Positions 1 to 38,917 of a stretch of DNA of 38,917 nt are shown piece after piece; positions within the stretch are counted from its first letter, which is position 1; each line of letters opens with the position of its first letter. Origin of the DNA: a bacterium. GTDB lineage: Bacteria; Vulcanimicrobiota; Vulcanimicrobiia; Vulcanimicrobiales; Vulcanimicrobiaceae. Below the pieces are notes generated by a model. That model was not told the origin of the DNA, ran no database searches, and worked only from the letters and a program-made list of their open reading frames with translations. The position numbers and the translations under genes are program-made. The stretch is taken from the NCBI GenBank assembly GCA_021806945.1, contig JAKAPQ010000005.1, forward strand, positions 1 to 38,917, given 5' to 3'.

Positions 1-808
1 AGCGGCAGTCGCGATCGACCGGCGCGACTTGCTGCGGTTTGACCAGCTTCCACAGCGCGAAGACGGAGCAGACTTCGGGATTGCCCGGGTCGTTACGCCG
101 GATCTTCTTCGGATCGGTCACCATGCTTCGCACTTTTTCGGTCGTCGTCGCTTCGTCGTCGGCAAGCAGGATCGCATTGTTGTAGGACTTGCTCATCTTG
201 CGGCCATCGGTGCCGGGCACTTCCGCGGCCTCTTCCAAGATCATCGTCTTGGGCTCGACCAGAATCCGCTCGCCCCCACCATACAAGTAGTTGAAGCGAC
301 GCACCACCTCGCGCCCAAACTCCAGATGTGCCGCCTGATCGCGGCCTACCGGAACTTCTTCGCCGCCGAGGATCGCAATGTCGCAGAGCTGCAACAGCGG
401 ATAGCCCAGAAAGCCGTAGGTGGCGATCTCCTGTCCCAGCGCCTCGATCTGCCCTTTGTAGGTCGGCACGCGCTCGAGCCACGAGACCGGCGCGATCATG
501 CCCAGCAGTACCTGCAGCTCCGAGATCTCGGGGATGCCCGATTGCAGATAGAACGTCGAGCTGCCTGGGTCGACCCCGGCCGCGAGCCAGTCGGCGACCA
601 TCTCGTTGCGCGCGTCGCGAATGGCTTGCGGGTCGGAAAATCCGGTCGTGTACGCGTGTAGATCGGCGATCTCGAAATATGCGTCGGCGGTCTGGCAGTA
701 GCGCACCCACTGCGTGAGCACGCCGAAGTAGTGGCCGATGTGCAGGCGCCCGGTCGGGCGCATGCCCGACATGACGCGCGGGCGCTTGGCGGCGGTTACG
801 ACTGTCAT
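1..808 (-). CDS. trpS: Tryptophanyl-tRNA synthetase, 3' end off window
   Basis: Class I aminoacyl-tRNA synthetase that charges tRNA-Trp in the cytoplasm. The first 269 codons are visible and the frame is open to the window edge, so the C-terminal part is missing. The N-terminus carries the HIGH nucleotide-binding signature (GRLHIGHYFG), and GRKMSKS gives the KMSKS loop. The segment after it (KKIRRNDPGNPEVC) is typical of bacterial TrpS. The start is the ATG at 806-808, a few codons before the MSGMRPTGRLHIG block, which fits the family's short N-terminus. It diverges from the acetyltransferase gene with about 96 bp between the two starts. No frameshift or missing catalytic motif is seen in the visible part. 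Confidence 0.96.
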   Translation of the reverse strand, partial: MTVVTAAKRPRVMSGMRPTGRLHIGHYFGVLTQWVRYCQTADAYFEIADLHAYTTGFSDPQAIRDARNEMVADWLAAGVDPGSSTFYLQSGIPEISELQVLLGMIAPVSWLERVPTYKGQIEALGQEIATYGFLGYPLLQLCDIAILGGEEVPVGRDQAAHLEFGREVVRRFNYLYGGGERILVEPKTMILEEAAEVPGTDGRKMSKSYNNAILLADDEATTTEKVRSMVTDPKKIRRNDPGNPEVCSVFALWKLVKPQQVAPVDRDCR

Positions 809-904
809 GAGGTTCGTTCGGTTTGCACGCCCGCTCGAGGCGAACCTTCCGCAGCCCGCTTCCATCTAGCGGAGGGAGGCCGTCGGCCTTCGAAGTCTTC
901 GGTC

Positions 905-1453
905 GTGCAGACGCAGCCGATCTTGCCCGTTGCGACGAACGTAGAGTTGCGCCTCCTTCATGCCGGCGACGCGGACGAGCTGCACGCGCTCATCGTAAAG
1001 AACCTCGACCGCCTCAAACCGTGGTTCGATTGGGTGCACGACGATTACGGCCCCGGCGAGACCGCGGAGTTTCTGCGACTCTGCGAAGAGCGGTTGCAGG
1101 CGCGCGCGGATTTTTCTTACGGGATCCGGCGCGGCAGCGAGCTGGTCGGCGTCACCGGACTGCACAAGATCGACTGGGGGAACCGCATAGCGCGCATCGG
1201 CTACTGGCTCGACCGGGACGCGACGGGAGACGGGATCGTAACGAAATCCGTGCGAGTGCTCGTGCGCTACGCGTTTGAGGAACTGCTGCTCCACCGGATC
1301 GAGATACGGTGCGCGCCGGACAACGCGGCCAGCCGCGCCGTTCCCGAGCGGCTTGGATTCGCCGTAGAGGGCGAGCATCGGGACGTTCTCCGGCTACGCG
1401 ATCGCTTTCAGAGCCTAACGATGTACGCGCTCCTATCCGGTCATGCGGAATGA
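905..1453 (+). CDS. GNAT N-acetyltransferase, RimJ/RimL type
   Basis: Acetyl-CoA-dependent N-acetyltransferase of the GNAT fold, about 182 aa. The order of elements matches RimJ/RimL-like proteins: LRLLHAGDADELHALI at the N-terminus, a GVTGLHKIDWGNRIARIGYWL strand-turn region in the middle, and NAASRAVPERLGF near the end, the usual motif before the last strands. The substrate could be a ribosomal protein, another protein N-terminus or a small molecule; the sequence does not say. The frame is open back to a GTG at 731, inside the trpS control region. I place the start at GTG 905, just before the conserved domain, although no good Shine-Dalgarno sequence supports it. It overlaps the next gene by 11 nt, so the two are probably co-transcribed. 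Confidence 0.85.
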   Translation: MQTQPILPVATNVELRLLHAGDADELHALIVKNLDRLKPWFDWVHDDYGPGETAEFLRLCEERLQARADFSYGIRRGSELVGVTGLHKIDWGNRIARIGYWLDRDATGDGIVTKSVRVLVRYAFEELLLHRIEIRCAPDNAASRAVPERLGFAVEGEHRDVLRLRDRFQSLTMYALLSGHAE

Positions 1454-4370
1454 CTTGACGCCGGCACAGCGCCGCGCCGCCGGCGCTCGCGGCAGCAACA
1501 TTCGTGTGGAGGCGGCGCCCGGGTCGGGGAAGACGCAGGTCGTCGTCGAGCGCTGCGCCAGCCTGGTCCGCGAGGGAGTCGGACCGGAGCGCATCCTGCT
1601 GCTGACGTTCTCACGGCGTGCCGTCGGTGAACTGCGAGCGCGTTTGGCAGCACGGTTCGGTGCCTGCATACCGATTCCGGACGTCCGTACCTTCCACGGG
1701 TTCGCTTCGCGACTGCTCGCCGTCGAAGGCGCGGCCTTTCGGAATCGGCGTCTGCTGAGCGCTCCGGCCGAAGCGGCGCTCTTTGCCGAAGCGGTGCGCC
1801 GGACGGAGTTGACCGGTTTCTCCAAAGAGGTCGTTCGCTCGGAACGCTTTCTTCGGGACGCGCAGCTGCGCGTCGCCGAATTAGGACGGGCCGACGCCGG
1901 CGCCGTTGCGGCGCTCGAACGCGCCGCCGGTGCGAAAGTTCGCGATCTCGTCGCCATCGCACGGCGAGTGCGCGCGTTGCGGGACGATCTCGCGGTTGCC
2001 GACTACGACGATCTCGTCGGGCGCGCCGTTCGCCTGGCGGCGGATACGTCGAGCTCGGTTCACCAGTGGCTGCAGGGGCGGTACGCGCACGTATTGGTCG
2101 ACGAATTCCAAGATGTGGACCCCCTGCAGCTCGCGCTGCTCCGGCATACCGGCGGGGAGATCTTTGCGATCGGAGACGCCGCACAGGCGATCCATGGCTT
2201 TCGCGGTGCCGCGCGCCAGGCGATCGAGGAAGCGTCGCGCGCTTTGGAGATGCGCCGCGTCACGCTCAGCGAGAGCTTTCGCTGCTCGCAAGCCATCTGC
2301 AGTCTCGCCGCGGCGACGCCGTATCTTCCGCCGCACGCCACGCCGATCTCGCTCGGCACGGCGCCGGGCACCGTCGAGTACCGGCAAGCGGCGACGCCGC
2401 TGGACGAGGCATCGCTCATCGGCGAGCGGGTGGCAGATGCGATCGCGCTCGAGCGGCGAGCGGCCAGTACGATCGGCGTGCTGCTGCGCGCCTACGCTCC
2501 GCTTGGACCGCTGGTCACCGCTGAGTTGGAGCGTCGCGGGATTCCGGTAGCGCAAACCGGCGGCATGCTGCTGCTGCACGATCCGATCGTCGACGCGATC
2601 CTCGCCGGCCTCGAGGTTTTGCGGAAGCCCGGCGACCTCGATGCGTGGACGCGGCTGCTGGCGCTGCCGGCGTTCGGGCATTCGCCGCTCCGGATGCGCC
2701 TGGCATTCGAAGGCGGCACCGGGATTGGCATCGAGGCAGTCGCCCGCGCGCTCTCCGGGGCGCAGATCAAAGGGCGCTTGGAGCCGGAACGGTTCGCCGA
2801 AACCTTCCGCGAGGCGCTCGCGCTCTGGAATGCGGGCGAGCCGGTGCGCGCGGCGCGCAAGCTCGCCCGCGGTTGGGATCTGCTCGGTTGGCTGATCGCC
2901 TCGGAGCGCGACGAGAACCTCCTTCGCGCGTCGAGCGCCCGGCTGAAGAGCTTTCTCGCCGGGTTCGCGGATCTTCAAGCCGTGCGCCGCGATCTCGGGT
3001 TACCGGGCGGATCGGCAGCGACGCTCGATGCATTGATCGAGAGCGCGGCGCGGTGGACCGGCGAGGGAGACGATAACGCGCCGGCGGACGCGGTGCGCGT
3101 GTTGACGATACGTGCGGCGAAGGGTTTGGCGTTCGACTACGCGCTCGTCGGCGACGCGGTCGAGGGCAGGCTGCCGCAGGAGCTGCGGCGAGACGCCATG
3201 GCCGGCGACTCCGAGATCGCTCTCGCTCGCAAGCTCGGCGTCGATCTGTCGATGACGGAAAGCGAAAACGCCGGCGAGGAGGCCTCGCTCTGGTACCTCG
3301 CGGTCACGCGCGCGAAAACGCGCCTGAGCATTACCTGCGCCGCAAACGGTATGGACGGCGCGGTGCAAGTGCCGAGCCGCTTCATACCGCGCGAGGTCGT
3401 CGAGCGCTTCGCAGACGAGTCCCCCTACCGCGCTGCGCTCGCCTATCGTCCCGCTGCCGAGCCGCGGTTTTTAGAACCGCAGGTTCCGGTGCCGATCGCG
3501 CGTCCGCAATACGTGGCCGCGACGGGCGTCGATACCTGGCTTGCGTGCAAGCGCCGCTTCTATTACAAGAACGTCTTGAAGTTGAGCGACGACGCCGTAC
3601 CGCTTAACGTAACGACCGGCAACGTGCTGCACGCGGTACTCGAACGCTTTCACGCGGACGAGCGCGACTTCACGCACGTAGCGGATGCGGATGCCGCACG
3701 CTGGGAGGCGCGCCTGCTCGAGTTGCGCGCGTCGGTCTGGCGCGATCGCGCCGACGACCTCGGCACCGCGCTTCAAGCGGCGGCTGCCGCGCGCAAGGTG
3801 GATCGGCTGCTCTCTGCTTACGCGCAATCGCTAGCGCAACTTGCGAGGGAGGCACCGTTTACCGTCGTCGAAACCGAACGAACGCACCGATTCGCGCTTC
3901 ACGGCATCGAGATAGTCGGTCGCGTCGACCGCGTGGACCGCCTCGCCGACGATTCGTTAGCGGTATGCGACTATAAGACGGGCGGGCTGGACGCCACGCT
4001 GCGCGATGCGATCGCAAGTCTCGCCGATGCGGCCGAGAGCGGCCAAGTTTGGGTGAAGGGCCTCAAGAAACGGTTGTACGCCCAACTCGCGCTCTACCGG
4101 CACGCGCCGGACATCCCTAATACGCGAAGGGTGAGCTACATCTATCTCGACGGCAAGAAGGAGCGGCGCAAGAGCACCGTCACCCCGGTCGAGATCGATA
4201 CGCTAGAGGATGGCGAAGCGCTGCGCGCTCTCGATACGCTCCTTAAGAGCCTTTTCTTCGACGCTTGGCGTGCCGAGGTGCTCGAACTCGAGCCGACCGA
4301 GAACGCGGCCGAATGCGCGCTCTGCGGCTTCGCGCAGTTGTGCCCGGGTGCCGCGGCGGACGAGGCATGA
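1443..4370 (+). CDS. UvrD-like helicase with RecB-type nuclease, AdnA/AddB-like
   Basis: A 975-aa ATP-dependent helicase-nuclease, probably one half of a double-strand-break resection motor. SF1A helicase motifs are intact: Walker A APGSGKT near residue 25, LLTFSRRAV (Ia), VDEFQDVDPLQ (II) near 219, IGDAAQAIHGFRG (III), SFRCSQA (IV) and AVTRAKTRL (VI) near 620. The C-terminus has a PD-(D/E)xK nuclease core with VDRVDRLADDSLAVCDYKTGG near 842, plus cysteines in LACKRRFYYKN and CALCGFAQLC, the pattern that holds an Fe-S cluster in AddB and AdnAB nucleases. AddB proteins usually have a degenerate helicase; here Walker A and B look functional, so the pair resembles actinobacterial AdnAB more than AddAB. 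The ATG start overlaps the upstream acetyltransferase gene, and its TGA overlaps the ATG of the partner gene. Confidence 0.88.
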   Translation: MRNDLTPAQRRAAGARGSNIRVEAAPGSGKTQVVVERCASLVREGVGPERILLLTFSRRAVGELRARLAARFGACIPIPDVRTFHGFASRLLAVEGAAFRNRRLLSAPAEAALFAEAVRRTELTGFSKEVVRSERFLRDAQLRVAELGRADAGAVAALERAAGAKVRDLVAIARRVRALRDDLAVADYDDLVGRAVRLAADTSSSVHQWLQGRYAHVLVDEFQDVDPLQLALLRHTGGEIFAIGDAAQAIHGFRGAARQAIEEASRALEMRRVTLSESFRCSQAICSLAAATPYLPPHATPISLGTAPGTVEYRQAATPLDEASLIGERVADAIALERRAASTIGVLLRAYAPLGPLVTAELERRGIPVAQTGGMLLLHDPIVDAILAGLEVLRKPGDLDAWTRLLALPAFGHSPLRMRLAFEGGTGIGIEAVARALSGAQIKGRLEPERFAETFREALALWNAGEPVRAARKLARGWDLLGWLIASERDENLLRASSARLKSFLAGFADLQAVRRDLGLPGGSAATLDALIESAARWTGEGDDNAPADAVRVLTIRAAKGLAFDYALVGDAVEGRLPQELRRDAMAGDSEIALARKLGVDLSMTESENAGEEASLWYLAVTRAKTRLSITCAANGMDGAVQVPSRFIPREVVERFADESPYRAALAYRPAAEPRFLEPQVPVPIARPQYVAATGVDTWLACKRRFYYKNVLKLSDDAVPLNVTTGNVLHAVLERFHADERDFTHVADADAARWEARLLELRASVWRDRADDLGTALQAAAAARKVDRLLSAYAQSLAQLAREAPFTVVETERTHRFALHGIEIVGRVDRVDRLADDSLAVCDYKTGGLDATLRDAIASLADAAESGQVWVKGLKKRLYAQLALYRHAPDIPNTRRVSYIYLDGKKERRKSTVTPVEIDTLEDGEALRALDTLLKSLFFDAWRAEVLELEPTENAAECALCGFAQLCPGAAADEA

Positions 4371-7300
4371 CTACCGCGCGGTGGGAGCTCGCGCTCGGCG
4401 GGGGCAAGCGCCCGAGCGACGACCAGCGTGCCGCGATTACGGCGCCGCTCGAGGGTCGCCGCTGCATCGACGCGGGCGCCGGAACCGGGAAGACCGCGAC
4501 GCTCGCGCTGCGCGCGTTGTACCTGATCGAGACGGGGCAGCTGTTCGCGCGCGAGATTCTCGTCGTCACGTTCACGCGTAAGGCGGCCGCCGAGATCGGC
4601 CAGCGCATCCACAACATGCTGCCGGCGAGCGGCGACGCTGACGCCGGCGGGTCCGTAACCTGTTCTACGATCCACGCGCTGGCGGCATCGCTGCTGCGCG
4701 AGTTTGCGTACGACTGCGGGCTCGGAGATCTGCCGCGAACCGTAACCGACGGCGAAGCCCGCGCGATATTCCATAGATCGTTTGCGGCGATGCTGCGCGG
4801 CGAACTCGCTGCGGATGCGAGCGCATTGCCGTTGCCGGATCTTCTGAGCGGAGGCTACGACTTCGAAGGCGATCTCGCGTGTATCGCGCTCGCGTTCAAG
4901 AACCGCGGCACCGGCGTCGACGAGTTCGAACGCGGTGCACTTGCGCAAAGCGACGCCCTAGAGCGGCAAGACTGGGGCCAGCTCTGGAAGCGAAACGGCA
5001 GATACAAGAAAGAAGTTCGCCGCGCGGGCGAGGAACCAAACCCCGAACGCACCGCCGGGCAGCGCAGCGCCGAGGCCGAAGCCGAGCGGAAGAACGTCCG
5101 CGTCATCGCCGCGCTGTTCCGCCGCTTCGACGAAGATCTGCGGCACACCGGCGCGATGACCTATGGCGACTTGATCGCCGCCGCAAGCGCAATGCTGCTA
5201 TCGCATCCGGAGATCGTAACGGTGCTGCGCGAGCGTTGGAAGTATGCGCTCATCGACGAGTTCCAGGATACGAGCCTCGCTCAAATGCGCTTCCTAACCG
5301 CGCTTTTCGGCGATGGCCCGCTGATGCCGGTGGGCGACTTCCGCCAGTCGATCTACGGTTTCAACGGCGCGCACCCGCGCGTGATGCAAGAGTTCAAAGA
5401 GAAGGCGAAGCGGACGTATCCCTTAACGGTGAATCGCCGCTCGTATCGCGAGATCGTGCAGAGCGCGCACGCGGTGCTGAGGGCGCGCGCCCCCGGAGTT
5501 CTCGACGCGCTGGACTCGGGCCTCGACGCCCACAAGCGCGAGGGCGGCGTCGAAGTCGTTCGCGTGCAGACCTTCCGCAGCGAAAACGGCGGCGCGAGAG
5601 AACACGTGCAGGAGGAGGCGCTCGGCATCGCTGCCGAGATCGAGCGGCTGCTTCGCGGCGGCGCGAGGACCTCGCAAATCGCCATTTTGCTGCGGCGGCG
5701 AACGCACGCGCAGGTTTACGTTCGGGCGCTCAACGCACGAGGCATCGCGGCGGCCCTCGACCGGCGGACGGGGTTGCTCGACGCCGCCGAAGTGCGCGAT
5801 GCCATGGCCTGGATGGCGCTGCTCCTACGTCTCGATGACGCTAGAGCCGCGGTCCGCCTTCTACAGTCGCCCGCAATCGGGATATCGGATGGCGGCCTCG
5901 CCGCGATCGCCGGTGCCGGCGGAACGCGTGATGCGGCGTGGCTGCGATCGTTGCTGCGTGGCGAGCTCGACGCACGGCTCGACGCGGATACCGCCGCGCG
6001 AGTCCAATACTTCCGTTCGCTGCTCGAAGGGCTGCTGCACGCGCCCTCGTTGCCGCTGGCGCGCGGCGTACGCGAGGTGCTGCGGCTTACGCCGATCGCA
6101 GCATCCTATGCGACGCCGCCAGGCCTTGCCGCAGCCCAGGTCATCGCGAATTTACGTAACCTCGAAACGCTGGCGGAAAGCCACGCCGCCGAGAGGCCGA
6201 TCGCGCGTCTCGCCGATTTCGTGGCGTATCTAGAGGACTTCGTGAAATATGGCGACGAGCCGCAGGAGGCGGAGCTGGACTTCGAAGGCGTACGCGTCAT
6301 GACCGTGCATCAGGCGAAGGGCCTGGAGTGGGATTACGTCTTCGTCGCCTGCGTCAGCGACGACCAATATAGTTCCGCCGATTTCGGACGCGGCCGGACG
6401 GTCCGCGTGGACCCGCAGTCGTACGCGTCGGCACTGCGCTTTAGCGTGGACGGCACGACGCCCCTGCGGTGGTATATGTCGGACGCGCCCCACGACGCGC
6501 AGACCGGCATGCGGTCCGAAGAGGATCCGGGGAAGCGCGAACGCGAGGACGAACAGGCCCGCACTTTTTACGTCGCGATGACCCGCGCGAAGGAGCGCCT
6601 GTATATCTCGGGCATCCCGAGCAGAGGCAAGAAGGAGCCGCAGTTCATTGAAACCGTGCGGCAGTGGGCGCTCGAACGCGAGATCTCGCCCGAACGCCTC
6701 CATTTCGCCGTAGTCCCGGACCACGCGGCCGAGGCGTCCTCTGCAGCGATGCGGTCCCCTATCGACGTAACGCAGGATTGCGGCACCGTCGCGTACGAGG
6801 CGCAGTCCGTCTTCGTACCGCGCATCTCGTTCACGGCGATCGCGGCGTTCCAAACGTGCCCGCGCCAGGCTCGGTACCGCTATCGCCTGCACCTTCCCGA
6901 TCTGCGCGAGGGCGAGGCGCCGTATGCCGGTGCAGTCGAAAGCGCGGCGGCAACTATCGACGCCGCGACGTTCGGGAATCTCGTACACCGCGCCATGGAG
7001 GTGTGGGGGCGAGCCGCCATCGACGGTGCTCCGGTCGAGGGAGGGGCAGCGTTCGCGCAAGCGATCGCCGAGTTCGCCGGCCTCCCCGAGAACGAACGCC
7101 GACGCGCACTTGCTGCGGTCAGGCACGCGATCGATGCGCTCGCCGGTTACGTGCCGATCGCGGTCGAGGCGCCGTTTTCGACGATCGTCGAAGGGATCCG
7201 CATCGAGGGCTACATCGATCTGGTCGCGCGCGACCGGCACGGCGCGATCGCCATAATCGACTACAAGACCGGGCGCACCGAAGACGAGCATTACGCGCTC

Positions 7301-7558
7301 CAACTCGCAGTCTACAAGCATGCGTACGAGGAGTCGCACCCGGGCACGATCGTTGAGACCGCGATCCTTCGGCTAAGCGGCGATGGCGCGCGCCTTCGCA
7401 GTGGCCGCGACGTTTCCGCGGAAGAACTGAGCCGGTCCGTTAGGGAGGCAGGCGCGTTACGCGACGACACGCCGCGGGTCGGCGAATGGTGCCGGAGCTG
7501 CGCCTACGCAGGCGGGCCGTGCGACGCATTCGCGGAGCGCGCGATGGTTGACGATTGA
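4367..7558 (+). CDS. UvrD-like helicase with RecB-type nuclease, AdnB/AddA-like
   Basis: A 1063-aa partner of the preceding protein, started at the ATG that overlaps the upstream stop as ATGA. Motifs in order: DAGAGTGKTATLAL (Walker A, near residue 38), VTFTRKAAAEIGQR (Ia), LIDEFQDTSLAQ (II, near 295), VGDFRQSIYGFNGA (III), VNRRSYREI (IV), VMTVHQAKGLEWDYVFVA (V, near 644) and AMTRAKERLYIS (VI, near 738). The C-terminal nuclease has FQTCPRQARYRYRL, FGNLVHRAME and IIDYKTGRTEDEHYALQL (near 963), followed by WCRSCAYAGGPC, giving the four cysteines expected for an Fe-S-stapled RecB nuclease domain. Two complete motors and two complete nucleases in tandem are the AdnAB plan. The expected role is end resection in recombinational repair and degradation of foreign linear DNA. 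Confidence 0.9.
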   Translation: MTTARWELALGGGKRPSDDQRAAITAPLEGRRCIDAGAGTGKTATLALRALYLIETGQLFAREILVVTFTRKAAAEIGQRIHNMLPASGDADAGGSVTCSTIHALAASLLREFAYDCGLGDLPRTVTDGEARAIFHRSFAAMLRGELAADASALPLPDLLSGGYDFEGDLACIALAFKNRGTGVDEFERGALAQSDALERQDWGQLWKRNGRYKKEVRRAGEEPNPERTAGQRSAEAEAERKNVRVIAALFRRFDEDLRHTGAMTYGDLIAAASAMLLSHPEIVTVLRERWKYALIDEFQDTSLAQMRFLTALFGDGPLMPVGDFRQSIYGFNGAHPRVMQEFKEKAKRTYPLTVNRRSYREIVQSAHAVLRARAPGVLDALDSGLDAHKREGGVEVVRVQTFRSENGGAREHVQEEALGIAAEIERLLRGGARTSQIAILLRRRTHAQVYVRALNARGIAAALDRRTGLLDAAEVRDAMAWMALLLRLDDARAAVRLLQSPAIGISDGGLAAIAGAGGTRDAAWLRSLLRGELDARLDADTAARVQYFRSLLEGLLHAPSLPLARGVREVLRLTPIAASYATPPGLAAAQVIANLRNLETLAESHAAERPIARLADFVAYLEDFVKYGDEPQEAELDFEGVRVMTVHQAKGLEWDYVFVACVSDDQYSSADFGRGRTVRVDPQSYASALRFSVDGTTPLRWYMSDAPHDAQTGMRSEEDPGKREREDEQARTFYVAMTRAKERLYISGIPSRGKKEPQFIETVRQWALEREISPERLHFAVVPDHAAEASSAAMRSPIDVTQDCGTVAYEAQSVFVPRISFTAIAAFQTCPRQARYRYRLHLPDLREGEAPYAGAVESAAATIDAATFGNLVHRAMEVWGRAAIDGAPVEGGAAFAQAIAEFAGLPENERRRALAAVRHAIDALAGYVPIAVEAPFSTIVEGIRIEGYIDLVARDRHGAIAIIDYKTGRTEDEHYALQLAVYKHAYEESHPGTIVETAILRLSGDGARLRSGRDVSAEELSRSVREAGALRDDTPRVGEWCRSCAYAGGPCDAFAERAMVDD

Positions 7559-7577
7559 CCGAGACAGGCGTTAAATA
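7548..7577 (+). promoter_or_regulatory. Candidate sigma70-type promoter
   Basis: TTGACG at 7548-7553 is followed after 18 nt by TAAATA at 7572-7577. This lies over the end of the helicase-nuclease gene, about 60 nt upstream of the small secreted-protein gene. A short dyad (GCACCG ... CGGTGC) follows in the leader. The match is by eye only, and promoter consensus in this organism is unknown. Confidence 0.35.
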
Positions 7578-7635
7578 GGAGATAGCACCGCTCGCGCGGC
7601 GAAAGAACGGTGCGGCACGCTCATTTGGAGGCCTT

Positions 7636-8109
7636 ATGAAGCATCACGTTCTGGCCGCGTTCTGCGCGATCGTCGTAGCCTGTACCGCAGCTGCCGGCGC
7701 CGCACAGCCGCCGGCAGCGATAGCGAGAATCGTAAAGACGGTCGTCGGTGCCGAAATCCCCGGCAGCACCGCTGCGCTCGCCCATCTCTATACGTCCGAC
7801 GCCGTCGTGGTCGATGAGTTTCCACCCTTTATCTGGACCGGCGCCGATAGCGGGCGCGTGTGGTTCGTTGCGCTCGACAGGGTGCTTGCGAACCTGAAGA
7901 TGCATGGCTTGAAAGTTGTCGCCGCTCCCGCGAGCGAGTACCTGCAAACCGGGAACGATGCGTACGAGATCGTGCCGTTGACGCTGGACGGCATGGAGGG
8001 AGCGAAGGCGTCCCACGAGACGGGCACGCTCACGTTTACGTTCCGGCGCTCCGGTTCAACGTGGAAGATATCGAGCCAAGTCTGGACGACGCGGACTTCA
8101 TCGAGCTAG
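7636..8109 (+). CDS. Secreted SnoaL/NTF2-fold protein of unknown role
   Basis: A 157-aa protein with a signal peptide (KHHVLAAFCAIVVACTAAAGAA, residues 2-23) and a mature domain that looks like the NTF2/SnoaL fold: AALAHLYTSDAVVVDEF, then WFVALDRVLANLKMHG, and a closing strand WKISSQVWT. Members of this fold are small-molecule-binding proteins or scaffolds. No catalytic residue can be named here. The start is well supported by GGAGG at 7627-7631, 4 nt before the ATG. Its last 370 bp recur, truncated and frameshifted, at 19951-20319 on the far side of the hydrogenase cluster. It ends 18 bp from the convergent nickel transporter gene. Confidence 0.75.
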   Translation: MKHHVLAAFCAIVVACTAAAGAAQPPAAIARIVKTVVGAEIPGSTAALAHLYTSDAVVVDEFPPFIWTGADSGRVWFVALDRVLANLKMHGLKVVAAPASEYLQTGNDAYEIVPLTLDGMEGAKASHETGTLTFTFRRSGSTWKISSQVWTTRTSSS

Positions 8110-8111
8110 CA
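7742..8111 (+). repeat. Direct repeat, left copy (370 bp)
   Basis: Comparing this stretch with 19951-20319 by eye gives 17 substitutions and one 1-base gap over 370 positions, about 95% identity. Both copies are on the plus strand. The repeat starts inside the NTF2-fold gene after its signal peptide, runs through its stop codon, and ends 16 bp before the nickel transporter stop. The two copies bracket the whole hydrogenase cluster. Confidence 0.93.
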
Positions 8112-8127
8112 GCGTGGTGCGCCAATC

Positions 8128-8910
8128 TCATTCCGCGGAAGGCGCAACGGCCTGCGTCGATGCGAATATCCAAGCGAACACGGCTAGCAGCGTCAGAACC
8201 AAGGTGCCACTGACCGCCAAGTCGGAAAAGGGCGTTCGAACTCCGAGAACCAGGACCAGCTCGTAAGCCGCAACCGCAACCGCAAAGAGCGACACGGACC
8301 AAATCCACACGCGCATTACATGCGGCAGTTGACCGGAACGATAGGTGACCAGGCGGTGAACGAGGATGGAATCCAGTGTATCCGTGCAGCACATTCCGGC
8401 GGAGAACATTATACCGACCAGCACTGCGCCGAGTACTCCCGCGTCCGCGCCGAATGCCACCGCGTAGGCGGCGATCTGAGACGACGTTTCAAAGCCGAAA
8501 CCGAACAACATTCCGACCGGGATCGCCATCCAGGGGCTGTCGGCTTGACGTAGCCATGCTGGAAGCAAGCCTGTCTTGAATCCCCCGGCGCGATATGTCT
8601 GACCGCTCGCCAACTGCCGGAAATTGAGTGCGGCGATGAACAGCAGCATGAGTATGCTCACCCAGGTACCGATGCGCTCGATCGCTGCCGAGTGCGGCGC
8701 GAACGTAGAACCGAGGAACCCAATCAGCGCGGCAATAGCGATAACCATGACCATGTGCCCGCCGGCAAAAAACGTACCGATGAATCGGGTCCACAACGAT
8801 CGGCGCGGCGCGCAATTGCGCGTCAAATTGTCGATCGCCGCAAGATGATCCGGATCCGCGCCGTGCCGCAGGCCCAGCGCAAACACCGTAAACGCGCCGG
8901 TCGCGATCAT
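8128..8910 (-). CDS. NiCoT-family nickel transporter
   Basis: Inner-membrane nickel (possibly nickel/cobalt) permease of the HoxN/NixA family, about 260 aa with several hydrophobic helices. The signature near the N-terminus is LGLRHGADPDHLAAIDN, a variant of the family's HAxDADHI metal-selectivity motif. FGFETSSQIAAY and AGMCCTDTLDS are the second and third conserved motifs. The start is placed at the ATG that overlaps the hypB stop as ATGA; an in-frame ATG at 8955 would add 15 residues. As last gene of the hydrogenase operon it most likely supplies Ni2+ for the active site through HypA and HypB. GADPDHL differs from the canonical sequence at two positions, so cobalt selectivity cannot be excluded. 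Confidence 0.9.
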   Translation of the reverse strand: MIATGAFTVFALGLRHGADPDHLAAIDNLTRNCAPRRSLWTRFIGTFFAGGHMVMVIAIAALIGFLGSTFAPHSAAIERIGTWVSILMLLFIAALNFRQLASGQTYRAGGFKTGLLPAWLRQADSPWMAIPVGMLFGFGFETSSQIAAYAVAFGADAGVLGAVLVGIMFSAGMCCTDTLDSILVHRLVTYRSGQLPHVMRVWIWSVSLFAVAVAAYELVLVLGVRTPFSDLAVSGTLVLTLLAVFAWIFASTQAVAPSAE

Positions 8911-9614
8911 GAGCGCGCTCCAGTCGGTTCCGGCTTCATCAGCCCGCCCATCCATTCAAGCCATTGTGCAATGCCCTCGCCCGTGTGCACCGATAGCCGA
9001 ATCACGCATGACGTTGGATTCACGCGGGCTACCGCCGCTTCGAAATCCTCGATCTTCGTCCCGGGCAGATGCGGCAACAGATCGATTTTCGTGAGCAGCA
9101 CGAGATCGGTCTTCATAAACATGACCGGGTATTTCAACGGCTTGTCCCAGCCCTCGGTGATCGAGAGCACCACGACGTTAGCAGCTTGGCCGAGATCGTA
9201 CACGGCCGGGCATACGAGATTGCCCACGTTCTCCACCGCCAAAATATCGTAACCCGACGGCGGCAGGTCATCCAGTGCATGATGCACCATCGCTGCGTCG
9301 AGATGACAGGCAGAACCGGTGCTAACCGACACCGCCTCAATACCGGCGCGGCGCAAGCGCTGTGCGTCGTGATCGGTCGCGAGATCGCCGTTTATCGCGG
9401 CCATCTGGAAGCGTCCCTGCAAGGCGGCGGCCGTAGCTTCGAGTAAGGCGGTCTTCCCCGCGCCCGGCGAGCCCATGACGTTCAGCGTGAGGACGCCGCT
9501 CCGTTCAAAATGCTCGCGGTTGTGAGCCGCGGCTCGATCGTTTCCGGAGAGAATCCGTTCGTGCATTTCAACCGACACGATCTCCGTGTCGCCGCATCCG
9601 CATTCCTGACACAT
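8907..9614 (-). CDS. hypB: Hydrogenase nickel-insertion GTPase HypB
   Basis: Cytoplasmic SIMIBI-class GTPase, 235 aa, that works with HypA to deliver Ni2+ to the hydrogenase large subunit. Visible motifs: the N-terminal Cys cluster MCQECGCGD, Walker A MGSPGAGKTALLE, NGDLATDHDAQRL with the switch Asp, and LTKIDLLPHL (NKxD-type guanine-recognition loop). CHLDAAMV and ENVGNLVCPAVYDLG are the conserved HypB metal-site region at the GTPase dimer interface. The polyhistidine nickel-storage stretch of some HypB proteins is absent, which suits an operon with its own nickel importer. The ATG at 9612-9614 shares one base with the hypA stop (TGATG), and the stop overlaps the transporter start. Confidence 0.97.
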   Translation of the reverse strand: MCQECGCGDTEIVSVEMHERILSGNDRAAAHNREHFERSGVLTLNVMGSPGAGKTALLEATAAALQGRFQMAAINGDLATDHDAQRLRRAGIEAVSVSTGSACHLDAAMVHHALDDLPPSGYDILAVENVGNLVCPAVYDLGQAANVVVLSITEGWDKPLKYPVMFMKTDLVLLTKIDLLPHLPGTKIEDFEAAVARVNPTSCVIRLSVHTGEGIAQWLEWMGGLMKPEPTGARS

Positions 9615-9955
9615 CACAAAACCTCCATCTCGATTCGGTTCAAAATCATTTCGTCGCCGGCGGTAAGACGCGGCGGCGTTCCGCACCGCCAGCACAGCAG
9701 CCCCGCATTTCGGTCGATCACCGTTCCGCATGCTGGACAGGTCCAGCGCTCATCGACGCGCTCGATGACGAGCTCTGCTGCCTCGCATAGCGTTCGTTCG
9801 CGAAAGACCTCGAACGCCGTCGCCAAGAGGACCGGCTCGACTCCCGAGACCGCACCAATGCGTACATGCACGCGATTCACGACACGAGCACCACGCCGCC
9901 GCGCTTCGTCCTCCACCTGCGAGATGAGTGCTCCAACAATCGAGTACTCGTGCAT
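9614..9955 (-). CDS. hypA: Hydrogenase nickel metallochaperone HypA
   Basis: A 113-aa nickel metallochaperone. It begins MHEYSIV, the conserved HypA N-terminus whose His2 is a nickel ligand. The zinc-binding loop is present as CPAC ... CWRC (residues near 72-93), and the C-terminus ends with the family's short acidic strand. With HypB it hands Ni2+ to the apo large subunit after the Fe(CN)2CO group is in place. The start is ATG 9955; the frame is open further upstream but the longer form has no homology to the family. It begins 7 nt after the crotonase stop and ends in a 1-nt overlap with hypB, so translation is coupled. Confidence 0.96.
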   Translation of the reverse strand: MHEYSIVGALISQVEDEARRRGARVVNRVHVRIGAVSGVEPVLLATAFEVFRERTLCEAAELVIERVDERWTCPACGTVIDRNAGLLCWRCGTPPRLTAGDEMILNRIEMEVL

Positions 9956-9962
9956 TGCCGTC

Positions 9963-10796
9963 TCAGTGCTCTCCAAACCGTGGTGTCTTCTTGGCAACGA
10001 ATGCCTCGATGCCCACCCTAAAATCGCTGCCGCCGGCAATTCTGGCAAGCGTGTCGAGCTCTTGGTCCAGATGGTGATCGAGACGATCGACGCCGGCAGC
10101 TTGATTGATCAGCGCTTTTGCATATCCATACGCGCGCGTCGGTCCTTGCGCCAGCTCTTGCGCGATCTCCATCGTTCTCGTTTCGAATTGATCCGTCGGA
10201 TAGACCCCGTTGGCAAGCCCCCACTCCAGCGCTTCTCGCGCATCGAGTCGCGGATTGAGCAACACCATCGCCATCGCCCGGTGCAAACCAACTAGCCGCG
10301 GCAGAAAAAACGTGGAGCTCTCCGCACCGGTGAGACCGGTGCGTTTGTACGCCCATTCGAAACTTGCGCGCTCCGACGCGAATACTAAGTCGCAGCACAT
10401 CGCCAAGCCGAATCCGCCTGCGGCAGCCATACCGTCCACTGCCGCGATGACGGGCTTGGCGGCGCGCTTGATCTCCGAAATAGTACTGTGCAGATACTCG
10501 AGAATCTGCTTGAATATCTCGCCAAAGCCTTCGGGCGCCACCGTGACTTTCGGCTGCAAGTAGGAAAGATCGTCCGCCTCCGCGCCGGCATAGATGTACT
10601 TTAAGTCCGCACCGCTGCAAAACACGCCATTCGCCCCGCGCAAGACGATCACCCGCACGGTATCGTCGCGAGCAAACTCCAGACTGGCTTTGCGCAAGTC
10701 GCGCGCGGTCTCGACGTCGAGTGAGTTGAAACGTGCGCGACGATCGATTGTGATGACACCGACTGCGCCTACGCGTTGTTGAAGAATGTGTTCCAT
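9963..10796 (-). CDS. Crotonase-fold (enoyl-CoA hydratase-like) protein in the hyp operon
   Basis: A 277-aa stand-alone crotonase. The CoA-binding and oxyanion-hole segments are clear: FCSGADLKYIY (residues 59-69) and AAVDGMAAAGGFGLAMCCD (118-136). In the standard alignment the two hydratase catalytic glutamates fall on G130 and Y150, so a normal hydratase mechanism is unlikely. Y150 and E159 (AYKRTGLTGAES) are the polar candidates in the active-site segment. It lies between hypE and hypA, starting at ATG 10796 next to the hypE stop; ATG 10805, overlapping that stop, is an alternative. HypX, which makes the CO ligand in aerobic hydrogenase producers, has a C-terminal domain of this fold. A role in ligand synthesis is therefore inferred from context. 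A displaced fatty-acid or aromatic catabolism enzyme is the alternative. Confidence 0.85.
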   Translation of the reverse strand: MEHILQQRVGAVGVITIDRRARFNSLDVETARDLRKASLEFARDDTVRVIVLRGANGVFCSGADLKYIYAGAEADDLSYLQPKVTVAPEGFGEIFKQILEYLHSTISEIKRAAKPVIAAVDGMAAAGGFGLAMCCDLVFASERASFEWAYKRTGLTGAESSTFFLPRLVGLHRAMAMVLLNPRLDAREALEWGLANGVYPTDQFETRTMEIAQELAQGPTRAYGYAKALINQAAGVDRLDHHLDQELDTLARIAGGSDFRVGIEAFVAKKTPRFGEH

Positions 10797-10798
10797 CG

Positions 10799-11836
10799 CT
10801 AACATATTCTCGGAAGAAGTTCGCCTTCGGGCTCGACCAGCAGCCGGCGGCCGAATCCCGTGTCCAGCACCACGTACCCGGGCCGTTCGCTCACGCACGT
10901 TCCCACAATCGCCGCATCGGCGCCCAGCGCCGTGCGGCGCAATACGGCGAGAACTCTCTCTGCGGCCTCAGGGCGCACGCCGATGACGGCCTTCCCCTCG
11001 TTCGCAGCGTGCAATGGATCGATGCCGAGCAGTTCGCTCGCTGCGCGAACCGCGTCGCGAATTGGAATGTCGTGCTCCTGAATCACGATGCCGACGCCGC
11101 TCTTCTCAGCCATTTCGTGCAGCGCGCTTGACAGACCGCCGCGCGTTGGGTCCTTGAGCGCTACGATCTCCTCCGGTGCGCACTCGAGTGCCGCGCGCAC
11201 GAGCGCGTTGATGGGAGCCGCATCCGAGCTGAATGCTCCTTCCAGACCCATGGCGTTGCGATACGCCATCACCGCCAAGCCGTGGTCGCCCATCGTGCCG
11301 GTAACGATGATGCTATCTCCCGGCTTCAGGCCGCGATCCGTCACAACGCGTTTGGTCAGTGCGATGCCCGCGGTGTTTATAACGATACCGTCGATCTCTC
11401 CGCGTCGCATAACCTTCGTGTCGCCCGTAACGATCGCCGTTCCCGCCTTGCGGCACGTAGCATGGAGCGACCGTTGAATCTGCTCGAGGTCGCTGCGCGA
11501 GAACCCCTCTTCGATAATGACCGCACATGTGAGCGCAAGAGGTTGCGTCGCACCCATCATGGCGAGATCGTTCACCGTTCCGGAAACCGCTAGCCCGCCG
11601 ATGTCACCACCCGGAAAGAACGGCGGTGAGATGACGTACGAGTCCGTCGTCATCACCAGCCATTCGCCGCCAACGCGTAGCGCGGCGCCGTCGTCCATCG
11701 CATCGAGCCCGATCGTGCCTTCGGGCAACGCTTGCTCGCCCTGGAGAAAGACATCGCGGATCAGCTCGCGCATCGCGCGACCACCCGCACCGTGTTTGAG
11801 CGAGATCGTGCCGTCTCGGCCCAAAATCGTGGTCAC
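10799..11836 (-). CDS. hypE: Hydrogenase maturation dehydratase HypE
   Basis: PurM/ThiL-fold enzyme, 345 aa, that converts the carbamoyl group placed on its C-terminal cysteine by HypF into a thiocyanate, the source of the active-site cyanides. The C-terminus is LLPRIC, the invariant tail with the modified cysteine. The N-terminal ISLKHGAGGRAMRELI block and VTGDTKVM in the middle are typical nucleotide-binding segments. The start is GTG 11836, overlapping the hypD stop as GTGA; the longer open frame upstream lies antisense-like inside hypD and is ignored. All key elements are present. Confidence 0.97.
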   Translation of the reverse strand: MTTILGRDGTISLKHGAGGRAMRELIRDVFLQGEQALPEGTIGLDAMDDGAALRVGGEWLVMTTDSYVISPPFFPGGDIGGLAVSGTVNDLAMMGATQPLALTCAVIIEEGFSRSDLEQIQRSLHATCRKAGTAIVTGDTKVMRRGEIDGIVINTAGIALTKRVVTDRGLKPGDSIIVTGTMGDHGLAVMAYRNAMGLEGAFSSDAAPINALVRAALECAPEEIVALKDPTRGGLSSALHEMAEKSGVGIVIQEHDIPIRDAVRAASELLGIDPLHAANEGKAVIGVRPEAAERVLAVLRRTALGADAAIVGTCVSERPGYVVLDTGFGRRLLVEPEGELLPRIC

Positions 11837-12981
11837 GATCCGTACCCAAGGTCGAGATGGCCGCCGTACTGGTGCCAAATGCGGCACGTACCTTCGCTGC
11901 TGACCATGCACGCGCCCACCGGATGATCGGGGTCACACCGGTTTCCATACAGCGAACAGCCGGTCGGCGAGGCAATGCCGGCCATGATGTCGCCGCATAT
12001 GCAATTCTGCGTCAAATTCGCGGGGGCGTGGTCCCAAAGCTGGTGGAGATCGATCTGAAAGCGCCGGCGCGCATCCACGTGCGCGAACTGATCCCGCAGA
12101 CGAAGGTTGCCGTTCGGTACATGTGCGATCCCGCGCCACCGTCCGCCGATCGGCCGGAACACGCTCCAGAGCGCCTCCTGCGCCTGACGGTTGCCTTCAC
12201 GCGTGACGCAGCGTGGATACATGTTCGCTACCTCCGCGCGACGCTCGCGTATGAGTTCGACCAGCCGGATGAGGCCGGCAAGAATGTCGAGCGGTTCGAA
12301 CCCTGCGACAACGACGGGCAACTTGTGCCGCTCGGTGAAGCGCTCAAAAATCCCGAATCCCGTGATCGCTGCTGCATGGCCCGCCGCGAGGAACCCTTCG
12401 ATGCGCGTCTGCGGCATCTCGGCGACGATCTCCATGACGGGTGGAATGTACTTGTGAGCGGAGAGCACGGACAAATTTTGCGGCAGGCCGGCGAGAATCA
12501 CCGCTGCCGTCGCCACGGCCGTAGTCTCGAAACCGCTTGCGAAGAAGACGCACTCTTCTCGCGTCTCGCGCGCAATCTGCACCGCCTGCCCGATACCGTA
12601 GACAACGTCCACCGTGCTGCCCTCGGCCTTCGCATCGGCAAGTGACTTGACGCTGCCAGGAACACGGAGCATGTCGCCATAGGTGAAGACGCGCACGCCT
12701 TGTGCGGCAAGCAGCACCGCCTCGTCGACCTCCGGCACGTCGGTGACGCAGACGGGGCAACCAGGCCCCATAATCACGTCGAGCTCGCGCGGAAATGCTG
12801 CACGCAGCCCATATCTCGCGATCGCCTGTTCGTGGCTACCGCAGACATGCATCACGCTCACGGGCTCCCGCCCAATCGAGCGCGTCACGCGAGCAAGCGT
12901 CGCCGCCATTTCGCGCGCCTTGCCGGGCTCTTGAAAGCGCAGATGCGCGCCTAGTTCGTCGCGGTTACGCAGAATGTTCAC
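11833..12981 (-). CDS. hypD: Hydrogenase Fe-cofactor assembly protein HypD
   Basis: Fe-S scaffold, about 382 aa, on which the Fe(CN)2CO unit is built together with HypC. Conserved motifs: MHVCGSHEQAI near the N-terminus, MGPGCPVCVTDVPEVD with the thiol-disulfide cysteines, and ASGFETTAVATA. The C-terminal cysteine series NCICGDIMAG, TGCSLYGNRCDPDHPVGACM and SSEGTC binds the 4Fe-4S cluster. The start is uncertain: GTG 12981 gives VNILRNRDELG, the shortest version that keeps the N-terminal helix, while GTG 13002 adds seven residues; neither has a strong ribosome site. It overlaps hypC by 17 nt and hypE by 4 nt. Confidence 0.96.
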   Translation of the reverse strand: MNILRNRDELGAHLRFQEPGKAREMAATLARVTRSIGREPVSVMHVCGSHEQAIARYGLRAAFPRELDVIMGPGCPVCVTDVPEVDEAVLLAAQGVRVFTYGDMLRVPGSVKSLADAKAEGSTVDVVYGIGQAVQIARETREECVFFASGFETTAVATAAVILAGLPQNLSVLSAHKYIPPVMEIVAEMPQTRIEGFLAAGHAAAITGFGIFERFTERHKLPVVVAGFEPLDILAGLIRLVELIRERRAEVANMYPRCVTREGNRQAQEALWSVFRPIGGRWRGIAHVPNGNLRLRDQFAHVDARRRFQIDLHQLWDHAPANLTQNCICGDIMAGIASPTGCSLYGNRCDPDHPVGACMVSSEGTCRIWHQYGGHLDLGYGS

Positions 12982-13255
12982 CTTCCATCGCGCCGATCTC
13001 ACCGCGCACGTCCGCGGCCATCAAATCTTCTTCCGCCGCGGTCCGCAGCAACAGCTCGTACAACGCAATCGTTTCGCCGATCTCCTCGGGCGCAATTCGC
13101 CTGATCGCGAACCCGACATGATTCATCACGTAGTCACCGGGCTTGACCGGCTCATCGACGATGTCGAGCCGCACCTGCCTGCGCACGCCGAAGAAATCTA
13201 CGGTTGCTGTGTTGCCGTCAACCGAAACGACCTCGCCCGGAACCCCAAGACACAT
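12965..13255 (-). CDS. hypC: Hydrogenase maturation chaperone HypC
   Basis: A 96-aa small chaperone that carries the iron unit between HypD and the large subunit. It begins MCLGVPGEVVSVDG, with the invariant Cys2 that binds the iron. PVKPGDYVMNHVGFAIRRI follows, the second family signature (the OB-fold strand with GDYVxxHxGFA). The C-terminal helix is somewhat longer than in short HypC proteins and acidic. The start ATG 13255 lies 5 nt after the hypF stop. The longer open frame upstream runs antisense to no known domain and is rejected because Cys2 must be next to the initiator. Confidence 0.97.
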   Translation of the reverse strand: MCLGVPGEVVSVDGNTATVDFFGVRRQVRLDIVDEPVKPGDYVMNHVGFAIRRIAPEEIGETIALYELLLRTAAEEDLMAADVRGEIGAMEGEHSA

Positions 13256-13260
13256 CGCGT

Positions 13261-15549
13261 TCAACCCCCAAAGGCGTCGGAGAGTGCTGCGGCCACGACC
13301 GCTTGGCCAAGCGCAATCCCGCCGTCGCCCGGCGGTACGTTTCGCGGCAGATGTACGTCGAGATTCGGGGAGAGCCGCGCGAGCAGCGCGCTTGCCAAGC
13401 GATCGTTCTGGAAGCATCCGCCGCTGAGGACGACGGTCCGGCAACCGGTCCGCTCTGCCGCCGCGCGCACGACTTGCGCCGTCGCATGCGCGAGGGTGTT
13501 GTGAAATTTCGACGAAAGTTCGCCGGGCCCACATCCTCCAACCACAGCCTCCACCGCTTCACGAAACGCCGGGCGCAGGTCGATCTGCCACGGCTTCGCT
13601 ACGTCGTCGATACGATACGAGAAACGTGACGTGACATTCCCATCGTGCGCATACTCGAGCAGCATCGCGGCCTCGCCTTCGTATCGCGCATGCGTAATGC
13701 CGAGCGCAAGCGCCGCCATCGCGTCGAAGTACCGGCCAGCACCGTGCGCGAGCGGAGAGTTGAAACGTTTCGCGACCATCGTCATCACCATCTCGAGCGC
13801 CTGCACCGGCACATCGTTGAAGCGCGCAAGCACGTCACGCGGAGGTGCACCATCGTAAGCGTCCATTACGGCGGCCACACCGATGCGCCACACCTGACGA
13901 ATCGCTACATCGCCGCCGGCAAGCGCGAGCGGACGCAGCGTCGCAATACGCTCGAAGCCGGTATACTGCGCGAGGAGCAGCTCGCCACCCCAACTTGCGC
14001 CGTCCGTACCGTATCCGGCCCCGTCGAGGGCGACGCCGAGAACGGGAGCCTTCAGGTCATGCTCGGCCATCACACTTGCCACATGGGCATGATGGTGTTG
14101 CACGCCGATGCGCACGACGCCGTCTCTCCCTTTTGCGTAGCGTGTGGAAAGGTAATCCGGATGAAGGTCGTGGGCGACGACTTGCGGCTCGACGGCGAGC
14201 AGGCGCTCCATCAGCACGATCGACTCCTCGAAAGACGCGAAGGCCTCGAGGTTGTCGAGATCGCCGATGTGCGGCCCGAGGAATGCTTGATCGTTCACCG
14301 CCAAGCAAAACGTGTTCTTCAACTGTGCGCCGCAGGCCAGAACCGGCTTGTCGAAACGGCGCTGCAGGAGCACGGGACGCGGCACGTATCCGCGCGACCG
14401 GCGCAGAACGGTCGGCGCTCCCGCTACGACGCGTACGACGGAATCGTCGCATCGGGTGACGATGTCGCGATCGTGGAGTAGAAAAGCATCGGCAATGCCG
14501 CCGAGGCGCGCGCACGCCTCATCGTTGCGATAGGCAATGGGCTCATCGCTCACATTGCCGGAGGTCATGACCAGTGGTCGCGCACACTCGGCCAAGAGCA
14601 CGTGGTGAAGCGGCGCGTACGCAAGCATCACGCCGACCAGCGGATTGCCGGGTGCGACGTTCTGCGCGAGTTCACCACCGTCGCGTCTAGGGGCGAGGAC
14701 GATCGGATGCTGCGGCGATGCGAGTACGCGCCGCGTTCCCTCATCGAGAATCGCAATGCGCTCGGCTTGCGGCAGACCGGCAACCATGACCGCCAGCGGC
14801 TTGGCTTCGCGGCGCTTGCGTTCGCGCAGGCGCAGAACCGCCGCTTCCGAGGTTGCATCACACACCAAATGGAACCCGCCAAGCCCTTTCGCTGCAACGA
14901 TGAGACCTTGAGCAATCACCTGCGCCGCAGCGCGTACGGGATCGTCGCAGTCGGTTTCGGCACCGGCGGCGCCGACCAGGCGCAAAGAAGGCCCGCAGGC
15001 CGGGCATGCGTTGGGCTGCGCATGAAAGCGGCGATCGGTAACGGTCGTATACTCTTGCCGGCATGCCGGGCACATGGGAAAACCCGCCATCGACGTAGCG
15101 GGGCGATCGTACGGCACGTCGCGCACGATCGTGAAGCGCGGACCGCAGTTGGTGCAGTTCGTGAATGCGTAGCGATAGCGCCGGTTCGAAGGGTCGAAGA
15201 CCTCGGCCAGGCATTGATCGCATGTCGCGATGTCGGGAGGAATCGCAAGGCGGCGCTTCTCCGCACCGAGGCTGGGCGCAATTTCAAAACCCTGCGGCGC
15301 AGGGGCCTCGATCGGTTTCCAGTCCAGCGCGGCAATCTCGGCCGCCGACGGCGGTTCCTTGCGCAGGGAACCCACAAAACGATCGAGCGCACGCGTCGAG
15401 CCGAATGCCTCGATCGTAACGCCCGAAGCGTCGTTTAGGACCCGCCCTACGATTCCGTGCTCGTGCGCGAGCCGGGAAACCCACGGCCGAAAGCCGACAC
15501 CTTGGACGATGCCGCTAACCCGGATTTCACGCCCACAAGCGAGCGCCAT
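13261..15549 (-). CDS. hypF: Carbamoyltransferase HypF
   Basis: A 762-aa protein that makes carbamoyl-adenylate from carbamoyl phosphate and ATP and moves the carbamoyl group to HypE, the first step in cyanide ligand synthesis. Domains in order: acylphosphatase (IVQGVGFRPWVSRLA, residues 12-26), a double zinc-finger region (CDQCLAEVFD, NCTNCGP, CPACRQEY and CPACGP, near 105-190), a YrdC-like domain (LIVAAKGLGGFHLVCDA) and a C-terminal Kae1-like domain with VQHHHAHVASVMAEH and LSGGCFQN. The ATG at 15549 has a GAGGGGAG ribosome site about 6 nt upstream and overlaps hyaD by 23 nt. Length and all four domains are normal. Confidence 0.97.
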   Translation of the reverse strand: MALACGREIRVSGIVQGVGFRPWVSRLAHEHGIVGRVLNDASGVTIEAFGSTRALDRFVGSLRKEPPSAAEIAALDWKPIEAPAPQGFEIAPSLGAEKRRLAIPPDIATCDQCLAEVFDPSNRRYRYAFTNCTNCGPRFTIVRDVPYDRPATSMAGFPMCPACRQEYTTVTDRRFHAQPNACPACGPSLRLVGAAGAETDCDDPVRAAAQVIAQGLIVAAKGLGGFHLVCDATSEAAVLRLRERKRREAKPLAVMVAGLPQAERIAILDEGTRRVLASPQHPIVLAPRRDGGELAQNVAPGNPLVGVMLAYAPLHHVLLAECARPLVMTSGNVSDEPIAYRNDEACARLGGIADAFLLHDRDIVTRCDDSVVRVVAGAPTVLRRSRGYVPRPVLLQRRFDKPVLACGAQLKNTFCLAVNDQAFLGPHIGDLDNLEAFASFEESIVLMERLLAVEPQVVAHDLHPDYLSTRYAKGRDGVVRIGVQHHHAHVASVMAEHDLKAPVLGVALDGAGYGTDGASWGGELLLAQYTGFERIATLRPLALAGGDVAIRQVWRIGVAAVMDAYDGAPPRDVLARFNDVPVQALEMVMTMVAKRFNSPLAHGAGRYFDAMAALALGITHARYEGEAAMLLEYAHDGNVTSRFSYRIDDVAKPWQIDLRPAFREAVEAVVGGCGPGELSSKFHNTLAHATAQVVRAAAERTGCRTVVLSGGCFQNDRLASALLARLSPNLDVHLPRNVPPGDGGIALGQAVVAAALSDAFGG

Positions 15550-16054
15550 CAGAGACTCCCCTCTGGGGCTTGAGGCGCAACACATGCCCCAACGCGGCGG
15601 CCTCGCCGAGAATGGAATCGATGAGGGCAGGCATCCCTGCCTCAACTCCGGGCGAGAGTCCGATGCCCAGATCCATGCGATCGGGAACCAGTCCGAGCAA
15701 CATGATCTTCGTCGGCGAACACCCTAACAGCTCGGCGGCGTCGAGCAGATCCGCAACGCCTATATCATGCGGCGAAAGCCGTTCGCGCACTGCGGGAGAC
15801 ACGTCCGCGCCTTCTAGGCGGACTACCGCACCCGGCGCATCCTCACAACGAATTGCATCGATCATCAGCACCACCCGCGCCTCATGCAGCAATGGGAGTA
15901 AAGCAAGACCGAGCGTGCCCCCGTCGACGATGCGCACGCCATGCGGTGTGTCATATCGCTCTTCGAGCTGATGCACGGCCATCACGCCCAGGCCATCATC
16001 GCCGCACAACACGTTTCCAAGACCCAGAATCAGAAGGTCGATTTCAACGGTCAC
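15527..16054 (-). CDS. hyaD: Hydrogenase maturation endopeptidase, HyaD/HybD type
   Basis: A 175-aa nickel-dependent protease that cuts the C-terminal tail from the large subunit after nickel insertion. GLGNVLCGDDGLGVMAV near the N-terminus is the family signature with the first acidic nickel ligand; VDGGTLGLALLPLL and IDAIRCEDAPG provide the central region, and SPHDIGVADLL carries the conserved His. The start is GTG 16054, overlapping the cytochrome gene by 11 nt, with GGAGGAGG directly upstream; the longer frame has no homology. The 15-residue tail of the large-subunit gene is its expected substrate. Confidence 0.94.
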   Translation of the reverse strand: MTVEIDLLILGLGNVLCGDDGLGVMAVHQLEERYDTPHGVRIVDGGTLGLALLPLLHEARVVLMIDAIRCEDAPGAVVRLEGADVSPAVRERLSPHDIGVADLLDAAELLGCSPTKIMLLGLVPDRMDLGIGLSPGVEAGMPALIDSILGEAAALGHVLRLKPQRGVSDGARLWA

Positions 16055-16769
16055 GGGCCTCCTCCGCGAGGTCCTCCTTGGTGACGTAACGATAGCCGGA
16101 GAGCATCGACTCGACGGTTCCATCGTGCTTGACCGTGGATAGAACGATAACGCGTATGACGTGCTGCAGGATGAACAGGATCGCGACCCACATGAGCATG
16201 TGGTGCAGCCAGCGAACACTCTGCAACCCACCAAAATAGGGGATCAGGCCCTGGAAGATCGCCAGCGGAGAGCTGTACGACGTGATCTTGGAATAGAGTG
16301 CAAACCCCGTGGCGATGATCAGTAGATCGACGAGGAACCGCGCCGCAAAGATCAGCCCGTCGAGGGCGTCATGGCCAATCGCCTCGGGCGGCGTGCGCCG
16401 CAGGAACACATAGAACTTCAGTGACTCGAGCGCACTATTCCAACGTCGCTTGGTAACGGGGATGAACTGATCCCAGCGCGCGTACGGGCTGCCGACGAAC
16501 ATCAATACGATGCGCGCAAAGACCGCCAAATCGAAGACCATCGCCGTGTAAAAATGCACGACGCGAACGGTCCCCATGAGAAAGGGCTCGTACGCATCGC
16601 GCGCGACCGGGATGAACGGATGAGAGATGTAACTGCCCGTGATCGCGAGAATGATGAAACAAAAGAACACCGCCCAGTGAATCACCCGCACCCAGATGTC
16701 CCAAACGTAGACCGGTACGCGCACGGCTTCGCCTGCAACGGGAGCGCGCACTGCATTTTCAGCGCTCAT
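16044..16769 (-). CDS. hyaC: Ni/Fe-hydrogenase b-type cytochrome subunit
   Basis: A 241-aa di-haem membrane cytochrome that anchors the periplasm-facing hydrogenase and passes electrons to the quinone pool. Four membrane segments are visible: around residues 30-48, 70-93, 145-165 and 190-212. Candidate haem ligands are H31 (RVIHW), H72 (VVHFYTA) and histidines in RWLHHML and FILQHVIRV. The N-terminus is cytoplasmic, with a VPVYVWDIWVRVIHW start typical of HyaC/HupC. The gene overlaps the large-subunit gene as ATGA. Its presence marks the enzyme as a membrane-bound group 1 respiratory uptake hydrogenase, not a soluble or bidirectional type. Confidence 0.96.
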   Translation of the reverse strand: MSAENAVRAPVAGEAVRVPVYVWDIWVRVIHWAVFFCFIILAITGSYISHPFIPVARDAYEPFLMGTVRVVHFYTAMVFDLAVFARIVLMFVGSPYARWDQFIPVTKRRWNSALESLKFYVFLRRTPPEAIGHDALDGLIFAARFLVDLLIIATGFALYSKITSYSSPLAIFQGLIPYFGGLQSVRWLHHMLMWVAILFILQHVIRVIVLSTVKHDGTVESMLSGYRYVTKEDLAEEARDR

Positions 16770-18472
16770 ACTGCCCTCACTAGCACGATCTCATTCTTGT
16801 TGGCATCGACGACGTGCACGCCGCAGGCTAAGCATGGATCGAATGAATGGACGGTGCGCAAAATTTCGAGCGGCTGATCGGCTATCGCAACCGGAGTTCC
16901 GACGAGCGCCGCCTCGTAAGGGCCGCGGTTGCCGCGTGCATCGCGAGGCCCCGCGTTCCACGTAGACGGCACGACGCACTGGTAGTTGCCGATTGCGCCG
17001 TTCTTGATGTGCACCCAGTGCCCGAGCGCACCGCGCGGTGCCTCATGGAAGCCCGCGCCCATGCATTCGGCAGGCCAGGTGGACGGATCCCATTTCGTGT
17101 TGTCGTTGATGCGAAGGTCCCCCTGCGCCATGTTGTTGGCGAGCGCATCCACCCAGTCCGACATTTTGTCGACGATGATCTGCGTCTCGATTCCACGCGC
17201 GGCAGTGCGCCCTAGCGTAGAGAACAACGCGGCGGGACCGACGCCCAGTGCCGCGAGCGCTCCATTGACGGCCTTCTTTACTTGCGGGTGACCTTTCGCA
17301 TACGCCACGAGCATGCGCGCAAGCGGACCCACTTCCATCGGTTTATCGCTGTAGCGAGGTGCCTTGAGCCAGCTATACTTGCCGTCGGTATGGAGCCGGT
17401 CGTACGGCGGCTTCGGGCCGGTGTACGTCGGATGCGTCTCGCCAGCGAACGGATGGAGCCCGCGCTCGTTGCCTTCTTTGTACTCATACCACGAGTGGGT
17501 GACGAACTCCGAAATCTGTCCCGGATCCACCGGATGCACGTGCGCGAGATCGCGCTGCAGGATGATGCCGGACGGAAGGTACGGCAAGGGATTCGGGCCT
17601 CCGGCATCCGGGAACTCGCCGTAGGACATATAATTGCCGACGCCGGCGCCGATGGAGGCCCACTCCTTGTAGAACGATGCGATCGCCAGGAGATCGGGTA
17701 TGTAAACTTGATTGACGAAAGTGCGTGCATCTGCGATGATCTCGTGCAGCGCCGCAATCGTTCCGATGTTGATCGCGTTTTCCGAATTGGGATCGATCGG
17801 CGTTGCCATGCCGCCAACCAGGTAACTCTGCAGGTGCGGATTCTTTCCGCCCAGCAAGGCATGGATGCGAATGAACTTCCGCTGCCATTCAAGCGCTTCG
17901 AGATAATGCGCGACGGCGAGCAGATTCGCTTCAGGCGGAAGGCGATACGCGGGATGCCCCCAGTATGCATTGGCGAACGGGCCAAGCCTGCCGCCGCTCA
18001 CGAAACCCTTGAGACGATCGCGTACGGCGCTGAAATACTTCTCGCTCGACAACGGCCAATCGGAGATCGATTGGGCTAGCTTCGACGTCTTTGCGGGATC
18101 GCCGGAGAGTGCCGAAACGACATCCACCCAATCCAATGCGTGTAATTGATAGAAATGGACGACGTGGTCCTGAACGAACTGCGCAGCGGTTATTAGATTG
18201 CGCAACAGCCGCGCATTGGGCGGCGGCTCGGCGCCGATTGCATTCTCCACGGCGAGGACGGACGCGAGTGCATGCACGGTAGTGCAAACGCCGCAAATTC
18301 GTTGCGTGAAGACCCAGGCATCGCGCGGATCCCGGCCCTGCAAGATGATCTCGATGCCGCGGAACATCGTCGAGGAAGACCATGCATCCCGTAAGACCCC
18401 GCCGTCCACCTCGGCCTCGATTCGAAGATGGCCCTCGATACGCGTAATAGGATCGACGACAATATGAGTCAT
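16766..18472 (-). CDS. hyaB: [NiFe]-hydrogenase large subunit, group 1
   Basis: Catalytic subunit, 568 aa, holding the Ni-Fe(CN)2CO centre. The first ligand motif is QRICGVCT (C60, C63) and the second is DPCLACGVH (C547, C550) near the end. The 15 residues after H553 form the tail removed by the maturation protease. DPITRIEGHLRIE at the N-terminus, NPLPYLPSGI and GALGHWVHIKNGAIGNYQ are further conserved group 1 segments. CGVH in the second motif differs slightly from the common CAxH form. I cannot assign the HydDB subgroup by eye. It overlaps both neighbours by 4 nt (ATGA), so the three structural subunits are translationally coupled. Confidence 0.98.
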   Translation of the reverse strand: MTHIVVDPITRIEGHLRIEAEVDGGVLRDAWSSSTMFRGIEIILQGRDPRDAWVFTQRICGVCTTVHALASVLAVENAIGAEPPPNARLLRNLITAAQFVQDHVVHFYQLHALDWVDVVSALSGDPAKTSKLAQSISDWPLSSEKYFSAVRDRLKGFVSGGRLGPFANAYWGHPAYRLPPEANLLAVAHYLEALEWQRKFIRIHALLGGKNPHLQSYLVGGMATPIDPNSENAINIGTIAALHEIIADARTFVNQVYIPDLLAIASFYKEWASIGAGVGNYMSYGEFPDAGGPNPLPYLPSGIILQRDLAHVHPVDPGQISEFVTHSWYEYKEGNERGLHPFAGETHPTYTGPKPPYDRLHTDGKYSWLKAPRYSDKPMEVGPLARMLVAYAKGHPQVKKAVNGALAALGVGPAALFSTLGRTAARGIETQIIVDKMSDWVDALANNMAQGDLRINDNTKWDPSTWPAECMGAGFHEAPRGALGHWVHIKNGAIGNYQCVVPSTWNAGPRDARGNRGPYEAALVGTPVAIADQPLEILRTVHSFDPCLACGVHVVDANKNEIVLVRAV

Positions 18473-19581
18473 GGCCGCTTCTCTTCCTCGTGCGATGGCG
18501 TGGTGACGTTTTCTTCTTTTCGGCTGCGAACTTTCTGCACGATACCCTGCGCAACGAACGCTGCGGTAACGACAGCGGCAGCGCCGACGCCGACTTTATC
18601 GATGTTAGCAGCCATGCCGAAACCCGGCACACCCGTGAGGTGCTTGTAGAACGGCGACATTTTGTCCCAAAACTGCGGTTCTGCGCAGCCGACGCATGGG
18701 TGACCGCACCCTACCGGCCAATTCGTCCCTTCGTTCCATTTGACGATCGGACAGTTGTGCGAAGTTACCGGGCCTTTGCAGCCCATCTTGTACAGGCAGT
18801 AGCCTAGGCGATGGCCTTCGTCGCCCCACGCCTCCACGTATTGGCCGTTGTCGAAGTGCGCGCGGCGCTCGCAGCCGTCATGGATGAGCTGTCCATAGGC
18901 GAAGACCGGCCGTCGATGGTCGTCGAGCGGCGGCCAGCGCTTCATCGTCATGTAGTAGACGAGCAGCGCCGTGATGTTATCGGCGTTTGCCGGGCAGGCG
19001 GATAGATTGATGACGTTTGCGGCGGCAGGCACCGCCTCACTGATCGAGATCGCAGCCGTCGGGTTCGGACGCGCTGCGGGAAGGCCGCCGAACGATGCGC
19101 ACGTCCCCACGGCGATCGTGGCGGCAGCGTTCCCGCACACTTCGCGTGCGATGTCCAGCGCTGCCTTTCCACCGATGGCGCAATAGGCGCCACCCGCACC
19201 GGTCGGAACCGCGCCCTCGACGATTGCGAGGTATTCGCCAGAGTGCTTGGCGACCGTTTGGTCGAGGGCCGCCGTGGCCTGCGTTCCCGCTGCAGCCATA
19301 ATCGTTTCGTGGTAATCGACCGAGACAGCGTCGAGGATGATCTCGGCTACGGTCGGCCGCCACGCCCGCAGGAAACTCTCTGTGTTTCCCGCGCAGTCCT
19401 GGAATTCAAGCCAGACGACGGTGGGCTTCGCCGCGGCTGCGAGTGCTTCGGGCAATTTTGCCGCAGCCCATTCCGGCAAAGCGAGGATGGCTGCCATGGA
19501 GCCGCAGAACTTCAAAAAATCGTTTCGCGATACTCCGTGCGCCTTTAACTCTCTAGCGAGCCACTGCGTATCCTTTATCAC
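18469..19581 (-). CDS. hyaA: [NiFe]-hydrogenase small subunit with atypical proximal-cluster and Tat motifs
   Basis: Electron-transfer subunit, 370 aa, with Fe-S clusters feeding the cytochrome. A Tat-like leader has SRNDFLKF (residues 18-25) before a hydrophobic stretch; the normal R-R pair is R-N. The proximal-cluster motif is DCAGNTES (C63, N66) where C-x-x-C is usual; the other two ligands are in GTCASFG and SACPANADN. Distal and medial cluster residues look complete: LIHDGCERRAHF, YCLYKMGCKGP, NCPIVKWN and CGHPCVGCAEPQF. The extra cysteines of oxygen-tolerant group 1d enzymes are absent. A C-terminal membrane helix (GVGAAAVVTAAFVAQGIV) anchors it. GGAGG placed 5 nt upstream favours GTG 19581; ATG 19593 would add four residues. 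Confidence 0.96.
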   Translation of the reverse strand: MIKDTQWLARELKAHGVSRNDFLKFCGSMAAILALPEWAAAKLPEALAAAAKPTVVWLEFQDCAGNTESFLRAWRPTVAEIILDAVSVDYHETIMAAAGTQATAALDQTVAKHSGEYLAIVEGAVPTGAGGAYCAIGGKAALDIAREVCGNAAATIAVGTCASFGGLPAARPNPTAAISISEAVPAAANVINLSACPANADNITALLVYYMTMKRWPPLDDHRRPVFAYGQLIHDGCERRAHFDNGQYVEAWGDEGHRLGYCLYKMGCKGPVTSHNCPIVKWNEGTNWPVGCGHPCVGCAEPQFWDKMSPFYKHLTGVPGFGMAANIDKVGVGAAAVVTAAFVAQGIVQKVRSRKEENVTTPSHEEEKRP

Positions 19582-19586
19582 GGGTT

Positions 19587-19591
19587 CCTCC
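19587..19591 (-). promoter_or_regulatory. Shine-Dalgarno site that decides the hyaA start
   Basis: GGAGG lies 5 nt upstream of GTG 19581 and inside the first codons of the alternative ATG 19593. Its ideal spacing to the GTG makes that codon the likelier initiator. The ATG has no comparable site upstream. Confidence 0.65.
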
Positions 19592-19674
19592 ATATAAGGG
19601 ATTGCTCAAAAGGAGCTCCGCGCGGGATAGAAATAAAACCGGGCAATTCAACCGGCCCAAGCTCCGCATAGTCC

Positions 19675-19731
19675 CGCTACGAGGTGCGTAGCGAGCGTAC
19701 CTGCGTACAGGCACCCTCGGTGCTCTGTCAA
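19675..19731 (-). promoter_or_regulatory. Candidate promoter and dyad cluster upstream of the hydrogenase operon
   Basis: On the minus strand a perfect TTGACA occurs at 19731-19726, about 145 nt before the small-subunit start. No good -10 box sits 17 nt downstream. Three short dyads follow in the transcribed direction: GCACC/GGTGC (19711-19723), CCTG/CAGG (19700-19711) and CGCTAC/GTAGCG (19675-19693). This is the only non-coding space upstream of the twelve-gene operon, so its control region should be here. The assignment is tentative. Confidence 0.35.
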
Positions 19732-19950
19732 GAGCTCGCTTGTTTATTGTACAAGGCAAGCGTCCTCGGTGTCGTGCCTTCCACGGACCGCATCGGGGAC
19801 TTCTTCCTGCTCAAACTGCCGCGGAGGAGGCTCCGATAAATACGGCGGCACCGCCGCCGCGGCGAAGCGGCAGCTGTTTTTCGTCTTCCGGACCAGTCCG
19901 TCACCGAGAAGGCGTTTCCCGGCGAGTGGCCGTTCCTCAAGCATCCTCAT
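19732..19950. other. Non-coding junction between operon leader and right repeat
   Basis: I see no gene here. A short plus-strand frame ends ...DRIGDFFLLKLPRRRLR at about 19836 and could be the last codons of a lost gene. It is followed by a weak hairpin GCCGC-GGCGAA-GCGGC (19856-19871) and TTTTT at 19877-19881, which would fit a terminator on the plus strand. The sequence upstream of the left repeat is different, so the homology ends at 19951. Confidence 0.3.
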
Positions 19951-20319
19951 TCGTCGGTGCCGACGTCGCTGGCAGCACCGCTGCGCTCGCCCATCTCTAT
20001 ACGTCCGGCGCCGTCGAGGTCGACGAGTTTCCACCCTTTATCTGGACCGGCGCCGATGGCGGGCGCGTGTGGTTCGTTGCGCTCGACAGGGTGCTTGCGA
20101 ACCTAAAGATGCATGGCTTGAAAGTTGTCGCCGCTCCCGCGAGCGAATACCTGCAAACCGGGAACGACGCGTACGAGATCGTGCCGTTGACGCTGGACGG
20201 CATGGAGGGAGCGAAGGCGTCCCATGAAACGGGCACGCTCACGTTTGCGTTCCGCGCTTCGGTTCAACGTGGAAGATGTCGAGCCAAGTCTGGACGACGC
20301 GAACTTCATCGAGCTAGCA
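19951..20319 (+). pseudogene. Truncated, frameshifted copy of the NTF2-fold gene
   Basis: The translation matches the intact secreted protein from the STAALAHLYTS block through ASHETGTLTF. The signal peptide and start region are absent, and a 1-base deletion near 20255 throws the last third out of frame, so the closing WKISSQVWT strand is lost. The DNA after the frameshift still matches the intact copy through the old stop codon, so decay is recent. No ribosome site or promoter is seen. It lies convergent to the DUF2075 helicase gene, about 60 bp from its stop. Confidence 0.88.
19951..20319 (+). repeat. Direct repeat, right copy (369 bp)
   Basis: Partner of 7742-8111, same orientation, one base shorter. 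The copies are 12.2 kb apart start to start. Recombination between them would remove the whole hydrogenase operon and leave one NTF2-fold gene with an intact 5' end. Confidence 0.93.
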
Positions 20320-20379
20320 AGCCGCACGTGACGAGCGCCTCGAGACCCGTGCGAATCGCCGGCGCAGGCCTGGCCTTCG

Positions 20380-22260
20380 CTAAGGCGTTTCGGGGGAGCG
20401 GACCAGCGACTCGACATAGGTTCGCGTCTCGTCGTCTATGACGTGCACGTAACAGCCTTTCATCCCGCGCGTGAGTAAAACGCGATACGTGTTTTTTATT
20501 AGATCGGCGAAATGTTCCGCGGGCGCCCTCTTGACGGCGGCATCGAAGGAGGCCGATTTCACACCCACCCAGCCGATGCCCGCGCGGTACACGAGGTCGG
20601 GGCCCCATATAACGCCGGCGTAGTCGAACTCGAACCCCTGCGCGGTGTAGACGCAACCGACCTGGTTCAGCCCCCTCGGATCGGTTGCCCAGAAGTGGCT
20701 CTTCGGCACGCTTTTCGGCAAGCGCGTGGCATCCGGTTGTGCGTTCCACGGCCTGCGAAAGGTGCCCACGACGACGTCGTCGATTAGGCTGCCTTCCTTG
20801 GGCTTTGACCACTTCCAGCAGAACCCGGCGGTGAGGCGGGCCGATTCGCCCTCATCCGCACGGCGACGAATCGCTCGTTCGAGATCCTCCGGCGAGTCAA
20901 ACGTCCGGAACGCAAACCCGGTAGACGGATCGAATCTCTCCCGGTCGGAGACGCGGATGCCGAGAAGATTGTCGACCCAATCGATATACTCGTCGCTGCC
21001 GGCGCAACGAAATTGCGCTACCAGCCGCTGTTCTTTGAGATTGGCGCCCGCATCATCGGCGGCAAGCCGGATGAGTTCCGACGACCCAACCTCTCCTGGC
21101 CGAACGACCTGTTTGTCGTCGATGAAGAACACGGACACTTTCGATGCGTGAATCAACTCGTCGACCTGCGAGCGCTCTGACCTGCGCCCTGCGGCCGTAT
21201 ACCGGCTATTACTCGATTCCCGAATGCGATGGGCCTCGTCGCATATGAGAACGTCGATGTCACCAGCGTCGGCCGTTACGTAGTTGTTGAAAAATTTGAA
21301 TTGGTACGCGGCGCGAGTTCCCAGGATACGCCGCAAATTGTTCGTGAAGGCCCGCGAGCCCGTGGCGTGCTGCACGTTGCGTCCCTCTTTGAGCAGATCG
21401 GCCATGACGTGCAGCGCGATGACCGACTTGCCCGTGCCCGGACCCCCGTCGATCAGGATCACGCTCCGTTTGCGGCCCTTGCCCGCCTTTCTGGCCGCGG
21501 CCAAGATCTTCTGGTAGGCGACGCGCTGATCGTCGAGAAGGACGTAGGTCCGCTCGCCCGCAATCATGGCGGCGGTGTGCTCGAGCAGCTTCTTGCTCGG
21601 GGCATAGCGGCTGGTCACGACGCGCTCCAAGACCCGCATTCCGTCACCGCCGCCGAGCCGCGTATTGAGGTAGTCCGCTATTCGATCGCCGTCGGACGCC
21701 GAAAACATTGGATTCGTTTCCAGAAGGCTCGCGAATTTCTGCTTATCCACGAGCGGCGACTGAGGATCGGGCTGAAAGTTATGCAGCCAACTGCAGGCGG
21801 CCAACGCCACCACCGGCGCTTCGTGAAAGACGGCCTTGTTATCGCAGAGATAGTCCGCGTAATTTCGGGCTTGGACGGATGGATGAACTTGAACGTGAGG
21901 ATGGCCGGCATACTCGACCGTTACGCATTCGTCTTCCTCTGCGGGCCACGCGTCCGACCACTGCTTGAGTTCGACTATTACCGCGCCGTCCGTTTTTTCG
22001 GAATCGGTACCGGTCAGCATACAATCCAACCGAAGCGACGAGAGCGGCAGTTGCATCTCCAAAATCACACCGTGATCGGTGAGCTCGCTACGCTTCAGCT
22101 GTTTTGAAAGCGCGACGAGCGAGTACCGCCACGAATTCTCCTCGGAGGCAGAAGGCGCGTAGCGGTAATATTCGAGGAAGCTGGCGTGCAGCCGCCGCAC
22201 CATCTCGCGCTCGGACTCGAGCCGAACGAACTCGCTTACCGACCCTCGAAATAGCTGCAT
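20380..22260 (-). CDS. DUF2075 (Schlafen group 3-like) helicase with N-terminal nuclease-like domain
   Basis: A 626-aa protein. The N-terminal part has D79 (RLDCMLTG) and E97-L98-K99 (IVELKQW), spaced as in PD-(D/E)xK nucleases. The second half is the DUF2075 SF1-like ATPase: IDGGPGTGKSVIALHV (Walker A, near residue 273), DVLICDEAHRIRE (Walker B), VFFIDDKQVVRPGE, VYTAQGFEFDYAGVIWG and NTYRVLLTRGMKGCYV as the arginine-finger motif. Proteins of this family are often linked to defence or nucleic-acid stress; the substrate is unknown. It starts 11 nt after the thiD stop and so may share the par-thi transcript, an odd place for such a protein. It borders the right repeat of the hydrogenase island. 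Confidence 0.85.
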   Translation of the reverse strand: MQLFRGSVSEFVRLESEREMVRRLHASFLEYYRYAPSASEENSWRYSLVALSKQLKRSELTDHGVILEMQLPLSSLRLDCMLTGTDSEKTDGAVIVELKQWSDAWPAEEDECVTVEYAGHPHVQVHPSVQARNYADYLCDNKAVFHEAPVVALAACSWLHNFQPDPQSPLVDKQKFASLLETNPMFSASDGDRIADYLNTRLGGGDGMRVLERVVTSRYAPSKKLLEHTAAMIAGERTYVLLDDQRVAYQKILAAARKAGKGRKRSVILIDGGPGTGKSVIALHVMADLLKEGRNVQHATGSRAFTNNLRRILGTRAAYQFKFFNNYVTADAGDIDVLICDEAHRIRESSNSRYTAAGRRSERSQVDELIHASKVSVFFIDDKQVVRPGEVGSSELIRLAADDAGANLKEQRLVAQFRCAGSDEYIDWVDNLLGIRVSDRERFDPSTGFAFRTFDSPEDLERAIRRRADEGESARLTAGFCWKWSKPKEGSLIDDVVVGTFRRPWNAQPDATRLPKSVPKSHFWATDPRGLNQVGCVYTAQGFEFDYAGVIWGPDLVYRAGIGWVGVKSASFDAAVKRAPAEHFADLIKNTYRVLLTRGMKGCYVHVIDDETRTYVESLVRSPETP

Positions 22261-22271
22261 GCGAACGCTCC

Positions 22272-23027
22272 CTAAAACGCTACCTGCATCGTGCCGAAGC
22301 TCGTGCCGGCGCCGATTTTGGCGCGTACGTAGGCGCGCGCGCCTTCGACCGCGGCGGAGATCTGCTCGCCGCGGGCGAGCTCGCAGGCGAGCGCGGCCGC
22401 GAGCACGCAGCCGCTTCCGCGCATCGAACCCGGAAGCCGCGCGGCGCGATAGACGTGCGCCTCGCCGGGCAACGCCAGGATGTCGACGGGATCGCCGTCG
22501 AGGTGGCCGCCCTTGAGCAGCACCGCTCGCGGGCCAAGGGCCTGCAGCGACTGCGCCGCGGCGATCATCTCGTCGCCCGTCACGATCTTGCGCCCGAGCA
22601 GGCGCTGCGCTTCCGGAATGTTGGGCGTGAAGATCGAACGCAGCGGCACGATCCCGGCTACGAGCGCGCGGTAGGTGGACTCATCGGCCAGCGCGCCGCC
22701 GAGCGTCGCACTAAAGACCGGGTCGACGACGATCGCCGTCAGCGCACGATCGCGCAGGAACGCAGCTACCGCGCGGACGTTCTCCGCACCGGCCAACGCG
22801 CCTACGCGGTAGGCATCCGCGTGAGGCAGGGCCGCTAGCTGCGCGCGTACGACGTCGCTTGGAATTGCGTGCAGCGCGTGCACGCCGCTCTCGTCTTGCG
22901 CGCTCACCGCGACGACCACGCCGGCGTTGCGAACGCCGTATTCGCCGCAGACCCGCCCATCCAGGCCGAGCCCGGCGACGTTCCACGGATGCGTCGTCCC
23001 GATCGACACGACGACCGGAATGCTCAC
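22272..23027 (-). CDS. thiD: Divergent hydroxymethylpyrimidine(-phosphate) kinase
   Basis: Ribokinase-fold enzyme, 251 aa, expected to phosphorylate HMP and HMP-P for thiamin synthesis. It has VSAQDESGVHALHAIPSDVV, VVDPVFSATLGG, FTPNIPEAQRLLGRK, AVLLKGGHLDGDPVDIL and the anion-hole MRGSGCVLAAALA. The N-terminal substrate loop, usually GSDxxGGAG, reads SIGTTHPWNVAGLGLDGR, so HMP binding may be altered. The start is GTG 23027, overlapping thiE as GTGA. Pairing with thiE supports the thiamin role; another pyridoxal- or HMP-like kinase activity is possible. Confidence 0.85.
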   Translation of the reverse strand: MSIPVVVSIGTTHPWNVAGLGLDGRVCGEYGVRNAGVVVAVSAQDESGVHALHAIPSDVVRAQLAALPHADAYRVGALAGAENVRAVAAFLRDRALTAIVVDPVFSATLGGALADESTYRALVAGIVPLRSIFTPNIPEAQRLLGRKIVTGDEMIAAAQSLQALGPRAVLLKGGHLDGDPVDILALPGEAHVYRAARLPGSMRGSGCVLAAALACELARGEQISAAVEGARAYVRAKIGAGTSFGTMQVAF

Positions 23028-23665
23028 GGCCCTACCCCGCCCCACATCCCCACCAGCTGCGCGGTCGCGGCGCGAGGATCGTCGCTCGCGGCGATGGCCG
23101 AAATGACCGCGGCCATCGCGACCCCCGCGCGCCGTACCTCGGCGAGATTCGCGGCGCCGATGCCGCCGATCGCAGCCACCGGCACGCACGTCGCACCGGC
23201 AACGCGCAGCAACCCGGCGATGCCGAGGGGCTCGCCGGCATCGGCTTTCGACTGCGTCGCGTAGACCGCGCCGACGCCGGCGTAATCCGCACCCGCCTCC
23301 TCGGCCGCGCGGGCTTCCTTCGGGGTACCGCACGATACTCCGATCAGCCGGTGCGGCAACGCTGCGCGAATCGCCGCAATCTCGTCCGGACGCGCGTCCT
23401 CGGGACCCAGATGCACGCCGTCGGCGTCGAGCGTTTCCGCCGCACGCCAATCGTCGTTCACGATGAAGAGTGCGCCGCACTCTCGAGCCGCCGCAAGCAT
23501 GCTCCGAGCACGCGTTACGTCGATGCCGCGTTTCGCGCGATACTGAACGATGCGCGCGCCGCCCTCCAGAATCGCTCGCACGAGCGCGACGGCACCGTCT
23601 TCGCTATCGTTCACGATCGCGTAGATACCGCGCAGGCCTCGCGCGCGTTCTGCTCGTTCCGTCAC
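23024..23665 (-). CDS. thiE: Thiamin phosphate synthase
   Basis: TIM-barrel enzyme, 213 aa, that joins HMP diphosphate and thiazole phosphate to give thiamin phosphate. Conserved segments: GIYAIVND, RIVQYRAKRG (diphosphate-contacting), LFIVNDDWRAAETLDADGVHLGPED, IGVSCGTPKEA, ADYAGVGAVYATQSK and VPVAAIGGIGAANLAEV with the phosphate-binding glycines. The start is GTG 23665, overlapping the stop of the small membrane protein gene by 4 nt; the longer open frame upstream is non-homologous. It is coupled to thiD downstream. Confidence 0.94.
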   Translation of the reverse strand: MTERAERARGLRGIYAIVNDSEDGAVALVRAILEGGARIVQYRAKRGIDVTRARSMLAAARECGALFIVNDDWRAAETLDADGVHLGPEDARPDEIAAIRAALPHRLIGVSCGTPKEARAAEEAGADYAGVGAVYATQSKADAGEPLGIAGLLRVAGATCVPVAAIGGIGAANLAEVRRAGVAMAAVISAIAASDDPRAATAQLVGMWGGVGP

Positions 23666-23847
23666 GAACGGCGGCTCCTGTGCAAGCGCACGAACACCCA
23701 TGCGTTGAACGCTAAGTAGACGAAGAAGACCGCGGCAACGACGACCGCAAGCACCACCTGATGGCGCGAAATAGCGAGCGGAATGAGAAAAACGCAGACC
23801 ATCGCGGCCGCCATCGCGAGCGAGATCGCGCGCTGGAAAGGGATCAT
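23662..23847 (-). CDS. Small membrane protein, two hydrophobic helices
   Basis: A 61-aa protein with two predicted membrane segments, AISLAMAAAMVCVFLIPLA and VVLAVVVAAVFFVYLAFNAW, and a basic C-terminus (VRLHRSRRS). The family is not recognised. It begins 2 nt after the parB stop and its TGA overlaps the thiE GTG, so spacing argues that it is translated. In-frame code extends far upstream over parB, but the ATG at 23847 fits the operon geometry. A role in the envelope is all that can be said. Confidence 0.7.
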   Translation of the reverse strand: MIPFQRAISLAMAAAMVCVFLIPLAISRHQVVLAVVVAAVFFVYLAFNAWVFVRLHRSRRS

Positions 23848-23849
23848 CG

Positions 23850-24722
23850 TTATTCCACGCCGCCGAGCAGCACATCGGCGATGCGCATCAAATCCTTTTC
23901 GTTCGCGTAGCGGATCTCGACTCTCCCTCCCTTCCCGCTGCGGCGCAACGCGACGTACGCGCCGAGTTTGACGCGCAGCCGCGACTCGAAATCTTGCTGG
24001 TCGGCAGTAAGTGCCGGTGCCCGGGCTGCGGATCTCACCGCCGGCGCCGAGAGAGCCCCCGCGAGCCGCTCTAGCGCACGCACCGAGAGGCCCTCGTCTG
24101 CGGCCCGCCGCGCCAACGCCATGCGATGCTCTTCGGGGGCGGCCAGCAGCGCTCGCGCGTGCCCGGCAGTGATGCGCCCGTCGACGAGCATTGCCTTCAC
24201 CGCCTCCGGCAACGAGAGTAGCCGCAGCGCGTTGGCGATCGCCGGGCGGCTGCGCCCCAGCCGGTGCGCGACCTGCTCTTGCGTGTAGTCGTGCTCGTCG
24301 ATCAGCTGCACGAAGCCGGCCGCCTCTTCGAGCGGATTGAGATCTTCGCGCTGCAGGTTTTCGACGATCGCGACTTCCAAGCTGTCGCGGTCGTCGCTGC
24401 GGCGCACGATCGCCGGAATCCCCGCCATCTGCAGCGCGGCACAGGCACGCCAGCGCCGTTCGCCCGCAACGAGTTCGTAGCCGTCGCCGCGCTCGCGCAC
24501 GATGATCGGCACGAGCAGCCCGTGCTCGGCTATCGACGCCTGCAGCTCCGCAAGCGAGGCGCCGTCGAAGTTCTTGCGCGGTTGAAACGGATTGGGCGTG
24601 ATGCGGCCGACCGCAATCTCGCGCACGGTCGTGCCGCTCGCGGGCTCCGTGGCCTGAACCTGCCCATCGCCCAGCAGCGCGCCTAGCCCACGCCCCAGGC
24701 CCCGCTTGGCACGTTCGCTCAT
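23850..24722 (-). CDS. parB: Chromosome partitioning protein ParB
   Basis: CTP-dependent parS-binding clamp, 290 aa. The N-terminus GLGRGLGALLG is the ParA-stimulating motif. VGRITPNPFQPRKNFD and VAGERRWRACA carry the CTP-binding box (GERRxR). IVENLQREDLNPLEEA and YTQEQVAHRLGRSRPAIANALRLL form the helix-turn-helix that reads parS. The C-terminal dimerisation helix is rich in basic residues. It overlaps parA as ATGA. A near-perfect parS lies 5.7 kb away at 30464-30479. Confidence 0.97.
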   Translation of the reverse strand: MSERAKRGLGRGLGALLGDGQVQATEPASGTTVREIAVGRITPNPFQPRKNFDGASLAELQASIAEHGLLVPIIVRERGDGYELVAGERRWRACAALQMAGIPAIVRRSDDRDSLEVAIVENLQREDLNPLEEAAGFVQLIDEHDYTQEQVAHRLGRSRPAIANALRLLSLPEAVKAMLVDGRITAGHARALLAAPEEHRMALARRAADEGLSVRALERLAGALSAPAVRSAARAPALTADQQDFESRLRVKLGAYVALRRSGKGGRVEIRYANEKDLMRIADVLLGGVE

Positions 24723-25510
24723 ACCGGTACCTCCGTCTGCTGCTCGAGCATCTCGCTCGCAAGAGCCATATATGCCTGTGCGCCGCGTGACTTCAAATCG
24801 AAGAGAATGACAGGTTTCCCGAACGACGGAGCCTCTGAGAGGCGCACGTTGCGCGGAATCTGCGTCTTGAACATCTGGCGCGGAAAGTACGCGTTCAACT
24901 CTTCGAGCACGTCCATCGCGAGCTTCGTGCGCCCGTCGAACATCGTGACCAGCACGCCCGTCACGCGCAGACGTGGATTGAGCGCCTCTTGCACGCGGCG
25001 CACGACGCTCGTGAGTTGAGAAAGCCCTTCGAGCGCGTAATATTCGGCCTGCACCGGGATGATGACTTCGCGCGTTGCGGTCAAGGCGTTGATCGTCAAG
25101 AGGCCAAGCGAAGGCGGGCAATCTATCAAGACGAAGTCGTAATCGTCCGAGATCGGACCGAGCACGCCCTTGAGGCGGTTCTCGCGCGAGAGCGCGGAGA
25201 CCAGCTCGATCTCGGCACCGGCAAGGTTGATCGTTGCCGGAATAATGTCGAGATTCTCCATCTCGGTGCGGCGAAGCACGTCGGCGATCGCGCACTGATG
25301 CAGCAGGAGGTCGTAGACGTCGCGTTTGACCTGGCGCTTGTCGATTCCGAAACCAGTCGTGGTATTGCCCTGCGGGTCCAAATCGACCACGAGCACGCGC
25401 TTGCCCAAGACGGCAAGCGCCGCGCCGAGATTGACGGTCGTCGTACTCTTGCCGACGCCGCCTTTCTGATTGACGAGCGCGATGATCCGCGACAGTTGCG
25501 AGTCCCCCAT
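24719..25510 (-). CDS. parA: Chromosome partitioning ATPase ParA
   Basis: Deviant-Walker ATPase, 263 aa, that moves ParB-parS complexes over the nucleoid. Walker A is NQKGGVGKSTTTVNLG (signature lysine present), followed by LVVDLDPQGNTTTGFG, YDFVLIDCPPSLGLLT and EYYALEGLSQL. The start ATG 25510 gives MGDSQLSRIIALVNQKGG, the normal distance to Walker A. The gene sits 55 nt downstream of cca and directly upstream of parB. Confidence 0.97.
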   Translation of the reverse strand: MGDSQLSRIIALVNQKGGVGKSTTTVNLGAALAVLGKRVLVVDLDPQGNTTTGFGIDKRQVKRDVYDLLLHQCAIADVLRRTEMENLDIIPATINLAGAEIELVSALSRENRLKGVLGPISDDYDFVLIDCPPSLGLLTINALTATREVIIPVQAEYYALEGLSQLTSVVRRVQEALNPRLRVTGVLVTMFDGRTKLAMDVLEELNAYFPRQMFKTQIPRNVRLSEAPSFGKPVILFDLKSRGAQAYMALASEMLEQQTEVPV

Positions 25511-25565
25511 GGGATACAAAGCGCTCCTACGACCGCCTTTCGAGATGCTCGACCGTTCGGCCAGC

Positions 25566-26960
25566 TCACGCTGAAAGGGCGTCGAGATACCGCTCGAGGA
25601 GCGTCCGAAGCGACTCCGGCTCGTTACGCTCGGGCTGCTCCGTAACCTGCTCGAACATGTACGCCAGCGCCTCGCCCACGCGCCGGTCCCCACGGAATCC
25701 CGGCCCGGCGAGACCCCTGCGCACCATCGCTTCGACGACTGCGGCACCGTCGATCCGTAGATCGGCGATCGAAAACGCCGGCTTGCGCTCCACCTCCGAC
25801 CACACCAGCCGCTCGAAACGTTCGTTGAAGCCTTCGCGCTTGGGGAGGCCGCTGCCCACGATATCGGCGTGGCGCAGCGCGAACTGGCGCGCCAGATGCA
25901 CGGGCCCGACGCGCCGGATGAAGCGCCGCAACGCCGAGCCGCTCTGCTCGGGGTCGGCGACGTACATATGCTGGCGTACGAGATGCTCGACCGTCTCTAC
26001 GACGTCGTTGGCGAACCGCAGCCGCCCCAGCATGCTGCGCACCATCTCGCCACCCACCACCTCGTGACGATAGAAGTGCGGTCCGTCCTTCGTGCGCGGC
26101 TTCCCCACATCGTGCAGGAGAGCCGCGAGGCGCAGCGTGAGGTCGCCCGGCGGCACGGCATCGAGCGTCGCCAGGTTGTGGCGCCAGACGTCGTAGGCGT
26201 GCCACTCGTTCTGCTCCACCCCCACGCCCTCCACGAGCTCCGGCCAGATCTCGCGCAGCACGCCGCTCCGCAACAGCAGATCGAAGCCGGTCGAGGGCGC
26301 CGACGCGCGCGAGAGCAGTTTGGTGAACTCCTCGGCGATGCGCTCGGCCGAGACGCTGCGAACGAGAGGGGCCGCCGCACGCATCGCTTCGAAGGTCGCC
26401 GCCGTCGGGGCATAGCCGAAGCGAGCCGCAAACTGGGCGGCCCGGAGCATCCGCAGCGGATCCTCTTCGAACGCCTGCGGCGTCAGGATGTCGATGCGGC
26501 GCGCGCGGATATCCGCCGCACCGCCGTACGGATCGACCAGCTCGCCCGACGGCAGCGCGCGGGCGATCGCGTTCATGCGGAAGTCGCGGCGCGCCAAGTC
26601 GTCCTCAAGCGACACCTGCGGCCCGCTCTCGACGGCAAAATCGCGATGCCCCGCGCCGGTCGAGCGCTCGCGCCGCGGCAGCGCCACGTCGACCGTCGCA
26701 CCGTCGAGGGTGAGCTTGAGCACCTCGAAGGAGGCCCCGACCAGGTCCACGCGCCCGAGCGCCGCCAACCGCTCGCGCACCCGCTCGAGCGGCAGGCCGG
26801 CGACCAGGTAATCGAGGTCCTTCGCGGGGAGATCGGCGCCCTCGGCCGCGCCGCGCAGATCGTCGCGCACGCGTCCCCCGACCGCGTAGAGACTGCCGGG
26901 CGGCAGTGCGGAGGCGATCTTGGCATCGAGCGGGTGCGGTCGGTACGTCCGGTGCGGCAT
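25566..26960 (-). CDS. cca: CCA tRNA nucleotidyltransferase, HD-domain type
   Basis: A 464-aa class II polymerase-beta-fold enzyme that adds or repairs the 3' CCA of tRNAs. LYAVGGRVRDDLRG is the GGxVRD motif, KDLDYLVAGL holds the metal-binding D-x-D, and RRDFRMNAIA with EEDPLRMLRAAQFAARFGY are typical of the family. A C-terminal HD domain is visible (RLAALLHDVGKPRTKDGPHFYRHE). A pure poly(A) polymerase is less likely. The start ATG 26960 lies about 12 residues before the GGxVRD block and diverges by 40 bp from the outer-membrane gene. Confidence 0.92.
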   Translation of the reverse strand: MPHRTYRPHPLDAKIASALPPGSLYAVGGRVRDDLRGAAEGADLPAKDLDYLVAGLPLERVRERLAALGRVDLVGASFEVLKLTLDGATVDVALPRRERSTGAGHRDFAVESGPQVSLEDDLARRDFRMNAIARALPSGELVDPYGGAADIRARRIDILTPQAFEEDPLRMLRAAQFAARFGYAPTAATFEAMRAAAPLVRSVSAERIAEEFTKLLSRASAPSTGFDLLLRSGVLREIWPELVEGVGVEQNEWHAYDVWRHNLATLDAVPPGDLTLRLAALLHDVGKPRTKDGPHFYRHEVVGGEMVRSMLGRLRFANDVVETVEHLVRQHMYVADPEQSGSALRRFIRRVGPVHLARQFALRHADIVGSGLPKREGFNERFERLVWSEVERKPAFSIADLRIDGAAVVEAMVRRGLAGPGFRGDRRVGEALAYMFEQVTEQPERNEPESLRTLLERYLDALSA

Positions 26961-27000
26961 GCGGGAAACTTTCTTCTCGACTCGGCGTACGTGGAGAGCG

Positions 27001-29145
27001 ATGCTCTCACGCGCCTTTCCTCGGGTCCTTGCGCTTGCGCTGGCTTTCACCTTGGGAGCGGTCGCCGCGCCGGCCGCCGCGTCCGTCGACAGCTCGCAGC
27101 ACTTCACGGCCATCAAGACCGCGACGCCCCCGCCCTTGGATGCGTCGCTCACCGCCGCGGCTTGGCGCAAGGCGCTCGTCGCAACCGGCTTCTTCGATTT
27201 CACCACGCGCGAGCCCGCCAAATACGCAACGACGGCCTATCTGCTATACGACGACGTTAATCTCTACGTCGGCTTTCATTGCGTGCAAACCGGTACGCCG
27301 ATCACAGCCGCTCAAACCGTCAACAACGCCGGCGTGGGCAGCGACGATCACGTCGCGATTTCGCTCGACACCTCCGGCAACGGATCGCGCGTCTACTCGT
27401 TCAAGGTCACGCCGAAGGGCATCCACGACGAATACTCCAGCGAAGACTCGCGCTACGCTCCGCCGTGGCAATCCGTAGGCAAGATCTTTCCGAACGGCGA
27501 CTATAACGTGATGATGGTGATCCCGCTCGCGGATTTGCGCGCGCAGGGCAGCGCCGTTGCGCATTGGCGCGTGAACTTCGTGCGCTCTATCGCAGCGACC
27601 AACGACGAATACACATGGGCGTACGATCCGACCATGAACGACGTGGGTGCGGCGCAATTTTGGCCGTGGCTCGACGGCCTACAGTTGGCCGCACACGCGA
27701 CGCAACCGCAGCCGCGCGCCGACGTCTACGCGCTCGCGAGCGCCGGTTCCGACCGCCGGCAATTTCAGAACGGCATCGGTAACTTCGAGCAGACGAATCC
27801 GCGCGCGATCGGGCTGGACGCCACATACCCGTTCACCAATACGCTCGCGCTGGTTGGAACGCTCAACCCCGACTTCTCGAATATCGAACAGGACCAAACG
27901 ACGATCGCCCCACAAGAGTTCCAGCGCAACTACCAGGAGTACCGCCCGTTCTTTTCCGAGGGCTCGCAGTTCATCAACGCTCTGCCGGGGATCAATATTA
28001 ACGGTTACGAGACGCTATTTTACACGCCTTCGATCGGCATCTTCAACCGCGGCTTGAAGCTCGAGGGCACGACCGGCAACAGCTCCATCGGCGCGCTCAA
28101 CGTCTCCGGTTCGGGGTTTGACGATACCGCGCTGGGTTACAACTACACGCCTCCGAATAATGCGTTCGGCGTCTCCTTCGAAGATGTGCTCGCCAACCAC
28201 ACGGGCCTGCGCGACAACACCGAGGGCTTCGCGCTGGACCAGCGCAACGTGCATAGCGGGGAGATCTCGATCGTGCGTTTCGAACAAGAGACGGGCACGA
28301 ACGTAACCGCGCCGGGTGCGGCGCAATCGCTCGAGTTTGGGGCCGGCCTGCAGAACGCGCGGCAATCGACGTTTCTCATCTATAAGGATCTCGGCCCAGC
28401 GTTCGCGCCGGTCGACGGTTACACGCAGAGCAACGACATCGCCGGCCCGCAGCTATTTTGGCAATACAACGGCGTCGGCCCGCACGGTGGCGGCGTGCAG
28501 TCCTACCAAGTGTTCCTAGTCGGGGACCGGTATTCGGACCGCAGCGGCGCCGTGCACCAGGCCGACGTGGACGCCAACCTCAGCGTGACCCTGAAGAATC
28601 TGCTCTCGTTCAATTATGGTGCGGGTACGAGCGAACTGCGTCTGTACGGCACGCCCTATCCGGTCTACGCTAATCCGCAAGACGTCACCTATAACCAGCA
28701 GTCGCTGAGCGTCGGGTACAAAGACGGTACGCCGAACCGCGTAGATGCGTCGTATTCGTGGGGACCCTTCGGTGGCTCGTACCTTCAACAGATCGACGCG
28801 TCGACGACGCGGCAATTTGGAGCCTACGGCGTCTCGCTTGAGTTCGCGGGGAGCATCGAACACGAGCCAATCGGCGCGCAACCAAGCTCGAACTCACAGT
28901 GGCTACGCAGTTTTTCGCTCAGCCGATCGTTCGGCCGAGACGCCTTGTTGGCCATCGGCATCCGTTCGATCAACGGCACCGGCGGTTTCGCGGTCCCGGC
29001 AACCAACCTTGCGATCTCTTACCACCAGCGCCTTCGCAACCAAGACGAACTCTACATCGACTACGGAACGCCGGCCGCGTACCAGACGCTGCACCGGCTT
29101 CTCGTCAAGATCGTCTTCCACGTCGGGGGCGGCACCGGAACTTGA
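27001..29145 (+). CDS. DUF5916-type outer-membrane protein with CBM9-like N-terminus
   Basis: A 714-aa exported protein. Residues 1-25 are a signal peptide (MLSRAFPRVLALALAF...). Residues about 35-200 resemble the carbohydrate-binding module 9-like domain: AAWRKALVATGFFDF, TAYLLYDDVNLYVGFHC, DDHVAISLDTSGNG and WRVNFVRS. PDFSNIEQDQTTIAPQEF and RPFFSEGSQF are the characteristic motif block of DUF5916 proteins, followed by many aromatic-rich strands, likely a beta-barrel ending KIVFHVGGG. Function is unknown in general. Start ATG 27001 has GGAG about 5 nt upstream. It diverges from cca. Confidence 0.82.
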   Translation: MLSRAFPRVLALALAFTLGAVAAPAAASVDSSQHFTAIKTATPPPLDASLTAAAWRKALVATGFFDFTTREPAKYATTAYLLYDDVNLYVGFHCVQTGTPITAAQTVNNAGVGSDDHVAISLDTSGNGSRVYSFKVTPKGIHDEYSSEDSRYAPPWQSVGKIFPNGDYNVMMVIPLADLRAQGSAVAHWRVNFVRSIAATNDEYTWAYDPTMNDVGAAQFWPWLDGLQLAAHATQPQPRADVYALASAGSDRRQFQNGIGNFEQTNPRAIGLDATYPFTNTLALVGTLNPDFSNIEQDQTTIAPQEFQRNYQEYRPFFSEGSQFINALPGININGYETLFYTPSIGIFNRGLKLEGTTGNSSIGALNVSGSGFDDTALGYNYTPPNNAFGVSFEDVLANHTGLRDNTEGFALDQRNVHSGEISIVRFEQETGTNVTAPGAAQSLEFGAGLQNARQSTFLIYKDLGPAFAPVDGYTQSNDIAGPQLFWQYNGVGPHGGGVQSYQVFLVGDRYSDRSGAVHQADVDANLSVTLKNLLSFNYGAGTSELRLYGTPYPVYANPQDVTYNQQSLSVGYKDGTPNRVDASYSWGPFGGSYLQQIDASTTRQFGAYGVSLEFAGSIEHEPIGAQPSSNSQWLRSFSLSRSFGRDALLAIGIRSINGTGGFAVPATNLAISYHQRLRNQDELYIDYGTPAAYQTLHRLLVKIVFHVGGGTGT

Positions 29146-29147
29146 GG

Positions 29148-29270
29148 CTAGCGCATTCGCATGGCGAGCAGCACCGAGGCGAGCACCGATAAGGATGCCA
29201 CGGTGAACGCCAAGTGCCTCGCCCAAGGGGGCATGATCGGCTTGCGCGGCGGTTCGAATGTTGAGTACAT
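29148..29270 (-). CDS. Possible 40-aa single-span membrane protein
   Basis: A short frame reads MYSTFEPPRKPIMPPWAR, then a hydrophobic helix (HLAFTVASLSVLASVLLAM) and a basic end RMR. It fills the space between the convergent outer-membrane gene (stop 29145) and the upstream region. The composition is that of real small membrane proteins, but no ribosome site is obvious and no family is known to me, so it may be chance. Confidence 0.45.
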   Translation of the reverse strand: MYSTFEPPRKPIMPPWARHLAFTVASLSVLASVLLAMRMR

Positions 29271-29360
29271 AGGCTGAACGGTTTCGTTCCCATTGTAGCG
29301 GGACGCGTAGCGGAAGGCGTACCGGCATGGTCATAACGGCCGCCGTGGAAGAACGCGCGT

Positions 29361-30065
29361 ATGATTCGTATCGGCTTGAGTTATCGCGGTTCCGATTCCT
29401 ACGAAGGATACAGCGCAGCATTGAAGCGAGCGGCCGCCGCTCGCAACATTCCCGTGGAGGTCGTATGGCTCGGCGGCGCGGAGCTTGCGCCGCAGCCGGC
29501 CGAAACGGTCGACGCCGTCTGTTTCACGGGCGGCGCGGACGTCGAGCCGAGTCGCTACGGCGCCGTCGACGTAGCAAACTGTTGCGAAACCGATCCGTTT
29601 CGCGACGCGATCGAGTGGCAGATGCTCGAAGCGGCGACGCGCTTATCGATACCGGTGCTCGGGATATGCCGCGGCATGCAGATGCTCAACGTCTTTCATG
29701 GCGGCACGCTCCTTCCCGATCTTCGCGATCGGAATGCGGCGCACCGCGGCTCCCCGGACAAGATTCACGGCCTTCGTCTCGCAGACGACTCGCTGCTCGC
29801 GCCTCCCGCGAGCATGGCCGGTGAACGCAACGTCAACAGCTCGCATCACCAGGCCGTCGATAGGCTGGCAGAGCCTTTTCGGGCGAGCGCCCACGCACCC
29901 GATGGCACGATCGAGGCCTTCGAGTGGCGCCGCCCCGCCGGCAAGCCCTTCTTGCTAGCGGTCCAATGGCATCCCGAGCGGTTGCACGGCGACTCCTGGT
30001 TCGCGCAGGCTCCGTTCGGCCTTTTCATCGCATCCGCCGCCGCCCGCGTCCCCGCATCACCCTGA
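29361..30065 (+). CDS. Class I glutamine amidotransferase, PuuD-like hydrolase
   Basis: A 234-aa member of the peptidase C26 (gamma-glutamyl-GABA hydrolase-like) family. The nucleophile is in LGICRGMQMLNVFHGG, and the catalytic His/Glu are in VQWHPERLHG; SSHHQAVDRL is another conserved block. The N-terminus MIRIGLSYRGSDSYEGY binds the substrate side as in PuuD. Such enzymes release glutamate from gamma-glutamyl compounds, often in polyamine breakdown; no other polyamine gene is near. Start ATG 29361. Confidence 0.85.
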   Translation: MIRIGLSYRGSDSYEGYSAALKRAAAARNIPVEVVWLGGAELAPQPAETVDAVCFTGGADVEPSRYGAVDVANCCETDPFRDAIEWQMLEAATRLSIPVLGICRGMQMLNVFHGGTLLPDLRDRNAAHRGSPDKIHGLRLADDSLLAPPASMAGERNVNSSHHQAVDRLAEPFRASAHAPDGTIEAFEWRRPAGKPFLLAVQWHPERLHGDSWFAQAPFGLFIASAAARVPASP

Positions 30066-30102
30066 ACCATACTGCCTCTCACGCGAAACCGCCGTGCTCC
30101 GT

Positions 30103-30429
30103 CTAGCGCGATTCGTTCGCCGCAGCCACCGTAACATGCAGGCTCCCCGTCGTGCTTGGGCCCTTCGTTACAACGATCTCCACGTTATGGCCGAGACGGC
30201 ATAGCACGTCGATCAAGCGATCGGTCGAGAACCCCGGGTCTCTAATGTTTACGATCCGCGAGAGTTCGGGCTGTTTGAGGGCCGCCAACATGGCGGCCTC
30301 CTGCTGGCGCAGGCCCCGACGCCGTACATCGGCAGCGATCGCCGCCATGAGATGCCCTTTCAGAGAGAGGGCCCCGGTGGCCGGCACTACCGGTGCCGGG
30401 CTCACGCGAGCGCTCGGGTCTTCAGACAT
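30103..30429 (-). CDS. XRE-family (HigA-like) DNA-binding protein, orphan
   Basis: A 108-aa HTH protein of the small XRE class (COG5606-like). LKGHLMAAIAADVRRRGLRQQEAAMLAALKQPELSRIVN is the HTH core and FSTDRLIDVLCRLGHNVEIVV the conserved tail. Members are usually antitoxins paired with RelE/HigB-like toxins. No toxin gene is seen on either side, so it may be an orphan or a plain regulator. ATG 30429 is preferred; ATG 30447 would add six residues (MWYKKR). Its upstream region holds parS. Confidence 0.75.
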   Translation of the reverse strand: MSEDPSARVSPAPVVPATGALSLKGHLMAAIAADVRRRGLRQQEAAMLAALKQPELSRIVNIRDPGFSTDRLIDVLCRLGHNVEIVVTKGPSTTGSLHVTVAAANESR

Positions 30430-30463
30430 GCGTTTTTTATACCACATTAGTTATACCGCGATT

Positions 30464-30479
30464 CGTTTCACGTGAAACA
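30464..30479. promoter_or_regulatory. parS centromere-like site
   Basis: The 16 bases CGTTTCACGTGAAACA match the bacterial parS consensus TGTTNCACGTGAAACA except at the first position, with a perfect 14-bp palindrome at 30465-30478. ParB from 23850-24722 should load here. It lies between the XRE gene and a palindromic element, upstream of rsmG in the map, as expected near the origin. Confidence 0.93.
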
Positions 30480-30545
30480 GCGGGATGGCTCTTGCCCGGC
30501 CTGCCCATAAAAGGCTGATTATCCCCTCACGGCACGGAGTCGGCT

Positions 30546-30734
30546 CTAGGAGGCCGTCGGGGTTGAGCCGTTTTCGGATTTGGTGCCGGATCTCGTTCGG
30601 AGACGAGGCGTGAAGAATCTGCGCCAGCGCGCATCCTGCGCTGCGCGGCACCTCCGCTTCCGTGCGGAATGGGAGCGAAGCCGCAGATTCGTGACCCAAA
30701 GACGGAGCCGCGCTTAACTCGGACAGCCTCCTGG
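30546..30734. repeat. Palindromic element A
   Basis: A 189-bp element with imperfect terminal inverted repeats of about 22 bp (17 of 22 positions pair) beginning CTAGGAGGCCGTCGG. Its inner hairpin GCGAAGC-CGCA-GATTCGT is at 30675-30692. Relative to copy 33319-33487 it has an extra block near 30615-30670. It fills the space from near parS to 3 nt before the rsmG stop. No transposase is encoded. Confidence 0.8.
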
Positions 30735-30737
30735 CTG

Positions 30738-31421
30738 TCACGATCCGCAGAGTGGGCGCTTGCTCGGCATCCCCGTCCGGCGGGGGAAGCGCGGGGGCGT
30801 CGGCCCCGTCTTGCGCAGGATCGCGATGCAGCGCCCTCCGAGGTCGATCACGCGCTCGAGCTCGGCCGCGAGGATCAAGGCCGCATCGGCCAGCGCGCTG
30901 CGCTCCTGTGGGGTCATGAAACCACACTGAAGGAGCGCCACGCCGCCTGGCGCGATGAACGGGAGCAAGAGTTCGGCCGAGGTCGGCGCCCCGGCGACGG
31001 CCCGGATCGTGCCGCTCGCAAAGCGATCGCGGTATGCTGGATCGTGCCCAACGACCTCTGCTCGTCCTCCTACCACCTCACCAGCAATTTCGAGCCTCCG
31101 CAGCGTCTCTTGGAGGAACCGCACCTTCTTCGCGGTCGCCTCAATGAGCGTGACGGCTACGCCAACTGCAATCGCCAGCGGGATCGCCGGGAGGCCGCCG
31201 CCCGAGCCGACGTCGACGAGAGGATCGACCACGAACGGCGCGAGCGTGAGGCTGTCGAGGATATGCGGAGCAAGCGCCTCGGGGGTCTTTGCACCCGTCA
31301 GATTCGAGCGCCGGTTCCCTTCGAGAAGCATTCCACCGTACTCGGCTAGCCGCTCCGCAATCGGCGCCTCCAGATCCGCTGCCGGCAGCAGGCGTTCCAG
31401 TGCGCAACGCTCCTCGTTCAT
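30738..31421 (-). CDS. rsmG: 16S rRNA (guanine(527)-N7)-methyltransferase
   Basis: A 227-aa SAM-dependent methyltransferase (GidB) that modifies G527 of 16S rRNA. Signature segments: NLTGAKTPEALAPHILDSL, LVDVGSGGGLPAIPLAI (SAM-binding), IEATAKKVRFLQETLRRL and the closing PPRFPRRTGMPSKRPL, close to the family's RYPRRxGxPxKxPL end. ATG 31421 is preferred, with AAGGA a few nt upstream; GTG 31442 is in frame upstream. Its position fits the mnmG-rsmG-parAB order. Confidence 0.93.
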   Translation of the reverse strand: MNEERCALERLLPAADLEAPIAERLAEYGGMLLEGNRRSNLTGAKTPEALAPHILDSLTLAPFVVDPLVDVGSGGGLPAIPLAIAVGVAVTLIEATAKKVRFLQETLRRLEIAGEVVGGRAEVVGHDPAYRDRFASGTIRAVAGAPTSAELLLPFIAPGGVALLQCGFMTPQERSALADAALILAAELERVIDLGGRCIAILRKTGPTPPRFPRRTGMPSKRPLCGS

Positions 31422-31504
31422 ACGCGTATCCTTCCACTGCACTCAGGCCGAACGAGACTCGGCGACCTATAACCTCGGAGGCTGTCAAGCGGCTTGGAAA
31501 TCAT

Positions 31505-31671
31505 TAACAGGTTGCGGAAAAACTTGCGGTGCCGGGATCGGGCCCGAATGTTTCGTCGAAACGAGGAGCGACGAGGAAGCAACGCCGTAGCGTTGTGACC
31601 GAAGAGCGACGAAGCTTTCGGCGGAACAGGCGGGTTCGATCCGGCGGCGGGGGGGGTTCCGCAACCTGTTA
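31505..31671. repeat. Palindromic element C, different ends, same core
   Basis: A 167-bp element with perfect 15-bp terminal inverted repeats: TAACAGGTTGCGGAA at 31505-31519 and its complement at 31657-31671. The core is clearly homologous to element B over about 80 bp, including the hairpin GCAACGC-CGTA-GCGTTGT at 31579-31596, but the ends are unrelated. It sits in the 410-bp gap between the divergent rsmG and amidase genes. I see no gene in that gap; the rest (31422-31504 and 31672-31831) shows no clear promoter. Confidence 0.8.
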
Positions 31672-31831
31672 CGGTTGGCCCGAGCGCGCATGACTTTCTC
31701 ATGGATATTCGGCTGCTTTCCTCTTCCAAATCATCGGCATTGGATTGGTATGACGGCAACGGACGTCTTGTTTGTGGGGGGTGTTTCGCCGTGCGGGTGC
31801 GTACATCGCTCGTGCGCGAAGGGGAGGAAGC

Positions 31832-33322
31832 ATGGCAGAGTTCGCTGAGTACGAGCGTTTCGACGCAATCGGGTTATCGCAGCTCGTTCGGGAGCGGCAC
31901 GTTACGCCGTCGGAGCTCCTCGAAGCGGCGATCCAGCGTGCGGAGGCGGTGAATCCCCGGCTCAATGGGTTGGTCGCCCGGCGGTATGAGGCCGCGCGTC
32001 AGGACGCCGCCTCCGGTCTGCCGGAAGGGCCCTTTCAAGGGGTGCCATTTCTCGTTAAAGATCTGGGGCCGGAGCTAGCCGGGACGCCCATTACGATGGG
32101 CAGCCGGTACTTCCGTTCCTACGTTCCAGCCGCCGACCATCCGTTCTTCAAACGCGTGAAGGCTGCCGGCCTCAACATCTTCGGCAAGACGAATACGCCG
32201 GAGTTCGGATCGATGCCCTACACCGAGCCGGCGTTGTTCGGGCCGTGCCGCAATCCATGGGATACCGCGCGCACGCCGGGTGGTTCAAGCGGCGGAAGCG
32301 CCGCATTGGTCGCGGCCGGGGTGGTCCCGATGGCGCACGCGAGCGATACGGGCGGATCGATCCGCATCCCCGCGAGTTGCGTCGGGCTCTTCGGTATGAA
32401 GCCGACCCGTGCGCGAATGCCGACGTCGGGAGGCACGATTGGGGACGCGAACGTGGACCTTTGCGTCTCGCGGAGCGTGCGCGATAGTGCACTCTTGCTC
32501 GATTGCGTGGCGCAGGAGCGCGGCGCGCTCTATCAGGCACCGCCCACCGATGGCACCTACCTCGCGTGCACGCAGCGCGATCCCGGCCGGTTGCGGGTTG
32601 CGGTCGTGCGCGGGCCGATGCTTGGGCACGGGATCGATCCCGAGGTCCGTACGGCGGTCGATGCCGCTGCGACGCTCTGCGAGTCGCTCGGCCATGATGT
32701 GGCCATCGACGAGCCGAAAGGCATCGATTATTCGGCCATGTCGTATGCGCTGCTCATGCTGTTCGCAAGCCAAATCGGCTGGCATCTCGGCGCCGGGAAC
32801 CCGCTCGCGGGAAAGCCGCTGCGAAGCGGCGATCTCGAACCTGCAACCCTCGCCTTGCTGACGATTGCCCGCGTTCTTAGCGCCGACGAGCTGACCACGG
32901 CCGTTGCGAATCAGCGTTTGCTCGCAGGCGTATTCGATGCGTTCATGCAGCGGTACGACGTGCTGCTCATGCCGACGTTGGCCGCTCCACCGGTTCGAAT
33001 CGGCGAACTTGCGCTCACGAAAAAGGAAAGCATGCAGATCGCCGTTCTCGCGCGGCTGCGCTCGAGAGCGTTGATTCGCAAAGCCGCGCGCGATATCGCG
33101 GCGCGGATGTTCGACTGGTTGCCGTATACGCCCCTGTTCAATCTCACCGGTCAACCGGCGATGACGCTTCCACTCCATACGAGCGCCGGTGGACTACCGG
33201 TCGGCGTACAGTTTGCCGCTCGTCTGGGCGAGGAGGGTCGGCTTTTCTCGCTCGCCGCGCAGATCGAATCGGCCGCCCCGTGGGCCGACCGCCGTCCACC
33301 GAGTGGAGCAGCGCTCGGCTAG
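31832..33322 (+). CDS. Amidase signature family protein
   Basis: A 496-aa Ser-Ser-Lys hydrolase. The catalytic Lys lies in [12 protein letters not shown], the cis-Ser in [16 protein letters not shown] and the nucleophilic Ser in [25 protein letters not shown] and [13 protein letters not shown] are typical of this family near the C-terminus. It might act on an amide metabolite or as a stand-alone relative of GatA; no gatB or gatC is near, so GatA is unlikely. GGGGAGGAAGC just before ATG 31832 sets the start. Its TAG stop is inside the left end of element B. Confidence 0.9.
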
Positions 33323-33487
33323 GAGCCTGTCGGGGTTGAGTCGTTTTCGGATTTGGCGCCGAATTTTGTTCGGAGACGAGGCGCGAAGAAGGAGCGAAGC
33401 CGTAGCTTCGTGACTGATGAGCAACGAAGTATTCGGGCAAAAGGCGGCTCAAAGACGGGAACGTGCTCAACTCCGACAGGCTCCTAG
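33319..33487. repeat. Palindromic element B
   Basis: A 169-bp element with terminal inverted repeats of 22 bp that pair at 21 positions (CTAGGAGCCTGTCGG... and complement). The inner hairpin GCGAAGC-CGTA-GCTTCGT is at 33394-33411. It lies between the convergent amidase and mnmG genes and supplies the amidase stop codon. It has the form of a small non-autonomous inverted-repeat element or a REP-like structure that could end transcription from both sides. Confidence 0.85.
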
Positions 33488-33515
33488 AGCACGGCCAACG
33501 CCTCGCCGTCGCCCA

Positions 33516-35384
33516 TCAGCGCAGAGCGGCTGAGCGGTCGCGGTGGACGAAGACGCTCAAAATCGCAACGTCCGAGGGCGTCACACCGGGGATACGTCCG
33601 GCCGCACCAAGCGTTCGTGGGCGGCGCTTTGCGAGCTTCTCGCGCGCTTCGAGCGAGAGCGCGCGAATCGAATCGTAGTCGAACCGCTCCGGGATCGCCA
33701 CTCCCTCGGCGCGCGCCGCCTTCTCAATGGCAAGGCGCTGACGGCTGACGTAGCCTTCGCACTTGATCTCGATCTCCACCCGCTCGCCGATCTCTGCCGG
33801 CAGCGGATCCGAAAATCGGTGCGCAATATCACCAAACACTATTCCCGGGCGCCGAAGTGCCTCCGCTATCGTCGCCCCTCCTGCGAACGACTCCCCGCCA
33901 GCCTCTCGTACGCCCAGGCTCGTGACCGATGCCTGCGCGAGGCCGCGCTCCAGGCGCGCCCGGCGCTCGCAGAACGCCTCCCAGTCGGCATCGTTTACGA
34001 GGCCGATCTCGCGCCCAACCGGCGTGAGGCGAAGATCGGCATTATCGTGCCGCAGGATGATTCGGTGCTCGGCGCGCGATGTCAGCATACGGTATGGCTC
34101 GTCGACGCCTTTGGTGACGAGATCGTCGATCATCACGCCCGCATACGCCTGCCCGCGCTCCAAGCCCAGCTGCCCCTTGCCCTGCGCCGCGCGCGCGGCG
34201 TTTACGCCCGCTACGAGCCCCTGAGCCGCCGCTTCTTCGTACCCGGAGGTACCGTTGATCTGCCCGCAATGATAGAGCCCGCGAATGCGGCGCGTCTCGA
34301 GCGTCTCGTGCAGCTCCGTCGGCGGCACGGCATCGTATTCGACCGCGTATCCCGCGCGCAGCATCGCGCACGCTTCCAAGCCCGGCAGGGTGTGCAGCAT
34401 CTCCAACTGGACTTCGGCCGGCAGGGACGTCGAGAACCCGCCTACATACCACGTCGGCTCGTCCCAGCCTTCGGGTTCGATGAAGATCTGATGCGACGGG
34501 TTGTGCGCGAACTTCACGACTTTGTCTTCTATCGACGGGCAGTAGCGCGGTCCGATTCCCTCGATGAGATCGAGCCCGTAGAGCGGCGAGCGGTGCAGAT
34601 TTTCGCGCACCAAACGGTGCGTTCGCTCGTTGGTCGTCGTGATGTAACACGGTAATTGCGGCCCCGCGAACCCCGCCGCTCCGCGATAGGAAAACGCCAG
34701 CGGCACGTCGCTGGGTGGCTGCACTTTCATGGCGCCGGCGTTCACGGTCGCTCGATCGATGCGCGGCGGCGTTCCGGTCTTGAGCCGTTGCGTCGGAAAA
34801 CCGATCTCGCGCAGAGCCCGCGCCAACCCGGCGGCCGGCGCCTCGCCGAAGCGCCCCGCCCCTTCGACGACGTCGCCCCGAAACGTCTTTCCGCCGAGGA
34901 AAGTACCGGTCGCAAGCACGACCCGCCGCGCGTAGTAGCGCTCGCCCCCGGCACACCACACGCCGCGAATCTCGCCGCCCACGACCACGAGTCCCTCGAC
35001 CATTGCGCGCACGATCTGCACGTGCGGTTGGGCGCGCAGGGCCGCGGCCGCGAGCCGCGCGTAAGCCGGTTTGTCGGCCTGGGCCCGTAACGCGCGCACC
35101 GCCGGACCCTTCGACTCGTTGAGGAAGCGCGCGTGTACGGAACAGGCATCGATGAGCCGGCCCATCTCACCGCCCAGCGCGTCGATCTCGCGGACGAGTT
35201 GCCCCTTCGCGCTCCCCCCGATCGAGGGATTGCACGGCAGCGTGCAGATGCGTTCCGGATCGCCGGTCACGAGCATGGTGGGTACGCCCAGCCGCGCGGC
35301 GGCTAGAGCCGCCTCGACCCCGGCGTGGCCCCCGCCCACGACGATGACACCCGCGTCGTCGGAGCGCAGTGCGCTCCCTCTCAC
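33516..35384 (-). CDS. mnmG: tRNA uridine-5-carboxymethylaminomethyl modification enzyme MnmG
   Basis: FAD-dependent enzyme, 622 aa, that with MnmE installs cmnm5U at the tRNA wobble position. [21 protein letters not shown] binds [42 protein letters not shown] and [14 protein letters not shown] are diagnostic, as is the C-terminal [15 protein letters not shown]. The start is GTG 35384, overlapping the HdeD-like gene as GTGA; the longer frame upstream is an antisense-type extension. The short N-terminal [12 protein letters not shown] before the FAD motif is normal. Confidence 0.96.
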
Positions 35385-35920
35385 CGGGCCCGGCAGCTGC
35401 GTAACCGCAGCCCAAGAGCCACGAGCGCCGCGCCGAAGAGAATCGCGTAGACGGCGAGGATCCATAACACGGCGAGCACGCCGCCGCCGGGAAACGCGAC
35501 GATCAAGATCCCGAAGGCGATCGAGAGGACGCCGCTGACGACGAGCCAGATCTCTCCGGCTAGCTCGCGGCGCAACTGCAGCGCCGCAGCGATTTCGAGA
35601 ATGCCCGTCAACACCGCCCAGGCGGCGATCAGAAAGAGCAGCGCTATCGCCGTGATGCCGGGGTAGAAGAACGTGGCCAGCCCGATGACGCTGCCGACGA
35701 TTCCCTCGACGCCGAGCGGCCAAAAACGCGTATGTGCCTCGGCCGCGCGGACCGCCGCTACGAGCGCGAAGACGCCGTCGACCAGCGCGTAGGCCCCGAA
35801 GAGCATGACGAGCACGAAGAGCGTCGTTCCCGGCAGCGCAAACGCCAAGATACCGAAGAGGATAGCCGCGATCCCGCGGACGAGCAGCGCCCACCAGTTA
35901 CGCGCCAAGACTTGAAGCAT
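35381..35920 (-). CDS. HdeD/DUF308-family membrane protein
   Basis: A 179-aa integral membrane protein with about six hydrophobic segments in three pairs, e.g. [21 protein letters not shown] and [21 protein letters not shown]. The repeated L-x-G-I-x-x-I-x-F-G-I pattern is characteristic of DUF308/HdeD, a family tied to acid stress in enterobacteria but of unknown role elsewhere. AAGGAGA upstream supports ATG 35920 over GTG 35941. It is inserted between mnmE and mnmG and coupled to mnmG by a 4-nt overlap. Confidence 0.87.
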
Positions 35921-36006
35921 CGGTCTCTCCTTGGCCTCCACCGGCCGGAGTCGAAGGTTCTACGCCGTACCCAAAACGGCTCTACAACGGGGCGCGTTGA
36001 AACGGC

Positions 36007-36348
36007 ATGGGCATGCTACGCCGCTCTCTCCCCTCGCTCGCAGCGCTCGCGATCGCTCTGCTCACAGGCCGCATCACCGACAAGACCACCGGGCAGCCGC
36101 TCGCCGACGTGCGCGTGCGGGCCACGGGGGCGTACGTTACGCGCACCGCGGTCACCAATCGCAACGGCCGTTACGCGATACCGGGCCTGCGCCCCGGACG
36201 TTACCGGATCCGCATCTCCTCGAACGACGTGCCGCCACAGACTTTCCACGTTGCCGTGGAGCGTGCGCCGCAGACCTACGACATCACCGCCTGCAGTACG
36301 ACGCTCGACTACGAGTGCGATCCCGGCTCGCCGTTCGGCGGCGGATAA
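36007..36348 (+). CDS. Small secreted carboxypeptidase-regulatory-like domain protein
   Basis: A 113-aa protein with an N-terminal signal or anchor (RRSLPSLAALAIALLTG) and one CarboxypepD_reg/SpaA-like beta-sandwich: GRITDKTTGQPLADVRVRA, RTAVTNRNGRYAIPGLRPG and YRIRIS. The tail holds two cysteines (ITACSTTLDYECD) that could form a disulfide. Such domains bind or stabilise at the cell surface; the role is unknown. ATG 36007 or 36013 could start it. Stops of this gene and mnmE are 4 bp apart, convergent. Confidence 0.78.
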   Translation: MGMLRRSLPSLAALAIALLTGRITDKTTGQPLADVRVRATGAYVTRTAVTNRNGRYAIPGLRPGRYRIRISSNDVPPQTFHVAVERAPQTYDITACSTTLDYECDPGSPFGGG

Positions 36349-36352
36349 CGCC

Positions 36353-37705
36353 TTACTTCCCGATGCAAAACCGCGCGAAGATCCCATCGAGGATCTCTTC
36401 GTTCGCCGCGTCCGCGCTCGCATGACCGAGCTCTGCGAACGCGCGCTGCAATTCTCCGGCGATCATATCCACGGGATCGCCGGCGCTTAGCGTCGCTACG
36501 GCGCGCGAAAGCGCGTCGCGCGCCGCGCCGACCGCCTCGAACTCGCGCGCCGACACGAGATGCGGCCGTTCCAAATCCGGCGTCTCGCCGCCCCAGCCCA
36601 CGCGCGCGATCGCATCGGTCAGCGCTCGCAGCGTGGCGCCGTCGCGCGTCGAGCCGACCACGACTTCACCGGGCGGCAGTTCCCGCGCGCCCGCGTCGCC
36701 GAGATCGGCCTTGTTGTAGAAGACCACGCGTTCTCGATCCTCCGTCTCCCGAAGAACCGCACGCGCTTGCCTCGAGAGCGGCTGCGAACCGTCGACGACG
36801 ACCAGCACGACGCGTGCGCCCGCTAACGCGCGGCGTGTGCGTTCGATGCCGGCCGCCTCCAAACGGTCGGCGTGCGCGCGGATGCCCGCGGTGTCGACCA
36901 GCCGCACGACCGCGCCGCACACGACGATCGACTCCTCGATCGTGTCGCGCGTCGTGCCTGGAACCTCGGAGACCAGCGCCCGCTCCTCGCCGAGCAACGC
37001 ATTGAGCAGCGAGGACTTCCCCGCGTTGGGCGGGCCCACGATCGCCACGCGCACGCCCTCGCGGACCAGCCGGCCGGTCTCGCCGTCGCGCTGCAGCTGC
37101 CGTAACTCGCTCGCAATCGCTTCCACGCCATGCCGCAAGGCCGTGGGATCGGGACCAGGGACTTCGTCCGGAAAGTCGATGGCGGCGGCCAGCTCCTCAA
37201 CGATGGCGGCGAGCCGCGCGCGGAGTGCGCGCACTTGCGTCGCCAGCCCGCCGCCGAGGTTTGCCAGCGCCGCGCGCGCTGCCGAACGGCTCTCCGCGTC
37301 GATCAAATCCGCAACGGCCGCCGCCGCCGTGAGATCGAGCTTGCCGTTTAGGAAAGCGCGGCGCGTGAACTCGCCGGGCCGCGCGGCGCGCGCTCCCGCT
37401 GCGATCAGCGCGCGCACGACCTCGCGCGCGACGACGGGCGACCCATGCACCTGGAGCTCGAGGGCGTCTTCGCCCGTGTATCCGTGCGGCGCGTCGTACC
37501 AAAGCGCGAGCCCCCGATCGATAGCGACGCCGTACTCGTCGACGATCGTCCCGTACGCCGCGTACCGGTTTCGCAACGGCCGGCGCGAACGGAAAAGGCG
37601 CGATGCGAGCGCTCGCGCCTGCGGGCCGCTTACCCGCACGATCGCGATCGCGCCCTTTCCGGGAGGCGTCGCTATCGCGGCGATCGTGTCGCTGCGATCG
37701 TTCAT
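36353..37705 (-). CDS. mnmE: tRNA modification GTPase MnmE
   Basis: A 450-aa GTPase partner of MnmG. The N-terminal DTIAAIATPPGKGAIAIVRVSG binds formyl-THF; PGEFTRRAFLNGKLDL follows. G-motifs: IVGPPNAGKSSLLNAL (G1), PGTTRDTIEE (G2), VDTAGIR (G3) and YNKADLGD (G4, NKxD). The C-terminus is FCIGK, with the invariant catalytic cysteine. Start ATG 37705; the 30 extra codons upstream overlap jag and are not conserved. Confidence 0.97.
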   Translation of the reverse strand: MNDRSDTIAAIATPPGKGAIAIVRVSGPQARALASRLFRSRRPLRNRYAAYGTIVDEYGVAIDRGLALWYDAPHGYTGEDALELQVHGSPVVAREVVRALIAAGARAARPGEFTRRAFLNGKLDLTAAAAVADLIDAESRSAARAALANLGGGLATQVRALRARLAAIVEELAAAIDFPDEVPGPDPTALRHGVEAIASELRQLQRDGETGRLVREGVRVAIVGPPNAGKSSLLNALLGEERALVSEVPGTTRDTIEESIVVCGAVVRLVDTAGIRAHADRLEAAGIERTRRALAGARVVLVVVDGSQPLSRQARAVLRETEDRERVVFYNKADLGDAGARELPPGEVVVGSTRDGATLRALTDAIARVGWGGETPDLERPHLVSAREFEAVGAARDALSRAVATLSAGDPVDMIAGELQRAFAELGHASADAANEEILDGIFARFCIGK

Positions 37706-37727
37706 CGAAGAGCGCGCACGACGAGCT

Positions 37728-38309
37728 CTATTTTGGGAACAGGACCACCCGCCGTTCCGGTTCGACCCCTTCGGATTCGGTGCGAACGAATTCATTCTCG
37801 GCTAGCGCAATGTGGACGATCTTTCGCTCGGACGGGAGCATCGGCTCAAGACGCTGCGGTTTCTTCTCGCGTATGCAGCGCTCGAGCGTCATGAGCGCGA
37901 GGCTCTTCAATTGGTCGGCGCGCCGCGCGCGATACCCTTCGGCGTCGACGGTGTAGTACCGGCGGTTATTGCGCACGCCCGCGTTCAAAATATTGTTGAA
38001 GACGAGGTTCAGCGCTTCGAGCGTGTTGCCGTGGCGACCGATCAGCATCGCGAGATCCGGACCGGCGATCTCGAAGTACTCGCCCTCGGGGCGCGGAACG
38101 TACTCGATGTCGACGTGCCCCAGACCCATCTTGGCTAGGATCTCGCTCAAGAGATCGCGCGCCGGCTTCGCCTCGTCGGGCATGCCGTTCTTCTTGCGCG
38201 GAGTGCGGGCCGCCGCCGGGCGCGCCGGGCGCCGCGCGCCGGCGCGCCCGGGGAGCGCGCGATCGCTGATGTCGGCGGGCTGCGGTTCCAAGTCGTAATC
38301 GTCGTGCAT
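37728..38309 (-). CDS. jag: Jag/SpoIIIJ-associated RNA-binding protein (KH and R3H)
   Basis: A 193-aa cytoplasmic RNA-binding protein next to yidC, its usual partner. The KH motif is GPDLAMLIGRHGNTLEALNLV (near residues 83-103) and the R3H region is ALMTLERCIREKKPQRLEPMLPSERKIVHIAL. The usual N-terminal Jag domain is not seen; the first 45 residues are low-complexity, rich in Pro, Ala and Arg. The gene lies 2 nt after the yidC stop and 22 nt before mnmE. Confidence 0.92.
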   Translation of the reverse strand: MHDDYDLEPQPADISDRALPGRAGARRPARPAAARTPRKKNGMPDEAKPARDLLSEILAKMGLGHVDIEYVPRPEGEYFEIAGPDLAMLIGRHGNTLEALNLVFNNILNAGVRNNRRYYTVDAEGYRARRADQLKSLALMTLERCIREKKPQRLEPMLPSERKIVHIALAENEFVRTESEGVEPERRVVLFPK

Positions 38310-38311
38310 CG

Positions 38312-38917
38312 CTACTTTTTCGTGCCTTTCTTTTTTTTCTTAGCAGTAGGAGCGCCGCTCCGGCCGTTCGTGCTCGGCTTGGCTGCGGGAAGCGCCACAA
38401 CTTCGGGGATGTCGGTGACGGCGTGCTCGGAGTCGAGCACCGAGAGCGGTTGGTGGTACTTGCGCAGGAGATAGAATTGCTGTCCCATCGTAAACGCGTT
38501 GTAGGAGAACCAGTACAGCACCATGGCGGACGGCCAGTGATACTTGAAGCCGAAGAATCCAAGCATCAACGGCGACATGATCGCCATCATCTTTTGCGTC
38601 TGGGCCTGCTGCGGATCCGTCGACGGCATCGTCGCATACCGCGAATAGAAATACATCGAGAGCATGTAGAGCGCGAGCAGCACGAGGTCGGTCCCCGCCA
38701 AACTCGTCGCGAGAATGGTGGTTCCCCAGAGCAGCGGAAGATGGTGCGTGAACGGCGCGCCGATCCATAGCCAATGCTCCTTCGCGTAGAGCTTTTCGTT
38801 CGAGGTTACCGCATAAAAGACGCTGATGATGATCGGGTACTGGACGAGCATCGGCCAGCAGCCCGCGAGCGGGTTGACGCCGTGCTCTTTGTAGAGCGCC
38901 ATCGTCTCTTGCTGGTA
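38312..38917 (-). CDS. yidC: Membrane protein insertase YidC, 5' end off window
   Basis: The last 201 residues of the inner-membrane insertase. The visible part begins inside the conserved core (ALYKEHGVNPLAGCWPMLVQYPIIISVFY), followed by helices around LLWGTTILATSLAGTDLVLLALYMLS and MMAIMSPLMLGFFGF, then WPSAMVLYWFSYNAFTMGQQFYLL. The C-terminal tail is lysine-rich (AKKKKKGTKK), as in YidC proteins that bind ribosomes. The start codon lies past the window edge. Confidence 0.95.
   Translation of the reverse strand, partial: YQQETMALYKEHGVNPLAGCWPMLVQYPIIISVFYAVTSNEKLYAKEHWLWIGAPFTHHLPLLWGTTILATSLAGTDLVLLALYMLSMYFYSRYATMPSTDPQQAQTQKMMAIMSPLMLGFFGFKYHWPSAMVLYWFSYNAFTMGQQFYLLRKYHQPLSVLDSEHAVTDIPEVVALPAAKPSTNGRSGAPTAKKKKKGTKK

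Follow-up and report, generated by a model that had tools for sequence, protein, structure and literature searches.

A stand-alone crotonase with HypX-type active-site residues in a hydrogenase maturation operon: candidate half of a two-protein CO-ligand system

HypX (also HoxX), known from C. necator, A. aeolicus, and R. leguminosarum (PDB 6J0P), is an N10-formyl-tetrahydrofolate (THF) formyltransferase fused to a crotonase. In the A. aeolicus enzyme, Tyr416 and Glu426 lie near the sulphur of CoA. They are equivalent to Tyr439 and Glu449 of R. eutropha HypX, and mutation of either residue alone produces a HypX-minus phenotype (PMC6802093).

A crotonase encoded without a fused formyltransferase was found in the window, meaning the whole 38,917-nucleotide stretch of DNA that was analysed. 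From the letters of the DNA alone, an earlier sequence-only reading had proposed it to be a stand-alone formyl-CoA decarbonylase and possibly one part of a split HypX.

The crotonase and its operon

The crotonase open reading frame is found on the minus strand at positions 9963-10796 and represents a real gene, with a match to PF00378 (E 3e-51). The likelier start is the ATG at 10805 (gene 9963-10805). This ATG lies within the sequence ATGTTAG, which is shared with the hypE stop codon and is kept in the nearest relative (L015). Residues are numbered here from the ATG at 10805; G133, Y153, and E162 therefore become G130, Y150, and E159 if counted from 10796. The product is a stand-alone protein of 280 amino acids and, unlike HypX, has no formyltransferase fused to it.

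The hydrogenase/hyp operon around the gene is complete. All of its genes are on the minus strand and neighbours overlap or nearly touch. It begins with the [NiFe]-hydrogenase small subunit (18469-19593; TIGR00391 and alignment with HoxK) and large subunit (16766-18472; NCBIfam hydrogenase large-subunit models), followed by a b-type cytochrome (16044-16769; TIGR02125, 146 bits, above the cut-off) and a maturation protease of the HycI family (15527-16234; PF01750). Next are hypF (open reading frame 13261-15645; TIGR00143, 752 bits), hypC (open reading frame 12965-13534, with the HypC domain at residues 94-158; PF01455 and TIGR00074), and hypD (open reading frame 11833-13002; TIGR00075, 385 bits). 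hypE (open reading frame 10799-11911, although its real start may be internal; TIGR02124, 388 bits, cut-off 252) precedes the crotonase. Downstream of the crotonase are hypA (9614-9955, with a start inferred from the beginning of the HypA profile; PF01155, 92.6 bits, and TIGR00100, 83.8 bits, just under the cut-off of 88.1), hypB (8907-9731; TIGR00073, 257 bits, cut-off 121), and a NicO-type nickel transporter (8128-8955; PF03824). Pfam and NCBIfam assignments of HypE, HypA, and HypB thus bear out the claim that the crotonase is tightly set in the maturation operon between hypE and hypA. It is also correct that none of the operon genes encodes a formyltransferase.

The proximal-cluster motif of the small subunit, DCAGNTES, aligns with ECTCCSES of C. 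necator HoxK. We take this motif to resemble the 3Cys1Asp proximal cluster of group 1h-like, oxygen-insensitive hydrogenases, and this likeness makes aerobic maturation of the window hydrogenase plausible.

Other genes were also identified in the window. Two tandem genes for UvrD-helicase and PD-(D/E)XK nuclease proteins (AddAB-like; 1443-7558) adjoin the hydrogenase operon, and a Schlafen group 3 type helicase gene (20380-22260) is located directly upstream of it on the same strand. The block at 23850-38902 contains ParB/Noc-like, MnmG, MnmE, and YidC-like genes and looks replication-origin-proximal.

Alignment with E. coli PaaF and other hydratases revealed that both hydratase catalytic glutamates are replaced in the window crotonase. 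The columns of rat E144 and E164 hold Gly133 and Tyr153, so the glutamate pair of an enoyl-CoA hydratase is absent. These replacements, and the presence of Glu162, had been read correctly from the sequence. The statement that a Tyr and a Glu are implicated in HypX was likewise right, the residues being Tyr416 and Glu426 of A. aeolicus (PMC6802093). In all ten HypX sequences compared, the two essential residues align with Tyr153 and Glu162. C. necator HypX and several others have one extra residue in the active-site segment, while HypX from Embleya, Nonomuraea, Acaryochloris, and Mycetohabitans has a Tyr-Glu spacing identical to that of the window crotonase. Both residues are invariant in the crotonase orthologues (26/26), as are the oxyanion-hole glycines and the segment around the active site. 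Among 48 other crotonases (42 in the main alignment and the six nearest non-family ones), none has Glu in the Glu162 column. Tyr alone is not diagnostic because five of the six nearest non-family, PaaG-like crotonases carry it too, together with an Asp one place before Glu162, which is the PaaG pattern. Within the sequences compared, the Glu is diagnostic.

Structure prediction from the single sequence was poor (pLDDT 39.6), and with 15 sequences it was good (pLDDT 85.7). A fold search with the latter model confirmed a crotonase; HypX was not among the top 50 matches listed.

Orthologues and a partner formyltransferase in Acidobacteriota

The single protein, used as query against 84,980 species genomes, retrieved four close orthologues, all adjoining hyp genes. 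Orthologues with 59-70% identity are present in 12 of 347 Acidobacteriota genomes. Together with L018 and 11 further genomes from the class of G060, this gives 24 orthologue-bearing acidobacterial genomes. In all 24, as in the window's genus, the crotonase is in a hyp operon, an outcome in favour of the earlier proposal. The window's phylum, which comprises 149 genomes in all, seems to be distinct from Acidobacteriota, where the 347 genomes were drawn from a larger group. Among these 149, the crotonase is confined to the window's genus, and a plasmid search found no orthologue of either the crotonase or the formyltransferase described below. The operons closest to that of the window are those of L017 and L018 (large subunit 73-74%), and the window lineage is probably a recipient of horizontal transfer from Acidobacteriota. 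Fused HypX was found in 2/347 acidobacterial genomes, neither of which has the crotonase. hypD is present in 163/347, and both HypX and the stand-alone crotonase are missing from most Acidobacteriota that carry HypD. A fusion, suggested by the long open frames that surround the crotonase in G506 and G507, was rejected, as the neighbours are the usual separate genes.

In L017, the gene between hypE and the crotonase matches the PF00551 formyltransferase family (71.8 bits). Of the 23 readable acidobacterial operons, 14 have a stand-alone formyltransferase gene immediately upstream of the crotonase (8/13 in a first set and 6/10 readable ones in a second). The formyltransferase half that is missing from the window stands beside the crotonase in these relatives, where the two are encoded by separate genes. 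The upstream gene was PF00551-positive in 8/8 scanned, the Asn120, His122, and Asp166 triad is intact in 14/14, and five of the eight gene pairs measured have a 4-nt overlap between formyltransferase stop and crotonase start. With a profile, the formyltransferase family was detected in 10/347 acidobacterial genomes, and nine of these ten also encode the crotonase (Fisher p 1e-14). The protein matches PF00551 only, without the Fmt/FDH type and OB-fold C-terminal subdomain that mark HypX, and its score against the PurN profile TIGR00639 is 74.9 bits, below the cut-off of 150.

Two members of the formyltransferase family located away from the crotonase still adjoin hyp genes, namely hypC in G090, and hypF and hypB in G103, a genome in which no HypD was found. 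These hyp-adjacent relatives (L137:7884-8711 and L138:7705-8388) lack the Asn and Asp of the triad, and we read them as probable decaying or changed copies.

The formyltransferase is absent from the other 9/23 readable operons. No substitute gene is common to these operons; the genes seen there, for cytochrome c, cytochrome b, Rieske, peptidase, and YwiC-like proteins, are not shared. Eight genomes that lack a copy next to the crotonase were searched for one elsewhere, which revealed no types other than PurN and Fmt/ArnA, besides the triad-less G090 relative. The presence of the formyltransferase switches about seven times across the family tree, and the sisters L017 and L018 differ, the former having the gene and the latter lacking it. 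The crotonase is therefore the retained part of the module.

The window's genome and its two congeners, one of which is 98% complete, yielded no dedicated formyltransferase. The only formyltransferases in the window's genome are Fmt (above its cut-off) and a PurN-like protein (124.5 bits, cut-off 150). The latter (L010:1456-2193) is divergent, with 27% identity to E. coli PurN and an insert after the His motif. In this lineage, formyl-CoA would be supplied by another enzyme, or else the role of the crotonase does not depend on it.

Descent and proposed function

The two halves were placed in separate trees. The acidobacterial formyltransferase clade groups with PurN and PurU (99/93), while in the same tree HypX N-domains fall on the Fmt/ArnA side (96/84), in agreement with a PDB profile search. 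Since one formyltransferase is PurN-type and the HypX N-domain Fmt-type, these placements indicate that the formyltransferase half is not derived from HypX and that the halves were combined independently. The label of a split HypX, in the sense of one HypX cut in two, must therefore be dropped, the formyltransferase being of PurN and not Fmt descent.

For the crotonase, the first tree placed the family together with HypX C-domains (100/99). With the active-site segment removed from this first taxon set, the family fell near PaaG and alternative placements were not rejected (p 0.44 and 0.23). In a second, better-sampled set, to which six close outgroups were added and from which some distant ones were left out, the family and HypX C-domains split from all other crotonases (100/99), also without the segment. 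A HypX C-domain profile ranks the crotonase family first with or without the segment, even when the family is represented by one sequence. By overall profile similarity, the crotonase lies closer to PaaG-like and hydratase crotonases than it does to HypX. The tree proposed as a check thus groups the protein with HypX C-domains rather than with beta-oxidation or aromatic-degradation enzymes, albeit with a long HypX branch and one unstable taxon set. As far as these trees can tell, shared descent of the crotonase halves is likely but not proven because the HypX branch is very long (about 3-5 changes per site).

On the strength of these comparisons, the crotonase is probably the half that releases CO in a two-protein system of HypX type for the CO ligand, with substrates, CO release, and delivery to HypCD all putative. 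N10-formyl-tetrahydrofolate would be the donor from which the PurN-type formyltransferase formylates CoA; the crotonase, with Tyr153 and Glu162, would then release CO from formyl-CoA. The CO would then pass to HypCD as the carbonyl ligand of the [NiFe]-hydrogenase. In the window lineage, the formyltransferase gene would have been lost or never acquired, and the crotonase there would use formyl-CoA made elsewhere, perhaps by the PurN-like protein or another enzyme. The original proposal of a stand-alone HypX-like crotonase is thereby supported and extended to a two-protein module, in which we infer the decarbonylation chemistry from sequence.

It is very improbable that the protein is an ordinary fatty-acid or phenylacetate crotonase (a hydratase or PaaG-type isomerase) lying in the operon by chance. 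Although oxepin/PaaG-type and enoyl-CoA hydratase entries head its NCBIfam and PDB matches, the PaaG/oxepin-type NCBIfam equivalog scores are far under their cut-offs (173/300 and 164/345 bits). Moreover, both hydratase glutamates are gone, the PaaG Asp is absent, and the hyp context extends to every one of the acidobacterial orthologues (24/24). A less remote alternative, though still unlikely, is that the crotonase serves hydrogenase maturation through another reaction or a structural role, such as removal or buffering of formyl-CoA, action on another acyl-CoA, or non-catalytic aid to HypCD. Retention of the crotonase in nine acidobacterial operons and in the window's genus without the formyltransferase would fit such a role, as would the two hyp-linked relatives without catalytic residues. 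Against this stand the invariance (26/26) of the Tyr/Glu pair, the oxyanion-hole glycines, and the surrounding segment, matching residues that HypX needs, and the identity of the gene usually found upstream, a formyltransferase whose triad is intact.

A further alternative concerns descent and is compatible with the proposed CO-releasing function. According to this explanation, the resemblance to HypX arose convergently: separately recruited enzymes, a crotonase of PaaG type and a formyltransferase of PurN type, would have arrived at the same chemistry. The differing descent of the formyltransferase halves (99/93 vs 96/84) speaks for convergence, as do the position of the crotonase near PaaG in one set without the active-site segment and the Tyr already carried by the nearest PaaG-like crotonases. 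However, closer outgroups restore the HypX C-domain grouping (100/99) even when the segment is removed, and the crotonase family is the best match of the HypX profile, which leaves convergence doubtful. A tentative idea, less likely than not, is that the stand-alone crotonase is an old, general CO-releasing unit of aerobic hydrogenase maturation. It may have been paired separately with PurN-type (two genes, in Acidobacteriota) and Fmt-type (fused HypX) formyltransferases, and may act alone in window-like lineages on formyl-CoA from another source.

If the two-protein reading is true, this version would be a second dedicated source of the CO ligand in bacteria which mostly lack HypX (present in 2/347 acidobacterial genomes), and it suggests a second, differently built route to the hydrogenase CO ligand in aerobes. 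Formyltransferase and crotonase would have been paired more than once, and the separate small proteins would let each half-reaction be assayed alone. No description of a two-protein HypX-like system was found in a search of the open-access literature.

Comparison with known systems

Enoyl-CoA hydratase (rat ECH, E. coli PaaF) shares the crotonase fold and CoA-binding motifs with the window crotonase, in which Gly133 and Tyr153 take the place of its catalytic glutamates. By overall sequence and profile, the nearest enzymes are the PaaG-type 1,2-epoxyphenylacetyl-CoA isomerase and its relatives (4FZW_C, 3HRX, 6SL9), which have the crotonase fold and a Tyr or Phe at the position of Tyr153. Unlike PaaG, the family has Ala-Glu where PaaG has an Asp one residue before Glu162, and its context is hyp rather than paa genes. 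The acidobacterial partner is closest to PurN (GAR transformylase) and PurU and has the Asn-His-Asp triad in common with PurN; it differs from PurN in an insertion that follows the His motif and in additional sequence at the C-terminus. A PurN distinct from the partner formyltransferase is also present in genomes such as G060.

Unlike HypX, the acidobacterial system consists of two proteins, and its PurN-type formyltransferase lacks the Fmt C-terminal domain and contains an Asn that HypX lacks; in the window lineage only the crotonase is present. Shared with HypX are the hyp operon, the two enzyme classes in identical order, the Tyr and Glu of the crotonase, the His and Asp of the formyltransferase, and the grouping of the crotonase halves in trees.
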